64,000 nucleotides of DNA from Kineosporia mesophila (GTDB lineage: Bacteria > Actinomycetota > Actinomycetes > Actinomycetales > Kineosporiaceae), in NCBI RefSeq assembly GCF_021129235.1, contig NZ_JAJOMA010000006.1:259580-323579 (forward strand), written 5' to 3'. The notes beneath the pieces were generated by a model, which saw only the letters and a program-made list of their open reading frames with translations, was not told where the DNA came from and did no database searches. Below are positions 1 through 64,000 of this stretch, piece by piece (within the stretch, counting starts at the first letter, position 1; every line of letters starts with the position of its first letter). The translations under genes were made by a program, and so were the position numbers.

Positions 1-2
1 CT

Positions 3-41
3 CCAGAACTTCCCGGGGTGCCTGAGGCCGTGCTGGAGTGA
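3..41 (+). CDS. C-terminal end of an upstream gene (partial)
   Basis: An open frame enters from the left edge, reads PELPGVPEAVLE and stops at TGA 39-41. The stop overlaps the GTG at 38 in the GTGA manner used by the two following gene junctions. This makes it likely to be the last codons of another gene of the siderophore operon. Twelve residues are too few to name the product. Confidence 0.4.
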   Translation, partial: PELPGVPEAVLE

Positions 42-1240
42 TCCACATGGCTGTGGTTCTTCTCGCCCGTAATCCCACCGATTCCGTGACCCGCGGGCTG
101 CTTCCGGCCGCTCACGATCTGGGGCTCCCGGTGCGGGTGCTGACCGACGACCCGCAGGCGCATCGCGACGCCTACGCCGAGCTCGGCGACCGTCTGGGTC
201 ACCCCCAAGTGATCGGTTGCGACGTCCGCGACGTCCGCTCGGTGCTGGCCACGATCGAGGCCACCGGCAGACCCCTCGGGGTGGTCAGCAACAGTGATCA
301 TCTACAGGTCCAGACCGCTCTGGTCGCGCACTACCTGGAGCTGCCGGGCAAGGACTGGCGCTCGGCCCAGCGCGCCCGCGACAAGGGGCTGATGCGGGCA
401 AGACTGCGGTCGGCCGGGCTGGACGACACGTACTGCCACCGTCTTGTGTCGAAAAGCCCACTCCCGGAAGAAGTTTCTTTCCCGGTAGTGCTCAAACCCG
501 CAGAAGGCGTCGCCAGCGAAGACGTCGTGATGGTTCGCGACCGGGCCGAACTGGTGAGCCGGGTCGAGGAGGTGCGGCGCCGGCGCGACGGTGACCTGCT
601 GCTGGAGGGACTGCTCGAGGGTCCGCTGCACACACTCGAGACCTTCGGCGACGGCGAGCGCCTGCGGGTGCTCGGTGGGTGGCAGACCCGGGTGTCGCCC
701 CCGCCGTACTTCATCGAGGAGCGCCTGACCTGGAATCCCGCTCCCGACCCGGCGGTGGTGAAGGTCGTGCTCGGGCAGCTCGACCGGCTCGGTGCGGGTT
801 TCGGGGCCTGCCACACGGAGTTCGTCGTCACCGGCGACGGGCCCCGGATCGTCGAGGTCAACGACCGGCTGATCGGCGACCACTGCGATTTCGCCATGGC
901 CCGGCTGACCGGGGAGCCGCTGTTCCACGACCTGTTCCGGCTGCTGATCGGTGAGCCGCTGAAAGAGCCTCCGGGGCAATCGGTCCGGAGGGCAGGAGTG
1001 GTGCACTGGGTGCTGGTGGACAGCGACGGCGTGCTGCGGTCGGCCCCGGGTGGATTCGCCGAGCAGCGGGGTGAGTACCGCCTGGACTACCGGCCGATGA
1101 AAGAGCTGGGCAGTGCGGTGCGGGTGACCGGTACGAATCGCGATTACCTCGGTTCGGTCACTGTCACCGGGCCCGATCCGGACGGGGTGGAGGCCGTGAC
1201 CGGTGAATTCCTGGCCGGTGGGCACTGGGTGATCGGATGA
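38..1240 (+). CDS. ATP-grasp ligase of a siderophore operon
   Basis: A 400-residue ATP-grasp protein, expected to activate a carboxylate as acyl phosphate and couple it to an amine. The central ATP-grasp fold starts around VVLKPAEG (K153, likely ATP-binding). The late metal-binding strand IVEVNDR lies at residues 271-277. GTG at 38 overlaps the previous stop; an ATG at 47 is an alternative start. The gene overlaps the next one by four bases (ATGA at 1237-1240), so the ATP-grasp enzyme and the two IucA/IucC enzymes are almost certainly cotranscribed and act on one molecule. Substrates cannot be read from sequence. Confidence is high for the fold and moderate for the siderophore role, which rests on context. 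Confidence 0.85.
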   Translation: MIHMAVVLLARNPTDSVTRGLLPAAHDLGLPVRVLTDDPQAHRDAYAELGDRLGHPQVIGCDVRDVRSVLATIEATGRPLGVVSNSDHLQVQTALVAHYLELPGKDWRSAQRARDKGLMRARLRSAGLDDTYCHRLVSKSPLPEEVSFPVVLKPAEGVASEDVVMVRDRAELVSRVEEVRRRRDGDLLLEGLLEGPLHTLETFGDGERLRVLGGWQTRVSPPPYFIEERLTWNPAPDPAVVKVVLGQLDRLGAGFGACHTEFVVTGDGPRIVEVNDRLIGDHCDFAMARLTGEPLFHDLFRLLIGEPLKEPPGQSVRRAGVVHWVLVDSDGVLRSAPGGFAEQRGEYRLDYRPMKELGSAVRVTGTNRDYLGSVTVTGPDPDGVEAVTGEFLAGGHWVIG

Positions 1241-3093
1241 GGGCCGGTCGTCGTCCGGCCCCGGCGCCGGTGCCCGGGTGGGAACGTGACCTGATTCTGC
1301 GTCTGGGCACGGCTCTTCTGCGGGAAGACGTCGCGGCCCTGCGCACCCGGGGGCAGCTCCTGCCTGCGGCGGAGGCGAGGGTGGCCGGGCGGCGGCAGGA
1401 GCTGCGGTCGTCGATCGGCTGGACGCCCCGGGTCGAGGCCCGGGAGCGGAACGCCGATCTGTGGCTGGCCCTGAACGGTCTGCGGATGCCGGTGCGGGTG
1501 GGCTCGCCGTCGCGGGGTGACCTGGTCAGCGACCTGGTGATGCGTGAACCCCGGGTGATCCGGGTGAGCCCGACCGCTCGTATCGAGGCGACCCGGCTGA
1601 GCGCGGTGGTGCACGTGCTGGAGTCCGAGCTGCTCGACGGCGTGGCCCCGGCGCTGGAGGCCGAGTACCGCACCGGGTTCCGGGCCCTGCTGGCCGAGGC
1701 CCGGGCGGCGGCCGCGGCGGCCCAGGTGCGGCGTCAGCATCGGCCCGAGGTGATGGGCCGGTTGCGCGTGGCCTGGGCCGGGCTGGCCGGTGAGGACAAC
1801 GTGATGGCCGTGCCCGCCGCCGACGACGCAACGGTGGACGAGGCCACCGCCCGGGCCTGGGAGATCACCGAGTCCTTGGCCGCCCACCGCGACCATCCGA
1901 TCTACCCGCTCTCGGTGGCCCGCGTCGGCCTGCGCCGGGCCGACCTGCGGCGCTGGGCCCCCGAGCACGCACCCCGCTTCGGTCTGCGCTGGGTCAGCGT
2001 GCCGCGCGAGCACGTCCGGTCTTCCGGCGAACTACCCGGCTGGTGGCCGGGCCGGACCGACGTCGCCTTCCCCGTGCACCCGGCCATGCCGAAAAAGTTC
2101 CTGGCCGAGATGCTAAACGTGCCCTGGCAGCCGCTTCCGGCTCCGAGACTCCAGGTGTGCCCGACCCTTTCCATGCGCACGGTGGTGCCGGAGGCCGATC
2201 GGTCGGTGCATCTCAAGGTGCCCATGCCGATGCGCACCCTGGGCCGGCTGAACCTGCGTCTGGTCAGCCGCGCCTCGCTGGCCGACGGGGCCGTGCTGAC
2301 CCGGAGTCTGCGCGGTCTGCTGGCGAGGGACGAGCAGTTCCGCGACACCGTGCTGACCGCGGACGAGACCACCTGGCTGCACGCGGACAACCACCTGGCC
2401 GTGCTCGTGCGCCGCTGGCCGGTCATGACGCAGGCCCGGGTGCTGCCGGTGGCCGCGCTGACGGCCCGGGGGTGGGACGGGCGTCTGCTCGCCGATCTCC
2501 TGGCCGACGAGTTCTTCGACGGCGACCTGGACACCTTCCTCGCCACCTATCTGCGGGCCCTGCTGACCTGGCAGCTCACGCTCTGGCTGCGCTACGGCAT
2601 CGTGCACGAGGCCCATCCGCAGAACGTGCTCGTGGTCGTGGACCGGCACGAGGGCGCTCCGCGGGTGCGGCTGCTGCTGCGTGATCTGGACAGCTGCCTC
2701 ATCGATCCGGAACTGGCCGGGCCCGCCCTGGGCGAGGACATGCCGTCGGGTCTCACCGACCATCGCCTGATCTCGAAGGACCCGGTGGACCTGGCCGCCA
2801 TGTTCGTCACCACGACCCTCCACCAGTGCGTGGCCTCGGTCCTGATCTCGACGGCCATGGCCCTGGACCGACCGGTGAGACCGCTGCTGGACCGCGTGCG
2901 TCCGTTGCTGCGCGAGCTCGCCGAGACGCACCGGAGCGCACGTGACACCGCACTTCTGATCTCGGGAATCATCCGGGCGGAGAGACTTCCGGTGAAACGG
3001 ACTCTGACCGCCGCCACCCTGCTGCCGAAATCTCGTACCGGAGCTGCCGACGTGAACAAGTTCTACGGCGCCGACGCGCCCACCTACCTGTGA
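1237..3093 (+). CDS. IucA/IucC-family NIS siderophore synthetase with altered N-terminal motif
   Basis: A 618-residue NRPS-independent siderophore (NIS) synthetase. The family condenses a polycarboxylic acid (citrate, succinate or 2-oxoglutarate derivatives) with amines or alcohols through an acyl-adenylate. Family signatures are SMRT at 312-315, HLKVPM just after it, and HEAHPQN at 457-463 in the C-terminal palm/FhuF-like part, followed by LLLRDLDS. The usual N-terminal GHPxHPxxKxRxG motif reads DHPIYPLSVARVG here (from residue 219), so the second His and the Lys are replaced. The neighbouring paralogue keeps both. Start ATG 1237 overlaps the previous stop, and the stop overlaps the next GTG. 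Confidence 0.88.
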   Translation: MRAGRRPAPAPVPGWERDLILRLGTALLREDVAALRTRGQLLPAAEARVAGRRQELRSSIGWTPRVEARERNADLWLALNGLRMPVRVGSPSRGDLVSDLVMREPRVIRVSPTARIEATRLSAVVHVLESELLDGVAPALEAEYRTGFRALLAEARAAAAAAQVRRQHRPEVMGRLRVAWAGLAGEDNVMAVPAADDATVDEATARAWEITESLAAHRDHPIYPLSVARVGLRRADLRRWAPEHAPRFGLRWVSVPREHVRSSGELPGWWPGRTDVAFPVHPAMPKKFLAEMLNVPWQPLPAPRLQVCPTLSMRTVVPEADRSVHLKVPMPMRTLGRLNLRLVSRASLADGAVLTRSLRGLLARDEQFRDTVLTADETTWLHADNHLAVLVRRWPVMTQARVLPVAALTARGWDGRLLADLLADEFFDGDLDTFLATYLRALLTWQLTLWLRYGIVHEAHPQNVLVVVDRHEGAPRVRLLLRDLDSCLIDPELAGPALGEDMPSGLTDHRLISKDPVDLAAMFVTTTLHQCVASVLISTAMALDRPVRPLLDRVRPLLRELAETHRSARDTALLISGIIRAERLPVKRTLTAATLLPKSRTGAADVNKFYGADAPTYL

Positions 3094-4760
3094 GCCGGCC
3101 GATGACCCTCACCGGCAGCAGCGACTGCGAAGTCATCACACGGGTGGACGAGGCGAGCGCCGAGTCCGTCACCGTCGTCGCTCTGCTGAACTGTCTGGTT
3201 CGGGAGGTCTCTGGCCCGGGCGGCAACGTCGTGCCCGACGGGGCCGATCGGGTGGTCATCACGCTGGAGAAGACCGGTCAGGCCTTGAGCGCCCGGCTGC
3301 ATCGGCCGATGATGAATGTTTCCCGTGGAACATTGCAGCCCCGGTTCACCGGTGAGGTAGAGCACGCCGGGATCCGCCTCGGCTGGCGTGAGCTCCTGGC
3401 GCTGGTGGACGCGGAACTGACGGCGATCACCGGTGAGACCGCCGGTCACCTGCTGCGGCAGATCGAGGCGTCGCACCAGCTCATCGCCGACGCCCTTCAG
3501 CACCGGAAGAACCAGCAGTTCTCCCCGGACATCTACCTCGACCTCGAGCAGTCGCTCCTGGCCGGGCACCGCTACCACCCGGCTCCCAAGGCCCGCTCCG
3601 GCCGGCTGGACGAGGTGCGGCAGTACGCGCCCGAGTTGGGCGCCCGTTTCCAGCTGCACCACCTGGCCGTGCGATCTGACCTGGTCCGGGAGATCCACCT
3701 TCCCGACGCACGTCCCGACGGCGACGAGGCCCCGGCCGGATACCGCCTGCTGCCGCTGCACCCCTGGCAGTACGCGATCCTGCTGCGCGGCGACGAACTA
3801 CCCGCCGCGCTCGCGGACGGCCGGGCGATCGACCTGGGCCCGAGCGGACCGTGGATGCGTCCCACCTCGTCGGTGCGCACGGTCGCTGCCGACGACTCGG
3901 AATTCGTGAAACTCAGCCTGAGCGTGCTGATCACCAACTGCCTGCGGATCAATCCGTGGCACGAGGTTCAGGCCGCCGTCACGCTGGCCGGGCTGCTCGA
4001 GCCGTTGCGCCGCGAGCTGGCGACCCGCTTCCCGGGAACCGTGATGTTGCGGGAGACCTCGGGACTGACGGCCGATCTGGGGCCGGGCACGACCGACCAG
4101 CTCGGGGTGATCCGGCGGGAGGGACTGGCCGGCCGGTTGCGACCCGACGTGCTGGCGGTGCCCTCCGCGGCGCTGGCCGAGCCCCTGCCCCATCCGGTCG
4201 TGCGGCAGTTGCTCGACGGCCTGGCCGGTGACCGAGCCCGGTTGCTGGAATGGTGGCAGAGCTACTTGCGGCTGCTGCTACCGCCGGTGCTGTACGCATA
4301 CGCCGGGCACGGAGTGGTGTTCGAGGCGCACCTGCAGAACGTCGTGGTCGGGCTCGACGGTGATGGCCTGCCCGTGCAGCTCGTCCTGCGTGACCTGGAG
4401 GGCGTGAAGCTGGTGCGTGAGCTGCGCGGCGACGACCTGGCCGGGATGCCCGAGCCGGTGCGGGCCCACGTCGGCACGCCCCGGGACCGCGGCTGGGACC
4501 GGGTCGGCTACTGCCTGCTGGCCAACCACGTGGGTGGGCTGATCTCGGCGCTGGCCGACCGGGCCCCGGCCACCGAGCCGGCGCTGTGGGCGGCCGTGCA
4601 CGACCAGCTGGCCGAGGTCGAGCCCTTCGCCGAGCTGGAGGCCGTGCTGGCCGGAGAGCCGGTGCCGGTCAAGACGAACCTGCTCACCCGCTGGCGTTCG
4701 GCCGCCGACCGGGACAGCGGTTACGTGCCGCTCTACCTACCGCTGGGGCCTGTTTCCTGA
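3090..4760 (+). CDS. IucA/IucC-family NIS siderophore synthetase
   Basis: The second NIS synthetase of the operon, 556 residues. The N-terminal nucleotide-binding motif is intact (GHRYHPAPKARSG from residue 159). HPWQ is at about 224, SVRTV with a following K lies near 260-275, and FEAHLQN with VLRDLEG marks the C-terminal domain. GTG 3090 overlaps the preceding stop in GTGA, implying translational coupling. Two NIS enzymes in series usually make two successive condensations, for example on the two ends of a citrate or diamine core. The acid and amine used here are unknown. No transporter or export gene is visible within the window. Confidence 0.9.
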   Translation: MSRPMTLTGSSDCEVITRVDEASAESVTVVALLNCLVREVSGPGGNVVPDGADRVVITLEKTGQALSARLHRPMMNVSRGTLQPRFTGEVEHAGIRLGWRELLALVDAELTAITGETAGHLLRQIEASHQLIADALQHRKNQQFSPDIYLDLEQSLLAGHRYHPAPKARSGRLDEVRQYAPELGARFQLHHLAVRSDLVREIHLPDARPDGDEAPAGYRLLPLHPWQYAILLRGDELPAALADGRAIDLGPSGPWMRPTSSVRTVAADDSEFVKLSLSVLITNCLRINPWHEVQAAVTLAGLLEPLRRELATRFPGTVMLRETSGLTADLGPGTTDQLGVIRREGLAGRLRPDVLAVPSAALAEPLPHPVVRQLLDGLAGDRARLLEWWQSYLRLLLPPVLYAYAGHGVVFEAHLQNVVVGLDGDGLPVQLVLRDLEGVKLVRELRGDDLAGMPEPVRAHVGTPRDRGWDRVGYCLLANHVGGLISALADRAPATEPALWAAVHDQLAEVEPFAELEAVLAGEPVPVKTNLLTRWRSAADRDSGYVPLYLPLGPVS

Positions 4761-4778
4761 CTGCGTGAAACAGGCCCC
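4745..4778. terminator. Bidirectional terminator overlapping the end of the siderophore operon
   Basis: A perfect 12-bp inverted repeat, GGGGCCTGTTTC and GAAACAGGCCCC, with a 10-nt loop. It spans the stop codon of the upstream gene and ends nine bases before the stop of the convergent minus-strand gene, so it can serve both. Confidence 0.8.
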
Positions 4779-4786
4779 CACGGGCC

Positions 4787-6199
4787 TTACTTGGTGACCG
4801 GGAAGAACATCTGCGCGTAGAGCTTGGCGACGGTGCTGTAGTAGCCCGCCGGCCAGTCGCCCGCGCTCGGGGCGGGTGCGGTGGAGCCGGTCTGGCCGCC
4901 CACCACCCCGGCGCCCCGGATGATGTACTTGTCGCCGTCGCTGACCAGGGCCAGCTTGGCCTCGCTGGCCGTGGTGGCGCCGCCGCAACGCGACGACCAG
5001 CCCGCCATGACCTCGGCTGTGCCGTCGCTGTCCAGGTCGCGGATCTTCAGGCCGTTCTTCGCGAACCCGGCCTGCCCACCGGCCCGGCCGCTCTTGCACT
5101 GCGGCAGGTCGGGGTCGGTCATGGAGCGCAGCACCTGCGGGTCTTTGGTCTCCAGCCGGGCGACCTGAATGACCTTCAGCGTGGTCTTGCCCCGTGAGGT
5201 CGGCACCTTGATCGTGACGGCGAGGTTCTTGCCGTTGGTGTCCTGCCAGGTGAAGGCCGACACGATCTGACCTCCGGCCGAGACACCCGCCCGCTGGAGC
5301 AGACGCGACGCGGTCACCCGCTTCACGTTCGACAGGCCCTTCGGCTCGGAACCGCTGAGCTCGGTGCTCGGGGTGGTCTCGGGCGCGGCGGTGGGCGTCT
5401 CGTCGGGGCTGTTGCCCCGGCCGCTGAGCAGCGCGACCAGCACGATCAGCAGCACCACGAGACCACCGGCCACGGCGATGAGCACGAACCGGGCCTCGGG
5501 CACCTGCACCGTGAGGAACTGCTGGAGGGGGCTCTTGTCGCCACCGCCGCCCGCCGGTTCCGGGGCCGGGGCGGGAGCCGGGGCCGGCCGGGCGGGCTTG
5601 GCGCTCTGCGGGGCCCGGCCCTGCTGCGCCAGCACCTCGTCGGGCAGGGGGATCGGGCCGCTGAACGTGGCCCAGATGTCGCCGTTCTGCGGCGGGGCGT
5701 AGGCGTTGCGGTCTTCGGGCACCGAGCGCCGGGGCTTGGCCGGCTTCGGGGGCTCCGGGGTGGCCACGCGCTCAGGGGCGGCTACCCGCCGGATCGGCGC
5801 CTTGGGCGGCTTCGGGCCGGCTGGAGCGACGCCGGGCGGTGCTGCCTCGGCGGGGGAAGCGGGAGGAGCCGGCGGCGCCGGGGGCAGACCGTAGGCGTCG
5901 AGCGCCGTGCCGTCGCCGAGCATCGGCAACTCCATCGTCACGGCAGCGTTCTGCGGCGCGACGAAGTCGGCCGGCGGCATTTCGGCCGGCGGCTGGTTGT
6001 CCGGTGCCGGAGGTGGTGGATAGGCGCGGGTGGGATCGTTCGCCCCGGGACGATAGAGCTCCGCGTCGTACGGATCTGACCCCTCGTCGTCCGAGGACGC
6101 TCCGGAAGATCCGGAGGAGGCGTCGCGCTCTTCGTCGCGAATCCGCACTCGACCGGGCTCCGGCGGGCGGGTCCACCAGGGCCCCTGCTCGTCGTCCAC
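4787..6199 (-). CDS. Single-pass membrane protein with long Pro-rich cytoplasmic region
   Basis: A 470-residue protein not recognised as a known family. Residues 1 to about 225 are acidic, then Pro/Ala-rich and probably disordered. One hydrophobic helix (FVLIAVAGGLVVLLIVLVAL) follows, then an extracytoplasmic C-terminal domain of about 200 residues with a Cys pair (PQCKSG and SRCGG). The GTG start at 6199 has GGAAGGGG upstream. The architecture resembles actinobacterial membrane-anchored substrate-binding or sensor-like proteins, but no function can be assigned. It is convergent with the siderophore operon and shares its terminator. Confidence 0.75.
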   Translation of the reverse strand: MDDEQGPWWTRPPEPGRVRIRDEERDASSGSSGASSDDEGSDPYDAELYRPGANDPTRAYPPPPAPDNQPPAEMPPADFVAPQNAAVTMELPMLGDGTALDAYGLPPAPPAPPASPAEAAPPGVAPAGPKPPKAPIRRVAAPERVATPEPPKPAKPRRSVPEDRNAYAPPQNGDIWATFSGPIPLPDEVLAQQGRAPQSAKPARPAPAPAPAPEPAGGGGDKSPLQQFLTVQVPEARFVLIAVAGGLVVLLIVLVALLSGRGNSPDETPTAAPETTPSTELSGSEPKGLSNVKRVTASRLLQRAGVSAGGQIVSAFTWQDTNGKNLAVTIKVPTSRGKTTLKVIQVARLETKDPQVLRSMTDPDLPQCKSGRAGGQAGFAKNGLKIRDLDSDGTAEVMAGWSSRCGGATTASEAKLALVSDGDKYIIRGAGVVGGQTGSTAPAPSAGDWPAGYYSTVAKLYAQMFFPVTK

Positions 6200-6359
6200 G
6201 TGCCGTTACCCCTTCCACAGCCACTCGAACCGCTGACCGCCGGTCATCTCCGGCAGGCAAGTCACGTGGCTCTCGACCAGATTCGATCCTCCCACGCTCG
6301 CCCGGGTACTGCTGTCCGCCGTCCGGCCAGGCCACCGGAAGCGCTAAACCCGCTGACTC

Positions 6360-6740
6360 TCAGTCACTGTCCGGAAGGACCAGGTTGAGCACCATACTCA
6401 CGAACGTCACCACCACGGCTGCGCCGATGGCCGACCAGAAGAAGTCATCGATCGTGAACGAGATGTTCAGCTGATCCGACAGCCAGGCCACGAGCTCCAG
6501 CATCACGGCATTGACGACGAAGGCGAACAAACCCAGTGTGAGGATGTAAAACGGCAAAGAAAAGAGCTTCACCACCGGTTTGATGATCGCATTCACCACA
6601 CCGAAGATCGCTCCGACGACCAGGAGCGTCAGCGCGGTCCGGCTCGCGCCGTCGCCGCTCACCGACACGCCCGGCACCACGGCGGTGGCGACCCAGATCG
6701 CCACCGCATTCACCAGAACCTTGATCAAGATGTTCTGCAT
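6360..6740 (-). CDS. Phage-holin-4-type (YvlD-like) membrane protein
   Basis: 126 residues with four predicted membrane segments. The pattern GAIFGVVNAIIKPVVKLFSLP, followed by FYILTLGLF and VNAVMLELV, is typical of the phage holin 4 / YvlD family of small bacterial membrane proteins. Despite the family name these are usually chromosomal and not phage-borne. No prophage genes are nearby. The molecular role is unknown; relatives are linked to envelope stress in Bacillus. Confidence 0.85.
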   Translation of the reverse strand: MQNILIKVLVNAVAIWVATAVVPGVSVSGDGASRTALTLLVVGAIFGVVNAIIKPVVKLFSLPFYILTLGLFAFVVNAVMLELVAWLSDQLNISFTIDDFFWSAIGAAVVVTFVSMVLNLVLPDSD

Positions 6741-6770
6741 CCCGTGAATCCTGCCAGAGCGCGCCCCGGA

Positions 6771-7331
6771 TCACGACGCCCGGATCGTCACCGGTCTCCA
6801 GCGTGTTCCACAGATACCGAAAGCGGCCACGGCCACACCGGCCAGGACGATCACGTCACCGACGCTGAACACGTTCGCCATCGGGACGTCCGCCGGGATC
6901 CCGAAAACGTCACCGAGGAACCACAGCACCGGTGACCGGACCGGTGCCGAATTGCTGAATCCGCTCTCGTCCGGCGTCAGGCCGGCCGTTCGCAGGGCCG
7001 GGGCCGACGCCGGCAGGGTGCCGCCGTTCAGCGCAATGGTGAGACCGTTGAGAAAAGCGCCCGTCGCGATGAATCCGGCGCCGGGCAGCCGGCGGTTGGC
7101 CCACAGCACGGTGGCCAGTACCAGGTAGCTGGACACGTGCAGCGCCCCCAGCAGGTTGCGGGCCACCCGTCCCGACAGGCCGATGGCCGCCACCTGCAAC
7201 AGCAGTCCCAGCAGAAGCCGGTGCCGGTGGGCGACGCGAACCCGGGCCAGATTCGAGAACCGGCCGCCGAGCACTGCCGGGAGCAGCAGCGCAACGGCGG
7301 CCAGCACACTCAGGATCACCGGCCGTTCCAC
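6771..7331 (-). CDS. DUF5317-type polytopic membrane protein
   Basis: A 186-residue hydrophobic protein with about four or five membrane helices. The spacing of helices and the central NGGTLPASAPAL stretch followed by a loop and VFSVGDVIVLAG fit the DUF5317 family of actinobacterial membrane proteins. Start is GTG 7331, with only a weak upstream Shine-Dalgarno. A downstream start is possible but would remove the first membrane helix. Function is unknown. It is separated from the holin-like gene by only 30 bp and could be cotranscribed. Confidence 0.7.
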   Translation of the reverse strand: MERPVILSVLAAVALLLPAVLGGRFSNLARVRVAHRHRLLLGLLLQVAAIGLSGRVARNLLGALHVSSYLVLATVLWANRRLPGAGFIATGAFLNGLTIALNGGTLPASAPALRTAGLTPDESGFSNSAPVRSPVLWFLGDVFGIPADVPMANVFSVGDVIVLAGVAVAAFGICGTRWRPVTIRAS

Positions 7332-7672
7332 GACCGGAACGGTCGGTTCACCGAAATGCCCGGTGACCCGACCGGCCGGTCCACCCGTGCGTCCACGATT
7401 GGATCGCCCGGTTCACCGAAAGGTGCCACTACCACCACTTATGGCCGGCGCCGGCGATGGTGACGAGTAGGACGAGACTCGTGAGAGTGAGGGCTGCGCG
7501 GGCAGTCAGGTGAGCCTTCATGGGTCACGTCCGTTCGATCGGGGACTGTCGAAACCCGATCGTGAGGTGGCTACTTTTCGTGGCGCCATGCTTGCTTTCG
7601 GCTGTCACACCAGTGGCGCACGCGATCACCCGGACGGCAGCGACGTTGCCGGGCAAATCGGAGTGTGGGGGT
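7332..7672. other. Intergenic stretch with a hairpin, a direct repeat and one possible small gene
   Basis: No large gene fits here. A 13-bp direct repeat CGGTTCACCGAAA occurs at 7344-7356 and 7409-7421. An 8-bp inverted repeat CGATCGGG/CCCGATCG spans 7536-7562. A possible 30-codon frame lies at 7429-7521 on the minus strand. Confidence 0.5.
7429..7521 (-). CDS. Possible 30-residue membrane peptide
   Basis: ATG at 7521 opens a 30-codon frame with a basic N-terminus (MKAHLTARAA), one hydrophobic segment (LVLLVTIAGAG) and the C-terminus HKWW. A GGACG sequence lies five bases upstream. The composition is that of a real small membrane peptide and not of random high-GC sequence, but nothing in the window confirms that it is translated. 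Confidence 0.35.
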   Translation of the reverse strand: MKAHLTARAALTLTSLVLLVTIAGAGHKWW

Positions 7673-9385
7673 CTACTCCGCAGCTGCGCGAGCCTGTAGG
7701 CCCGACTCCGTGCGGAGCTTCTCCTCCGGCAGGAACCAGCTGATCACGAACGCGATGACCATCACCCCGGCGCCGATGGCGAAGACCAGGTGCATGGACT
7801 GGGCGAAGCCCTCGAGGACCGGCCGGGCCAGGTCGTGATTCAAGTGGCTGAGGAACGACGAGTCGTCGATGTTGATGCCGCTGCTGTCGTGGTTCTTCAC
7901 CAGGTTCACGATCGGCGCGTTGGCCGGGTCGCCGGCCACGGCCGGATCCTGCAGGGCCTTGCTGAACGCCGAGTCCGGATCGGTCGCGGCCGCCTGGATC
8001 TTGCCCATGATGTTGCTCGCGACCGTGCCGAACAGCACCGACAGGAACACGGCGGTGCCCAGAGTGCCGCCCATCTGCCGGAAGAAGGTGGCCGAGGAGG
8101 TGGCCACGCCCATGTCGCGCGGTGGCACCGAGTTCTGCATGGCCAGCACCAGGGTCTGCATGTTGAAGCCCAGGCCCAGGCCGAAGATCAGGGCGAAGCA
8201 GCCGACCACGACCAGCGAGGTGTCCACGTTCATCGTCGAGTACAGGAACATGCCGAGGGAGAAGAGCACCGAGCCGGCGATCGGGAAGACCTTGTAGCGG
8301 CCGGTCTTCGAGATGAACTGACCGGACACGATCGAGCCGGACATCATCCCGGCGGTCAGGGGCAGCATCAGCAGGCCCGATTCGGTCGGCGAGTGCCCCT
8401 TCACGATCTGCAGGTAGAGCGGCAGCGCGGCCAGGCCGCCGAACATCCCCACCCCGATGATGAAGTTCAGGGTCGAGCCGATGGTGAACGTGCGGTTGCC
8501 CAGCAGCCGGATCGGTAGCAGGGCGTCGTCCCCGATGCGCCGCTCGGCCGTCACGAACGCGAAGAACCCGACCACCCCGACCGCGATGCAGGCGATCGAA
8601 CGGCCACTGGTCCAGCCCCAGGTGCGGCCCTGCTCGGCCACGACCAGCAGCGGCACCAGCATCAGGGTGAGGGCCACGGCCCCGGGCACGTCGATGCGGT
8701 GGTCCCGGCGGGTGTGCGGGATGTGCAGTACGCGGGCCACCACGGTGAGCGCGATGATGCCGATGGGCACGTTGATGAGGAAGACCCAGCGCCAGCCGCT
8801 GACCCAGAGGATCGTGTCGGCGCCCGCGAAGAATCCGCCGACCAGCGGGCCGAGCACGCTGGAGGAGCCGAACACGGCCAGGAAGTAGCCCTGGTACTTG
8901 GCCCGGTCGCGGGGCGAGACGATGTCGCCGACAATCGCCAGGGCCAGCGAGAACAGACCGCCCGCGCCCAGCCCCTGGAAGGCCCGGAACGCCGCCAGCT
9001 GATACATGTCCTGCGCCAGGCCACACATGGCCGAGCCGACCACGAAGAGTGAGATCGCGGTCAGGAAGAACGGACGACGTCCGTAGAGGTCGGACAGCTT
9101 TCCGTAGAGCGGGGTCGAGATCGTCGAGGTGATCAGGTACGCCGTGGTCACCCAGGCCTGCACGCTGAGCCCGTCGAGGTCGTCCGAGATGGTGCGGATC
9201 GACGTCGAGACAATGGTCAGGTCGAGCGCCGCCAGCAACATGCCCATCATCAGCCCGCTGATGATCACCAGGATCTGACGGTGAGTGAGCGCGGTCGCCG
9301 CCCCGGGTTCCGGCGTGGTGCCCGGATCGGCCATCATCTGGCCGGGCTCGGGCTGGCCGGGCTCCGGCGGGGTGGGGGTGGACAT
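7673..9385 (-). CDS. DHA2-family (EmrB/QacA) MFS multidrug exporter
   Basis: 570 residues with 14 predicted membrane helices, the DHA2 arrangement, and both tails in the cytoplasm. Motif A appears as GKLSDLYGRRPFFL after helix 2. The motif C region in helix 5 has the form GSSSVLGPLVGG. The first 40 residues are Pro/Glu-rich. The protein should export hydrophobic or cationic compounds by proton antiport in the cytoplasmic membrane. A large extracytoplasmic loop near residues 450-520 (TDPDSAFSKAL and after) is typical of this subfamily. It is divergent from the nitrilase gene with a 181-bp spacer. No adjacent TetR or MarR regulator is present. Confidence 0.92.
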   Translation of the reverse strand: MSTPTPPEPGQPEPGQMMADPGTTPEPGAATALTHRQILVIISGLMMGMLLAALDLTIVSTSIRTISDDLDGLSVQAWVTTAYLITSTISTPLYGKLSDLYGRRPFFLTAISLFVVGSAMCGLAQDMYQLAAFRAFQGLGAGGLFSLALAIVGDIVSPRDRAKYQGYFLAVFGSSSVLGPLVGGFFAGADTILWVSGWRWVFLINVPIGIIALTVVARVLHIPHTRRDHRIDVPGAVALTLMLVPLLVVAEQGRTWGWTSGRSIACIAVGVVGFFAFVTAERRIGDDALLPIRLLGNRTFTIGSTLNFIIGVGMFGGLAALPLYLQIVKGHSPTESGLLMLPLTAGMMSGSIVSGQFISKTGRYKVFPIAGSVLFSLGMFLYSTMNVDTSLVVVGCFALIFGLGLGFNMQTLVLAMQNSVPPRDMGVATSSATFFRQMGGTLGTAVFLSVLFGTVASNIMGKIQAAATDPDSAFSKALQDPAVAGDPANAPIVNLVKNHDSSGINIDDSSFLSHLNHDLARPVLEGFAQSMHLVFAIGAGVMVIAFVISWFLPEEKLRTESGLQARAAAE

Positions 9386-9566
9386 GCTGCTCCTCGGCGA
9401 AGGGCGCCGCGCCGGGCATCCGGTGCGGCGGAGTCAAGGGGTGCATCGGACGATGGGGCCCGTCGAGTAAGCCGACGGGTGCTGGCAATGTCGCGGTGAT
9501 TGTGTCAGGCAACCAGAGGGCACATCGGGCGCAGGACTGACAGACCGGCGCCGTACGCTGGCGGTC

Positions 9567-10376
9567 ATGCGCGTACACGTGCTCCAGCTGGCCTACGGGG
9601 ACGACGAACCGGTCGCCGAGCGGGTGCGCCGCGCCGCCGCACTGGTCGCCGGGCAGTCCGGCGCCGATCTGGTGGTGCTGCCCGAGCTCTGGGCGCCGAC
9701 CGGGTTCGGTTACCGGGGCTGGGCGCAGGCGGCCGAGTCGTTGCGCGGCCCCACGGTCACAGCGATCTGCGAGGCGGCGCAGCAGGTGGGCGCCTATGTC
9801 CACGCCGGTTCGATCATCGAGTCGGCCACTGAGGACGAGGATCAGGGCCCCCAGGGAAGGGGCCGTTGGAACACGTCGGTGCTGATCGGGCCGGACGGGT
9901 TGCCCATGGTCAGCTACCGCAAGGTGCACCGGTTCGGGTTCGCCGCGGGTGAGCCCGACCTGATCGAGGCGGGCACCGAGCTGGTGACGGCCGGGCTCTC
10001 GGTCGCCGACGGGCACGTCACCGCCGGCCTGGCCACCTGTTACGACCTCCGCTTCCCCGAGCTGTTCCGTGGTCTGACCGATCAGGGGGCCGAGCTGTTC
10101 ATCGTTCCCGCCGCCTGGCCCGCGGCCCGGGTCGAGCACTGGCGCCTGCTGGGACGGGCCCGCGCGGTGGAGAACCAGGCCGTCGTGATTCAGTGCAATA
10201 CGGCCGGTACCCATGCCGGCACCAGAATGGGCGGGCACAGCCAGGTGGTCGCGGCCACCGGCGAGGTGCTGGCCGAGGCCGGCGACGACGAGACCGTACT
10301 GGTGGCAGACATCGACCTGGCCGCGGCGGCCGAGTACCGGGAGAGCTTCCCGGTACTCGCCGACCGGCGACTGTGA
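9567..10376 (+). CDS. Carbon-nitrogen hydrolase (nitrilase superfamily amidase)
   Basis: 269 residues, the usual size of a single-domain nitrilase-superfamily amidase. The catalytic triad is complete: E40 in VLPELW, K119 in SYRKVH and C158 in ATCYDLRFPELFR. The family cleaves non-peptide C-N bonds in small amides (omega-amidase or N-carbamoyl type). The sequence around the Cys is closest in style to bacterial omega-amidase-like enzymes, but the substrate is not determined. ATG 9567 is the first start after the divergent promoter region shared with the MFS gene. Confidence 0.9.
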   Translation: MRVHVLQLAYGDDEPVAERVRRAAALVAGQSGADLVVLPELWAPTGFGYRGWAQAAESLRGPTVTAICEAAQQVGAYVHAGSIIESATEDEDQGPQGRGRWNTSVLIGPDGLPMVSYRKVHRFGFAAGEPDLIEAGTELVTAGLSVADGHVTAGLATCYDLRFPELFRGLTDQGAELFIVPAAWPAARVEHWRLLGRARAVENQAVVIQCNTAGTHAGTRMGGHSQVVAATGEVLAEAGDDETVLVADIDLAAAAEYRESFPVLADRRL

Positions 10377-10440
10377 TGCCGGCGCAACAGTTCTGACGCG
10401 ACTTCAGTTCTGACGAGACTTCGAAACGGATGACCACCAG

Positions 10441-12471
10441 GTGAGCAGCACGACGACGATCCGCCCTCTCGCCCCTGCCGACCTGGGCCGGATGGCGGCT
10501 GTCGGCACTGTCCTGGTCGCCCTGGCCCTCGGCGTCGGGGCGGCCGCAGCGGCCGGGTCCGGGGCCGTGGCGCCGAGCATCCTGCAAGACGCCGGGCCGC
10601 TGGTGCGCTGGGGCCTGATCCTGGCCCGGGTGCTCGCCGACATCGCCGGTTCGATCACGGTCGGCGTGCTGCTGCTGACGGCCTTCGCGCTGCCGGTGGG
10701 CAAGCAGGGCCAGGCGCACCGCCCGGCCTTCCTGATCGCCGCGGCCGCGTCCACGATCTGGGCCCTGGCCGCGATCGCCCTACTCGTGTTCAACCTCGCC
10801 GACGTGCTCGGTTCACCGGTCGACAGCCCGGGGTTCGGTAGCCAGCTGGTCGCCTATACCCGCGACATCGACCTGGGCCGGGGCCTGGGCCTGACCGCCG
10901 CCGGGGCCGCGGTGGTGGGCCTGCTCGCGGCCGGCGCGGTGAAGACCACCTCGGCCGCCTGGCTCGCCGCCGGTTCGCTGGCCTGCCTGGTGCCGACCGC
11001 TCTGAACGGGCACGCCAGCAGCAGCTCCGACCACCAGACCGCCGTCACCAGCCTGGGCCTGCACCTGATCGGGGCCTCGGTGTGGGTCGGCGGCCTGGCC
11101 GCGCTGCTGCTGCTCGCCCCCACGATCAAGGGCACGGTGCTGGCCGCCACGGCGCAGCGCTACTCCACCTTCGCGCTCTGGGCGTTCATCGCCGTCGGGG
11201 TCTCCGGACTGATCAACTCCTGGCTGCGGATCGGCAGTCTCGGCAACCTGGGCAACAGCTACGGGCTGCTACTGCTCGGCAAGACCGTGGCCCTGGTGCT
11301 GCTGGGCCTGTTCGGCTACCGACACCGGGTGGCCACCCTGCCCGATCTGGAGGCCGGTCGCCGCGGGGCGTTCACCCGGCTCGCCGTGGTGGAGCTCGGG
11401 GTGATGGCGATGGCGTTCGGCCTGGCCTCGGCCCTGTCGCGCACGCCCCCGCCGAACGAGGGCGAGCGCACCACCGACCTGGCCCAGGCCGTCACGGGTT
11501 ACCCGATGCCGCCCGCCCCGAACCTGACCCGCTGGCTCACCAGCTGGCAGCCCGACCTGATGTGGGTCGTCATCGCCGCGGTCGCCCTCTACGCCTACGC
11601 GACCGGTGTGATCCGGCTGCACCGCCGGGGCGACTCCTGGCCGGTGGGCCGCACCGTCGCCCTCGTGGGCGGCCTCGTCTTCCTGATCTACACCACCTGC
11701 GGCGGGCCCGCCGTCTACGGCCGGGTCACGTTCAGCGGCCACATGGTCATGCACATGATGCTGACGATGATCGTGCCGCCGCTGCTGGTGCTGGCTGCCC
11801 CGGTCACGCTGGCGCTGCGCACCCTGCCGGTGCGCAAGGACGGCAGCCGCGGTCCCCGGGAGTGGCTGCTGATCGTCACCGAATCGCGCTACCTGCGCGT
11901 GCTCTCGTTCCCGCCGGTGGCGGCCACGCTGTTCGCCGGCAGCCTGGTGGCCTTCTATTACACCGATCTGTTCGAGCTGGCCCTGACCACGCACACCGGT
12001 CACGAGCTGATGGACGTGCACTTCCTGTTCAGCGGCTACCTGTTCGCCTGGACGATGATTGGCGTCGACCCCGGCCCGAAGCGCATGGGCTTCCCGTTCC
12101 GGCTGATCGTGCTGCTGGCCACCATGGCCTTCCACGCGTTCTTCTTCCTCGCCGTGATGAGCGGCGAGACCGTGCTGCAGCCTGACTTCTTCGGCAACCT
12201 CGGCCGCACCTGGGGCCCGGGTCTGCTGGAGAACCAGCAGGCCGGCGGCGGTATCGGCTGGGGCATCGGCGAGTTTCCGACCCTGCTCATCGCGATCGCC
12301 CTGATGGTGCAGTGGTCCCGGTCCAGCGACCGCGAGGCGCGGCGTTACGACCGGCAGGCCGACCGCGACGGTGACGCCGAGCTGGAGGCCTACAACCAGA
12401 TGCTCTCGAAGCTCTCCGGAAAGAAGAACCCAACTCCGACGAACGAGCCGGAGAAGCCTGCCGCTTCGTGA
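10441..12471 (+). CDS. CopD-CtaG fusion, cytochrome c oxidase assembly / copper protein
   Basis: 676 residues with about 15 membrane helices in two modules. The N-terminal half (to about 300) is CopD-like, with HLIGASVWVGGLAALLLL. The C-terminal half is CtaG-like (caa3-type oxidase assembly), with SGHMVMHMMLTMIVPPLLVL, HTGHELMDVHFLFSGYLFAW and MAFHAFFFLAVM; the conserved His and Met residues are likely copper ligands. The fusion is common in actinobacteria and probably moves copper across the membrane and delivers it to the CuB centre of cytochrome oxidase. Start GTG 10441 was chosen because the next upstream ATG frame closes immediately. Confidence 0.9.
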   Translation: MSSTTTIRPLAPADLGRMAAVGTVLVALALGVGAAAAAGSGAVAPSILQDAGPLVRWGLILARVLADIAGSITVGVLLLTAFALPVGKQGQAHRPAFLIAAAASTIWALAAIALLVFNLADVLGSPVDSPGFGSQLVAYTRDIDLGRGLGLTAAGAAVVGLLAAGAVKTTSAAWLAAGSLACLVPTALNGHASSSSDHQTAVTSLGLHLIGASVWVGGLAALLLLAPTIKGTVLAATAQRYSTFALWAFIAVGVSGLINSWLRIGSLGNLGNSYGLLLLGKTVALVLLGLFGYRHRVATLPDLEAGRRGAFTRLAVVELGVMAMAFGLASALSRTPPPNEGERTTDLAQAVTGYPMPPAPNLTRWLTSWQPDLMWVVIAAVALYAYATGVIRLHRRGDSWPVGRTVALVGGLVFLIYTTCGGPAVYGRVTFSGHMVMHMMLTMIVPPLLVLAAPVTLALRTLPVRKDGSRGPREWLLIVTESRYLRVLSFPPVAATLFAGSLVAFYYTDLFELALTTHTGHELMDVHFLFSGYLFAWTMIGVDPGPKRMGFPFRLIVLLATMAFHAFFFLAVMSGETVLQPDFFGNLGRTWGPGLLENQQAGGGIGWGIGEFPTLLIAIALMVQWSRSSDREARRYDRQADRDGDAELEAYNQMLSKLSGKKNPTPTNEPEKPAAS

Positions 12472-12484
12472 TAGGACGAATCGG

Positions 12485-14518
12485 GTGACCTCCACCGAGC
12501 TCGGCTTCGGCGACCTGGACCACTTCCTCGAGCAGCCCCGGATCTCCGGGCTGGCGCTCTCCCCCGACGGAACCCGGCTGGTCACTGCCGTTTCCGTGCT
12601 CGGGCCGAAACGCACGAACTACGTCAGTTCGCTGTGGGAGGTGCCGGCCGACCCCTCCGGCCCGGCTCCGCATCGGCTCACCTGGGGTGCGGGCGGCGAG
12701 AGCGGCCCGGCGTTCCGGCCGGACGGCTCGCTGTTGTTCCTGACCTCCCGGCCCGATCCGGACGAGGAGGCCGGCGACGAGCAGCCGGCCGCGCTCTGGC
12801 TGCTGCCGGCCAATGCCGGTGAGGCCCGGCCCTTCGTCACCCGGCCCGGTGGGGTGAGCGGCGTCGTGGTTGCTGCCGACTCCGGCACCGTGGTGCTGTC
12901 GTCGCCGACCTTCGACTCGTCCACCGACGAGGACGAGCGCCGTCACAAGGCCCGCAAGGAGCTGAAGGTCGGCGCCACGCTGCACGACGCGGCGCCCTTC
13001 CGCTTCTGGGACGAGTTCTGGGGTCCGGCCTCCGACCGGCTCTACCGGGTGCCCGACGATGCCTCAAGCGAGGGCGATGGCGAGGCCGAGCCGAAAGACC
13101 TCACCGGTCACACCGGCCCGGCCCTGCGCCTCGGCCCGGACCACGCGATCACTCCCGACGGCTCCACGGTCATCGCGACCTGGCAGACGGTCGGGGCCGG
13201 GGGCGTGCTGCGGCCGATCCTGGTCGCGATCGACGTGGCCACCGGCGAGCGCCGTACCCTGCTCGACGAACCGGGCCTGGAGTTCTCCGGCCCGGTGATC
13301 TCGGCCGACGGCAGCAAGATCGCCGTGGTCGCGGAGCGGACCTCCACCCCGGAAGAGCCCAGTGATCTGCGGCTCGTGGTGCTGCACCGGGCCACCGGCG
13401 AGACCCACGAGGCCGCCCCGGGGTGGGACCGCTGGCCGGCCGGCCCGGCGGTATGGACGCCGGACGGTGAGGCGCTGCTGGTCGCGGCCGACGAGCACGG
13501 CCACGCCCCGGTGTTCCGGATCGACCTGGACGGCCGTACCGTTCGCCGGCTGACCGGCGACGGCGCCTTCAGCAACCTGGTGATCGCGCGGGACGGGTCC
13601 GCGCTCTACGCCCTGCGCTCGGCCGTCGACTCACCACCCACCCCGGTGCGCATCGACCCGGTGACCGGCGAGACCACCCAGTTGCCTCGTCCGGTGCTCC
13701 AGCCCGACCTGCCCGGCACCCTCACCGAGATCGAAACCACCGCCGAGGACGGCACCCTGCTGCGGGGCTGGCTCGTTCTCCCCGACGGCGCCGGCCCGGA
13801 AAGCCCCGCCCCGCTACTGCTCTGGGTGCACGGCGGCCCGATGACCTCGTGGAACTCCTGGCACTGGCGCTGGAACCCGTGGCTGGCCGCCGCCCGGGGA
13901 TACGCCGTGCTGCTGCCCGACCCGGCGCTCTCCACCGGCTACGGGCGCGAGTTCCTGCAGCGGGGCTGGTCGGGCTGGGGGCAGGCGCCCTACACGGACG
14001 TGCTCGCGCTCACCGATGCGGCGGTGGCCCGCGCCGACATCGACGCCGACCGCACCGCGGCGATGGGCGCCTCGTTCGGTGGGTACATGGTCAACTGGAT
14101 CGCCGGGCACACCGACCGGTTCCGGGGCATCGTGGCGCACGCCGGCATCTGGAACCTGGAGACCTTCCACCTCACCACCGACGCCGGTTTCCACTGGAAC
14201 CAGGTGATGGCCCCGAAGATCCGCGCGGAGAACTCGCCCCACCACCACGTCGAGGCGATCACCACCCCGGTCCTGATCGTGCACGGCGAGAAGGACTACC
14301 GCACACCCGTCAACGAGGGCCTGTCGATGTTCGCTCGGCTCAGCGAGCTGAACGTCACCGACGAGGGCACGATGAAGCACCGGCTGCTGGCGTTCCCCGA
14401 CGAGAACCACTGGGTGCTCAAGCCGCAGAACGCCCGGATCTGGTACGAGACGGTCTTCGCGTTCCTCGCCCACACCGTCCTCGACGAGCCGTGGCAGGCA
14501 CCGGAGCTGCTGCGGTAG
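12485..14518 (+). CDS. S9-family peptidase (prolyl oligopeptidase / acylaminoacyl peptidase type)
   Basis: 677 residues: an N-terminal beta-propeller with WD40-like PD40 repeats (SPDGTRLV, ADGSKIAVV, TPDGEALLVA), then an alpha/beta-hydrolase domain from about 420. The triad is S530 in GASFGGYMV, D604 in GEKDYRTP and H642 in DENHWVLKP. It should cleave short peptides or acyl-amino acids in the cytoplasm, since there is no signal peptide. The frame is open further upstream, but GTG 12485 is preferred: AGGACG lies eight bases before it, it starts 14 bases after the CtaG stop, and the upstream extension is inside CtaG. Confidence 0.9.
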   Translation: MTSTELGFGDLDHFLEQPRISGLALSPDGTRLVTAVSVLGPKRTNYVSSLWEVPADPSGPAPHRLTWGAGGESGPAFRPDGSLLFLTSRPDPDEEAGDEQPAALWLLPANAGEARPFVTRPGGVSGVVVAADSGTVVLSSPTFDSSTDEDERRHKARKELKVGATLHDAAPFRFWDEFWGPASDRLYRVPDDASSEGDGEAEPKDLTGHTGPALRLGPDHAITPDGSTVIATWQTVGAGGVLRPILVAIDVATGERRTLLDEPGLEFSGPVISADGSKIAVVAERTSTPEEPSDLRLVVLHRATGETHEAAPGWDRWPAGPAVWTPDGEALLVAADEHGHAPVFRIDLDGRTVRRLTGDGAFSNLVIARDGSALYALRSAVDSPPTPVRIDPVTGETTQLPRPVLQPDLPGTLTEIETTAEDGTLLRGWLVLPDGAGPESPAPLLLWVHGGPMTSWNSWHWRWNPWLAAARGYAVLLPDPALSTGYGREFLQRGWSGWGQAPYTDVLALTDAAVARADIDADRTAAMGASFGGYMVNWIAGHTDRFRGIVAHAGIWNLETFHLTTDAGFHWNQVMAPKIRAENSPHHHVEAITTPVLIVHGEKDYRTPVNEGLSMFARLSELNVTDEGTMKHRLLAFPDENHWVLKPQNARIWYETVFAFLAHTVLDEPWQAPELLR

Positions 14519-14659
14519 AAGATGGGGGGCACCCGGTCACTGGCGCGGGAAACTTCTCGTTGCCCATGCAACGTTATGCCTTCGGCCCGCGTCTTGCCCC
14601 GCGGGAGGACGCCGACGGGATGCCGGCGAACGGGACTCCAGGAGTGAGGGAAAGGCGTG

Positions 14660-15448
14660 ATGACGGAGCAGGGAGCAGACGACGAGCTCGCAGCACGACT
14701 CGACGTCGCTCTACATGAACGGCTGGACGGCACGACCGTCAATGTCGCCGCCCTCGCGGCCGGCAGCAGACGTCGTGCCCGCCTGGTCCGTACCCAGCGG
14801 ACGGCGGCCCTGGCCGGGGTGCTTGCCGTGGTGGTCGCGGTCCCGGTCGGCTGGCAGCTGGCCACGGCCCAGCGGCCCACGGCGGTGCAGGGAGCAGCGC
14901 TGATGCCCCAGCAGGAACACGCCGAGGTGGTTCCCGACTCGGTCGGTTTCACCGGGTCCGACCTTCCGTCCGGCGCCCAGCTCTCCGGGGCCGCGGCCGG
15001 TGCCAGTTCCGGGTCGGTCGATCCCGAGCTGGTGGCGGGGCTGAACTGTGCCGGTCCCTCGGGAGCGGCAGCCACCGCGCCCGGGGCCACCGACAACGCC
15101 CAGCAGCGGGAGTGGCGATGGACCGCCGGCAACACCGACGTCTCGCTCACCGTCACCCGGTGGGCCAGCGTCGACGCCGCGGCCGACGCGCTCACCACGC
15201 TGGCCAACGACACCGGCAACTGCACCTGGAACAACCCGGTCGAGGTGCTGAACCACGAGGTCCCCGGTTCCCAGCAGACCTGGGCGGCCGCTGCCACCGC
15301 CGACGGCCAGTCGGTGGTGCGCACGGTGGTGCGGGTCGACGAGCTGGTCGCGGGGATCCAGGTGACCGGTGACGACCTGGAAGACACGACCGAGCTGGCC
15401 GGGTCCCTCGCCGCCGCCGAGGCCGGAAAGCTCCAGAAGGTCAGGTGA
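14660..15448 (+). CDS. Membrane-anchored hypothetical protein
   Basis: Not recognised. About 262 residues: a cytoplasmic N-terminus of about 40 residues with a basic stretch (GSRRRARLVRTQR), one membrane helix (AALAGVLAVVVAVPVGWQLA), then a Ser/Gly/Ala-rich spacer and an extracellular domain with two Cys (GLNCAG and GNCTWNN). The short N-terminus plus single helix resembles actinobacterial proteins that sit beside ECF sigma factors, but no sigma gene is adjacent. ATG 14660 has GAGGGAAAGG upstream; GTG 14657 is an equally placed alternative. It ends at a strong bidirectional terminator. Confidence 0.75.
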   Translation: MTEQGADDELAARLDVALHERLDGTTVNVAALAAGSRRRARLVRTQRTAALAGVLAVVVAVPVGWQLATAQRPTAVQGAALMPQQEHAEVVPDSVGFTGSDLPSGAQLSGAAAGASSGSVDPELVAGLNCAGPSGAAATAPGATDNAQQREWRWTAGNTDVSLTVTRWASVDAAADALTTLANDTGNCTWNNPVEVLNHEVPGSQQTWAAAATADGQSVVRTVVRVDELVAGIQVTGDDLEDTTELAGSLAAAEAGKLQKVR

Positions 15449-15455
15449 TGCGGAC

Positions 15456-15483
15456 GGGCCTGACCAGATGGCTGGTCAGGCCC
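15456..15483. terminator. Bidirectional terminator between convergent genes
   Basis: A perfect 12-bp inverted repeat GGGCCTGACCAG / CTGGTCAGGCCC with a 4-nt loop (ATGG). It sits seven bases after one stop codon and nine before the convergent one. Confidence 0.85.
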
Positions 15484-15491
15484 GCTCCGGC

Positions 15492-17345
15492 TCAGAACGC
15501 GGACTCGTCGAGCTCCATCAGTGAGTTGTCGGTGGCTTCGAGGATCCGCCGCTCGACCTCCAGGCGCGGTAGCACCTGAGCGGCGAAGAACGACGCCGCG
15601 GCGATCTTGCCCTGGTAGAAGCTCCGGTCGGCGGTGCTGACCGGGCCCTCCAGAGCCGTCGTGGCGATGTCGGCCTGGCGCAGCAGTAGCCAGCCGACCA
15701 GCAGGTCTCCCGCGGAGAGCAACAGCCGCGTGGTGTTCAGCCCGACCTTGTAGATGTTCCTGACGTCGGTGCCGGGCACCCGGGTGTCGGCCGACTGCGT
15801 CTCCTTCACCAGGTGCGCGACCATGCCCAGCAGGTGCTCGCAGGCCTGGCCCAGCACCTCGCGCTGCACCGCGAGCCGCCCGTCGCCGCTGTCGGCCTTG
15901 GCGAATTCGGTGATCTGCTCGGCAATCTCGCCCAGCGCCCGGCCCTTGTCCCGCACGATCTTGCGGAAGAAGAAGTCGGTTCCCTGGATCGCCGTGGTGC
16001 CCTCGTACAACGTGTCGATCTTGGCGTCGCGCACGTACTGCTCGAGCGGGTAGTCCTGCAGGAACCCGGAACCACCGAAGGTCTGCAGGCTTTCGGAACC
16101 CAGCAGGAGCCACGCTCGCTCCGAGCCGGCACCCTTCACGATCGGCAGTAGGAAATCGTTGATGCGCTCGGCCTTCTCGTCGCGCTCGCCCCGGCGCTCG
16201 GCGATCCGGATCGAGTCCTGCTGCACCGCGGTGAGCTGTACCAGAGCCCGGAGCCCCTCGGCGTAGGCCTTCTGCGTCATCAGTGATCGGCGCACGTCGG
16301 GGTGATGGGTGATCGTGACCCGCGGCGCGGCCTTATCGGCCATCTGCGTCAGGTCGGCACCCTGCACCCGCTCCTTGGCGTAGCCCAGGGCGTTCAGGTA
16401 TCCGGACGACAGGGTGGCGATCGCCTTGGTGCCGACCATCATCCGCGCGCCCTCGATGATCTTGAACATCTGCGCGATGCCGTCGTGCACCTCGCCGAGC
16501 AGGGTGCCGACGGCCGGGATGTCGTCGACCTCGCCGAACCGCAGCTCGCAGGTGGTCGAGACCTTCAGGCCCATCTTGTGCTCGACGTTCGTGACGAAGG
16601 CGCCGTTGCGCTCGCCCAGTTCACCGGTCTCGGGGTCGAAGTGGAACTTCGGCACGATGAAGAGTGACAGGCCCTTGGTGCCGGGTCCGGCTCCCTCGGG
16701 CCGGGCCAGCACGAAATGCACGATGTTCTCGGACAAGTCGCTGTCGCCCGAGGTGATGAACCGCTTGACCCCGCTGATCCGCCACTGCCCGTCCTCACCC
16801 TGGACGGCCTTGGTGCGGCCGGCGCCCACGTCCGAGCCGGCGTCCGGCTCGGTCAGCACCATGGTGGCGCCCCACCGCTTGTCCACGACCATGGCGGCCA
16901 GGCGCTGCTGCTCGGGGGTGCCCAGGCGGTAGAGCACGTTGGCGAAGTCGAAACCCGTGGCGTACATGTGGATCGCCGGGTTGGCGCCGAGCAGGAACTC
17001 CAGCATCGACCAGCGCAGAGAGCTGGGCGCGGTGACACCGCCGATCTCTTCCGGCACGCCCATCTGCCAGAAGCCGGACTCGACGTAGGCCTGGTAGGCC
17101 CGGACGAACGGCTCGGGCAGCGTGGCCGAGTGCGTGTCCGGGTGGAAGACGGGCGGAGTGCGATCACTCTCGATCGCGGACGGGGCCAGGTCTTCGGTGG
17201 CGAGGCGTGCCATCTCACGCAGCATCTCGCGGGCGGTCTCACCGTCGATGTCCTCGAAGGGCGCGGCACCCAGAACCTGGTCCCGGCCGAAGACCTCGAA
17301 GAGATTGAACTCCACATCACGCAGGTTGTGGCGGTAGTGACTCAT
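15492..17345 (-). CDS. Acyl-CoA dehydrogenase (FadE type)
   Basis: 617 residues, the long form of acyl-CoA dehydrogenase found in actinobacteria, with an extra C-terminal helical domain after the catalytic core. It oxidises acyl-CoA to trans-2-enoyl-CoA with FAD. The start [18 protein letters not shown] is characteristic of the actinobacterial group. Other landmarks are the FAD-binding [12 protein letters not shown] and [12 protein letters not shown], and the likely catalytic Glu in [12 protein letters not shown] 17345 is preferred over a start 30 bases upstream because GAGGGGAAC lies just before it. A dyad in the AT-rich upstream region suggests repressor control. There is no adjacent beta-oxidation gene. 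Confidence 0.92.
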
Positions 17346-17374
17346 CGCTGTTCCCCTCGGCGCTGATGGAACCA

Positions 17375-17392
17375 ACTAAGTTACTGCTTAGT
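17375..17392. promoter_or_regulatory. Candidate repressor operator upstream of the acyl-CoA dehydrogenase gene
   Basis: Perfect inverted repeat ACTAAG-N6-CTTAGT, overlapped by a second one, TTACT-N4-AGTAA (17381-17394). It lies 30 bp before the start codon, next to an unusually AT-rich stretch (17392-17404) that offers a TATATT-like -10 on the minus strand. Placement at the promoter fits a TetR/FadR-like fatty-acid repressor site; the regulator is not in the window. Confidence 0.5.
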
Positions 17393-17449
17393 AATATAAT
17401 TTTAGTGCACGGAGTCACATCCGGCCAGGGATCCTGCAGCAAAACGGCC

Positions 17450-17485
17450 GGAAGGCCGACCGCCCCGAGGGGCGGTCGGCCTTCC
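17450..17485 (-). terminator. Terminator after the GlsB-type gene
   Basis: Perfect 17-bp inverted repeat GGAAGGCCGACCGCCCC / GGGGCGGTCGGCCTTCC around a 2-base centre. It lies between the end of the GlsB gene and the promoter of the acyl-CoA dehydrogenase gene, so it separates two same-strand transcripts. Confidence 0.8.
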
Positions 17486-17531
17486 GATGATGCGGTGCCT
17501 GGTGCTAGCTCAGTTCAGAGCCGGCTCAGTG

Positions 17532-17798
17532 TCAGCGAATGCCGCGGTTGGACCGCAGACCCGAGACCAGGGCGACACCGATCGCAGCCAGTACGACCTG
17601 AACCAGGAACTCGATCCAGTCGAAGCCCTTGGTGTCGCTCAGCGAACCGACGACGGCGGTTCCGATGAGCGCAGCGACAATACCGACGACGATGGTCAGC
17701 CAGATCGGGATGTTCTGCTTGCCAGGGACGACAAGACGCCCCAGGGCACCGATGACCAAGCCGATGATAATTGCCCAGATGATGCCCGTGATGGTCAT
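17532..17798 (-). CDS. GlsB/YeaQ/YmgE-family stress membrane protein
   Basis: 88 residues with three membrane helices and the Gly-rich pattern IIIGLVIGALGRLVVPG followed by IVAALIG and AAIGVALV, diagnostic of the family also called transglycosylase-associated protein. Members are induced by general stress. No enzymatic activity is established. ATG 17798 is preferred to the GTG nine bases upstream because a clear TGAGGAG Shine-Dalgarno (17807-17813) overlaps that GTG and has ideal spacing to the ATG. Confidence 0.9.
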   Translation of the reverse strand: MTITGIIWAIIIGLVIGALGRLVVPGKQNIPIWLTIVVGIVAALIGTAVVGSLSDTKGFDWIEFLVQVVLAAIGVALVSGLRSNRGIR

Positions 17799-17974
17799 TG
17801 TGGTCACTCCTCATAGACATCCGGGCCGCTCCTCGGCCCGGTGCTGTCTCTAGATTGATCCACTTCCGTCAGAGCGCAATTCGAGAGCAATTTCGCTGGT
17901 CCGAAACCTTGACGACGCGTCGGCCCGAGGTGTCCGAATCCGGTTCGCGCGAGCGGGCCGGGCATACTTCGGGA

Positions 17975-18508
17975 ATGGACGAAGGCGGGCATAGCGGGCA
18001 GGTGTTCGATCTCGGCCCCCGGCTGGCCTGGGCCTACCTCACCATCGGGGTCGCGCTGATCGCCACGATGGAGGCCATCGGGCTGGCCGTGCTGGTCTTC
18101 GCCCTGCTGCCCGCCACCCCCGCTGCCGTCGTGACAGCGGCCCTGCTCGCCCCGTCCGCACTGATCCTCGTGGCGATGGCCAGTGCGCTGAACGGCCGGA
18201 TCATCGTGGATCCCGGCTCCCTGACGCTGTGCTTCGGCCTGATCGGGGGTGCCGCCGTGCCGCGAGCCCTGATCGTCCGGGCCGAGCGCTTCGATCCGGC
18301 CACTGACCTCAGCCCGATCGGCCTCGGTATCGACGTGCCGTTCGGCTCAGGGCGCGCCACCGTCACCCGGGGCGGCCCGGCGCACTTCGTGCGGGTGACG
18401 CTGCGCGGCCCGGCCCGGGTCCGGCTCGCCATGTGGCGGTACGCGATCGCCAACGAGCTGGTCCTGAGCACATCGCGACCCGACGAACTGGTCAGCTCAC
18501 TGGTCTGA
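17975..18508 (+). CDS. Hypothetical two-helix membrane protein
   Basis: Not recognised. 177 residues: two long membrane helices at about 20-75 (WAYLTIGVALIATMEAIGLA and the next Ala-rich segment) and a C-terminal soluble part with a beta-rich look, resembling small PH-like (bPH) membrane proteins (RIIVDPGSLTLCFGL, PFGSGRATVTRGG). The frame is open further upstream, but that part overlaps the divergent GlsB promoter. ATG 17975 was therefore chosen, although its Shine-Dalgarno is weak. Confidence 0.6.
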   Translation: MDEGGHSGQVFDLGPRLAWAYLTIGVALIATMEAIGLAVLVFALLPATPAAVVTAALLAPSALILVAMASALNGRIIVDPGSLTLCFGLIGGAAVPRALIVRAERFDPATDLSPIGLGIDVPFGSGRATVTRGGPAHFVRVTLRGPARVRLAMWRYAIANELVLSTSRPDELVSSLV

Positions 18509-18647
18509 CGGCCGGTGACCACCTCGTCCGGCATTCGTGCCCGACTACCAACAGACCACCACCTGATAGCGCAGAGTGGTGCAATACACCGGATTTGCCG
18601 TCGTCAGGGCATCGCCGCCGGGCGCAGTGCGGGGTCATGATGGATCG

Positions 18648-20378
18648 GTGACTACCGAGGCACCTCCGCACCGGAGGTTCAGCGCCGTCGATTCCGCTCT
18701 GACCGACCTCGGCCGGGGCGTCGAGATCTGGGGTCGCACGTCACTGCCCGCCAGAAAGCTGCTCCTGGCCCGGGTGCACGCCCTGACCGCGCTCTACGCC
18801 CACGACTGGGTGCAGGCGGCGAGCGAGTTCAAGGAGCTCGAGCCCGATACCCCACCGACCGGCGAGGAATGGCTGACCGGGCCGTACGCCCTGCTCAACG
18901 GCCTGGCCGCGCTCATTGACACGTTCCGTACCCTGCAGCGCGGCGGTAGTCCGGTGGACGGGCACACGTTCGGCACCGCCCCCGGCGGGCGCACCACGGT
19001 CAGGGTGCTGCCGCACGACCCGGTCGATCGCGTCATCCTCAACGGCTACACGGCCGACGTCTGGATGCCGCCCGGAGTCACCGCCGAGACCGTGAAGGCG
19101 CTCGCCGGCCGGGCGCAGCGCGAGACCGGGCGCACGGCGGGCATCGGCGCGGTGCTGGGCGCGGGCAACGTCACCTCGATCCCGGTGCTGGACGCCCTGC
19201 ACGAGCTGTTCAGCGCGAACCGGGTGGTGCTGGTGAAGCTGAACCCGGTCACCGATCGACTGCTGGGAGTGTTCCAGGCGATCTTCCGGCCGCTCACCGA
19301 GCACGGCGTGATGCGCATCGTCACCGGTGGTGCCGAGGTCGGGGGTTACCTGGTGCATCATCCTGAAGTCGCACACGTGCACATCACCGGCAGCGCGCAG
19401 ACCCACGACGCGATTGTCTTCGGCCCGGGGCCGCAGGGCGCCGAACGCAAGCAGGCCGGCACGCCGCTGCTCACCAAGCCGATCAGCAGCGAACTCGGTG
19501 GCGTAGCGCCGGCGATCGTGCTGCCGGGGCGCTGGTCCAAGGCCGATCTGCGGTTCCAGGCCGAGAATCTGATCTCGCAGCGGCTGCACAACAACGGCTA
19601 CAACTGCGTCGCCACCCAGGTGGTGGTGATCAGCTCGGACTGGTCACAGAAGCACCAGTTCCTCGACGAGCTACGCGGCGCCCTGGCCCGGGCGCCGCGG
19701 CGGCCGGCCTACTACCCCGGCAGCGACGAGCGGCTGAAGGCCTTGCAGGCCGCTCTTCCCCGGGCCGAGAAGCTTCCCGGTGGACGCGTGCTGGCCGGTC
19801 CGATCGACGGTTCGGTCTCCTCCTCCGAGCGCGATTACCTTTTCAATACCGAGGTTTTCGGTCCGGGTCTAGGGGTCATGACGCTGTCCGGCCTGGGGGC
19901 GGACTATCTGGCCGCCGCGGTCACCCTGGCGAACGACTCGATCAGCGGGAGCCTCGGCGCTCACCTGATCGCGCATCCCGCCACGCTGCGATCACTCGGG
20001 TCGGAGTTCGAGAACCAGATCGCCAGAATGGGTTACGGCTGTATCGGGGTCAACGTCTGGATCGGGCTGGGGTTCGCCCTGCCCGGCGTTCCCTGGGGCG
20101 CCTACCCGGGCAACCGCCCCAGTGACGTCGGCAGCGGAATCGGCACGGTGCATAATGCGCTGCTCCTGGACGGTCCGGAGCGCACGGTCATCCGCGGCCC
20201 GTTCCGCCCGGCCCCGCGGTCGCTGCTCGCCGGTGAGCTGTCCCTCGCCCCGCCCCGGCCGCCGTGGTTCGTCACCCACCGCACCGCGCACCGGACCGGC
20301 GCGGCGCTCACGGCGTTCGCCGCGAAGCCCTCGTGGAACCGGCTTCCCCGGATCCTGGCCGCCGCCCTGCGCGGCTGA
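18648..20378 (+). CDS. Aldehyde dehydrogenase family protein
   Basis: 576 residues, longer than the usual 480-500. The NAD(P)-binding part has LGAGNVTSIPVLD and VKLNPV in place of the common KPSE. The general-base Glu lies in SSELGG and the catalytic Cys in NNGYNCVATQVV. The atypical N-terminus (about 90 residues) and C-terminal extension are shared by an uncharacterised actinobacterial subgroup; the aldehyde is unknown. GTG 18648 was taken as the start because the upstream extension is short and without family character; no good Shine-Dalgarno is visible for any candidate. Confidence 0.85.
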   Translation: MTTEAPPHRRFSAVDSALTDLGRGVEIWGRTSLPARKLLLARVHALTALYAHDWVQAASEFKELEPDTPPTGEEWLTGPYALLNGLAALIDTFRTLQRGGSPVDGHTFGTAPGGRTTVRVLPHDPVDRVILNGYTADVWMPPGVTAETVKALAGRAQRETGRTAGIGAVLGAGNVTSIPVLDALHELFSANRVVLVKLNPVTDRLLGVFQAIFRPLTEHGVMRIVTGGAEVGGYLVHHPEVAHVHITGSAQTHDAIVFGPGPQGAERKQAGTPLLTKPISSELGGVAPAIVLPGRWSKADLRFQAENLISQRLHNNGYNCVATQVVVISSDWSQKHQFLDELRGALARAPRRPAYYPGSDERLKALQAALPRAEKLPGGRVLAGPIDGSVSSSERDYLFNTEVFGPGLGVMTLSGLGADYLAAAVTLANDSISGSLGAHLIAHPATLRSLGSEFENQIARMGYGCIGVNVWIGLGFALPGVPWGAYPGNRPSDVGSGIGTVHNALLLDGPERTVIRGPFRPAPRSLLAGELSLAPPRPPWFVTHRTAHRTGAALTAFAAKPSWNRLPRILAAALRG

Positions 20379-20789
20379 GGCTCACTTCACACCGAGGTTC
20401 TGTCCTGATCCCGGGGGCTCGTGACTCTGTCTGATGTGTCTCAGTCTTGCGGGTGGAATGGCGGAATGGTTCGCCCGGGGTGATCGTTAACAAGCGTGGC
20501 AATGCTGCGTATTGCGTTGCCCCGGGCGCTTGCCTGGCAATAGGCAATGGCGCACGTCCTGTTTCGCCATGCACCGCTCGGCCTCTACTGCTCTGGTTGT
20601 ACAACCTCAGGAGGATGCCAAATCGTCTGGGCGGCGATAAACCATTACCTAGGATTTCGGCCCCCGCTGTGGGGGCAGCGGCAACGTCGTCGAGTACAGG
20701 AGCATGACAATGCGGGTTCGCGCTCAGGCGAGGTGGGGAAAGGCGTTGGCCGATAACGGCTTACGCCACGCAGACAGCAGGATCGGCTA
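20379..20789. other. 411-bp gene-free region with nested dyads upstream of the PAP2 gene
   Basis: No convincing gene. The stretch holds a cluster of GGCAA/TTGCC elements that can fold: outer stem CAAGCG (20491-20496) with CGCTTG (20527-20532), inner GGCAA (20498-20502) with TTGCC (20517-20521), then TTGCC-T-GGCAA at 20530-20540. Further on there is a separate 12-bp palindrome and a GGGGGC-rich hairpin (CCCCCGCTGTGGGGG near 20662). It probably contains the PAP2 promoter and its control sites, or a structured RNA. Confidence 0.45.
20595..20606. promoter_or_regulatory. Perfect 12-bp palindrome, candidate operator
   Basis: GGTTGTACAACC is a perfect palindrome in otherwise gene-free DNA 184 bp upstream of the PAP2 start. 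Its size and symmetry suit a dimeric regulator. No regulator gene is adjacent apart from the MerR gene further downstream, which would prefer a different site. Confidence 0.35.
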
Positions 20790-21644
20790 ATGGCTCTGCT
20801 GCCTGTCGACTATGTGCCCCCACAGGTCGGTAAGCAGGCGGCGTCGGAGCCCAGAAGCGTTGCGAAACAGGACAGGTCCGAAGATCGGGTGCATCCCCGA
20901 GGCGGTGTGATCGGGCAGCTCGTCCTGGTTGTCGGTGCCTGGGTGCTCTATTCGCTGGGGCGTTCGTTCTCCGGCCAGGACATCTCCGCCGCAGTACATC
21001 GCGGGCAGACCATACTGCGCCTGGATGACGACCTTGGGTTCAGCTGGGTGCTCGACGTCAATCAATGGGCGCTGCAGCACGGCTTCCTCGCGGTGCCGTT
21101 GTCCATGGCCTACGCCAGCCTGCACTACCTGGTGACGCCGCTGGTGCTGGTCTGGTTGTGGCGCAAGCGCCCCTCGGCCTACCAGTCGGCCCTCTGGTCG
21201 CTGATCGTGATGTCGGCCATGGGCCTCATCGTCTACATCACCATGCCGGTCGCCCCGCCGCGTCTCCTGCCCGGATTCGCCTGGATGGACATGCTGCGGG
21301 TCTGGTCGGACTACGGCTGGTGGGGTGCCGGGGCCAGCGCGCCCAAGGGCATGGAGCACCTGACGAACCAGTACGCCGCGGTGCCGAGCCTGCACGTCGG
21401 CTGGGCCGTGTGGTGCGCCTGGGCCTGGCACCGCAGCGGTGGCCGGTTCGCCCGGCGCTTCGGCTGGCTCTACCCCGCCGGGGTGGCCGTCACCGTGGTG
21501 CTGACGGGCAACCACTACGTGATCGACGTCGCCACCGGTGTCCTGGTCGCCGGTGTGGCCTGCTGGTTCACACCCCGGCTGATGGCCCGGGCCAGCGCCT
21601 ACCTGGCCTCCCGGAAGACCGCGATCGAGCTACCGACCTCGTAG
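20790..21644 (+). CDS. PAP2-superfamily membrane phosphatase (Aur1/Ipt1-like)
   Basis: 284 residues, about six membrane helices. PAP2 motifs of the Aur1/Ipt1-like type: the central AAVPSLHVGWA and the final GNHYVIDVATG, with the two catalytic His and the Asp. The family hydrolyses or transfers phosphate on lipid or inositol-phosphate substrates at the outer face of the membrane. In actinobacteria it may act on phosphatidic acid or in inositol-lipid metabolism. It ends just before a 15-bp terminator and stands alone. Confidence 0.85.
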   Translation: MALLPVDYVPPQVGKQAASEPRSVAKQDRSEDRVHPRGGVIGQLVLVVGAWVLYSLGRSFSGQDISAAVHRGQTILRLDDDLGFSWVLDVNQWALQHGFLAVPLSMAYASLHYLVTPLVLVWLWRKRPSAYQSALWSLIVMSAMGLIVYITMPVAPPRLLPGFAWMDMLRVWSDYGWWGAGASAPKGMEHLTNQYAAVPSLHVGWAVWCAWAWHRSGGRFARRFGWLYPAGVAVTVVLTGNHYVIDVATGVLVAGVACWFTPRLMARASAYLASRKTAIELPTS

Positions 21645-21654
21645 CCGAACACCG

Positions 21655-21689
21655 AAGTGGCCCGTCCCCGTCCGGGACGGGCCACTTCG
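21655..21689 (+). terminator. Intrinsic terminator after the PAP2 gene
   Basis: Perfect 15-bp inverted repeat GAAGTGGCCCGTCCC / GGGACGGGCCACTTC with a 5-nt loop, starting 11 bases after the stop codon. Confidence 0.85.
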
Positions 21690-21702
21690 CGTTGGGCGTT
21701 CT

Positions 21703-21733
21703 TGACTCTCACCCGGTGTCAGGCCGTAGACCA
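21703..21733 (+). promoter_or_regulatory. MerR-type promoter with 19-bp spacer
   Basis: TTGACT (21703-21708) and TAGACC (21728-21733) are separated by 19 bp, the overlong spacer characteristic of MerR-regulated promoters. The spacer carries an imperfect dyad, CTCTCACC-C-GGTGTCAG. It lies directly before the MerR gene, so autoregulation is likely. Transcription would begin almost at the start codon. Confidence 0.55.
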
Positions 21734-21741
21734 GGAGAGTC

Positions 21742-22566
21742 ATGTTCACCATTGGAGACTTCGCCAGACACGGCCGGGTGACGGTGCGGATGCTGCACCA
21801 CTACGACCGGCTGGGACTGCTGCGCCCGGCATCTGTGGACCCGGCCACCGGGTACCGGTTCTACGAGGCCGCGCAGCTGTCCCGGCTGAACCGGATCGTG
21901 GTGCTGAAAGACCTGGGTTTCACGCTCGAGCAGGTGCTGTCGATCATCGACGGGAAGATCAGCACCGGGGAGCTGCACGGCATGCTGCGACTGCGGCGGG
22001 CCGAGCTCCAGGAGCGGTTGCGTCAGGATCAGGACCGGCTCACCCAGGTCGCGGTGCGACTCTCCATCATCGATACGGAGGGCGTCATGCCAACCGAGGA
22101 TGTTCAGATCAAGTCCGTGCCGGCCGTCCGGCTGGCCCAGCTGTCGGCCCCGGCGGAGAGCTTCGAGCCGACCTCGATCACTCCAGTGATCGGTCCTCTC
22201 TACGGGCAGCTGTACGAGAGGCTCGCCCGGGCCGGGATCTCCCCGTCCGGCCCGGGTATCGCCTGGTACGAAGAAGGATCGGGCGGGGAGGGCGTCGTCG
22301 TGCACGCCGGCTGCCCGGTGAACACCGAGCCCGACCCGTCCCTCGAGGTCGAGATCATCGACCTGCCGGCGATCGCCCAGGCGGCGACGATCCTGCATCA
22401 CGGCCCGATGGACGACGTGCTCACCTCGATCCAGCAGCTGGCCCACTGGATCGAGGCCCACGGCTACCGCTCCACCGGGCTGAACCGCGAGCTGTACGTC
22501 CACTACGGCATGGGTGAAGCCGCGGAGTGGGTCACGGAACTGCAGGAGCCGGTCGTCAAGGCCTAG
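21742..22566 (+). CDS. MerR-family regulator with GyrI-like effector domain
   Basis: 274 residues. The winged-helix MerR domain occupies about 1-70 (TIGDFARHGRVTVRMLHHYD, GLLRP, GYRFYEAAQLSRL), followed by a dimerisation coiled coil to about 110. A GyrI-like/AraC effector-binding domain (about 120-274) has the RLAQLSAPAESFEP and HHGPMDDV features. Proteins of this design (BmrR type) sense amphipathic or cationic small molecules and activate transport or detoxification genes by untwisting a 19-bp spacer promoter; such a promoter is present directly upstream. No exporter gene follows it, so targets other than itself are not apparent. Confidence 0.9.
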   Translation: MFTIGDFARHGRVTVRMLHHYDRLGLLRPASVDPATGYRFYEAAQLSRLNRIVVLKDLGFTLEQVLSIIDGKISTGELHGMLRLRRAELQERLRQDQDRLTQVAVRLSIIDTEGVMPTEDVQIKSVPAVRLAQLSAPAESFEPTSITPVIGPLYGQLYERLARAGISPSGPGIAWYEEGSGGEGVVVHAGCPVNTEPDPSLEVEIIDLPAIAQAATILHHGPMDDVLTSIQQLAHWIEAHGYRSTGLNRELYVHYGMGEAAEWVTELQEPVVKA

Positions 22567-22574
22567 CACCTTCG

Positions 22575-22605
22575 TCGGGGTTCGGTCGGTACCACCGAAC
22601 CCCGA
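22575..22605 (+). terminator. Terminator after the MerR gene
   Basis: Perfect 12-bp inverted repeat TCGGGGTTCGGT / ACCGAACCCCGA with a 7-nt loop, eight bases after the stop codon. Confidence 0.8.
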
Positions 22606-22724
22606 TGCTGAGCCATCCGCTGGAAGAGGCCGAAACGCATACCCGGATCGCATCGGAAATTCTTGCGCTGTAGTAGTTCTGGTTGTTCTCGCAGCCGGGG
22701 CTCGGACGGCCTCTGACGACGAAA

Positions 22725-22759
22725 GGCCCAGGGCGGAGAATGACTCTCTGACCTGGGCC
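22725..22759 (-). terminator. Terminator of the tRNA-Gly transcript
   Basis: On the minus strand, GGCCCAGG pairs with CCTGGGCC across a 19-nt loop and is followed by TTTCGTC. It lies just past the encoded CCA end of the tRNA. Confidence 0.6.
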
Positions 22760-22766
22760 CTCATGC

Positions 22767-22840
22767 TGGAGCGGGTGACGAGAATCGAACTCGCACTGTC
22801 AGCTTGGGAAGCTGATGTTCTACCATTGAACTACACCCGC
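22767..22840 (-). tRNA. tRNA-Gly (anticodon CCC)
   Basis: A complete cloverleaf on the minus strand: acceptor stem GCGGGTG/CACCCGC, D-arm GTTCAATGGTAGAAC, anticodon stem TCAGC/GCTGA with loop TTCCCAA (anticodon CCC, reading GGG), T-arm GAGTTCGATTCTC and discriminator T. The CCA end is encoded in the gene (22767-22769), which is not universal in actinobacteria. Confidence 0.95.
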
Positions 22841-22968
22841 ATGACCCCGTCTTCCGACCGGGCCCGCACACACTATCAAGTCTGGGCGGCCTGTGGTGAA
22901 TCCGGCTGTGTGGCATCTTGCCGCGGCGTGGCGGCTTGCGGGCCGTAACTCCTTGCTACCTTGTTCCG

Positions 22969-23544
22969 GTGCTGCTCAGCGACCGCGACATCCGTTCAGA
23001 GATCGAGAAGGAACGGATTGGCATCGACCCCTTCGAGGCGTCGATGATCCAGCCGTCGAGCATCGATGTCCGCATCGACCGCTACTTCCGGCTCTTCGAC
23101 AACCACAAGTATCCGGTGATCGACCCGTCGGAAGAGCAGCCTGAGCTCACGCACCAGGTCGAGGTGCCGCAGGACGAGGCCTTCGTGCTGCATCCGGGCG
23201 AGTTCGTGCTGGCGTCGACCTACGAGAAGGTGACGCTGCCGGACGACGTGGCGGCGCGGCTCGAGGGCAAGTCGTCGCTGGGTCGGCTGGGGCTGCTGAC
23301 GCACTCCACGGCGGGCTTCATCGACCCGGGATTCTCCGGGCACGTGACGCTGGAGCTGTCCAACGTCGCGACACTCCCGATCAAGATCTGGGCCGGGATG
23401 AAGATCGGTCAGCTCTGCTTCTTCCGTCTGACCAGCGCAGCCGAGCACGCCTACGGTAGCGGGCACTACGGATCCCGGTACCAGGGACAGCGGGGCCCGA
23501 CTCCGAGCCGTTCGTACCTCTCGTTCCACCGTACGATGGTCTGA
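22969..23544 (+). CDS. dcd: dCTP deaminase
   Basis: 191 residues starting at GTG 22969 with the typical VLLSDRDIR. It converts dCTP towards dUMP for thymidylate synthesis. Conserved active-site segments are [20 protein letters not shown] (from K101) and HVTLELSN with the catalytic Glu at 129. Mycobacterial homologues are bifunctional dCTP deaminase/dUTPases yielding dUMP directly; the same is likely here, but it rests on family knowledge. The C-terminal [17 protein letters not shown] lid is present. The preceding tRNA is on the other strand. Confidence 0.95.
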
Positions 23545-23569
23545 GGATCTTCGACGGGAGGAAGCGTTC

Positions 23570-24619
23570 GTGGCGGCCCGCAGACGACGTGACCGGGCAG
23601 CGGAGCCCGTGGCTGAGGTGGAAGACGGTATTTCCGTCGTCGATCTTGCCGCGCGGCACCTGTTGCTCTGTCCGACCACTGTCGATATCGAGGTGGTCGA
23701 CACCCTGGTGCGCGACCGTCTCCCGAACAGCGACCTCTACAACACCGGTGAGGTCCAGATCGGGCGGCACAGCCGCATCACCGGCCCCTACGAACTCTCC
23801 ATGGAAGACGCCGTCGACGCGGGCGTCCCCATGCCCTGGACCATCTGTTACTGCCTCGAGGCCCCGGTCGAGCGGGAAGACCCGCCGATGCCGGGCGTCG
23901 ACGACCGTGACGGCTTCGCCTACGCGTTCCCCGAGGGTCTGCCCTGGAGGGATGAAGGACGCGCGTTGCAGCTGCTGGTCAGTCTGGCGCGGCGGATCGG
24001 TGGTGCGGTCCGGGTGGCCGGCACCCTGCAGCTGATCCAGCCCGATCAGGAGCGTGCGGTCGACTACATCGTCCACTCGCGTACTTGGCTCGAGCCCGAC
24101 ACGCTGCTGGGCATCGTGAACCGGGAGATGCCCGGCGCCGTGCTCGCCGTCGAGGGGGAGGAGTGGCCCGGCCCGCCGGATGCCGCCTACACCGGCGAGA
24201 TCCTCATCGAAGACATCGGCCGGAGCCCGCTCAGCTCGCAAGACCTGGAGGCGCTGCACGCCCGCGCCGACGCCCGCGACCGCAAGATGCTCGCCGAGGA
24301 CGACGTGATCGACGGCTTCGCCATCGTCGGTGACTTCGGCTGGGACGGTGTGGTCGAGATCCAGGTGCACCTCACCGACGTCGACGACCCGACCGTGATC
24401 GGTCAGCCCTGGGCGAGCGAAGAACTCGTCACCTACGAGGTGCGCTGGCAGCCGCCGAACCCGGAAGACCGGGAAAAGCGTTATCCGCCCGAGGCTTTCC
24501 GGGCCGGCCGAGCGCGCGTGGCTCCGGTCATCGCGCGCACCGCCCGAGCCCTGGTCGAGGCGGCCGGTGGCGTGGTCCTGGACGAGGACAACTTCGGGGT
24601 CGACCGCTACACGCTCTGA
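23570..24619 (+). CDS. Conserved hypothetical cytoplasmic protein
   Basis: Not recognised. 349 residues, soluble and acidic, no signal or membrane segment. The GTG start 23570 has a strong GGGAGGAAG Shine-Dalgarno, and the gene follows dcd by 26 bp, so the two are probably cotranscribed. Segments such as GRHSRITGPYELSMEDAV, AFPEGLPWRDEGRALQLLV and HLTDVDDPTVIGQPWASEEL look like those of an actinobacterial orphan family. It ends at a strong terminator, so dcd and this gene form a two-gene unit. Confidence 0.75.
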   Translation: MAARRRRDRAAEPVAEVEDGISVVDLAARHLLLCPTTVDIEVVDTLVRDRLPNSDLYNTGEVQIGRHSRITGPYELSMEDAVDAGVPMPWTICYCLEAPVEREDPPMPGVDDRDGFAYAFPEGLPWRDEGRALQLLVSLARRIGGAVRVAGTLQLIQPDQERAVDYIVHSRTWLEPDTLLGIVNREMPGAVLAVEGEEWPGPPDAAYTGEILIEDIGRSPLSSQDLEALHARADARDRKMLAEDDVIDGFAIVGDFGWDGVVEIQVHLTDVDDPTVIGQPWASEELVTYEVRWQPPNPEDREKRYPPEAFRAGRARVAPVIARTARALVEAAGGVVLDEDNFGVDRYTL

Positions 24620-24635
24620 GCCCATCGCCTTTCAT

Positions 24636-24666
24636 CAGCCCCCGGGAGCCCTGCTTCCGGGGGCTG
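24636..24666 (+). terminator. Terminator after the dcd unit
   Basis: 13-bp stem CAGCCCCCGGGAG / CTTCCGGGGGCTG (one G-U pair) with loop CCCTG, followed by a T-rich CTCTGTGTG. Confidence 0.8.
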
Positions 24667-24777
24667 CTCTGTGTGCTCGCGTCGTGGCGGTTCACTTCTC
24701 TTCGGTATGGGGCTCTTTGGGGCCACCTAAATGATTCCTAAGGGGCCTCTGAGCAGGCCACACGGCCCGATCCGGCT

Positions 24778-24793
24778 GATACGTTCACGTATC
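24778..24793. promoter_or_regulatory. Candidate operator upstream of the chitinase gene
   Basis: Perfect inverted repeat GATACG-TTCA-CGTATC, 56 bp before the chitinase start codon and in an AT-richer stretch. The symmetry and placement suit a repressor site. It is not the known DasR-type sequence, and I do not see a second copy before the two downstream glycosidase genes. Confidence 0.45.
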
Positions 24794-24849
24794 GGCAGTT
24801 AATTCAAGACTCCTCACTAATCATGACTCCCACCCTGAAGGGGACCGCC

Positions 24850-26430
<1,581 letters not shown>

Positions 26431-26440
26431 AAAAGCTTTT

Positions 26441-26474
26441 CGGTGCCCGGCCGGCCTGAACCGGCCGGGCACCG
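26441..26474 (+). terminator. Terminator between chitinase and GH16 genes
   Basis: Perfect 14-bp inverted repeat CGGTGCCCGGCCGG / CCGGCCGGGCACCG with loop CCTGAA. It leaves only 45 bp before the GH16 start, so the second and third glycosidase genes either depend on readthrough or have a very compact promoter. Confidence 0.75.
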
Positions 26475-26519
26475 CTGACCCCCCAGTTCGTGAACCTTCC
26501 CTGAACAGGATCACCTCGC

Positions 26520-27986
26520 ATGTCACAGAAACGTCTTTCGCGTACGCGCCGGACGGCGGTCGTCGCCTCCGGAGCGGTCGCAGCGGCCGTGATGGCGGCC
26601 GTCGCCGTCGCGGTGCCGGGGCACAGTGCGCCCGCCTCCACGGTGGCCGCCTCGGCCGACGGCTTCAGCACGGTCTGGTCGGACGACTTCGATGGGACCA
26701 AAGGCACTTCTCCCTCGTCCGATAATTGGCTTTTCGACATCGGTCACAGCTATCCCGGCGGTGCCGACGGCTGGGGTACCGGTGAGATCGAGGAGATGAC
26801 CGACTCCACCGCGAACGCCGGCCTCGACGGCAACGGCAATCTGAACATCACTCCGGTCCGCGACGCGTCCGGCCATTGGACCTCGTCCCGCATCGAGACC
26901 CAGCGCACGAACTTCGCGGCCCCCGAGGGCGGTGTGGTGCGCTTCGAGAGTCGTATCCAGCTCCCGGATGTGATTGGCGATGAGGCGCAGGGAATCTGGC
27001 CCGCCTTCTGGTCGCTGGGCGAAGACTTCCGGGGCACGTACAACAACTGGCCGGGCATCGGCGAGGTCGACGTGATGGAGAACGTCAACGGCCAGAACAC
27101 CGTCTACGGCACGCTGCACTGCGGCACCGCGCCGGGTGGCGTGTGCAACGAGTCCACCGGCCGGGGCGGCAGCAGGACCGGTTTCAGTACCCGCCTGCAG
27201 AGCGGATTCCACACCTACGCGGTGGAACTCGACCGCAGCGGCGAGACCGAGGAGCTGCGCTGGTATGTCGATGGCGAGCAGTACCACACGGTCACCGAGG
27301 CCGAGGTCGGTGCGGACGTGTGGGAGAAGGCCACCGATCACGGCTTCTTCCTGATTCTCAACGTAGCTGTCGGCGGCGGCTGGCCGGGCAGCCCGACGAC
27401 GGCCACCGCGTCGGGCAGGCCGATGACGGTCGACTACGTCAAGGTGCTCCAGAAGGGCGGCGACACGAGCGGCTCGGACGAGGAGACGCAGGCACCCGAG
27501 CCCAGCGGAACGGCGACGACCGAACCGGCCGAGAATCCGACCACCGAACCGGTGACGTCCGAGGGTTCCGGTGAGGGCGATCGCGACGCCTTCCACACCA
27601 TCCAGGCCGAAAGCTTCGACAGTCAGACGGGTATCAAGACCGTGGCGACGCAAGACGGGGGCAAGAAGCTGGGTTCCATCGCGAACGGCGACCTGGCCGT
27701 GTACAAGGGCATCGACTTCGGGGACGACACGGCCCACACCTTCGTGGCCAAGGTCGCGTCGGGTGCGGACAACGGCGTGAGCGGCCTGATCCAGGTGCGC
27801 CTCGACAGCCCGTCGGCCGAACCGGTCGCCCAGATCTCGGTGGCGAACACCGGCGGCTGGGAGAAGTACAAGGCGGTGCCGGGCGAGCTGGCCAAGACCA
27901 CCGGCACGCACGACGTGTACCTGACCTTCACATCGGGCAGCACCCAGGAGTTCGTCGACGTGGACGCCTTCACCTTCAGCCGCTGA
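26520..27986 (+). CDS. Secreted GH16 beta-glucanase with C-terminal CBM6-like domain
   Basis: 488 residues. A basic N-terminus and Ala/Val-rich signal peptide (SQKRLSRTRRTAVVASG; possible Tat-like) precede a GH16 jelly-roll domain with the family motif EVDVME (nucleophile E182, acid/base E187) in WPGIGEVDVMENVNG. A Pro/Thr/Glu linker (about 320-355) is followed by a CBM6-like domain (IQAESFDSQTGI ... FVDVDAFTF). The laminarinase (endo-beta-1,3-glucanase) type fits best. It probably shares a transcript with the GH64 gene 23 bp downstream. Confidence 0.93.
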   Translation: MSQKRLSRTRRTAVVASGAVAAAVMAAVAVAVPGHSAPASTVAASADGFSTVWSDDFDGTKGTSPSSDNWLFDIGHSYPGGADGWGTGEIEEMTDSTANAGLDGNGNLNITPVRDASGHWTSSRIETQRTNFAAPEGGVVRFESRIQLPDVIGDEAQGIWPAFWSLGEDFRGTYNNWPGIGEVDVMENVNGQNTVYGTLHCGTAPGGVCNESTGRGGSRTGFSTRLQSGFHTYAVELDRSGETEELRWYVDGEQYHTVTEAEVGADVWEKATDHGFFLILNVAVGGGWPGSPTTATASGRPMTVDYVKVLQKGGDTSGSDEETQAPEPSGTATTEPAENPTTEPVTSEGSGEGDRDAFHTIQAESFDSQTGIKTVATQDGGKKLGSIANGDLAVYKGIDFGDDTAHTFVAKVASGADNGVSGLIQVRLDSPSAEPVAQISVANTGGWEKYKAVPGELAKTTGTHDVYLTFTSGSTQEFVDVDAFTFSR

Positions 27987-28008
27987 TCGAAAAGCTAGGA
28001 CGTAAAAG

Positions 28009-29163
28009 ATGCCGAACCTGAGTCGTCGCAATTTGTTTCTGGGTGCCCTCGGCGGTGGCGCGCTGGGTGCGGCCGGCCTGCTGGCCGTGCCGGAACTGGT
28101 GCACGCCGCGAACAAGCTCCCGCTGAAGATCGTGAACAGCACGGGCCGGTGGAGCAGCGACAAGATCTGGGTGCACATCGTCGGCACCGAGCTGTCGTCG
28201 GGGCGCATGGGCCACGTCAAGGCCCATGGCAATTTCGTGGCTGCCAGCCTGGCCGACAACGGCTCCAACGGCTACGCCACCTACGGAATGCGCCTCAGCT
28301 CGCTGAAGAGCATTCCGATGCCGAGGCTTTCAGGCCGGATCTACATCTCGATGGGCCAGCCGCTCAAGTTCAAGGTGGTGGGCAGCGGCAGCAGTGTCGG
28401 CATCCAGTACCCGGCGGGATGGGTGAAGACCGACCCCTCTTACCAGATCCTGCACGATTTCATGGAATTCACCTACGACGGTGGATTTCACACCAACACC
28501 ACGGCCGTCGACATGTTCGGCCTGCCGATGTACATCACGCTCACCGGCGCCCGGAAGCAGACCACCGGCCGGTTCGCAGCGGGATCCCGGGCCAAGGTCT
28601 TCGCCGAGATCCGCAAGCAGCCGGGCTTCAAGAAGCTGGCCATCGGGAACCTGCGCGTGATCGCCCCCAGTCACGGCCTGGACCGCGGGATCTTCTCGAA
28701 CTCCTACCTCGACCCGTACATCGACGCCCGGTGGGAACAGTACGCGTCGACGACGCTCACCGTGGTCGCGAACAATCAGACCTATCTGGGCCAGGTCGAG
28801 GGCTCGAAGCTGGTGTTCCGTCAGGGTGGCGCGATCAAGGCGAGTTTCGCCAAGCCCAGCACCCGTGACGTGCTGTTCTGCGACGGGGCGCTGAACGCGC
28901 CGAACGACGGGGTCGGCGGACCGATCGCCGCGGTGGTCGCGGCCGGTTTGAATCGCGGTGTGCTGCACCGGACGAAGCAGCCGATCAAGAACGATGACCT
29001 GTACTACCGTCCCGCGCGCACGAACCACTATGCCCGGATCCTCCACGAGCACACCGTTAACGGCAAGGCGTACGGCTTCGCCTTCGACGACGTCTGCGAG
29101 CAGGCCTCGTTCGTGACTGACCCGGCCCCGAAGAGCGTGACGCTGGCGCTCCAGGCCTTCTGA
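28009..29163 (+). CDS. GH64-family beta-1,3-glucanase, Tat-exported
   Basis: 384 residues. A twin-arginine signal (LSRRNLFLGALGGG) precedes a GH64 domain with GFHTNTTAVDMFGLPMYI, the most recognisable block of this family, and the C-terminal PIAAVVAAGLNRGVLHR and NHYARILHEHTVNGKAYGF. GH64 enzymes release laminaripentaose from beta-1,3-glucan and lyse fungal walls. An AGGACG Shine-Dalgarno precedes the ATG. The gene is close behind GH16 and ends at a terminator, so chitin and beta-1,3-glucan attack are grouped here. Confidence 0.92.
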   Translation: MPNLSRRNLFLGALGGGALGAAGLLAVPELVHAANKLPLKIVNSTGRWSSDKIWVHIVGTELSSGRMGHVKAHGNFVAASLADNGSNGYATYGMRLSSLKSIPMPRLSGRIYISMGQPLKFKVVGSGSSVGIQYPAGWVKTDPSYQILHDFMEFTYDGGFHTNTTAVDMFGLPMYITLTGARKQTTGRFAAGSRAKVFAEIRKQPGFKKLAIGNLRVIAPSHGLDRGIFSNSYLDPYIDARWEQYASTTLTVVANNQTYLGQVEGSKLVFRQGGAIKASFAKPSTRDVLFCDGALNAPNDGVGGPIAAVVAAGLNRGVLHRTKQPIKNDDLYYRPARTNHYARILHEHTVNGKAYGFAFDDVCEQASFVTDPAPKSVTLALQAF

Positions 29164-29183
29164 CGACCTGAGGTCCCAACAAT

Positions 29184-29218
29184 GGGGGACGCCCGCCGGA
29201 GCACCGGCGGCGTCTCCC
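29184..29218 (+). terminator. Terminator after the GH64 gene
   Basis: A 15-bp stem, GGGGGACGCCCGCCGG against CCGGCGGCGTCTCCC, with one bulged C, one G-U pair and loop AGCA. It begins 21 bases after the stop codon. Confidence 0.75.
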
Positions 29219-29823
29219 TCGGTTGCGTTCGGAGACTGTAACTCGTTCGGCCTCCTCCATTCTGGCGATCTTGTCTAGATCTAGGCCTACTTGAGCCGTC
29301 ATCTTTTCGGCTCGATCCGGTGTCCTTGATCTGATTGAGGGACGAGGTGGGCGGCCGTTCGAGTGAGCCCGCCGACAGGGTTTTGGGTCTCCACTCGGCC
29401 TGTTTCTGCTGTCGCTCAAGATCGATCTGTGTGATCACGACCGGTTTGGGTGGCCCACGTCGGTCTTTCTCGATCGGAACTGTGCAGGTGAGAAGGGCGT
29501 GAGCCTTCTGAAGGTCCGCCGACGCGCCATTCGTCATTACTGAACGTTAATAGACCGATTCTCTGGTGTTCTTCGTGATGCGTCCGACGTCTGCTGATGC
29601 GGGCGACACGTCGAGACAAGCCCTAAGTCATGACGCGAAGTAGTCCTTCCCCTACAGTCTGTCGCGGGTCGCAGTCGTCGATCCGTGTCTGATCTCAGTG
29701 ACAGCCCGAACCCGCCGGGCCCTCCGCGAAGCGAAGATCCGCGGTTGGTACGGGGTCTCACGGTCACGGGTCAAAGAGCGATCACCACCGCAGGGTGGGG
29801 TCGCAGAGGAAGGAACTCGCTTG
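29219..29823. other. Long leader / intergenic region before the surface-protein gene
   Basis: About 600 bp with noticeably lower GC than the surroundings and no frame with convincing coding character. The last 190 bp contain several GC-rich short inverted segments, such as CCCGCCGGG (29713-29721) and CACCACCGCAGGGTGG (29783-29798). No known riboswitch could be matched. An AGGAAGG Shine-Dalgarno lies just before the next ATG. Either a long 5' untranslated leader, a small RNA, or degraded sequence could be present. Confidence 0.4.
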
Positions 29824-32800
29824 ATGAACCTCCAGAGCAAGAAAGCACGGCTGCCGATTGCCGCGCTGGGCGTGACCGCCCTCTGCACCGGTGGGGTCGG
29901 CATTTTCGCCTCGCCGGCGTTCGCTGCGACGGAAATCGCTCTGAACAGTGGCGCGACGTCGATCGCGGTCGGGAACTTCGGTACCGGGACGACAGCGACC
30001 GCCAACGCTGCTTACGCCTTGAAGATTCAGGACACCTCCGTCAGCAACACGGTGCTGTCTGTGGAATCAAAGCCGACCGGCGGGCATCTGGCCATCGACA
30101 AGGCCGCCACCAACGCGGCGGCCGCTTCGGGTGGCTTCAGCACGGTCGGGACGACCAACACCAGTGAAGTCCAGAGCCTGTACTTCAGTACGGTGCCGGC
30201 CTCCGGGTACTACAAGGTGACGGTCGGTAGCACCACCACCGCGAACATCACGACATATACGGCGTCCGCCCTGGCCTCCGCCCTGAACACGGCTTTCGCT
30301 TCAGGCACGGATATCACCGTCACAGGTTCGGGAACTTCGGGTTCTCCTTTCGTCGTGACCTTCGGTGGAGCCCTGTCCGGCACCAACGAGCCCCAGATGA
30401 CGGTGGACACGACGACCGGCACGCTGGAGGACTCCGGCAGCACCGCCGTCACGGCGACGGTCGGCACCACCACGAACGGCTCGTCCTCGGGCAGCGGAAC
30501 CACCGCCACCACCGGGACTATCGCCAACACGGATTACCTCTACGTGACCGGCGATGTCCCGGGTGCCTACAAGTTCCGGATCTTCCAGGACACCAACGGA
30601 AACTCGGTCTACGACTCGCCCGACGAGCGCAGCACCGCCCTGGTCACCCTGAATGTCTACGACACGAGCGCTGCAACCGCCGACACCAGCGACGACGTCG
30701 ATGCGGTGGTCACCGCGACGTCGCCTTCCTCTGCCGGCGATGCCATCTCCTCCGAGATCACCTACAGCAAGAGCCTTTCGCTGGCAGACGCGCGGGGTAG
30801 CGGGGTCGCGACCGGCCTGGCCGGTCGGCTGGGCGCGTTGACCTGGATCGACGTCAACTCCACGGCGGCCGGCGTCTCGACGGCGACCAACCAGCAGCCG
30901 GTCTACTCCACGTCGACCAACAAGCTGACCTACGCCGTCGGTACCCCCACCGGTGCCGGAAACATCGTGCTGAAGACGGATCTGGCGGCCACCTCGGGTG
31001 CTGCCAGCTACACCGGCGCCGCCCCGAAGACGATCACCGTGACGTCCAACAACGTGGCCACCATCACGTCGGGTGTGACGGTTGCCGACGGTTCGGTCAA
31101 GCGGACCGCCAACAACGTGGCGGTCAAGGCGGGCACCGGTGCGGTGGAGTACACCGCCACCGCGCTGGACAGCTCGGGGACGCCGGTGCCGGTGGCCAAC
31201 GCCAAGGTCACCTTCACGCTCACCGCGAGCGCGGCCAACATCGCCAAGCTCTCGGCGGACGGCACGGCCGGGGCCACCACCACGACCACGAAGTCCTACA
31301 CGGCCACCACCGATGCCAAGGGTGTGGCCAAGCTCAAGGTGACGTCGACCGACACCACGTCGGCGGTCTCCTACACGGTCGACACCACCTCGAACGGGCA
31401 CAGCGGTACGCAGTTGAGCACGGCCTACGCGACTGCCACTCCGGCCCGGATCGTGACGACCAGCACGACCAGCGACCTGACGCCCACGGTCGGCACCACC
31501 AGTGTCGTGCTCAAGGGAACGGTGCAGGACCAGTTCGGCGGGGCGTTCTCGCCTTCGTCGGGCGACCCGCAGCAGGTGACGGTTCAGATTCCGGACGGCA
31601 CGCAGGTCGGGTTCGCCCCGCTCGGTAGTGCGGGAACGTTCTCGTACACCTACACGCCGCCGACCTCGCCGGCTCCGGCCGTGGGTGACACCACGACCTT
31701 CGACTTCGTGTACGGCACGGTGCCGGACGTGGATTCGGAGGGTGGCACCATCCGCTGGGCCAGCGCCGCGGCGGCTTCGAAGATCACGCTGACGGCCCCG
31801 CTGGACGGCGCCAAGGACGTGGTGATTCAGGACAACACCACGCCGGTTCCGGCGCAGGTGGCGGCCTTCGGTAACACGACCGGTGCGATCGCGGGCACCG
31901 TCTACGGTGCGGACAACGCTGTTCTGGCCTACAAGAGTGTCAAGCTGGGGGGCGGCAACGGGGTTCTCTTCTCGACGTCCGCCACCCCGGATGCCGACCA
32001 CCCGCTGGTCGCCACGATCGACGCGGTCACGGACGCATCGGGTGTGCTGGGGGGTGTCTACGTGTACTTCACCAAGGCCGGTGACCACGAGATCACCGCC
32101 ACCTCGGGCACCATCACGGCGAAGTCCACGGTGTCGGTGGCGGCTCAGGCGGCCACCCAGGGGTACAACGTGACCGTTGACGACATCAACGGCACACCGG
32201 GCTCGACCCTGATCGTCACCGGTAAGGTCACCGACCTCTTCGGCAATGCGGTTCCGGGTGCTGTTGTCTCGCTGAGCACGGGCACCTCGACCGTGGGGGC
32301 GCTGGGATCCTCGACGCTGACCACCAATGCCGCGGGTGTCTTCAGCACCACCTTCGTCACCGGATCCAACTCCAGTGGCAAGGTGGACCTGACGGCGGAG
32401 ATCATCAACAACCCGGCCGGGACGCCGACCGCCAATGCCGCGTACAAGGCGGCCGGCCTGGTCATCGCCGACGGCAAGGACACGGCTGCGGGCGTCATCA
32501 ATGTCGCCAAGGCCGAGCTCACCCTCAGCTCCAGCGCCCGGGTGACGGCCACTGCCACCGGTGGTGTCGCCAAGCTGTCCGGTACCTCTGCGCCGAACAC
32601 CACGGTCGACATCTATGGTCGGGCTTCCGGTTCCCTGTCCTACACGCTCATGGACTCGGCCACGACCGACGACAAGGGCGAGTGGGGTATCTCGATCCGG
32701 GTCATGAAGTCGACCTTCTTCCTGGCCAAGGCCAACGGCCTGAGCAGTGGGGCGACGCAGACCCAGGTCTGGTCGTCGGTCAGCGTCAGTGCCAAGGCGC

Positions 32801-33039
32801 TCGGCAAGGGCAAGGTCAAGCTCACCGCCAACGGTGACCCGAACGCGAAGGCCACGCTGTCCTTCTACCGATCGATCGCCGGTGCTGACCCGCTGCTCAA
32901 GCAGATCGTCTCCAACAGCACGGGTACGGGCAGCGTCACGGTGAGCCTGCCGAAGGGCTCGCGGTCCGTGTACGTCACCTACAAGGCAGCCGGCACCGGT
33001 CTCGGCACCAGCAAGACCCTGAAGGTCAACGTCAAGTGA
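29824..33039 (+). CDS. Large secreted surface protein with Ig-like (Big-1-type) repeats
   Basis: 1071 residues from ATG 29824. A Sec signal peptide (KKARLPIAALGVTALC, cleavage after AFA near 33) is followed by Thr/Ser/Ala/Gly-rich beta domains. Several segments look like bacterial Ig-like group 1 repeats: PVANAKVTFTLTASAA with TDAKGVAKLKV, and DLFGNAVPGAVVSLSTGTS with TTNAAGVFSTTF. The C-terminal 140 residues form a separate pair of beta modules (YGRASGSLSYTLMDSA, KVKLTANGDPNAKATLSFY). There is no LPXTG motif and no C-terminal membrane helix, so it is either released or held non-covalently, as an S-layer-like or adhesive protein would be. Its exact function is unknown. Confidence 0.75.
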   Translation: MNLQSKKARLPIAALGVTALCTGGVGIFASPAFAATEIALNSGATSIAVGNFGTGTTATANAAYALKIQDTSVSNTVLSVESKPTGGHLAIDKAATNAAAASGGFSTVGTTNTSEVQSLYFSTVPASGYYKVTVGSTTTANITTYTASALASALNTAFASGTDITVTGSGTSGSPFVVTFGGALSGTNEPQMTVDTTTGTLEDSGSTAVTATVGTTTNGSSSGSGTTATTGTIANTDYLYVTGDVPGAYKFRIFQDTNGNSVYDSPDERSTALVTLNVYDTSAATADTSDDVDAVVTATSPSSAGDAISSEITYSKSLSLADARGSGVATGLAGRLGALTWIDVNSTAAGVSTATNQQPVYSTSTNKLTYAVGTPTGAGNIVLKTDLAATSGAASYTGAAPKTITVTSNNVATITSGVTVADGSVKRTANNVAVKAGTGAVEYTATALDSSGTPVPVANAKVTFTLTASAANIAKLSADGTAGATTTTTKSYTATTDAKGVAKLKVTSTDTTSAVSYTVDTTSNGHSGTQLSTAYATATPARIVTTSTTSDLTPTVGTTSVVLKGTVQDQFGGAFSPSSGDPQQVTVQIPDGTQVGFAPLGSAGTFSYTYTPPTSPAPAVGDTTTFDFVYGTVPDVDSEGGTIRWASAAAASKITLTAPLDGAKDVVIQDNTTPVPAQVAAFGNTTGAIAGTVYGADNAVLAYKSVKLGGGNGVLFSTSATPDADHPLVATIDAVTDASGVLGGVYVYFTKAGDHEITATSGTITAKSTVSVAAQAATQGYNVTVDDINGTPGSTLIVTGKVTDLFGNAVPGAVVSLSTGTSTVGALGSSTLTTNAAGVFSTTFVTGSNSSGKVDLTAEIINNPAGTPTANAAYKAAGLVIADGKDTAAGVINVAKAELTLSSSARVTATATGGVAKLSGTSAPNTTVDIYGRASGSLSYTLMDSATTDDKGEWGISIRVMKSTFFLAKANGLSSGATQTQVWSSVSVSAKALGKGKVKLTANGDPNAKATLSFYRSIAGADPLLKQIVSNSTGTGSVTVSLPKGSRSVYVTYKAAGTGLGTSKTLKVNVK

Positions 33040-33077
33040 CTCATGAGGGCCGGGCCCTCATGAAGATCTGAATCGGC

Positions 33078-33121
33078 AATGGGCCGGCATCCCCGAAAGG
33101 GGGTGTCGGCCCATTTGTTTT
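33078..33121 (+). terminator. Strong intrinsic terminator after the surface-protein gene
   Basis: A 17-bp stem (33078-33094 with 33099-33115, two G-U pairs) closed by a GAAA tetraloop and followed by TTGTTTT, a textbook terminator. It is preceded by a second, loopless palindrome CATGAGGGCC-G-GGCCCTCATG at 33042-33062. Confidence 0.9.
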
Positions 33122-33532
33122 GGCGGTCTGACGGCAGCTGGCCGGATGGCTCCCGCTCAGGTCAGTCATCGGTGAACCGGGGCGACCGAAGGCATCGGTC
33201 GCGCTGGGTGGCCGGCTGGCCCGATCGGGTAGGTCTCTGCCCGGTCTCAAGATCCCCGCTGCTCGACCTCGGGATGAGCGCAGGTCCGGGCCTTCATCCG
33301 CCCGGCCCAGCCGCAGCGGGGCAATCATCCCGGCTCGGATGGTCTTGTACCGGGTGAGAGCGGCTCGGGACCCACCGTCCGCCACCGTCTTCCGCCGGAG
33401 CCCAGGTGTCTTCACCCACCCGGCAGATATGACCGCTACCCAACCTCGGTAACTCTCAAGTAACGGGCCGTGACCACATCGCCCGTACGCAGTCGTCCCT
33501 TGCGGATGGCTTGAGGGAGATGAGGGTCTTGG
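33122..33532. other. Gene-free region upstream of the metalloprotease gene
   Basis: About 410 bp between a terminator and the protease start. I see no convincing gene, tRNA or repeat. It should hold the protease promoter, but no clear -35/-10 pair could be fixed. Confidence 0.4.
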
Positions 33533-34288
33533 GTGCCTGCTCGACTTCGACTGGTTCTGGCGGCCGCGCTGATCGCCGTGATCACTTTCGGATCGGCGCC
33601 CTGGGCCGCGGCGCAGAGCACAACGCCGGGAGCCGCCGGCGGCGCCTACAAGATCATGAAAGTAACGCTCAACAGCGGGAAGACGATCAACGCGCGGTGG
33701 AATCCCTGTCAGAGCGCCATCACCTACCGGGTGAACCTGAGCGGACTGCCGCAGAGCAAGAAGAAAGCCATGCTGAAGACGGTCAGGGCCTCGTTCGTCC
33801 GGCTGAGCCGGGCGACGGGCCTGACCTATCGCTACGCGGGCCTGACCACGTTCGTCTCCACCAGCAAGAACCTGGCGAAGCAGCCGGCCGAGATCGTCGT
33901 GGCCGCGGTGGCGAGGACGAAGACTGACTTCCCGATGACGAAGAACTCGCTCGGGTACGGGGGAGTGCTCTGGTCGACCTGGTACGGCAATCAGGGCGAA
34001 GGAGCCGCGGTGGTCAGGGGTTACGTGATCCTTGAGGCCAAGGCCATCCAGCAGCTCAAGGGTGGCTGGGGCACGGGGACGCGGCAGAGCAACGTGATCC
34101 TGCACGAGCTCGGGCACGCGTCCGGCCTGGACCACGTGAGCAGCCGTGATCAGCAGATGTACCCGACCCTGACCGCGTCCTCGCCGAGTGGCTACGGCCC
34201 GGGTGATCTCGCGGGCCTGGCGAAGGTCGGCAAGAAGGCGGGCTGCATCGACATCCCGAGTTACGTCAGCGTGCGCGACCTGCGCTGA
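33533..34288 (+). CDS. Secreted metzincin zinc protease
   Basis: 251 residues. The N-terminal signal peptide (ARLRLVLAAALIAVITFG, cleavage after AAA/AQ near 27) is followed by a compact metalloprotease domain. The metzincin zinc motif HELGHASGLDH supplies H191, H195 and H201 with E192 as base, and QQMYPTL after it gives the Met-turn. A two-Cys pair (NPCQS and GCID) may form a disulphide. It resembles matrixin-like (M10-type) bacterial enzymes but lacks a propeptide switch. GTG 33533 follows GAGGGAGATGAGGG. Its proximity to the surface protein could be incidental. Confidence 0.85.
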   Translation: MPARLRLVLAAALIAVITFGSAPWAAAQSTTPGAAGGAYKIMKVTLNSGKTINARWNPCQSAITYRVNLSGLPQSKKKAMLKTVRASFVRLSRATGLTYRYAGLTTFVSTSKNLAKQPAEIVVAAVARTKTDFPMTKNSLGYGGVLWSTWYGNQGEGAAVVRGYVILEAKAIQQLKGGWGTGTRQSNVILHELGHASGLDHVSSRDQQMYPTLTASSPSGYGPGDLAGLAKVGKKAGCIDIPSYVSVRDLR

Positions 34289-34391
34289 GGAGCCACGCCG
34301 GAGTTCCGAAGCCGAAGATCCCGAACCGGGGGCCGGCACCGACGCATCGGCGAGCCACGATCGCCGTGGTGACACGCGTCCTCAATGCCTG

Positions 34392-34420
34392 CTCAAGAGT
34401 GAACCACCCCCGGCCGATGG
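34392..34420 (+). promoter_or_regulatory. Candidate FliA (sigma-28) promoter of the chemotaxis operon
   Basis: CTCAA (34392-34396), a 16-nt spacer, then GCCGATGG (34413-34420), 45 bp before the cheA start. The -10 matches the sigma-28/WhiG class consensus GCCGATAA, and the same CTCAA-N16-GCCGATG arrangement precedes flhA on the other strand. The sigma factor gene is not in this window. Confidence 0.65.
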
Positions 34421-34464
34421 AAAAGCCAACGTCCGGACCATGCGGTTGTTCTTGAAGGAGTGCG

Positions 34465-36951
34465 ATGGAGGCGATCGACGAGATCGTTGCCGAGTTCCTG
34501 GTCGAGTCACACGAGAACCTCGACCAGCTCGACACCGACCTGCTCGCGCTGGAGCAGGACCCGACGTCACGGGATCTGCTGGGAAGCGTCTTCCGAACCA
34601 TCCACACGATCAAGGGCACCAGCGGTTTCCTGGCGTTCAACAAGCTGGAGAAGCTCACACACGTCGGCGAGAACCTTCTCAGCCGCATGCGTGACGGCAA
34701 GATCCTGCTGAACGAGGACCGCACGAGCGCCCTGCTGGCCATGGTCGACGCCGTGCGCGGCCTGCTCTCGCACATCGAGGCCAGCGGCCTCGAGGGCGAT
34801 GACGACCACACCGAGCTGGTCGCCCGCCTGGGTCAGCTGCTCGAGGACGGCGCGATCGAGGCCCCGCCGCTGATCCCCGCCCAGGGAAGCAGCCCTGAGG
34901 CTGCCACCGGTGCCACTGAGGCGGTCACCGGGGCCGGCGACTCCACCGAGGAGGTCGTGCACGCCGCGGCCCAGGCCGCCGCCGCCCAGGCGATCGAGGC
35001 CGCACACGAACTGGCTGAGGCCGCCAAGGGGCACCCCGAGGAGATCCCGGCCGGTGCGCAGGTCGTGTCCGCCGAGGTCTCGATCACGAACGTTCCCGAA
35101 CCGCCCGCCGCCGCAGCGCCTCCGCCGCCGCCTGCACCCACTCCTCCTCCGCCCGCCGAGAAGCCCGCCGAGAAGCCTGCCGCGAAGGCCGCCCCCGAGC
35201 CGGGTGAGGCCGGCGAGACCAAGCGCTCGGTCGTCGAGTCTTCCGTGCGTGTCGACATCGGGCTGCTGGACACCCTGATGTCGATGGTCGGCGAGCTGGT
35301 GCTGTCGCGGAACGCCCTGGTCTCCGAACTGGACGAGCAGAACGACAGCGCCCTGGCCCGGTCCGCGCAGCGCCTCTCCCTGATCACCAGTGAGCTGCAG
35401 GAACAGGTCATGAAGACCCGTATGCAGCCGGTCGACACGGTCTGGTCCAAGCTCCCCCGAGTCGTCCGTGACCTCTCCCACCAGCTCTCGCGCAACGTGC
35501 GCCTGGAGATGGAGGGCCGCGACACCGAACTCGACCGAAGCGTCCTCGAGGCCATCAAGGACCCGATGACGCACCTCGTCCGTAATGCCATCGACCACGG
35601 CATCGAGACGCCGGAAGTACGGATCGGCAAGGGAAAGAACCCCGAAGGTGTGCTGATGCTGCGCGCCTATCACGAGGCCGGCCTGGTCCACCTCGAGATC
35701 ATCGACGACGGCGCGGGTATCGATCACAACATCGTCGGCAACAAGGCGGTCGAGCGGGGCCTGGTCACCCAGGCCCAGCTGGAGAAGATGACGTCGCGCG
35801 AGATCACCCAGATGATCTTCCTGCCCGGCTTCTCCACGGCCGCCAAGGTCACCAACGTATCCGGCCGCGGTGTCGGCATGGACGTGGTGAAGACCCGGAT
35901 CGAGGCTATCGGCGGTTCCGTCGACGTCGTCTCGAACCTGGGGGCCGGCTCCACCTTCCGGCTGAGCATCCCGCTGACCCTGGCCATCATCCCGGCTCTG
36001 ACGATCGGTTGCTACGGCCACCGTTACGCGGTGCCGCAGGTGAGTGTGCTGGAACTGGTGCGACTCTCGGGTGAGCACGCCCGCGGCGGCATCGAGCACA
36101 TCTCCGGAGCGCCGGTCTACCGGCTACGCGGTTCGCTGCTGCCTCTGGTGCAACTGGACGAGCAGCTCGAGCTGGTCTCGATCGGCACCTCCAGCGGCGG
36201 TGGCCGCAACGACGACGGGCGGGGCGGCTTCATCGTCGTTCTGCAGGCCGAGCAGCACCGCTTCGGCCTGGTGGTGGACGACGTCCTCGACACCCAGGAA
36301 ATCGTGGTCAAGCCGCTCGGCCGGCACCTGAAAGCCCTGCCGATGTACCAGGGCGCCACGATCCACGGTGACGGCAGCGTGGTCCTGATCCTCGACGCGA
36401 CCGCGATCGCCCGCCGGGCCGACGTGCTCTCCAACCAGGCCGCGGCCGCCAGCTCGTCGGTCATGGAAGAGACCACGCCGATCGACCCGGTGCTGGTGGT
36501 GGAGCTCTCCGGAGGACGGCGCACCGCCATCCCCCTGGACATGGTCACCCGCCTCGAGGAGATCCCGAACGAGACCATCGAGCGGGTGGGTGGTCGCGAG
36601 GTGGTCCAGTACCGGGGCCACATCATGCCGCTGGTGCGCCTGGCGAATCTGCTCGGTGCCTACGGCGAGGAGACCGACAACGCGCGGGTCCAGCTGGTGG
36701 TCTACACCCGCGGTGAGCGCAGCGTCGGCTTCGCGGTCGAGCGGATCATGGACATTGCCACTGAGCGCGCCGGTTCCCGTTCCGACATCGACGACCACGC
36801 GCTGCTGGGGTCCATCGTCGTCGGTGACCGGGTGGTCGAACTGCTCGACGTGCAGGCCGCGGTACTCGCCGCCGACCCCGCGTTCTACCAGGACGACGCC
36901 GGCGCCACGACGGTGCAGCAGCTCGGCGACCTGTACGAGGAGGCACTGTGA
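34465..36951 (+). CDS. cheA: Chemotaxis histidine kinase CheA with two CheW-like domains
   Basis: 828 residues. Hpt domain with phospho-accepting H47 in FRTIHTIKGTSGF; a long Ala/Pro linker (about 130-255, including a poly-Pro run) with no clear P2 domain; dimerisation helices; HATPase with N-box HLVRNAIDHGIE, DDGAGID and SGRGVGMDVVK. There are then two consecutive CheW-like modules, about 500-655 and about 670-815, where most CheAs have one. It phosphorylates CheY and CheB in response to receptor arrays. A GAAGGAG Shine-Dalgarno precedes ATG 34465. The stop overlaps the cheW start by four bases. Confidence 0.96.
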   Translation: MEAIDEIVAEFLVESHENLDQLDTDLLALEQDPTSRDLLGSVFRTIHTIKGTSGFLAFNKLEKLTHVGENLLSRMRDGKILLNEDRTSALLAMVDAVRGLLSHIEASGLEGDDDHTELVARLGQLLEDGAIEAPPLIPAQGSSPEAATGATEAVTGAGDSTEEVVHAAAQAAAAQAIEAAHELAEAAKGHPEEIPAGAQVVSAEVSITNVPEPPAAAAPPPPPAPTPPPPAEKPAEKPAAKAAPEPGEAGETKRSVVESSVRVDIGLLDTLMSMVGELVLSRNALVSELDEQNDSALARSAQRLSLITSELQEQVMKTRMQPVDTVWSKLPRVVRDLSHQLSRNVRLEMEGRDTELDRSVLEAIKDPMTHLVRNAIDHGIETPEVRIGKGKNPEGVLMLRAYHEAGLVHLEIIDDGAGIDHNIVGNKAVERGLVTQAQLEKMTSREITQMIFLPGFSTAAKVTNVSGRGVGMDVVKTRIEAIGGSVDVVSNLGAGSTFRLSIPLTLAIIPALTIGCYGHRYAVPQVSVLELVRLSGEHARGGIEHISGAPVYRLRGSLLPLVQLDEQLELVSIGTSSGGGRNDDGRGGFIVVLQAEQHRFGLVVDDVLDTQEIVVKPLGRHLKALPMYQGATIHGDGSVVLILDATAIARRADVLSNQAAAASSSVMEETTPIDPVLVVELSGGRRTAIPLDMVTRLEEIPNETIERVGGREVVQYRGHIMPLVRLANLLGAYGEETDNARVQLVVYTRGERSVGFAVERIMDIATERAGSRSDIDDHALLGSIVVGDRVVELLDVQAAVLAADPAFYQDDAGATTVQQLGDLYEEAL

Positions 36952-37388
36952 CCCAGCTATCGACCTTCCACGTCGGTTCCTACCTGTTCGGGGTGGAGGT
37001 GGCCCTGGTCCAGGAAGTCGTCCGGATGCAGAAGTTCACCCCGGTCCCGCTCGCCTCGGCCGAGGTGTCCGGCCTGATCAACCTCCGGGGTGAGGTACTC
37101 ACCGCCATCGACGTGCGGGCCCGGCTGGGCCTGCCGCCCACCACCGGCGAACGCGCCCAGGTCAACGTCGTGGTCCGGGTGGACGACGAACCCGTCAGCC
37201 TGCTGGTCGACGAGATCGGCGGCGTGGTCGAGGTTTCCCAGATTCCGTTCGAGGGAACCCCCTCGACGGTCAACGCCAGGGTCGGTTCGCTGCTGCTCGG
37301 CGCGTACACGCTGCCGGACAAGCTGCTTCTCGCCCTGGACGCTCGTGCCCTGCTCGCCTTCGACGAAGGTCGATCGGCAGCTGCCTGA
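36948..37388 (+). CDS. cheW: Chemotaxis adaptor CheW
   Basis: 146 residues, a single CheW domain (TFHVGSYLFGVEVALVQEVV, SGLINLRGEVLTAIDVRARL, LLVDEIGGVVEV). It links CheA to chemoreceptors in the array. GTG 36948 overlaps the cheA stop (GTGA), giving translational coupling and matching stoichiometry. With CheA's own two CheW-like modules, the system has three adaptor modules from two adjacent genes. Confidence 0.95.
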   Translation: MTQLSTFHVGSYLFGVEVALVQEVVRMQKFTPVPLASAEVSGLINLRGEVLTAIDVRARLGLPPTTGERAQVNVVVRVDDEPVSLLVDEIGGVVEVSQIPFEGTPSTVNARVGSLLLGAYTLPDKLLLALDARALLAFDEGRSAAA

Positions 37389-37422
37389 GGGCACCCGATA
37401 GAAGACCGAAAGGGGCGACGCG

Positions 37423-37794
37423 ATGCGAGCCTTGGTGATCGACGACTCGCGAGCGATGCGATCGATCCTGACCAGGCAACTCCAAGACCTCGATTTCGAC
37501 GTCGCCCAGGCCTTCGACGGACGGGATGCACTGGATCTGCTCGACACCGGGTACATGCCTGACGTGGCCCTCGTCGACTGGAACATGCCGCGGATGGACG
37601 GACTGACCTTCATCAAGGCGGTCCGGACCCGCGACGCAATGAAAGACGTTTCGCTCATGATGGTCACGACCGAGAGCGAACACGGCAACATCGTCCGGGC
37701 CCTGGCAGCGGGAGCGCACGAGTACGTCATCAAACCGTTCACCTCAGAGGTGATCGCTGAGAAGCTGGCGCTCTTGGGATTGGTGAGGGTATGA
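37423..37794 (+). CDS. cheY: CheY-type response regulator (first copy)
   Basis: 123 residues, a lone receiver domain: acidic pair D7/D8, phospho-acceptor D52 in LVDWNMPRMDG, T82/T83 and K104 in YVIKPF. The size and lack of an output domain fit CheY, which carries the signal from CheA to the flagellar switch. Start ATG 37423 has GAAAGGGGCG upstream. Its stop overlaps the cheB start. It is only partly similar to the second CheY of the operon, so the two may have different partners, for example motor binding and phosphate sink. Confidence 0.92.
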   Translation: MRALVIDDSRAMRSILTRQLQDLDFDVAQAFDGRDALDLLDTGYMPDVALVDWNMPRMDGLTFIKAVRTRDAMKDVSLMMVTTESEHGNIVRALAAGAHEYVIKPFTSEVIAEKLALLGLVRV

Positions 37795-38924
37795 GCGGGG
37801 CAACCATCCGCGTTCTGATCGTTGACGACTCGGTGGTCATCCGCCGGTTGATCAAGGAGATTCTCGACGCCGACAGCCGGATCGAGGTTGTCGGCGTCGC
37901 ACACAACGGCCAGGTCGCGATCACCAAGGTCGAAGAACTGAAGCCGGACGCAGTCACCATGGACATCGAGATGCCCGTGATGAACGGTGTCGACGCGGTC
38001 CGCGCACTGCGCAAGACTCATCCGCGCCTGCCGATCGTGATGTTCTCCACCCTGACCGAGCGGGGTGCGTCCGCCACCATGGACGCGCTCGCGGCCGGGG
38101 CCAGCGACTACGTCACCAAGCCGGCCAATGTCGGCAGCGTGATGGAGAGCCGGCAGAACATCAAGGACCAGCTGATACCCAAGCTGATCGCGCTCACCGG
38201 CGCGCGGAAGCTGGTCGGTACCAGAACCGCTCTCCCACCGGCCCAGCCGCCGGCGGGAGTCTCGCGGGCCGCCGGAACACCGCGCCGCACACAGCCGTTC
38301 GGTCTGCTGGCGATCGGTAGTTCCACCGGTGGCCCGGACGCACTGGCGACGGTGCTCTCGGCCCTGCCGGGCGATCTGCCGGTACCGGTCGTGATCACCC
38401 AGCACATGCCTCCGGTGTTCACCAAGATGCTGGCCCAGCGCCTCGACTCGATCTCCCGGCTGAACATCGTGGAGGCCGAGGAGGGTGACGTGGTGGAGCG
38501 CGGCAAGGTGCTGATCGCCCCGGGCGGTCTGCACATGGAGATGAAGTCCAAGGGCACCGGGGTTTTCGTGCACCTGAGCGATGCCCCGCCGGAGAACTTC
38601 TGCCGGCCCGCCGTGGACGTCATGTTCCGGTCGGTCGCCGCGGTCTACCGCAACCGGGTGCTCGGGCTGGTGCTGACCGGCATGGGACGGGACGGCGCCG
38701 CGGGGGCCGGGGTGATCCGTTCCGCCGGTGGTGAGGTGTTCGCCCAGGACGAGGCGTCGAGTGTGGTCTGGGGTATGCCCGGTGCCACGGTGCTGGCGGG
38801 GCAGGCCGACCGGGTTCTCCCGATCGAGCAGATCGCCCCGACGGTCGCCGCGGCGCTGATCCAGAGTCAGGGTGCGTCCACGCGTCAGGCAGCCGGCCCG
38901 GTGACGGGCGGAGTGCGGGCATGA
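37791..38924 (+). CDS. cheB: Chemoreceptor methylesterase/deamidase CheB
   Basis: 377 residues: receiver domain with D58 (TMDIEMPVMNG), a Pro/Ala linker (about 145-165), and the CheB catalytic domain with S178 (AIGSSTGG), H205 (ITQHMPP) and D301 (GMGRDGAAG). Phosphorylated CheB removes methyl groups from receptors for adaptation, opposing CheR in the next gene. ATGA overlaps at both ends lock it into the operon. Confidence 0.96.
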   Translation: MSGATIRVLIVDDSVVIRRLIKEILDADSRIEVVGVAHNGQVAITKVEELKPDAVTMDIEMPVMNGVDAVRALRKTHPRLPIVMFSTLTERGASATMDALAAGASDYVTKPANVGSVMESRQNIKDQLIPKLIALTGARKLVGTRTALPPAQPPAGVSRAAGTPRRTQPFGLLAIGSSTGGPDALATVLSALPGDLPVPVVITQHMPPVFTKMLAQRLDSISRLNIVEAEEGDVVERGKVLIAPGGLHMEMKSKGTGVFVHLSDAPPENFCRPAVDVMFRSVAAVYRNRVLGLVLTGMGRDGAAGAGVIRSAGGEVFAQDEASSVVWGMPGATVLAGQADRVLPIEQIAPTVAAALIQSQGASTRQAAGPVTGGVRA

Positions 38925-39739
38925 CCTTGCAGGACTCTGATTTCACCTTCGTCATCGGAATGATCCGGCAGCGCAGTTCGATCGACCTGCAGCCGGGAAA
39001 GGAGTACCTGGTCGAGTCCCGGCTGGCGCCGGTGGCCCGGAAGTTCGGCGACAAGGACGTCGCCGCGCTGGTGCACCGCCTGCGGCGCAACGACCGGGAC
39101 GCCTGCGACGCGGTGGTCGACGCGCTGACCACGAACGAGACCTCGTGGTTCCGCGACGCCCACCCGTTCGACGCCTTCACCCGGCTGATGCTGCCCGAGG
39201 TGAAGAAGTTCGCCGGCACGACCGTGAACGTCTGGTCGGCGGCCTCTTCCAGTGGCCAGGAGGCTTACTCGCTGGCCCTGCTGCTGCTCGACTGGCTGCC
39301 GGCGAACCCCGGCAGGACCGCGAAGATCCACGGCACGGACATCTCCCCGACCATGGTGGCGCGGGCCACGGCCGGGAAGTACAGCCAGCTCGAAATCAAT
39401 CGCGGTATGCCGGTCAAGTACATGGTCAAGTACTTCGATCAGGTAGGGAGGGACTGGATCGTCAAGCCGGAGGTGCGTGCCATGACCAGCTTCCGGCAGG
39501 GCAATCTGGCCCAGCCCCCGGTCGGCCTACCGCAGATGGACATCGTCTTTCTGCGGAACGTGCTGATCTACTTCGATCTGCCGACCAAGCGCCAGGTTCT
39601 CGCGAATGTTCGCAAAGTATTGCGACCCGGGGGATTTCTGGTTCTCGGCGGGGCCGAGAGCACCATCACCCTGGACACGAACTTCACCCGGGTGGAAACC
39701 GACAAGGTAGTGATCTTCCGAAACGGAGGAGGGACATGA
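38921..39739 (+). CDS. cheR: Chemoreceptor methyltransferase CheR
   Basis: 272 residues: CheR N-terminal helical domain and SAM-dependent methyltransferase domain. Landmarks are TNETSWFRD, WSAASSSGQEAYS (the SAM-binding Gly is replaced within an A-S-S-S-G form) and FLRNVLIYFD. It methylates receptor glutamates. No receptor gene lies in the window, so its substrates are encoded elsewhere. Starts and ends in ATGA overlaps. Confidence 0.95.
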   Translation: MTLQDSDFTFVIGMIRQRSSIDLQPGKEYLVESRLAPVARKFGDKDVAALVHRLRRNDRDACDAVVDALTTNETSWFRDAHPFDAFTRLMLPEVKKFAGTTVNVWSAASSSGQEAYSLALLLLDWLPANPGRTAKIHGTDISPTMVARATAGKYSQLEINRGMPVKYMVKYFDQVGRDWIVKPEVRAMTSFRQGNLAQPPVGLPQMDIVFLRNVLIYFDLPTKRQVLANVRKVLRPGGFLVLGGAESTITLDTNFTRVETDKVVIFRNGGGT

Positions 39740-40281
39740 GCGTCTTCACCGAGCTGGATGACGATGCGCGAGAGGAACTCGGTGTGATCCTCACCGACGT
39801 GTTCTCCTCCGTGCTGAAGGAAGAGGCCATCGTCACCAACAACCAGCTGCCGGTGGGCAACACCGCCGTGTCACGCCTGGCCATTCACAACTTCGCCGAC
39901 GACAACGACCAGAGCGAGGAACAGTTCGCGGTGATCGAGGTTCGTGTCGGTGTCAGCCTGGCCCGGGTGATGGCGGCCAGGATGATGTCGATCAGTTCCC
40001 CGGGACCGAACGACCTGGTCGACGCGATCGCGGAGATCAGCAACATTGCCGGAGGGAACGTGAAAACGCTTCTGTGCAATCACGCCCGCCTCTCTCTGCC
40101 GACGGCCGAGATCATTGATGACGAGCGGTTCGAAGAAGCGGAACCCGCAGACGGCAGCACGTGTGTGCGCGCCGTCGTGCTGGGCCACGTGGTCCAGCTC
40201 GCCATCCACCCCCATGCCCCGGTAGCTGGCCTCCTCTGGCCGCCGGAGATCAACGACGCAACCCTGGAGCCCACCTCATGA
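39736..40281 (+). CDS. CheX-like chemotaxis phosphatase
   Basis: 181 residues starting at ATG 39736 inside the cheR stop. It has the CheX/CheC/FliY phosphatase signature, an E-x2-N pair (E100 and N103 in AEISNIAGGNVK) followed about 18 residues later by Pro (LSLPTAEI). In CheX of Thermotoga and Borrelia the equivalent Glu and Asn catalyse dephosphorylation of CheY-P. CheZ is absent from actinobacteria, so this is the likely signal terminator. It overlaps the following CheY gene by four bases. Confidence 0.82.
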   Translation: MSVFTELDDDAREELGVILTDVFSSVLKEEAIVTNNQLPVGNTAVSRLAIHNFADDNDQSEEQFAVIEVRVGVSLARVMAARMMSISSPGPNDLVDAIAEISNIAGGNVKTLLCNHARLSLPTAEIIDDERFEEAEPADGSTCVRAVVLGHVVQLAIHPHAPVAGLLWPPEINDATLEPTS

Positions 40282-40643
40282 AGATCCTGGTAACTGACGA
40301 CAGTCGAGCAATGCGGATGATCGTCATCCGGACCATGCGGCAGGCAGGTCTGGGCAAGCACGAGATCCTGGAGGCCGAGAACGGTCGCCTCGGGCTGGAG
40401 GCCGTCAAGGACTTCAAGCCGGATCTCATCCTTTCCGACTGGAACATGCCGGAGATGACCGGCATCGACTTCCTCAAGGCCCTTCGGGCCAGCGGCGACA
40501 CTACCCCGTTCTGCTTCGTCACCTCTGAGGGTGGCGGCGACAAGGCGGAAGAGGGTGTGGCCGCAGGCGCGATCGGATTCATCGTCAAGCCCTTCACCGC
40601 GGAAGCATTCATGGACACACTCGGATCGGTGGTTTCAGCATGA
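40278..40643 (+). CDS. CheY-type response regulator (second copy)
   Basis: 121 residues, a lone receiver: D7/D8, phospho-acceptor D54 (LSDWNMPEMTG), T82 (VTSEGG) and K104 (FIVKPF). It lies between two CheX-like genes and overlaps both by four bases. This position suggests that it is either the CheY regulated by those phosphatases or a phosphate sink for the first CheY. The real start is ATG 40278 in MKILVTDDSR. Confidence 0.92.
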   Translation: MKILVTDDSRAMRMIVIRTMRQAGLGKHEILEAENGRLGLEAVKDFKPDLILSDWNMPEMTGIDFLKALRASGDTTPFCFVTSEGGGDKAEEGVAAGAIGFIVKPFTAEAFMDTLGSVVSA

Positions 40644-41128
40644 GTGTCGAGACAGAACAGTCACCCCTGCCCAGCCGGCATTCGGTGCGCAACACGATCG
40701 AGGGCCTGGTCGGCCGCGACGTCGACCTGTCGGACGGCATCCCGCCGCCGGCCAAGTCGACCAACGTCGTCGCGGTCTACGTCACCGATCAGCTGAAGAC
40801 GTCCGCCCTGGTGGTCGTCGACCTGGAGTGTGCCGCGCGGATCGGGGGCTCCCTGGGCATGATCCCCCGTGGCGTGGTGGACGAGGGCATCAAGGCTCGC
40901 GACCTGCCGAAGGACCTCGAGGAGAACTGCTACGAGGTTCTCAACGTGATGGCGTCGATCTTCAACCTGCCCAATCACCCGCACGTGCGTCTCTACGAGA
41001 TGTACGCCCCGGGTTCGGCCATCCCGGCCGACATCGCGGCCCTGGCCGCCACGGTCGGCAACCGGATGGACGTGAAGCTGAAGATCAGCGGCTACGGCGA
41101 CGGAACCCTGTCGGTCGTCATCAAGTAG
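40640..41128 (+). CDS. Second CheX-like protein
   Basis: 162 residues. Not an obvious member by overall sequence, but it has an E-x2-N pair (E99 and N102 in YEVLNVMASIFN) at almost the same position as the preceding CheX, with a Pro about 21 residues on. This helix pattern suggests the CheX/CheC fold with an active or remodelled phosphatase site. It overlaps the second CheY gene. A scaffolding or motor-linking role is the alternative. Confidence 0.65.
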   Translation: MSVETEQSPLPSRHSVRNTIEGLVGRDVDLSDGIPPPAKSTNVVAVYVTDQLKTSALVVVDLECAARIGGSLGMIPRGVVDEGIKARDLPKDLEENCYEVLNVMASIFNLPNHPHVRLYEMYAPGSAIPADIAALAATVGNRMDVKLKISGYGDGTLSVVIK

Positions 41129-41138
41129 GCGAGAGCGA

Positions 41139-42437
41139 ATGACAACGGACCCCGGACCCCTGTCCGAGGCCATCGCCGATGCGCCGGCCCCCACGGAATT
41201 CCCGCGGGTGCCGGCGCAGACGCGCGTCCCGGCCGACGCGGTGCGCAACGTCAGGGTGGGCCGGCACGGGCTCTACGACGCCCGCCGTACCCTGATGGCC
41301 TACGAGGTGCTGTTCCACTCCGGCGCGAAGGACCAGGGAGACCGGGCGACGTCTCAGGTCATCGCCTCCACCTTCGGCACCTTCGGCGTGGACCGGATCG
41401 CCGGTTCCCGGCCCGTCTTCATCCATCTCACCCGTGCCTTCCTGACCGGGATCATCCCGATCCCGGTGGAGCCCGCCGGCGTGGTCATCGAGATCTCGGC
41501 GACCATGATGATGGACGCGGAACTGCTCGCCGGGGTCGAGCAGTTGCGGTCCGACGGATATCGCCTCGCGCTGATCGAATACCGCGGCCAGTCAGAGGCT
41601 TCGGGGCTCCTCGATCTCGTCGACTACGTGAAGATCGATGTGCCGGCTCATCCCGGCTGGCAACTCGCCGAGCTGGCCGCCCAGGTGACCGGGCGCGGGC
41701 GCGATCTGATCGCCGGTGGCATCGAGGACGCGCCCACGTTCGACCGGGCCCGCGAGCTCGGCTTCGGCCTGTTCCAGGGGCCGTTGCTGGAGAAGCCCAA
41801 GGTGCTGGAACGGCGCACCCTGACGCCGACCCAGCTGGTCTGTGTGCGTCTGCTGCGCGAACTGGCCGACCCCGACCTGGACATCGTCCGGCTCGAGCCC
41901 ACCGTCGGCAGTGACCCCGGCCTGGCGCTGAGACTGCTGCGCACGGCCAACTCGGCCGCGTCCGGTACCAGCGGTCAGGTCTCCTCGCTGCGCCAGGCCC
42001 TGGTCATCATCGGCCCGCGCCGCCTGCGTTCCTGGGTCGTGCTGATCCTGATCGAGGGCCCGTCCAGCGCCTCACCGGCCGACGGGCTCTGGAAGGTGCT
42101 CGCCCGGGCCGGCACCTGCCGTCTGCTGGCCCCGCAGGAGGCCGGTGACCTGGCGTTCACCGTCGGCCTGCTCTCCGGTGCCGCGGAGTTGCTCGGCGCG
42201 TCGCCCCGGACGGTGGCCGAGGCCGCCGGGGTGACCGGGGACGTCCGCGACGCCCTGGTCAGTGGGCTCGGTGGCGCCGGGGTCGCCTTGCACGCGGTGC
42301 TGGCCCACGAGCGCGACGACGACGAGGGCGTCGCCGCCTCCGGCATGAGTCTGCACGCCGTTTCGCACGCCTATCTGGAATCGCTCAGCGAGTCGCTCCG
42401 CCTGGTCGAGGAGATCTCGGGTGCCGCTGACGAGTGA
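41139..42437 (+). CDS. EAL-HDOD signalling protein with degenerate EAL domain
   Basis: 432 residues: an EAL-like domain (about 35-230) followed by an HDOD domain (about 225-420, with LRLLRTANSAASG and LRQALVIIGPRRLRSWVVLIL). This is the YuxH/CdgJ architecture. The EAL signature reads YEVLF, and the metal-binding motifs are absent, so c-di-GMP hydrolysis is unlikely; it may bind c-di-GMP or proteins. Related HDOD-EAL proteins affect motility. It is the last gene of the chemotaxis operon, 10 bp after the second CheX-like gene, and its stop overlaps a GTG of the nadE frame. Confidence 0.88.
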   Translation: MTTDPGPLSEAIADAPAPTEFPRVPAQTRVPADAVRNVRVGRHGLYDARRTLMAYEVLFHSGAKDQGDRATSQVIASTFGTFGVDRIAGSRPVFIHLTRAFLTGIIPIPVEPAGVVIEISATMMMDAELLAGVEQLRSDGYRLALIEYRGQSEASGLLDLVDYVKIDVPAHPGWQLAELAAQVTGRGRDLIAGGIEDAPTFDRARELGFGLFQGPLLEKPKVLERRTLTPTQLVCVRLLRELADPDLDIVRLEPTVGSDPGLALRLLRTANSAASGTSGQVSSLRQALVIIGPRRLRSWVVLILIEGPSSASPADGLWKVLARAGTCRLLAPQEAGDLAFTVGLLSGAAELLGASPRTVAEAAGVTGDVRDALVSGLGGAGVALHAVLAHERDDDEGVAASGMSLHAVSHAYLESLSESLRLVEEISGAADE

Positions 42438-42466
42438 CGCCGGGCCGGTTTGAGAGACTGCTCCTC

Positions 42467-44500
42467 GTGAGCGAGCGCTTCTACTCCGCGTACCACCAGG
42501 GCTTCCTCCGGGTCGCCGCCTGCACGATGCGAACGGCCATCGCCGATCCGGACGCCAACGCCGAGTCGGTGCTGCGGATCGCGCGGGACTGCCATGACGA
42601 CGGCGTGGGGCTGGCGGTGTTCCCCGAACTCACGCTCACCGGGTACTCGATCGAAGACCTGCTGCTGCACGAGACGCTGCTGGCCGATGCCGAGCGCGCC
42701 CTGCGGACGGTGATCGACGGCTCGGCCGGGCTCACCCCGGTGCTGCTCGTCGGCCTGCCCGTGCGCTACCGCCACCGCCTGCACAACGTCGCCGCGGTGG
42801 TGCACGACGGGCAGCTGCTCGGGGTCGCCCCCAAGTCGTACCTGCCCAACTACCGCGAGTTCTACGAGGCCCGCCAGGTCTCGGCCGGGCGCGACGTGGG
42901 CGAGAGCATCGTGCTGGCCGGTGAGCAAGTCCCGTTCGGCAACGACCTGCTCTTCGCTGCCACCGACGTCCCCGGTTTCGTGCTGCACGTCGAGATCTGC
43001 GAGGACATGTGGGTGCCCGTTCCGCCCAGCGCCACGGCCGCGCTGGCCGGGGCCACCGTGCTCACCAACCTCTCGGGCAGCCCGATCACCATCGGCCGGG
43101 CCGAGGACCGCAAGCTGCTCTGCCGCTCCGCTTCGTCCCGCTGCCTGGCCGCCTACGTGTTCGCGGCCGCCGGGGAAGGCGAGTCCAGTACCGATCTCTC
43201 CTGGGACGGGCAGACGCTCGTCTACGAGAACGGTGTGCTGCTGGCCGAGGGGGAGCGATTCCCGACCGGCGACCGCCGCACGACCGCCGACGTCGACCTG
43301 GACCTGCTGCGGGCCGAGCGGCTGCGGATGGGCTCGTTCGACGACAACCGGGCCGCTCACGGCGCCGACCTGCGCACGATCGAGTTCGAGCTCAAGCCGC
43401 CGGCGGGTGACATCGGGCTGCGGCGTGAGGTCGAGCGCTTCCCGTTCGTGCCGGCCGACGAGTCCCGGCTCGAGCTGGACTGCTACGAGGCCTACAACAT
43501 CCAGGTCGCCGCGCTGCGGCAGCGGATGCGGGCGATCGGTCAGCCGAAGATCGTCATCGGGGTCTCGGGCGGGCTGGACTCGACCCACGCCCTGATCGTC
43601 GCGGCCAAGGCCATGGACGAGGAGAACCGGCCCCGCACCGACATTCTCGCGTTCACGCTGCCCGGCTTCGCGACCAGTGACCGCACGAAGAACCAGGCGG
43701 TCGGCCTGGGGCGCACGCTCGGGGTCACGTTCGAGGAGATCGACATGCGGCCGGCGTCCGAGCTGCTGCTGAAAGATCTCGGGCACCCGTTCGCCGGTGG
43801 GGAGCCGGTCTACGACATCACCTTCGAGAACGTGCAGGCCGGTCTGCGCACCGACTACCTGTTCCGGCTGGCGAACCAGCGGGGCGGCATCGTGCTCGGC
43901 ACCGGCGACCTGTCCGAGCTCGCCCTGGGCTGGTCCACCTACGGCGTCGGCGACCAGATGTCGCACTACAACGTCAACGGTGGCGTGCCGAAAACTCTGA
44001 TGCAGCATCTGATCCGCTGGGTCATCACGTCGGGTCAGTTCGATGACGAGGTGGGCAAGATCCTCGAAGACGTGGTCGGTGGCGAGATCAGCCCGGAGCT
44101 GGTGCCCGCGGGCGAGGACGGCATCACCCAGAGCACCGAGGCCAAGGTCGGACCGTACTCGTTGCAAGACTTCTCGCTGTTCTACACGCTGCGCCACGGG
44201 TTCCGGCCGTCGAAGATCGCCTTCCTGGCCCTGCACGCCTGGGGCGATGCCGGGAAGGGCGACTGGCCGCCGCATTTCCCTCCGGACAGTCGCAACGAGT
44301 TCGACCTGCCGGTGATCCGGAGCTGGCTTGAGGTGTTCGCGCAGCGATTCTTCGCGTTCAGCCAGTTCAAGCGCTCCGCCATGCCGAACGGACCGAAGGT
44401 CACGGCCGGTGGCTCGCTTTCGCCCCGAGGGGACTGGCGGGCGCCGTCGGACGCCTCGGCCCGGATCTGGCTGGAAGAGATCCGCCGCGAGGTGCCGTAG
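42467..44500 (+). CDS. nadE: Glutamine-dependent NAD+ synthetase
   Basis: 677 residues: N-terminal nitrilase-type glutaminase (E54 in [10 protein letters not shown]123 in PKSYLPNY, C178 in VEICEDMW) and C-terminal synthetase with the PP-loop SGGLDS (367-372). It amidates NaAD to NAD+ using ammonia channelled from glutamine. GTG 42467 gives [12 protein letters not shown], aligned with the known mycobacterial start MNFYSAYQHGF, with catalytic residues offset by exactly two. A GTG at 42434 overlapping the previous stop would add 11 residues. Housekeeping gene lying immediately behind the chemotaxis operon. Confidence 0.93.
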
Positions 44501-44524
44501 GGAGTTGAGCCGGGCCTGAGGTCT

Positions 44525-44821
44525 TCAGCCGGCCTGAGCCCGGCGGGCCTCGGCCTCTTCGGCGGCCCGCTTGGCCTCGGCCTCGGCGGCATTCTGGGCG
44601 GCCTCGCGGGCGTCCGCCTCGTCCTTCTCTTCCCATTCCTTCTCGTACCGGCTGATCAGGCCCATGATCAGCGAGGCGCCGATCGTGCAGAGCAGAGCGA
44701 CGAGGCACCAGCGCAGCAGAGCCGTGAAGCCGTCGAGACCGCCGCTCTCGTACTGGGCGTAGAGCGGCGGTCCCGCCAGCACGGCCGCGATCACGCAGCC
44801 GACCGGCAGAGGATTCGTCAC
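44525..44821 (-). CDS. Small membrane protein with charged coiled-coil tail
   Basis: Not recognised. 98 residues: two hydrophobic helices (PVGCVIAAVLAGPPLYA and CLVALLCTIGASLIMGLI), then a strongly charged helical tail rich in Ala/Glu/Arg (EKEWEEKDEADAREAA), probably a coiled coil in the cytoplasm. Its ATG overlaps the stop of the FlhF-like gene, so it is the last member of the flhA transcript and may act in flagellar assembly. It is convergent with nadE, 24 bp apart. Confidence 0.7.
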   Translation of the reverse strand: MTNPLPVGCVIAAVLAGPPLYAQYESGGLDGFTALLRWCLVALLCTIGASLIMGLISRYEKEWEEKDEADAREAAQNAAEAEAKRAAEEAEARRAQAG

Positions 44822-47800
44822 GAGTTCGCGCCACCCATGGCTAGCTGGGTGCAGAGCAGCGCCGCCCAGCCGACCCGGTCCACGCCGATCCCGTCGATCC
44901 GGACCACGGGCAGGCCGAGCTGCAGCACCGACGCCGGCTCGCCGGAATCGAGGGCACCGTCCAGTGCCACCGCGTCGACCTTGCCCAGATACCGCACCCA
45001 GCGCTGGTTCTGCTCCAGCGAACGGGATCCGTCGAGCACTGCGATCACTGCCTCAGCTCCTACGGTCTGCAGGACCTTACGGACCTTGCCGGCATCTTCC
45101 GTGTGGTCGCCGTCGACCGGCACGCTGACCACCACCGGACGGGTGATGGACACGAGATCCATGGCGCCGATCCGATCCGGACCCACCTCGTGCGGAACCG
45201 TGACAACCCTCCGCGGCTCCCCGTTGTGCGGCAGATCCAGTGCGGTGCGGGCGGCTTCGAGCCCGACAACGTCCGAGGGACCCACCACCGCAATCACCCC
45301 GACGTCGCCCGGGATCATCGGCTCGGGCATCGAGCCGAGCATCTGCACGACGGCCATGAACCGGTCACCGGCCTGAAGATTCGCCGTCCACTCCGGCGGC
45401 ACGCCCAGGTTGCCCAGGGCCGTCCGGTCGGCGGCCAGGGCCACGGCGGCGGTGGTCTGTTCGGTGGGCTCCGGCGCGACCGGGCTTTCCACGATTGAGG
45501 ACGTCGTGGTCGCCTCGTCCTCACCGGTCCAGTCGATCTCCGGCTGGGTGGACCAGACCGGGGACAGGCTCCAGTCGGTGGTGTCCAGGTCCGGTGTCCA
45601 GGGGTCGGTCAGCGGGTCGGCCGGTGCGGACGGCTGGGTCGGAATGGAGCCGAAACCAGCGGTCGATGAGGGAGCCGCGTCCTGCGCGGGCGACTCCGGG
45701 GTGGGCGACGGCTGAGGCTGCGTCGACCAGGTGATGCCCGACAGAGCATCGTCGGCCGAGAGCGCATCGGGAGCCGGGGGGACCGGAAGCGGCACCGTCG
45801 AAGCGGCCGAATCATCCTGCTCGGCAAGCAAATCCGGAACCGATCCAGGCATAGGCAGAGAAGCGGACGCCGTGTCGGCGGCCGAAGGTGCAGAGGACGC
45901 TACGGCCGGTTCGGTTGAGGTGCTGGTGGTGACATCGAAGGGGGAGCTGAACGGCGATTCGATGGTCGCGGGCGTGGCGTCGGACGGCGAGGTCTCGATC
46001 CCCGGGACCGAGCTGGATCCGGAATCCGCTGCCGGGCCGGGAACCGAATCCGGCAACGACGTAGCGGACGAACCGGTCAGCGCGTCGGCCGCCGCCGGTG
46101 AGACCGCCCCGGCCGTTGAACCGCGGGGAGAGGTGACCGCTGCACCCGGGTCCGAACCCGCCGATCCGGGCAGCGGGTCGGCCGTCGAGCCCTGAACGTC
46201 TCCACCGGTGGAGTTCGGGTCGGCGCCGTCGGCCAGTCCCGGAACGGGGTTGGCGCTGGACACCGGTTCGGAACCGTTGGTGAGGCCGGGGATGAGTTCG
46301 GTGGTGGAGCTGGCGATGTTGGTGAGGCCGGGGGCAGGTTCAGTGGTGGAGTCGGAGCCGTTGGTGAGACTGGTCATGGAGTCGGTGGTGGAGCTCGGGT
46401 TGGAACTGCTGACGAGCCCCGGGACGGTGTTGGTGTCCGGCTCCGAACCGTTCTTGAGTCCGGGGACAGTGGCACTGGTGGAACTGTCGCTGAATCCGGG
46501 GAAGGATTCCGGGGCGGAACCGGTGGCCGGAGCGGTGGCGAAACCCGGCACCGGGGCGCCGGCCAGAGAGCCGGGCCATGAACCCGAATCCGAACCCGGC
46601 GCGGTGCCGGACGGTGAATCGGCCGTCGAACCGGTCGCATCCGCGGGCGTTGAATCGGTCGCCGAACCGGTCGCCGAACCGGTCGCCGAACCGGTCGCCG
46701 AACCGGTCGCCGAACCGGTCGCCGAACCGGCCGTCGACTCAGCAGCTCCGTCGGTCGCCGGGCCAGGAGCCGCAGTGGCGGTGGCGTCCGACGCCGGGCC
46801 GGGCATCGTGTCGGAGAACGAGCCGGGCGGTGTGTCAGTCGTTGATACGGTGATGGAACCGGGAACCATTTCGGACAGCGAGCTGGGCGCTGTGCCCTTG
46901 GCCGAGCCGGTCGCCGTGTCGGCGAACGAACCCGGGGAGGGGTTCGTGGCCGTGTCCGTGGGGGCGCCCGTTGCTGGGGTTTCGGGGGTTGGGGTTTCTG
47001 GGGTGGCCGAAACGGCCCAGGCAGCCGTTGCTTCGGCCGGGGAGGCCCAGCTCGAAGTGGGGCCCTCGTCGGGTGTCCCCGGCGCGGGAGCCGCGGGTGC
47101 GGGCCATTCCGGGCTGGTGTTGGCCGGGGTGGTGGCCCAGGTCGACGTGGTGTCCGTCTCCGCGCTGGGGGCGCTCGGCTGGGTGGGGACGATGGGCTGG
47201 GCGCTCATGTCCGGGGTTCCGGAGGCCGGGTCGGATCCGGAAGTCGTCTGCGCGGAAGGGGTCTGGTCGGTCGTGGTCGTCTGGGCGGTCAGGACCGAGT
47301 GTGCTGCCGCGAGCTCGCCGGCGGCCGCGGCCGCGCTCGCCCGGGCCGCCATGATCTCCCAGGCGGGGGGTTCTTCGAGGGCGGCTTCGGTGGAGGATTC
47401 CATCCGCGGGGTCGGCACGGCCGGGGCCATCGGGATCGGGGCCACCGGGGCGGCGGTCTCTTTCTGAGGCTCGTCCTTACTCTTGGTCTTCTTGCGCCCG
47501 CCCAGGCGGATGCCGAAAACCTTTATACCGGATTTAATGTCGGCCTCCGGAGTAGCAGTGCTGCGAGCGGCGCTGACCGGCGTGGGCGCTGCGGTGCCGT
47601 CAGCCGGCGTGCCCAGCGTCGGGTCGGTGCCCGGGCCGGTGTGCCGCGCGTGGCTGCGGTCGCGGCGCGGGCGGTGCCGGCCACTGTCGTCGGTGGTGGT
47701 CTCGGTGGATGTGGCATCCGCCGACGCGGTCGCGCCCGGTGTCGCTGCCGGGCTCGGCGCTGAGGGGGCGCTCGGAATCGGTGCGGCGTGGGTGACCCGG

Positions 47801-50448
47801 AAAGAGGGAGCAGGCATGGCGGTAACTTCCGGCGTCTTTCGCTGAGTTGGCTCGTTCTTCTTGGAGCGTCGCGACTTTGCCTTGGGCAGAATAGTTGTCG
47901 CCCGGGGAGCGGTCGCGGGAAGGTGGGACAGGTCCGGGCCGCCAGCGGGTCGGGCCGTCGTCGGCGCAGACGGGTCGGATCCGGTGGCCGGGGTCTGCGT
48001 CGTGAACGCCGAGGGCGGCGTCGCGAACTGCTGACCGGATTCCTGGCCGGATTCCTGGGCCGGCTGACCGAACGGGTGGCTGAACGGGGACGGCCGGCCC
48101 GGCTCACCGAACTGCTGAGCCGGAGCGGGCTCCTGGCCGGACACCTGCGCCGGCTGACCGAACGACTGCGGTGCCTCGAACGACTGCGGTGCTTCGAACG
48201 ACTGCGGTGCCGTGAACGGTGAAGGCCCGCTGAACTGCTGGCTCGGCTCGGCCGACGGCTGCGTACCGAACTGCGGCGTCTCCGGCCCGGCCTGCTTACC
48301 GAACTGCGGCGTCTCCGGCCCGGCCTGAGCGCCGAACTGTCCGGCCTGCGGGGCGTCTGCACCGGGCGCCGGGGCCGGCTGAGCGAAAGGCGTCGCCTCG
48401 GGCTGAGGCGCGGGAACCGCGAACTGCGGCGTGGTCGTCTCGGGCGAGCCCGGCTGAGCGGGAATGGCCGCCACCGGGCCGGCGGGGGCATCCGGGCCGG
48501 AGACCGGAGCTCCCCACTGCTGGTCCTGGGTGTCGGTGTTCCCGCCGACCGGCTCGTCCCATCCTCCGATGAGGGTGATGGGCTCCGCCGGAGCAGGAGC
48601 TGCCGCAGGGGTCTCGGCCCAGGGTGATGCGGCGGTCGGCTCAGGAGCGGTCAGCGGACTGTCCCACTCGACCGCGGGCTTGAGGGCAGGCGTGGCCGGA
48701 GCCAGGGTCGCAGCCCCGGCCCACGAGGCAGCCGCGTCATCGGCCGTGGGGGCTACCGCCGGCGTGGGGGCTACCGCCGGCGTGGGGGCACTGGTCTCCC
48801 GGGTTGGCCCGGTCGGATCCGCCCATTTCGCCAGGAGTTCAGCCTCCGGGTCCGGTGATCCCGGGAGTGCCGCAGCGACCGGAGCCGGCCCCGGAGCCGG
48901 GACGTCCGGTGTGGCCGTGCCCGCAGCGACCGGAGCCGGCCCCGGAGCCGGGACGTCCGGTGTGACCGTGCCCGCCCGGGTCTCGTTCTCGTCCGGTGCA
49001 GCAGCCTGCTTCGGGGAGCCGGAGGGGGTCCGCGCCGATTCGTCCGCACCAACCGACCCGGACCCGCCGGAGCGAGCCCGTGGGGGCAGCGGGAGAAGCT
49101 TCGGGATTTCCCTCACGGTCGATGGATCGGAAGGAACACCGTCCGTGTTGAGGGGGAGCGCCCCGCCGGTCTGAGCAGGCTGTCCCCCGGACGGCGGCAG
49201 ATCCGTCATCTCCACCCGGATGCCCGGCCGGGAGTCGGTCATCAGGGCACCGGGAAGCGCGGCCCGGCGGGAGAAGTTCTTGCTGGCAGGCAGCGTCAGG
49301 TTCTGGGCAGCCGGCCGGCCCGCGGCCCCGGGCGTCGTGCCTCGCGGGCGGGCCCACGCCGGCCGCAACCGGCTGAAGTCCAGGTCGTCGCCGCCCCGGG
49401 TCTCCACGGTCAGGCTCTCCGGGATCTCGATCTGCTGCGGAGTCGTTGGTTCAGTCAGGTCGACGGGGGTGGTGCGGCCAATGGTGGACGAGGATGTCCT
49501 CCCACCGGCATCGGTCACCTCGGTGCGGATACCGGCGGGCGGGGTGGTGATGTCGACGGAGGTGAGGACCTCGACGGTGGGGAGCTGAGGGGCGCGGTGG
49601 TTCTCCGCCTTCGCTGCCGCCGTACGCCGCCGCGCTGCCGCCTTGGCCGCCTTCGCCCTGCTCTTGCGGGCCGCCTTGGCCGCCCGCTGGACGTGGATCT
49701 CCTCGGCCCGGGCGGCGATGCGGGCCGCGCGCTCCTCGATCTCCCGCTCCTCGGCCTCGCGCCGCTCGATCTCCCGCCCCTCGGCCTCCTCGTCCACCTC
49801 GTCCGGCTGGGACTCGGCGTTCGCGTACTCCTCTTCCCAGTCGTCCCACTCCGCCTCGTCCTCGGCGAACTCGCCGGGGTCCGCGGGTGCTGCCGGACGG
49901 GAGAGCGGCAGGCCCCGGCCCGTCGGCACCCGACGCTCGGGTGGTCGTCCACTGCTCGTGGACCGGCTGGCGGGATACCCGCCGTTACCGAGAATCTCCG
50001 TCAGATCGAGCGTCTCGCGAACTTCGTCCTGACCGTAGGGGTCGAACGACGGCCCCCGGCCACCCCGGGGAAGGCCGAGGCCCAGGATCGGCATGCGCTC
50101 GTCCGAGGCCATGGCCGCCTCGAACGCCGCCTGCCGGGCCATCGCCAGAGTCGCGGTGTCTTCCTCGGCCGACTCGTCCCGCGCGCCGGCCTGGCGGGCC
50201 AGGGCGAGCAGGTCGCGGTAGCCGGAGCGCTCCTGGCGCAGCGGAACGGCGGGCAGCGCGAGCTCCTCGTCGTCGAGCCCGTCACCGGGCACCTCGACGG
50301 CGACCTCGAAGCCCTCTTTCGCGAAGAATCCGAGAACGCCACCGCGGCGCACCTTCTCCGCCCGCACGATCCGGGCGAACGGGCCACCCTCGTGACGTGC
50401 CCGCATGAGCAGCGCCTCGAGGTCGTCACCTTCAAGCAGCAAATTCAT
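44818..50448 (-). CDS. Giant FlhF-like protein with degenerate GTPase domain
   Basis: 1876 residues, directly after flhA with a 17-bp overlap. Residues 1-55 resemble the FlhF N-terminus (REVRRGG-like block AEKVRRGGVLGFF, then VAVEV). A charged helical segment follows near 205-290. Residues of about 300-1640 are Pro/Ala/Ser/Thr-rich with repeats: (GSAT)6, duplicated TPDVPAPGPAPVAA, and QSFEAP copies. The last 197 residues have an SRP-GTPase-like alpha/beta pattern (VIAVVGPSDVVGLEAARTAL ... VDAVALDG ... LGLPVVRIDG). The P-loop GxxxxGK[ST] is lost (GPSDVVGLE near 1723) and the TKLD nucleotide motif is replaced. A GTPase-dead, greatly expanded FlhF relative is my inference; FlhF normally has about 400 residues and sets flagellar number and position. 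Confidence 0.75.
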   Translation of the reverse strand: MNLLLEGDDLEALLMRARHEGGPFARIVRAEKVRRGGVLGFFAKEGFEVAVEVPGDGLDDEELALPAVPLRQERSGYRDLLALARQAGARDESAEEDTATLAMARQAAFEAAMASDERMPILGLGLPRGGRGPSFDPYGQDEVRETLDLTEILGNGGYPASRSTSSGRPPERRVPTGRGLPLSRPAAPADPGEFAEDEAEWDDWEEEYANAESQPDEVDEEAEGREIERREAEEREIEERAARIAARAEEIHVQRAAKAARKSRAKAAKAAARRRTAAAKAENHRAPQLPTVEVLTSVDITTPPAGIRTEVTDAGGRTSSSTIGRTTPVDLTEPTTPQQIEIPESLTVETRGGDDLDFSRLRPAWARPRGTTPGAAGRPAAQNLTLPASKNFSRRAALPGALMTDSRPGIRVEMTDLPPSGGQPAQTGGALPLNTDGVPSDPSTVREIPKLLPLPPRARSGGSGSVGADESARTPSGSPKQAAAPDENETRAGTVTPDVPAPGPAPVAAGTATPDVPAPGPAPVAAALPGSPDPEAELLAKWADPTGPTRETSAPTPAVAPTPAVAPTADDAAASWAGAATLAPATPALKPAVEWDSPLTAPEPTAASPWAETPAAAPAPAEPITLIGGWDEPVGGNTDTQDQQWGAPVSGPDAPAGPVAAIPAQPGSPETTTPQFAVPAPQPEATPFAQPAPAPGADAPQAGQFGAQAGPETPQFGKQAGPETPQFGTQPSAEPSQQFSGPSPFTAPQSFEAPQSFEAPQSFGQPAQVSGQEPAPAQQFGEPGRPSPFSHPFGQPAQESGQESGQQFATPPSAFTTQTPATGSDPSAPTTARPAGGPDLSHLPATAPRATTILPKAKSRRSKKNEPTQRKTPEVTAMPAPSFRVTHAAPIPSAPSAPSPAATPGATASADATSTETTTDDSGRHRPRRDRSHARHTGPGTDPTLGTPADGTAAPTPVSAARSTATPEADIKSGIKVFGIRLGGRKKTKSKDEPQKETAAPVAPIPMAPAVPTPRMESSTEAALEEPPAWEIMAARASAAAAAGELAAAHSVLTAQTTTTDQTPSAQTTSGSDPASGTPDMSAQPIVPTQPSAPSAETDTTSTWATTPANTSPEWPAPAAPAPGTPDEGPTSSWASPAEATAAWAVSATPETPTPETPATGAPTDTATNPSPGSFADTATGSAKGTAPSSLSEMVPGSITVSTTDTPPGSFSDTMPGPASDATATAAPGPATDGAAESTAGSATGSATGSATGSATGSATGSATDSTPADATGSTADSPSGTAPGSDSGSWPGSLAGAPVPGFATAPATGSAPESFPGFSDSSTSATVPGLKNGSEPDTNTVPGLVSSSNPSSTTDSMTSLTNGSDSTTEPAPGLTNIASSTTELIPGLTNGSEPVSSANPVPGLADGADPNSTGGDVQGSTADPLPGSAGSDPGAAVTSPRGSTAGAVSPAAADALTGSSATSLPDSVPGPAADSGSSSVPGIETSPSDATPATIESPFSSPFDVTTSTSTEPAVASSAPSAADTASASLPMPGSVPDLLAEQDDSAASTVPLPVPPAPDALSADDALSGITWSTQPQPSPTPESPAQDAAPSSTAGFGSIPTQPSAPADPLTDPWTPDLDTTDWSLSPVWSTQPEIDWTGEDEATTTSSIVESPVAPEPTEQTTAAVALAADRTALGNLGVPPEWTANLQAGDRFMAVVQMLGSMPEPMIPGDVGVIAVVGPSDVVGLEAARTALDLPHNGEPRRVVTVPHEVGPDRIGAMDLVSITRPVVVSVPVDGDHTEDAGKVRKVLQTVGAEAVIAVLDGSRSLEQNQRWVRYLGKVDAVALDGALDSGEPASVLQLGLPVVRIDGIGVDRVGWAALLCTQLAMGGANS
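46656..46731. repeat. Tandem 12-bp repeat (about six copies) inside the FlhF-like gene
   Basis: Units of CGGTCGCCGAAC follow each other without spacers and encode (GSAT)6 on the minus strand. Such perfect repeats are prone to slippage but, being 12 bp, keep the reading frame. Confidence 0.9.
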
Positions 50449-52510
50449 GACTACTACTCACCTGTCCGACGGTCTCGATCTGGTGAATGCCGGTCGCCTC
50501 GGTGAAGGCAATGACGGGCAACTGGGGCAGCGAGCCACGCAGCAATCGCCGCATCGGCAGTCGCAGAGGTCCGGATATGAGGAGGACCGGCAGCTCACCA
50601 CGCTGTTCGGCAGTGGTCTGGAGGGCGGATATGTCCGAGACCAGGCGTTGCGCCTGGACCGGGTCGAGCGCGATGACCACACCCTGCTCACCGGCTCTCA
50701 GCGCCTCGCCGATCTGGGTCTCGACGGCGGGTTCGAGGGTGATGGCACGCAGTACCCCGTCCCGCACGTAGTGCGCGGCGAGGGCCGGCCCGAGCGCGGC
50801 CCGGGCGGCCTCCAGCAGGGCGTCCGGATCGCTGGTGGAGCGGGCCCGCTGGCCCACACCCTCCAGGACCCGGCCGAGGTCGCGGATCGAGACCTGCTCG
50901 TCCAGCAAGGCCTGGAGCAGACGCTGCACCGCCGCGAGCGGCAGCACGCTGGGCACGAGTTCCTCGACCGCGGCCGGCCGGTCGTTCTTGAGCACCTCGA
51001 GCAGGTCGCGGGTGTCGTCCAGGCTGAGAAGACGGGACGCGTTCTGGCGCACCATCTCGGCGAGGTGGGTGGTGACGACGGCGGCACGCTCCACGATCGT
51101 GGCGCCGGCCAGCTCGGCCGAGGCGCGGTACTCGATCGGCACCCAGACGGCGGGAAGACCGAACACCGGCTCGGTGGTGTGACGGCCGGGCAGGCTGTCC
51201 ATCGAGTCGCCGATCGCCAGCAGGTGCCCGGGCGGGGCCTCGCCGGTGGCTACGCTGCTTCCACCGATCCGGATCTCGTAGGTGCCCGGTGCCAGCATCG
51301 CGCCGTCCCGGGTCCGCACCGGGGGCAGCACCAGGCCCAGGTCCAGGGCGGTCTTGCGGCGCAGGGCCCGCACCCGGTCGAGCAGGTCGCCACCGCGGGC
51401 GGCGTCCACCAGGTCGACAGCGTCGGGGGAGAGCAGCAGTTCGAGAGGATCGACGCGGAGCGAGTCGGTGACCGGGTCGCCGGTACCACCGCCGGCCGGC
51501 AGCTGAACCTGGCCGGACGGCATCGCGATCGCGCCGCTCTGGGCGGCGGCCTCGGCCGCCATGTCGTCGCCGTGGGCGTCGGTGGAGCGGTAGGCCACGA
51601 AGAGCACCAGCCCGCCGACGATCAGGAACGGGAGCTTGGGCATGCCCGGGACCAGACAGAGGGCCAGCAGCGAGCCGGCACCGATCATCAGGGCCTGACG
51701 GTGGCGTCCGAGCTGCTGGATCAGGTCGCTGCCGACGTCACCGGCGCCGGTCGAGCGGGTCACGATCACACCGGTCGCCACCGACATCAGCAGCGCGGGG
51801 ATCTGCGAGACCAGACCGTCACCGACGCTGAGGAGGGCGTACTTCTGGATCGACTCACTGGCGCTGAGACTGTTCTGCAGCATCCCGATCGCGAAACCAC
51901 CGACCAGGTTGACCATGGTGATGATGACCGCGGCCATCGCGTCGCCCTTGACGAACTTCGTGCCACCGTCCATGGCGCCGTAGAAGTCGGCCTCGGCCGC
52001 GACGTCCTTGCGTCGCTGGCGGGCCGTGTCCTCGTCGATCAGGCCGGAGTTCAGGTCGGCGTCGATCGCCATCTGCTTGCCCGGCATGGCGTCGAGGGTG
52101 AAGCGGGCCCCGACCTCGGCGACGCGGGAGGCACCGTTGGTGACGACGGTCAGCTGGATGATGATCAGGATCGCGAAGATGACCAGACCGATGATCAGGT
52201 TGGCCCCGATCACGATGTGGCCGAACGCGTCGATCACGTGCCCGGCGAAACCGTCGCGCAGTACCAGCCGGGTCGAGCTGACGTTCAGCGCCAGCCGGAA
52301 GATGGTGGCGACCAGCACGATGGTCGGGAAGATCGCGAAGTCGAGCACGCGCTGCACCTGCAGCGCGACCAGCAGAACGATCAGGCTGATGCCGATGTTC
52401 AGGGCGATCAGGATGTCCAGGAGGGCGGCCGGCAACGGCACGACCATCATGAGGACGACGAGCACGATCGCAATGGGTACGGCGATACGGGTCATCCGGT
52501 TGGACGGCAC
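50432..52510 (-). CDS. flhA: Flagellar export gate protein FlhA
   Basis: 692 residues, normal FlhA size: eight membrane helices in the first 300 residues with FRLALNVSSTRLVL and GIMDGAMDGGTKFVKG-type loop (FYGAMDGGTKFVKGD), then a cytoplasmic export-substrate docking domain. FlhA forms the nonameric ring of the flagellar type III export apparatus. The frame is open further upstream, but GTG 52510 has a perfect GGAGGT Shine-Dalgarno (52518-52523) seven bases before it. A sigma-28-type promoter lies about 115 bp upstream. It starts a separate transcript from flhB, unlike many bacteria where flhB-flhA are adjacent. Confidence 0.96.
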   Translation of the reverse strand: MPSNRMTRIAVPIAIVLVVLMMVVPLPAALLDILIALNIGISLIVLLVALQVQRVLDFAIFPTIVLVATIFRLALNVSSTRLVLRDGFAGHVIDAFGHIVIGANLIIGLVIFAILIIIQLTVVTNGASRVAEVGARFTLDAMPGKQMAIDADLNSGLIDEDTARQRRKDVAAEADFYGAMDGGTKFVKGDAMAAVIITMVNLVGGFAIGMLQNSLSASESIQKYALLSVGDGLVSQIPALLMSVATGVIVTRSTGAGDVGSDLIQQLGRHRQALMIGAGSLLALCLVPGMPKLPFLIVGGLVLFVAYRSTDAHGDDMAAEAAAQSGAIAMPSGQVQLPAGGGTGDPVTDSLRVDPLELLLSPDAVDLVDAARGGDLLDRVRALRRKTALDLGLVLPPVRTRDGAMLAPGTYEIRIGGSSVATGEAPPGHLLAIGDSMDSLPGRHTTEPVFGLPAVWVPIEYRASAELAGATIVERAAVVTTHLAEMVRQNASRLLSLDDTRDLLEVLKNDRPAAVEELVPSVLPLAAVQRLLQALLDEQVSIRDLGRVLEGVGQRARSTSDPDALLEAARAALGPALAAHYVRDGVLRAITLEPAVETQIGEALRAGEQGVVIALDPVQAQRLVSDISALQTTAEQRGELPVLLISGPLRLPMRRLLRGSLPQLPVIAFTEATGIHQIETVGQVSSSHEFAA

Positions 52511-52990
52511 GGGGGCGACCTCCGACAGCAGGGCAGGTTGGATCTGTGTGAGGGCGGGCGCCTCACTCACGCATGAGGGTGAATCCGTTGCCCCGCGATT
52601 ACGCCATCCGTGGCTGTTGCTCACATCGGCGGAGCCTGGGTGGGACTTGAGGCGGGCACGGCGTTCTGCCATCCGGGGGATATCCGGGCCGATCTGCGCG
52701 GCCGGCCGTCACCCCTGGGTTGCCTACCGTCTACTGACTGTCAAAGGCTTTGCGGGGCGGGCCTGCCCGGCCTGACCGCCGAACGTGCCGAGCGTGAAAT
52801 GCGGCGTATTTTATGGTGAAGTGGCTGCTATCACTGTCGAAGCGGAGCAAAATAGACTCTGCTCGGCTGCCTGACACCAGACACCTGTTCCAGCCTCCGT
52901 ACCCGACGACGTGTGCGTGCGCGTAGGTGAATGATGTCCGTATCCGTAATCGTTCCAGCACTTTTAGCACCGCCTCGGCGGAGGTCTCGA
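52511..52990. other. Divergent regulatory region between flhA and the small + strand gene
   Basis: 480 bp with no convincing gene. It holds the candidate sigma-28 promoter for flhA (52624-52651) on the minus strand. Towards the right it becomes AT-richer (52790-52860), where the promoter of the small plus-strand gene should lie. Confidence 0.45.
52624..52651 (-). promoter_or_regulatory. Candidate FliA (sigma-28) promoter of flhA
   Basis: Minus strand CTCAA (52651-52647), 16-nt spacer, GCCGATG (52630-52624). The same motif and spacer as the promoter candidate before cheA. It would give a leader of about 105 nt before the flhA start. Confidence 0.65.
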
Positions 52991-53134
52991 ATGTCTGTTG
53001 TTATTGCCGTGATCGCTGTCTTCCCCGTGTTCACCCTGCTGATGATCGGCCTTGCCAAGGCTGAGAACGGCCTCTACCAGCGGAGCGCTCCGGCTGATCT
53101 CCCCGCGGCAGCGGTGGAGTCGACCGTCAGCTGA
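52991..53134 (+). CDS. 47-residue single-pass membrane protein
   Basis: Not recognised. ATG 52991 has an excellent GGAGGT Shine-Dalgarno (52980-52985) five bases before it. The product has one hydrophobic helix right at the start (MSVVIAVIAVFPVFTLLMIG), then KAENGLYQRSAPADLP. It sits alone on the plus strand between flhA and the sortase and ends at a terminator. The strong ribosome site and clean membrane helix make it likely to be a true gene despite its length. Confidence 0.65.
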   Translation: MSVVIAVIAVFPVFTLLMIGLAKAENGLYQRSAPADLPAAAVESTVS

Positions 53135-53153
53135 TCGCCCGGCTACAAACCGT

Positions 53154-53191
53154 CTGCGGCCCGTATCTCGTTGTCGAGATCCGGGCCGCAG
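53154..53191. terminator. Bidirectional terminator between the small gene and the sortase gene
   Basis: Stem CTGCGGCCCG / CGGGCCGCAG (10 bp) extended by ATCTCG / CGAGAT (6 bp) across one mismatch, loop TTGT. It lies between two convergent stop codons. Confidence 0.85.
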
Positions 53192-53207
53192 CCGCGTCTT
53201 CGGGAAC

Positions 53208-53843
53208 TCACGTTCGGGCGGGGAGACTGCGGACCAGCTGGGCGTGCACGTAGAGCCGCTCGGCGGCGGAGAACTCGGGGTGACAGGTGGTCAGGGTGAG
53301 CCAGGCCCGGCCCTTGGCCGTCTTCTGCTGGACGACCGAGATGTCCGACGGATCGGTCACTCCCTCGCTGAGGACCGAGTAGTCGAACCTTCCGCGTACC
53401 GTCCAGACCTGGATCACGTCGCCGGGCCGGAGCTCGTTGATCCGCCGGAACGGTGCTCCCCAGGTGGTGCGGTGCCCGGCGATGCCGACGTTGCCCCGTC
53501 GTCCCGGCTGCGGACTGCCCTCGTACAGGCCCAGCCCCTGCCGCAGGATGTCGGTCCCGGTGCCGGGTTCCACCGGCATCCGCCAGTCCTGGCCCAGCCG
53601 CGGGATGCGGACCACGGCGACCACCGGCCCGGCCACCCCCTTCGGGATCACTGCGGTCTCGGGTCCCTTCCCGGCCGGGGACGTCCAGGCCCGGGTCGCG
53701 CGGTCGGCCAGACCGTGCGCGGTGGTGCCGGCCTTCCAGTTGGTCCACCACCAGCCGCCACCGACGCCGGCGATCAGCATCACGCCGGCGGTCAGGGTCA
53801 CGAAACCGATGAGGCGGACCCGCGAGCCGCGGGTCCGCCTCAT
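53208..53843 (-). CDS. Class E sortase
   Basis: 211 residues: cytoplasmic basic N-terminus, one membrane helix (VRLIGFVTLTAGVMLIAGVGG), and a catalytic beta-barrel facing outward. Active-site residues are H124 in IAGHRTTWGAPF, C187 in TLTTCHPE and R196 in AERLYVHA, the class E pattern. Class E enzymes of actinobacteria cut LAxTG signals and join proteins to peptidoglycan. ATG 53843 is preferred to GTG 53852, which lies within the AGGAG Shine-Dalgarno. It lies 45 bp after the TIG-repeat gene, which carries an LAFTG signal and is the obvious substrate. Confidence 0.93.
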   Translation of the reverse strand: MRRTRGSRVRLIGFVTLTAGVMLIAGVGGGWWWTNWKAGTTAHGLADRATRAWTSPAGKGPETAVIPKGVAGPVVAVVRIPRLGQDWRMPVEPGTGTDILRQGLGLYEGSPQPGRRGNVGIAGHRTTWGAPFRRINELRPGDVIQVWTVRGRFDYSVLSEGVTDPSDISVVQQKTAKGRAWLTLTTCHPEFSAAERLYVHAQLVRSLPART

Positions 53844-53888
53844 CGTCGTCACTCCTGCATCCTTCCAGTTCCTTCGGTACGCGACTGG

Positions 53889-56800
53889 TTACGCCACGTC
53901 GTCAGGGACGTGGAACTGGGTCTCGCCGTCCTTGCGCTGCGCGTCGAGATCACTGCCGGCCAGGCCGGCCGGCATCAGCAACCGCCCATCCTCGTCGAAG
54001 GTGCCGAGGTTGTCGTGGTCGTCGTCGGAACCCGGCTGCCAGGAGCTGGCGGTCCGGCGCATCCGCAGGCGCTCGGCGCCGAGCAGACCGGTACCGAGCA
54101 GCATCAGCAGCAGGCCCAGGGCCAGACCGGGGATGAGCAGCACGGGGGTACCGGTGAAGGCCAGGCCGCCCCCGGTGTCGTTGCCGCCGGCCCCGCCACT
54201 GCCGCTGCCATTGCCACTGCCGTTGCCGCTGTCATTGCCGTCACCGTTGCCGGTGTCGTTGCCGCCCCCGCCTCCGGAGCCACTGCCGCCGCCGTCACCG
54301 TCGCCGGTGTCGTTGCCGCCGCCACCCCCGCCGCCGGTGCCGCCTGCCTCGACGACCGTGACCTCGACCGTCTGCTCCGAGGTCTGGCCGAGGTCGTCGA
54401 TCACCGACATCACGAAGGTGTCGTCGCCGAGCTCGTCCGCGGCCGTGTAGACACAACTCTTACCGCTGTCCGAGATCCTCGTGGAACCGAGCCCGTCCGG
54501 CGTGGAGCAGGCGGCCACCTCGATGCCCGAGTAGCCCGGGCCCCGCGGCGCGATCGCCTTGCTGGCCCCGAGGGCCACGTCGGTCCGGATCGTCACCGTC
54601 GCGGCGAGCACCGGGATGAAGGTGAAGGACTCCACGAAGCTGATCGAGCCCGCCGAGTTCGTCACCGTCACGGTGGTGGGCCCACCGACGTGCGGCGGCG
54701 TGTTCACCGTCAGCACGTTGGAGGCCGCGGCCTTCCACCGGCTCAGCGCCTGGCCGGCCACCTTCGGGCGGTAGGCCTGGGCCTTGGTGTGGTTGTCCCG
54801 GGTCGGGCTTCCCAGCTTGCTCTTCCTGGAAGCCTTCTCGAGACCGACCGAGGGGTTGTCCACATCGGCGCCGAGCCTCAGGTTGGTCCCCTGCACCCCG
54901 TCGAAGGCGACGGTGGTGGAGTCGTCGAACCCGGTCCCGCCGATCGTGACCCGGGTGCCACCGGTCACCGGCCCGACGTTCGGCGTCAGCGTCTGCACCG
55001 TCGGCAGCCCGGTGAGCGGTACGTAGGTGAACAGGTAGGAGCTGCTGGTGCCCTGCGGGTTACGCAGCAGCACGGCGATTCCCCCGGCCGCGTGGGCCGG
55101 CGTCTTCACCGACAGCGTGGTGTTGCTGATGAGCGTGAGGTCCAGGCCCTCGACCCCGTCGAACGTCACCCGGTCCACGTTCTGCAGCCCGAGCCCCCGG
55201 AATACCACCGTGGTACCGCCGGCGGTCGGTCCGCTGCGCGGCGTCATGCTGTCGACCATCGGCACGCTGTTCGCGGCGACGTAGGTGAACTCCGAGGCGC
55301 TCGCCGCGGTACTGCTGCCCACCGGTGTGGTCACGATGACGTTGACCGGGCCGACCGCGTGCGCCGGTGACGTCGCGAGGAGCGTAGTGCTGTTGATCAC
55401 CGTGACGTTCGTGGCCGTGGTGCCCCCGAAGCTGACACCGGTGGTCGTGAGGAACCCGGTGCCGTAGATCGTCACCTGGGTTCCGCCGTCGACCGCGCCC
55501 ATACTCGGCACCAGGGCGGTGACCGTCGGCGAGACACTGGCCGGAAGGTAGGTGAACAGGCCGGTACCGGTGCCCTCGACGTTGCCCGTACCGACCACGA
55601 CCACGTCCACCAGGCCGGCCGCGTGCGACGCCGTGGTCACGGTGATCTGGGTGCCGGCGCCGTTCACGCTGAACGCCGTACCCGCTGTACCGCCGAACCG
55701 GACCCCGGTGGCTCCGGTGAAACCGGTACCGGTGATCGTCACGACCGTGCCACCGCCTGCCGGACCGGAGATCGGCGAGACGCCGGTGATTTCCGCGTCG
55801 AAGGCGACGTAGGAGTAGTTCAGCGTGACGACGCCGCCGGCCGTGGCGATGATGACCGGGACCGGGCCCGAGGTCAGGCCGGCCGGCATGGTGAAGGTGA
55901 TCTGGGTGTCACCGGTGACCGTGTAGTTGGTGATGACGTTGGCGCCCACCGTCAGCGCCAGGAGCGAACTGAACCCCGTACCGGTGATGGTGACCTGGTT
56001 GCCACCCTGGATCGGGCCGCTGGGCGGTGCGACCGTGGCCGGGCCGGCCGCGTTCGGTGTGTAGACGAACGTGCCCGCGGTGGTAGACGCACCGCCCGGC
56101 CCCAGGAGGGCCACGGTGTAGGCGCCGGCGTTGTTCGGCGGGGAGTCGAACTTCAGCGCCGATGCCGTGCTGCCACTCTTCGGGTTCACGGTCCTGGTGC
56201 CGACCTGGACCGACGTGACCAGGTTGAGATCGCTGCCCGTCACCGTCACCTCGGTGCCGCCGCTCACCGGTCCGGTGATCGGGCTGATGCCGGTGGTCGT
56301 GGGAACCGGGTTGTAGGTGAAGTTGGTGCTCGTGCTGGTCACCGATCCGGTCTTGACCCTCACCCCGATGGTGCCGGCCGAGCCGGGCGGGGTGGTGACG
56401 CGAAGAACCGTGGGGCTCACGTACTCCGTGCTCAGCGCGGTGTTACCCCAGTAGACGACGGACGACGAGGTGAAGTTGGTGCCGTTCACCGTCACCGTCG
56501 TACCACCGGTTGCCGGGCCGTTGTCCGGGGTGAGGTTCCCGATCGTGGGCGTCGCCGCGATGTACGTGTAGGTGCTGTCCAGGCTGACGAGGCTCGTTCC
56601 GCTGGAGTTGGTGACGGTCACCGGCACGACGCCCGGGGCGTCCCCGGCCGGGGTGGTGACCGTGATCGACGTCAGCGTCGGGGTCCCGACCACCGTGGCG
56701 TTGTTGTTGCCGAACTTGACGGTGGTACCGGTCAGGGTCACGAAGAGGCCCTGCAGCGTGACGGTGTCGTTCCCGGCGATCGGCCCGCTGTTCGGGCTGA

Positions 56801-58721
56801 CCGAGGTGATGGCGACGACGCCCGGCACCGGGATCGTCGGGGCCGGGTCGGCGAAGAGGAAGGTCCCGGCCGGGGTGGTGCCGCTCGGGCTGATCAGCGT
56901 CACCGCCGTGGCCCCGGCGGCGTGGGCCGGGGTGTTGAAGGTGATGCTCGTGGCCCCGACGGCCGGGCCGGCGACGGCCGCACCGTCGATCCGGACCTCG
57001 GTGACGGCATCCAGGGCGGTACCGGTGACGGTCACCGCGGTGCCACCCGCCGTCGTCCCGGTCACCGGGGTCATCGTGGTGACGACCGGGATGGCCTGGT
57101 AGGTGAAGGTCCGCGCGGCCGAGGTGTCAGAACCACGCTTGACCGTGACCGGCACACCGCCTGCCGCTGTCGTCGCTGGGGTGACCGCGGTCAGCTTCGT
57201 GGGACTGACATAGGTGGTCGCCACCGTGGTGTTGTCGACGGTGATCTGCGAGTCGGTGGTGAACCCGGTGCCGGTGGCGGTGATCGTCGTGCCACCGGTG
57301 ATCGGGCCGGACGCCGGGCTGATGCTGCTCAGACCCAGGGCGTCCTGGTAGGTGTACGCGGTGGCGGCACTCGCCGCCGACGTCCCCCCGTTGTTGGTGA
57401 CCGTGACGAACACGGTGCCGGTGCCGGCCGGCGCGGTGGCCGTGATCGAGGTCGGGCTGTTGACCGTCACGTTGGTGGCGTTCGCGGTACCGAACTTCAC
57501 GGTCGGGGCTCCCACCCCGGCGCCGCTGAAGCCCGTTCCGGTGATGGTCACCGACGTGCCCCCGTTCGGTGAGCCTCCCGAGGGAGCCACGTTGGTGACC
57601 GTCGGGGCGCCGACGTAGGCGAAAGTGTTCGTCCCGGTGCTCGCGCCGCCCGGCGCGGGGGTCGTCACGACCACGTTCGCCGCACCGGCCGAGTGAGCGG
57701 GGGCGGTCGCCGTGATCTGCGTGGTGCTGTCGATCGAGTAGCTGGCGGCGACCCCGTCGAACTCGACCTTGGACGTGCCGCGGAAGTTCGAGCCGGTGAT
57801 CACGACGCTGGTGCCGCCGGTGGTCGGCCCGGTGGCCGGGGCGAGCCCACTGACCGTGGGCACGAGGGCGTTGGTGGTGGAGCACTCCGTGTGGCCGGCG
57901 ATCACGTCACCGGCGCCGACGGCGTCCAGAAGACCGCCGTTGCCGCTGAGCCGCAGGTGAAGGGCATTGGTGACCAGCCTGGTCCTGCCGGCCGTGGTCG
58001 TCCGGACCTGCTCGTTCAGAGTCAGTGCACCCAGGTTGGCCACGTTGAGCACGGTGTTCGGAGCTGGACGCTCGGGGGTCGAGCTCGCGACGCCGGAGAG
58101 CTTCAGCCCGGTGAGGGTGGCCGTGGCGCTCACTCCCGAGGCGTCGCCGGTGCACTGCGACGAGATCAGGTCGGCGGAGACACCCTGAAGACCCAGCACG
58201 GTGCCCAGGCCGAGCTTGTCGACCGCGGAGGTCGCGTTCACCGTGTCCTTCAGATCCTCGCCGTTGGCGGCCACGGTGGCCGTGCCGCTGCTCAGGACCC
58301 CGGAAACTCTGACGTTCGCCGTGGTCGCGGTCGCCGGACCAGCAGGCCAGTCCGCCTTCGGCGTCTGCTCGGTGCCGACCGCGGACGCCCCCAGAAGCTT
58401 CACGCCGGCGAACAGGCCGTAGGCCGACGCGGCGGTAGAACCGTCGGCGGCAGCCTTGAAATTCCTTGCACCAAGCTCTTCTTTGCTCTTCGACGGCTTC
58501 CCCACCGTCGAGTGCGCGAAAGAGACCGGGGCCGCCGACCGAACCGGGCCGGTCGTCAGTGTCGCGGCCGAAGCGGAGGCAGCGGCCAGCGGCAGCCCTC
58601 CGCCGGCGACGAGAAGGCCGGCGACGACCTGCGCCACCCCTCGCCTGTTCCGGAAGCGGTGACAGCCACGTAAAAATGGCCTCCCGCCCGGGTTCGTACG
58701 GTTTCGTGTCAAGACACGCAT
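53889..58721 (-). CDS. Giant TIG-repeat surface protein with LAFTG sorting signal
   Basis: 1610 residues: long basic signal peptide (cleavage after ASA near 52), a unique N-terminal domain (about 53-285), then 12 IPT/TIG Ig-like repeats (about 285-1371) built on P-x-SGP-x-x-GGT-x-V-T-I-x-G-TGF. The twelfth is interrupted by a basic insert of about 50 residues (KASRKSKLGSP). A further beta domain and a Gly/Asn/Asp/Ser-rich spacer precede LAFTG (1520-1524), a membrane helix and RMRR. Unusually, 54 more residues follow as an acidic cytoplasmic tail (DDDHDNLGTFDEDGR). Predicted cell-wall adhesin attached by the adjacent sortase. It lies between flhB and flhA. Confidence 0.9.
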   Translation of the reverse strand: MRVLTRNRTNPGGRPFLRGCHRFRNRRGVAQVVAGLLVAGGGLPLAAASASAATLTTGPVRSAAPVSFAHSTVGKPSKSKEELGARNFKAAADGSTAASAYGLFAGVKLLGASAVGTEQTPKADWPAGPATATTANVRVSGVLSSGTATVAANGEDLKDTVNATSAVDKLGLGTVLGLQGVSADLISSQCTGDASGVSATATLTGLKLSGVASSTPERPAPNTVLNVANLGALTLNEQVRTTTAGRTRLVTNALHLRLSGNGGLLDAVGAGDVIAGHTECSTTNALVPTVSGLAPATGPTTGGTSVVITGSNFRGTSKVEFDGVAASYSIDSTTQITATAPAHSAGAANVVVTTPAPGGASTGTNTFAYVGAPTVTNVAPSGGSPNGGTSVTITGTGFSGAGVGAPTVKFGTANATNVTVNSPTSITATAPAGTGTVFVTVTNNGGTSAASAATAYTYQDALGLSSISPASGPITGGTTITATGTGFTTDSQITVDNTTVATTYVSPTKLTAVTPATTAAGGVPVTVKRGSDTSAARTFTYQAIPVVTTMTPVTGTTAGGTAVTVTGTALDAVTEVRIDGAAVAGPAVGATSITFNTPAHAAGATAVTLISPSGTTPAGTFLFADPAPTIPVPGVVAITSVSPNSGPIAGNDTVTLQGLFVTLTGTTVKFGNNNATVVGTPTLTSITVTTPAGDAPGVVPVTVTNSSGTSLVSLDSTYTYIAATPTIGNLTPDNGPATGGTTVTVNGTNFTSSSVVYWGNTALSTEYVSPTVLRVTTPPGSAGTIGVRVKTGSVTSTSTNFTYNPVPTTTGISPITGPVSGGTEVTVTGSDLNLVTSVQVGTRTVNPKSGSTASALKFDSPPNNAGAYTVALLGPGGASTTAGTFVYTPNAAGPATVAPPSGPIQGGNQVTITGTGFSSLLALTVGANVITNYTVTGDTQITFTMPAGLTSGPVPVIIATAGGVVTLNYSYVAFDAEITGVSPISGPAGGGTVVTITGTGFTGATGVRFGGTAGTAFSVNGAGTQITVTTASHAAGLVDVVVVGTGNVEGTGTGLFTYLPASVSPTVTALVPSMGAVDGGTQVTIYGTGFLTTTGVSFGGTTATNVTVINSTTLLATSPAHAVGPVNVIVTTPVGSSTAASASEFTYVAANSVPMVDSMTPRSGPTAGGTTVVFRGLGLQNVDRVTFDGVEGLDLTLISNTTLSVKTPAHAAGGIAVLLRNPQGTSSSYLFTYVPLTGLPTVQTLTPNVGPVTGGTRVTIGGTGFDDSTTVAFDGVQGTNLRLGADVDNPSVGLEKASRKSKLGSPTRDNHTKAQAYRPKVAGQALSRWKAAASNVLTVNTPPHVGGPTTVTVTNSAGSISFVESFTFIPVLAATVTIRTDVALGASKAIAPRGPGYSGIEVAACSTPDGLGSTRISDSGKSCVYTAADELGDDTFVMSVIDDLGQTSEQTVEVTVVEAGGTGGGGGGGNDTGDGDGGGSGSGGGGGNDTGNGDGNDSGNGSGNGSGSGGAGGNDTGGGLAFTGTPVLLIPGLALGLLLMLLGTGLLGAERLRMRRTASSWQPGSDDDHDNLGTFDEDGRLLMPAGLAGSDLDAQRKDGETQFHVPDDVA
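54150..54164 (-). other. LAFTG sorting motif codons
   Basis: The five codons for L-A-F-T-G of the class E sortase signal, residues 1520-1524 of the TIG-repeat protein, 86 residues before the stop. A membrane helix and four basic residues follow at the expected spacing. Confidence 0.85.
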
Positions 58722-58890
58722 GGAGGCGCCCCCGCTACCTGATTGCCAGGACCATTGCGATCCGGTCGATCCGCGACTCTAGGTAGCGGTGTAATTACAG
58801 GCTTGGGATTCCGCTCGGCGTGTCCTGAAAGATCTCTGGACGGCTAGCTGAATTTGCTCCTCGCTGACCGATTCTGGTGGGCGTAACTGG

Positions 58891-60060
58891 TCAGCGGGCC
58901 CGATGTCGGGCTTCGCTGATTTCGCGGCGCCGACGCGAGCTGAGCTCTGAGCGGCTCGGCAGCACGTCCGGAACCGGTGTGAGCGTGGGCGGTTTCCGGG
59001 TTCCGGCATTGCGCCCCGGCTTGCCCGCCTGCATCACGAAAGCGAGGATCCGGGCGACGGCCATGTAGAGCTCGGCGGGAATCTCCTCGCCGACCTCGCA
59101 GACCCGGAAAAGCGCTCTGGCCAAAGGCTTGTCCTCCACAATGGGGACGCGGTTCTCCCGGGCGGTCTCCCGGATCGCCATCGCGACGGTGCCGGAACCC
59201 TTGGCCACCACCTTGGGCGCGCCCTTGCCGGCCTCGTACCGCAGAGCGATCGACAGGTGTGTCGGGTTCGTCAGGATGACGTTGGCAGTGGGAACGTCAG
59301 CCATCATCCGGTTTCGGGCCATGGCCATCTGCTTCTGGCGGATGGCGCCCTTCAGCATCGGGTCACCCTCCTGCTGCTTGTACTCGTCCTTGATCTCCTT
59401 GGGCGTCATCATGAGTTGTTTCATGACCTCGTGACGCTGGTAGATGTAGTCGGCCAGGGCCAGCACCAGGCCCGCGATGGCGGCGGCGTAGACCATCGAC
59501 CGGATCCCGGCGCTGGTGCGCTCCACCGTCGCCAGGAGCGGAAGCGTGCCCGAGCCGACCAGTTCCGGGATCAGATTCTTGCCCGTGAGGTACACGACGA
59601 AGGCGAGAACCATCACCTTGAGCAGGGCCTTGAGCGCTTCCCAGGCCGCGCGCGGACCGAACATCCGCTTGACACCCTGCAACGGGTTCAGCCGGCTGAA
59701 CTTCGGCTTCATCGCCTTGGTCGAGGGGTAGACGCCCTGGGCCGCCGTGGCGATCGTGCCCGCGAGCATCGAGGCCAGCACCATCGGCGCGGAGCCGATC
59801 AGTACGGTCATCGGGATGTCGTTCATCACCTGCAGGGCCCGCGGCACGCTCGGATCATTGACGATGGCAGGTAGTTTCGTGAGCATCGCCCGTAAGCGCT
59901 CATTGGTCAGGTGCACGCTGAGGGGCGCCAGCGAGATTGCCACGGCGATCGACGCCCAGGTGCCGAAGTCCTGAGAGCGGGGGAACTGACCGTCCTTGCG
60001 GGCGTCCTTGATCTTCTTCTGTGTCGGCTTCTCGCTCTTGCCGTCCTTGTCACCGGCCAT
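58891..60060 (-). CDS. flhB: Flagellar export switch protein FlhB
   Basis: 389 residues: four membrane helices, the start SEKPTQKKIKDARKDGQFPRS typical of FlhB, and the autocleavage motif NPTH at 265-268 with TNPTHLSIALRYE. FlhB switches export from hook to filament substrates. The C-terminal tail (SRRRREISEARHRAR) is longer and more basic than usual. Separated from fliR by nine bases. The next gene downstream is the TIG adhesin and not flhA. Confidence 0.96.
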   Translation of the reverse strand: MAGDKDGKSEKPTQKKIKDARKDGQFPRSQDFGTWASIAVAISLAPLSVHLTNERLRAMLTKLPAIVNDPSVPRALQVMNDIPMTVLIGSAPMVLASMLAGTIATAAQGVYPSTKAMKPKFSRLNPLQGVKRMFGPRAAWEALKALLKVMVLAFVVYLTGKNLIPELVGSGTLPLLATVERTSAGIRSMVYAAAIAGLVLALADYIYQRHEVMKQLMMTPKEIKDEYKQQEGDPMLKGAIRQKQMAMARNRMMADVPTANVILTNPTHLSIALRYEAGKGAPKVVAKGSGTVAMAIRETARENRVPIVEDKPLARALFRVCEVGEEIPAELYMAVARILAFVMQAGKPGRNAGTRKPPTLTPVPDVLPSRSELSSRRRREISEARHRAR

Positions 60061-60069
60061 GGCTCACCC

Positions 60070-60831
60070 TCACCCCCCGACCAGCCGGATCATGGTCACC
60101 CCGGCGGTGTTGACGAAGCGCTCCAGGGTGCCCGGGATCTGCACCAGGATCAGGCCGATCAGGAACAGGCTGAGCACGATCTTCAGCGGGAACGCCAGGG
60201 CGAACGCGTTCAGGGCGGGAGCGGCGCGGGTGAGCAGTCCGAGGGCGATGTCCGCGATCAGCAGGGCGGCCAGGATCGGCGCCGTGATCTGGATGGCCGA
60301 GAGGAACATGGCCGAGAGCATCTTCAGCAGGGCCTCGGAGACCTGACCGAGGTTCATCCGGGCCAGCGGCGAGATCTCGAACGTGCGCGAGAGGCCGCGC
60401 AGGATCACCAGGTGGCCGTCAGCGCCGAACAGCAGGGTGATGGCCATCAGCTGGTGCAGCCGGCCCATCACCGAGCTGTTCACCATCGACAGTGGGTCAA
60501 GGCTCTGCGAGATGCTGAAACCACCGGCCAGGTCGATAAAGTCACCGATGGACTGGATCGCGGCGACAGCCATGAGCACGAAGTAGCCCAGGGCCACGCC
60601 GAGCAGCATCTGCAACAGCATCTGCCCGATCATGGCTCCGGATCCCAGCTCCGGAGCGGTGCGGATGGTCCACGTGGACAGCGGGATCGCCAGGGCGATG
60701 GCGGTGGCGGCGCGCACCTGGGAGGGGATGGCCCGGGTGTTGAACGGTGGGGAGATCATCATGAATCCCACCGTGCGGCCCAGGGCGAGCAGGTACCCCG
60801 ACAGGGTCAGTCCGGCGATCGTCAGGTCCAC
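60070..60831 (-). CDS. fliR: Flagellar export protein FliR
   Basis: 253 residues, six membrane helices, with GRTVGFMMISPPFNTRAIPS near the start and ALAFPLKIVLSLFLIGL towards the end, typical of FliR. It is part of the FliPQR export gate in the basal body. GTG start 60831. Nine bases separate it from fliQ and nine from flhB, in the conserved order fliP-fliQ-fliR-flhB. Confidence 0.95.
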   Translation of the reverse strand: MDLTIAGLTLSGYLLALGRTVGFMMISPPFNTRAIPSQVRAATAIALAIPLSTWTIRTAPELGSGAMIGQMLLQMLLGVALGYFVLMAVAAIQSIGDFIDLAGGFSISQSLDPLSMVNSSVMGRLHQLMAITLLFGADGHLVILRGLSRTFEISPLARMNLGQVSEALLKMLSAMFLSAIQITAPILAALLIADIALGLLTRAAPALNAFALAFPLKIVLSLFLIGLILVQIPGTLERFVNTAGVTMIRLVGG

Positions 60832-60840
60832 GGCGGACTC

Positions 60841-61110
60841 TCAGCTGCGCAGGAGGGTAGGCACCATGTTGAAGAGCTCCCGGGTGAAGCCCTCCAGCGT
60901 CTTCAGGCACCAGTTGCCGGTGAGCACCAGAACCACTGCGGTGACTACCAGTTTGGGCACGAAAGTCAGCGTCTGTTCCTGGATCTGGGTGGCCGACTGG
61001 ACGATCGACAGCAACAGGCCGATGGCCAGGGTGGAGAACAGCACCGGGCCGGCGACCTTGGTCGCGGTCAGCAGTGCGGCCGCCACGATCTGGATGACCG
61101 AGTCTTCCAT
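60841..61110 (-). CDS. fliQ: Flagellar export protein FliQ
   Basis: 89 residues, two membrane helices, with the family patterns GPVLFSTLAIGLLLSIVQSA and QIQEQTLTFVPKL. The gene has TAGGAG before ATG 61110. FliQ surrounds FliP in the export gate. The length is normal. Confidence 0.96.
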   Translation of the reverse strand: MEDSVIQIVAAALLTATKVAGPVLFSTLAIGLLLSIVQSATQIQEQTLTFVPKLVVTAVVLVLTGNWCLKTLEGFTRELFNMVPTLLRS

Positions 61111-61129
61111 GGGGGGACTCCTAGAACGG

Positions 61130-62011
61130 TTAGCGGTAGCTGCCGATCAGCGTGGTCACGATCAGCGACCAGCCGTCGACGAGCACGAAGAGCAACAACT
61201 TGAACGGGAGGGAGACGAGCGCCGGGGGCAGCATCACCATGCCCAGCGACATCAGGATCGCGCTGACCACGATGTCGATGACCAGGAAGGGTATGAAGAT
61301 CACGAACCCGATGATGAACGCGCCACGCAGCTCGCTGAGCACGAAAGCCGGTATCAGGGTGCGGAGGTCGACCTTCTCCCGGGTGGCCGGGTTGGGCAGG
61401 TCGGCCGCCCGCGTCATCAGGGCCAGTTCCTCGTCGCGAGTGTGCTTCAGCATGAACTCACGCAGCGGCTGGCTGCCGGCCCGGTAGGCCTGCGTCACCG
61501 TCATGTCGCCCTTGGAGTAGGGCTGGATGGCCTTCTCGTTGATGGCGTCGGCGGTCGGCCCCATGATGAACAGGGACAGGAACAGGGCGAGCCCGACCAG
61601 GACCTGGTTCGGCGGTACCGACGGTGTGCCCAGCGCCTGCCGGGTCAGCGACAGTACGACCACGAGCTTGGTGAACGACGTGCACAGCAGCAGCACCGAG
61701 GGCGCCACACCGATCAGCGTCACCAGCAGGATGATCGAGATCACCTGACTGCGCTGTCCCGGCACGCTGACCGTGACGTCACTGCTGTCGGCGGCCGTCG
61801 GGTTGTCCGGGTCGGCCGGGTTGTTCGGCTCGACCGGGGCCGAGATCGAGGCAGAGACGGGGGTGGAGCTCTGGGAAGACACCGCCGCCTGGGCGGCCGG
61901 GCCCGGACCCGCGATCTGGAGGAAGCAGAACGCCAGGCCGAACAGCAGCCCGGCGAACAGCCGAAGACCAGGTCGCAGGCCCTTCCGGGAGGAATGGCCG
62001 GTCATGGTCAC
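61130..62011 (-). CDS. fliP: Flagellar export protein FliP
   Basis: 293 residues: cleavable signal sequence (about 1-42), a variable Pro/Asp/Ala stretch, then the FliP core with FTKLVVVLSLTRQALGTPSVPPNQVL, LFLSLFIMGP and LIPAFVLSELRGAFIIGF. It forms the pentameric FliP ring of the export gate. GTG 62011 overlaps the fliO stop (GTGA); an ATG two codons later is an alternative start. Confidence 0.96.
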   Translation of the reverse strand: MTMTGHSSRKGLRPGLRLFAGLLFGLAFCFLQIAGPGPAAQAAVSSQSSTPVSASISAPVEPNNPADPDNPTAADSSDVTVSVPGQRSQVISIILLVTLIGVAPSVLLLCTSFTKLVVVLSLTRQALGTPSVPPNQVLVGLALFLSLFIMGPTADAINEKAIQPYSKGDMTVTQAYRAGSQPLREFMLKHTRDEELALMTRAADLPNPATREKVDLRTLIPAFVLSELRGAFIIGFVIFIPFLVIDIVVSAILMSLGMVMLPPALVSLPFKLLLFVLVDGWSLIVTTLIGSYR

Positions 62012-63780
62012 CCCCGCCGGACGGTCAGATCACGCAGCGCGTCGACTCCCTGTCGCCACGTCCTGGGCGACAGCACCGATCCATTGATCTGAGGGTCTTG
62101 CTGCTGGGACCGGCGGCCCGAGGGCCGGGCCGGAGCCTGGGGTGCGCGTCCCTGCGCCTGGGCACGAGTCTGCCGGGTGGGAACCGGGGGCCGAGCCGCG
62201 CTGCCGGGCAGCGGGGTCCGGTCGGGCTGGGTGGTCCGGCCGCGCTGCGCGGGCAGTACCGACTGGGCCCGCCGGGCCGGGGTGGGTGCCGGCACCGCCG
62301 GCTGGGCCCGCTCGGGGCGCAGCGAGGGGTAGGCCTCGGCCTGGAACTCGGCCACCTGGCGCGCGGTGCGCTCGGGCAGGGTCTCCGGCCGGGCGGGTCG
62401 CACCTCGGTACGGGAACGCGCCTGGAGATCGATCTTCGGACGCGGTCGGCGTGCGGGTGGCTGGTTCCGGGGCTGGTCGTCGAGCAGCGCGGCCGGGGAG
62501 TCCGGGGCGAACGTGCTGCGGGCGGCCCGCCTTCCGGGCCTCGCCTCGTCGGTCGGCCGCGGTGCCGGGACCGGCGTTGGAGCCGGAGCGGGCTGGGGTA
62601 CCGGAGCGGGCTGGGGCACCGGCGCCGGCCGGGGTACCGGGGCGGTCCGGCCCGCTGCGCGCAGAGCCGTGGCCAGGTCCGGGTACTCGTCCACGTTCAG
62701 GGTGTCCGGCAGAGGGGTGGGTGTGTCGTCGGCCGGGGCCTCCCGCAACGACGCCCGGTTCTCGGCGCGGGTGCGGGGGGTCTGGTCGAGCGGTGGTCCC
62801 GCGGCCCGGCGGCCCGAAGGCCTGGGTGCCGGGGGCGGGTTGTCCAGATCAAGAGCAACGGACGAGGTGCTCTCCCCGGTCGTCCCGCTCACCTGGGGCA
62901 GCGGGTCGACCCGGTCTCGGACGTCGATGAGCAGCGAGTCGACCGGGGCCCCAGGGTGGTTCGGGGCCTCGGTGTCGTTCGGGGCCTCGGTGCCCGGCTC
63001 GAACTCGCTCAGCTGTTCGTAGGTGCCGGCCGGTTCCAGTTCCTGTTCCGGGTACGTCTCGAGATGGTCAGGCGTCTCGAAACTGCCGTACTCCTGAAGG
63101 TTGTCGTCCTGCTCGGCGTCGAAGGCGGGATCGGTCGGCTGGGTCTCGTACTGCTCGGCCGAGTCCGGCCTGACCGAGTTCTGCTCGAACAGGGCGGCCA
63201 GTTGCACCGCGGCGTCTTCGCTCTCGTGCAGTTCATCGGTGTCGATGTGTTCGGGGCTGCTCACAGAAGTGGGGACGCGGGTGGGCACCACGGTGGGAAC
63301 CGTGACCCCGCGCGGTCCGGCCCGGCGACGGCCACGCCGCCGGGAGCGGCGGCTCGTCGGAGCCGGTTCCTCGTCCATCATTTTCTTCCCGAAACCCAGC
63401 TGCTCGCGCAGGCTCGCCCCGATGAAACCGGTGACCCCGCTGGAGCTCCGGGCGGCCGAACGGCTCCGCCGGGACCCGGTGGAGTGAGCTGCGAACGCCT
63501 CGGCGATCTGCCCGTCCTGACCCTCCTGCCCGCAGTCGATGTCGGCGAGCATGGTCACACCCTGTGCGGTGACCCCGAGAAGCAGCTTGCGGTCGGAGAT
63601 CTCGATGACCGCCAGGTTCGCCTCACGGGAGAGACCGATGCGCTCGACGATCTTCAGGCCGCTGCCGCCGTTCTCACCGTGGGCCCGGCGGGCGACGCGG
63701 GCGACGAGCCCGATCGACACCAGCACCACGATCAGGCCGCCGACGACCCGGCCCAGCATGTCCAGGTCGCCGCCCATCAT
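62008..63780 (-). CDS. fliO: FliO-like protein with very long disordered tail
   Basis: 590 residues, against about 100-230 for usual FliO. One N-terminal membrane helix (VVGGLIVVLVSIGLVARVA) is followed by the FliO beta domain (LKIVERIGLSREANLAVIEISD, LLLGVTAQGVTMLADID). From about residue 105 the chain is low-complexity: a basic run (SRRSRRRGRRRAGPRG), an acidic Glu/Asp/Thr stretch, then Pro/Ala/Arg-rich PAPVPQPAP repeats. FliO aids FliP complex assembly. The position between fliN and fliP supports the name. ATG overlaps the fliN stop. Confidence 0.85.
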   Translation of the reverse strand: MMGGDLDMLGRVVGGLIVVLVSIGLVARVARRAHGENGGSGLKIVERIGLSREANLAVIEISDRKLLLGVTAQGVTMLADIDCGQEGQDGQIAEAFAAHSTGSRRSRSAARSSSGVTGFIGASLREQLGFGKKMMDEEPAPTSRRSRRRGRRRAGPRGVTVPTVVPTRVPTSVSSPEHIDTDELHESEDAAVQLAALFEQNSVRPDSAEQYETQPTDPAFDAEQDDNLQEYGSFETPDHLETYPEQELEPAGTYEQLSEFEPGTEAPNDTEAPNHPGAPVDSLLIDVRDRVDPLPQVSGTTGESTSSVALDLDNPPPAPRPSGRRAAGPPLDQTPRTRAENRASLREAPADDTPTPLPDTLNVDEYPDLATALRAAGRTAPVPRPAPVPQPAPVPQPAPAPTPVPAPRPTDEARPGRRAARSTFAPDSPAALLDDQPRNQPPARRPRPKIDLQARSRTEVRPARPETLPERTARQVAEFQAEAYPSLRPERAQPAVPAPTPARRAQSVLPAQRGRTTQPDRTPLPGSAARPPVPTRQTRAQAQGRAPQAPARPSGRRSQQQDPQINGSVLSPRTWRQGVDALRDLTVRRG

Positions 63781-64000
63781 GTCGCGTCCCGGGTGACGAT
63801 CTCGGTGATGCGCAGGCCGAAGCTCTCGTCCACGACCACGACCTCGCCGCGGGCCAGCAGGGTGCCGTTGACCAGCAGGTCGGCCGGGGAACCGGCGAGG
63901 CGATCGAGCTCCACCACGTCGCCGGGGGCGAGTGCGAGCAACTGGCGCACCGACATCCGGGTCCGGCCGAGCTCGCAGGTCACCTCCATCTCGACGTCGC
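63777..64000 (-). CDS. fliN: Flagellar motor switch protein FliN (partial, C-terminal end)
   Basis: The last 74 codons of a SpoA/FliN domain run off the right edge: VTCELGRTRMSVRQLLALAPG, then VVELDRLAGSPADLLVNGTLLARGEVVVVDESFGLRITEIV. FliN forms the C-ring base that CheY-P acts on. The frame is open to position 64000, so the true start lies outside; the internal ATG is not the start. Its stop overlaps the fliO start. Confidence 0.93.
   Translation of the reverse strand, partial: DVEMEVTCELGRTRMSVRQLLALAPGDVVELDRLAGSPADLLVNGTLLARGEVVVVDESFGLRITEIVTRDAT

Follow-up and report, generated by a model that had tools for sequence, protein, structure and literature searches.

A FlhF-derived protein without a P-loop after flhA in Kineosporia: neither recent nor unique

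The locus and its domains

The window, a stretch of 64,000 nucleotides from Kineosporia mesophila, carries an open reading frame directly after flhA and on the same strand, which is the usual flhF position (Table 1). The frame starts with ATG and runs through 1,876 codons without interruption. All five genus members on hand (the window and L034-L037) have a single open frame here, of 1,873, 1,876, 2,061, 2,072 and 2,368 aa, a spread of about 500 residues. These five frames, together with dN/dS, rule out a frame or assembly artefact as the source of the giant ORF. The Kineosporia genome also contains FliG, and two strong SRP54-family genes elsewhere in it are taken for FtsY and Ffh.

Table 1. 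Features of the flhA-flhF region in the window
Feature	Coordinates	Strand	Basis
flhA	50432..52672	-	Pfam FHIPEP E 1.6e-236; 17-base overlap with the FlhF-derived gene
FlhF-derived gene without P-loop	44818..50448	-	ORF and translation, congener frames, dN/dS
FID/B-type N-domain (predicted), residues 1-55, beta-alpha-beta-beta	50284..50448	-	TIGR03499; AF2; Foldseek
Pro/Ala/Ser/Thr low-complexity linker, residues 56-1659	45472..50283	-	Composition, conservation, dN/dS, TRF
Conserved linker island, residues 101-150	49999..50148	-	Mean identity 0.82, 4 congeners
Conserved linker island, residues 401-450	49099..49248	-	Mean identity 0.75, 4 congeners
Moderately conserved linker island, residues 951-1050	47299..47598	-	Mean identity 0.55 and 0.63, 4 congeners
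Pseudo-NG domain (predicted SRP-GTPase fold), residues 1660-1876	44818..45471	-	AF2; Foldseek; profile-profile matches
Missing P-loop site, residues 1723-1730, GPSDVVGL, end of strand beta1	45259..45282	-	hhalign vs intact FlhF

By sequence and predicted fold, the N-terminal domain is of the FlhF B/FliG-interacting type (FID). NCBIfam TIGR03499 (FlhF) matches residues 6-98 with E 8.9e-5 for a query of the N-terminal 160 aa and 0.0091 for the whole protein; the score of 22.6 against a cut-off of 174 (174.15) bits places the window protein far under that cut-off. Related N-domains behave alike, with 20/22 matching TIGR03499 at E <= 1 (best 5.7e-8); alignment A3, with 48 rows, covers part of the N-domains on hand. 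The AF2 model of residues 1-55 has a pLDDT of 83.6, and its best Foldseek match is the Shewanella FlhF FID (9en1; prob 1.00, target TM 0.84) at E 0.13 for this short domain. No Foldseek match of the model reaches E 0.001, and a PDB sequence search with the N-domain profile gives none under E 0.34. Residues 1-50 average 94% identity to the congeners, and dN/dS for residues 1-60 is 0.05-0.18.

Predicted structure and profiles together identify residues 1660-1876 as an NG domain of SRP-GTPase fold. The AF2 model has a pLDDT of 93.2 and a pTM of 0.88. Among 1,765 PDB matches from Foldseek (E <= 10), the best 50 are all SRP-GTPase entries by title, with Ffh/FtsY on top and FlhF (8r9r) at rank 5 (E 1.3e-7). 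These best 50 align over at least 254 columns including gaps, at a moderate query TM of 0.53-0.70, rmsd of 4.4-9.1 A and identity of 11-18%. Direct comparison of the pseudo-NG profile with intact FlhF by hhalign gives prob 73.6 and E 2.9e-5, equalled by 0 of 199 column shuffles plus one reversal. A stepwise profile chain, run without shuffle control, leads from the pseudo-NG set to 7 of 16 relatives that keep a P-loop (prob 94.8, E 5.3e-8) and from those seven to intact FlhF (prob 99.9, E 1e-35). Through the f38 intermediates, which likewise keep a P-loop, the first step is weak (prob 6.0) and the second gives prob 96.4, E 1.1e-9. Six non-SRP window proteins, taken as single sequences, reach prob 0.1 in the pseudo-NG comparison, and dN/dS of the domain is 0.11-0.45 against the congeners.

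An origin of the protein as an FtsY/Ffh paralogue was rejected on the strength of the FID and of the gene's place after flhA; by profile, the two SRP GTPases that the genome encodes also match weakly (prob 1.0 and 6.3), in an uneven comparison that sets single sequences beside a FlhF alignment.

Between these domains lies a linker of about 1,600-2,100 residues in Kineosporia, low in complexity, weakly constrained and variable in length. In the window protein (residues 61-1660 for composition, conservation and dN/dS), it consists of 17% Ala, 15% Pro, 12% Thr and 11% Ser. Its dN/dS is 0.47-0.51 against four congeners, with synonymous sites near saturation for two of them; these values and the one open frame in each of the five genus members show that the linker is coding. 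Within residues 1151-1500, identity averages just 0.14-0.27 in blocks of 50 residues. Tandem Repeats Finder arrays sum to only about 0.7 kb of the 4.8-kb linker, which makes it no more than slightly repetitive. The linker is the Kineosporia-specific trait, its great size being seen in this genus alone.

A preliminary description of the DNA had proposed an FlhF-like N-terminal block, an SRP-GTPase-like C-terminal layout without P-loop or TKLD, and some 1,600 mostly low-complexity residues joining them, and had suggested comparing structures and profiles with FlhF. Both comparisons bear it out, and the composition agrees with its account of the middle part. Its term 'giant repeat linker' holds for the size and low complexity but not for the repeats.

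Motifs, FlhG and relatives across the Actinobacteria

Four patterns were used for the GTPase motifs: P-loop (G1) G....GK[ST], G2 D[TP][FY]R, G3 DTAG and G4 TK[LMT]D. The last three are presumed FlhF motifs, and all are seen in the intact locus L141. None of the four patterns occurs anywhere in the 1,876-aa window protein. Across the surveyed relatives, G1/G2/G3/G4 are found in 11/10/11/11 of 11 intact loci (all four in 10/11), in 16/0/2/4 of 16 intermediates and in 0/0/2/0 of 63 P-loop-less loci. The intact loci come from 11 of the 15 genomes above the TIGR03499 cut-off. Before motif counts, loci cut by a contig start (L040, L042) or by contig ends (L154, L161, L210, L226, L235, L246, L247), those without a C-domain match (L051, L057, L058) and those with an FID-like match without flhA (L244, L245) were left out; the cut L243 was kept among the intermediates, and L227 was kept among the P-loop-less loci despite its 246 aa.

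Deep actinobacterial lineages keep flhF-flhG in 11/11 loci, and an flhG-like ORF lies at all 11 intact loci and at no other locus scanned in the fetched DNA around related genes. The intermediates keep the P-loop, have no G2 and have no adjacent FlhG, a neighbourhood-based statement for the 14/16 with enough downstream DNA (not L220 and L243); G224 and G352 are the intermediate genomes searched whole. In the window genome, a search for FlhG returns distant MinD/ParA-like matches alone, the best at E 5e-10 and 25% identity, and a FlhG sited elsewhere in it was rejected on this search. This accords with the earlier proposal that the cell lacks polar FlhG control.

The suggested survey of the gene after flhA found P-loop-less relatives in the window's class and beyond. 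The 63 loci comprise the window and 62 others, 45 in its class (including the window and L034) and 18 in the same phylum only; the order, class and phylum draws overlap. An NG-type C-domain is found in 47, and none was found in 16 (12 by hhalign, together with L227, L240, L131 and L132). In those 12, eight of which are f32 or f63, the C-terminal part reaches at best prob 6.7, E 0.005 against NG profiles. The gene adjoins flhA in 21/21 order-survey loci holding both and in 23/23 class-survey loci (L118-L140). Of 43 class genomes with flhA, 15 have no recognisable copy beside it, which shows that flagellar genes can be kept without this gene. The NG part of the functional reading given below applies to the 47 loci with an NG-type C-domain.

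Two FlhA trees each place a single change of P-loop state on an old branch common to many families, and they show the gene remaining next to flhA throughout, apart from three losses. These trees come from a quick search with SH-aLRT only and a midpoint root, L053 is absent and 9/111 rows have no state; the second omits five long-branch rows. The change is presumably a loss rather than a gain, because FlhF of other phyla carries a P-loop. The preliminary description had placed the loss of the GTPase switch 'here'; the motifs are indeed gone, but the single old change takes the event well outside this genome. Likewise, its remark that no counterpart of such size was known stands for the size, but many relatives have a smaller counterpart after flhA, mostly of 250-650 aa. 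FlhF without a P-loop in Kineosporia is thus neither recent nor unique, and many flagellated relatives seem to keep a descendant of FlhF, the switch protein for flagellar placement, without a GTP-binding site and FlhG partner.

Proposed function and competing readings

The protein probably works as a GTP-independent FlhF. Its putative FID would bind FliG in a newly forming MS/C-ring; the pseudo-NG could serve for docking or self-association independently of nucleotide. The GTP/GDP cycle of FlhF is normally driven by FlhG; here the protein would promote or anchor basal-body assembly constitutively, without that cycle. The enlarged Kineosporia linker would most likely give the tether longer reach or add short binding segments, and a tether or scaffold role, as suggested earlier, may apply.

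Precedents are reported. In Shewanella, the N-terminal 60 residues of FlhF are enough for FliG binding, and the NG domain attaches to a pole protein, a precedent for FlhF as a tether (PMC11236974). P. aeruginosa FlhF reduced to B+N without the G domain gives non-polar flagella, and NG or G alone gives none (PMC12713375).

A rather unlikely reading takes the protein as a vestige with little function, decaying after loss of FlhG and the GTP cycle while its linker grows by unconstrained slippage. The class genomes without a recognisable gene beside flhA, L131/L132 without a detected NG domain, and the fast-evolving (dN/dS about 0.5), length-variable linker fit such decay, but the near-identity of residues 1-50 among congeners, the low dN/dS of both terminal domains and a gene that stays beside flhA with three losses argue for retained function. 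Purifying selection on the pseudo-NG domain and its kept predicted fold could instead indicate a switch still binding nucleotide at a non-canonical site, and in P. aeruginosa the binding of FlhF to FliG depends on nucleotide (PMC12713375). This is improbable: P-loop, G2 and G4 patterns are absent in 63/63 loci, and no FlhG-like gene occurs in the genomes checked.

The linker could also be a ruler or spacer of defined length setting flagellar spacing; a ruler was among the roles raised in the preliminary description. Extreme length in all five genus members is in its favour, but the variation of about 500 residues within the genus and the poorly conserved residues 1151-1500 disfavour it; the length variation led to its rejection, and it is very unlikely. 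The least likely reading makes the C-domain a generic Rossmann-like fold unrelated to SRP GTPases and recruited beside an FlhF-like N-domain. It would explain why NCBIfam gives nothing at E <= 10 for this domain and Pfam a chance-level match alone (E 0.38), the moderate direct match to intact FlhF, and a PDB sequence search in which 7uek 'OT3' ranks first (E 3.4e-4) and SRP/FtsY chains appear only at E 2-3.3. The uniform SRP-GTPase identity of the best 50 Foldseek matches and the non-SRP controls rule against it, as does the profile chain.

Relation to known FlhF and meaning

Structurally, the Kineosporia protein shares with FlhF of Shewanella, Vibrio, Pseudomonas and Bacillus the order FID-flexible linker-NG, the predicted FID and NG folds and a gene directly after flhA. 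Unlike them, it has no P-loop, G2, G3, G4 or recognisable FlhG. Ffh and FtsY share the predicted NG fold and are active GTPases without FID, unlike the Kineosporia protein. The deep-branching actinobacterial FlhF (L141-L151) belongs to the same phylum and has the same domain order, with flhA adjoining in the 10/11 loci whose fetched DNA includes it, and differs in its G motifs and flhG-like ORFs. The linker alone, moreover, far exceeds whole FlhF, whose length is 366 aa for the B. subtilis protein and 505 aa for that of V. alginolyticus (PMC7226244).

These relatives form a series from intact FlhF with FlhG, through a P-loop without G2 and then no P-loop, to an N-domain without detectable NG and finally loss. 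The FID is the part that persists longest along it, and the series makes its FliG role directly testable. Kineosporia's class is presumably among the later classes of a 2023 actinobacterial survey. That survey describes FlhF as absent from later, FlgFG-less classes (PMC10746217), whereas an FlhF descendant lies right after flhA in many Kineosporia relatives.

Whether FlhF functions need GTP is a point on which Vibrio and Campylobacter GTPase mutants disagree (PMC7226244), and the series offers a natural experiment on which of them do. A bolder and rather doubtful extension is that a clade of flagellated Actinobacteria has long placed flagella by a GTP-free, FlhG-free FlhF, and that the Kineosporia protein, as a very long and multivalent disordered scaffold, would use its FID and motifs in the linker to gather FliG/FliF nuclei into a patch of flagella on motile spores.

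The FlhF-derived gene and its two domains

The gene under study overlaps flhA by 17 bases and lies on contig 56 of a 7.78-Mb genome (G000). Its open frame is retained in all five genus members examined (the window and loci L034-L037, of which L034 is Kineosporia rhizophila, a relative), with lengths of 1,873-2,368 aa. NG86 counts put dN/dS against the four congeners at 0.05-0.18 in residues 1-60, at 0.47-0.51 in the linker and at 0.11-0.45 in the C-terminal domain, synonymous change being near saturation for L034 and L037. On these values, the linker is translated and weakly constrained.

Features of the window discussed here
Feature	Position	Strand	Basis
FlhF-derived gene, 1,876 aa	44818-50448	-	ORF translation
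flhA	50432-52672	-	FHIPEP E 1.6e-236
Sortase gene, between flhB and flhA	53208-53852	-	
1,610-aa TIG/IPT protein, between flhB and flhA	53208-58721 region	-
Three adjacent glycoside hydrolase genes	24823-29163	+

The preliminary description proposed an FlhF-like N-terminal block, and this is borne out. TIGR03499 (FlhF) matches the block at E 8.9e-5 and is found at E ≤ 1 in 20 of 22 related N-domains (best 5.7e-8), in both cases well under the model's equivalog cut-off. The predicted fold is beta-alpha-beta-beta (AlphaFold2, 48-row alignment, pLDDT 83.6). A Foldseek search of the PDB gave no N-domain match at E 0.001 or better; the best match is 9en1, the FliG-interacting domain (FID) of Shewanella FlhF, with probability 1.00, target TM 0.84 and rmsd 1.3, but an E of just 0.13, and 9en1 chains fill 8 of the best 50 rows. 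According to the source paper, the FID is the first part of that protein, residues 1-60 suffice for FliG binding, and an uncharacterised linker separates the FID from the NG (SRP-GTPase-fold) domain (PMC11236974).

The SRP-GTPase-like layout claimed for the C-terminus also holds: the domain is predicted with pLDDT 93.2 and pTM 0.88 (AlphaFold2, 24-row alignment). With a limit of E ≤ 10, Foldseek gave 1,765 matches in the PDB, and 99 reached E ≤ 0.001. Judged by title, every one of the best 50 of the 1,765 is an SRP-GTPase entry, FlhF structures 8r9r (E 1.3e-7) and 2px0 among them; over these 50, query TM lies between 0.53 and 0.70 and rmsd between 4.4 and 9.1 A. Sequence profiles agree with this predicted fold. 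The pseudo-NG profile matches that of intact actinobacterial FlhF (prob 73.6, E 2.9e-5), a score reached by none of 199 column shuffles and one reversal, while six window proteins used as single-sequence controls gave prob 0.1. Seven of the P-loop-keeping intermediates match both the pseudo-NG profile (prob 94.8, E 5.3e-8, 192 columns) and intact FlhF (prob 99.9, E 1e-35). The P-loop position of intact FlhF aligns with GPSDVVGLE (from residue 1723) in the window's protein.

Linker and protein length

The linker is rich in Ala, Pro, Thr and Ser, has few tandem repeats, and is better conserved at residues 101-150, 401-450 and 951-1050. Its length varies among genus members, which speaks against a ruler; the suggested role as tether, ruler or scaffold is plausible in part, with the ruler disfavoured. 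From the FID start, median lengths are 378 aa (373-455) in the intact set of FlhF-type loci, 404.5 aa (340-622) in the intermediates and 452 aa (246-2,367) in the P-loop-less set. Five P-loop-less proteins exceed 1,100 aa, all in the Kineosporia group, and the next longest (1,025 and 794 aa) belong to the same family.

A short motif, F-x-x-[LVIMF]-[LM]-x-x-[LIVMQ] soon after S/D/T/R, turns up in 26 of 63 linkers in the P-loop-less set (window, L034-L059, L118-L140, L209-L242), compared with a mean of 0.36 and a maximum of 3 of 63 after shuffling; the motif was drawn up by eye from these very sequences, and relatives are non-independent. By this pattern, it is absent from the Kineosporia group.

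Distribution and loss of the GTPase motifs

Within the order, 149 genomes were searched and 26, the window's own included, have relatives of the C-domain; of 26 loci examined (L034-L059), 21 carry both the C-domain ORF and flhA, adjacent in 21/21. Across 345 genomes of the class, the N-domain was found in 28, flhA in 43 and both in 27, the 28th N-domain match (G197) being weak and without flhA. Twenty-three of the 27 (L118-L140) all have the gene adjoining flhA and none has a P-loop; the others are G000, G001 and G125, examined already, and G553 (L154, cut). Inspection of the 16 class flhA loci without an N-domain match revealed no recognisable gene next to flhA in 15, and an FlhF-like ORF, judged by eye and cut at the contig end, in the other (L161). 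The phylum survey found the N-domain in 58 of 396 genomes, and in 37 of 39 further loci it comes after flhA, in the same orientation and no more than about 540 bases away.

Motif counts fall stepwise across the three sets. The intact set (11 loci, drawn from the 15 genomes above the FlhF cut-off) keeps G1 (the P-loop) in 11, G2 in 10, G3 in 11 and G4 in 11, with an flhG-like ORF at 11/11 loci. The 16 intermediates keep G1 in 16, G2 in 0, G3 in 2 and G4 in 4, and none of the 14 with sufficient downstream DNA has an flhG-like ORF. In the P-loop-less set (63 loci including the window's, 45 in its class and 18 elsewhere in the phylum), G1, G2 and G4 are absent from all and G3 is found by pattern in 2. 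Whole-genome FlhG searches gave only distant MinD-like matches in two intermediate and eight P-loop-less genomes, against matches at E 1e-69 or better in three genomes of the intact set, including the one that supplied the query. Mapped onto a 111-row FlhA tree, P-loop presence or absence requires a single change and absence of the gene requires three; both counts stayed the same when five long branches were removed and the resulting 106-row tree was built under a mixture model.

Within the P-loop-less set, an NG-type C-domain could be detected at 47 of 63 loci. The remaining 16 comprise L227, L240, L131, L132 and 12 unmatched by NG profiles. In these 12, an unrecognised C-terminal part lies beside the FlhF-type N-domain (L214, L215, L219, L221, L223, L225; L228-L230, L232, L233, L242), which may be either an NG domain eroded still further or a replacement for one. 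L131 (+, about 3561-4394) and L132 (-, 250-aa ORF), two f101 loci with the N-domain beside flhA, encode 278 and 250 aa without a detectable NG domain, the most reduced FlhF form seen.

Other neighbours were also noted. In L133-L135, L138 and L140, no more than 50 bases separate the end of the FlhF-like gene from a csrA-like start; in L160 the FlhF-like gene is missing and a csrA-like start closely follows flhA. An excerpt of the flagellar gene table for Kineococcus radiotolerans has flhA (1673) and then csrA (1677), with nothing listed between (PMC2587704). In the window, the 1,610-aa protein has 12 TIG/IPT stretches and, close to its C-terminus, LAFTG followed by a hydrophobic segment, possibly marking a sortase-anchored surface protein within the flagellar cluster. 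The hydrolase trio (GH18 + CBM5/12, GH16 + CBM6, GH64 beta-1,3-glucanase) resembles a set for breaking down fungal walls or glucans.

Possible function and significance

Shewanella FlhF binds FliG with its FID and the pole protein HubP with its NG domain, which links the two, and it keeps FliG away from FliM/FliN; in its authors' model, FlhG-stimulated hydrolysis allows assembly to go on (PMC11236974). With FlhF cut down to B+N, lacking the G domain, about 65% of P. aeruginosa cells made non-polar flagella, while NG or G alone yielded none. In the same study FlhF-FliG complexes formed both in the presence of a GTP analogue and when no nucleotide was supplied, and GDP disturbed them; the authors conclude that GTP binding is important for a stable complex (PMC12713375). 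Because of these data, a protein joining the FID to an inert NG domain might retain the FliG-binding, assembly-promoting role and drop GDP-triggered release; alternatively, it could bind FliG less firmly. FliG is present in the window's genome.

A 2023 survey, whose BLAST searches started from Salmonella or Bacillus sequences and required E under 1e-5, reported later, FlgFG-less actinobacterial classes as lacking FlhF (PMC10746217, as far as its excerpted text goes). In the open-access literature searched, no report of a P-loop-less FlhF was found. The preliminary description read the sequence correctly. The larger finding is one of phylum scale: a switch-less descendant of FlhF occurs in relatives for which absence of FlhF had been reported, and in one genus it is much enlarged.
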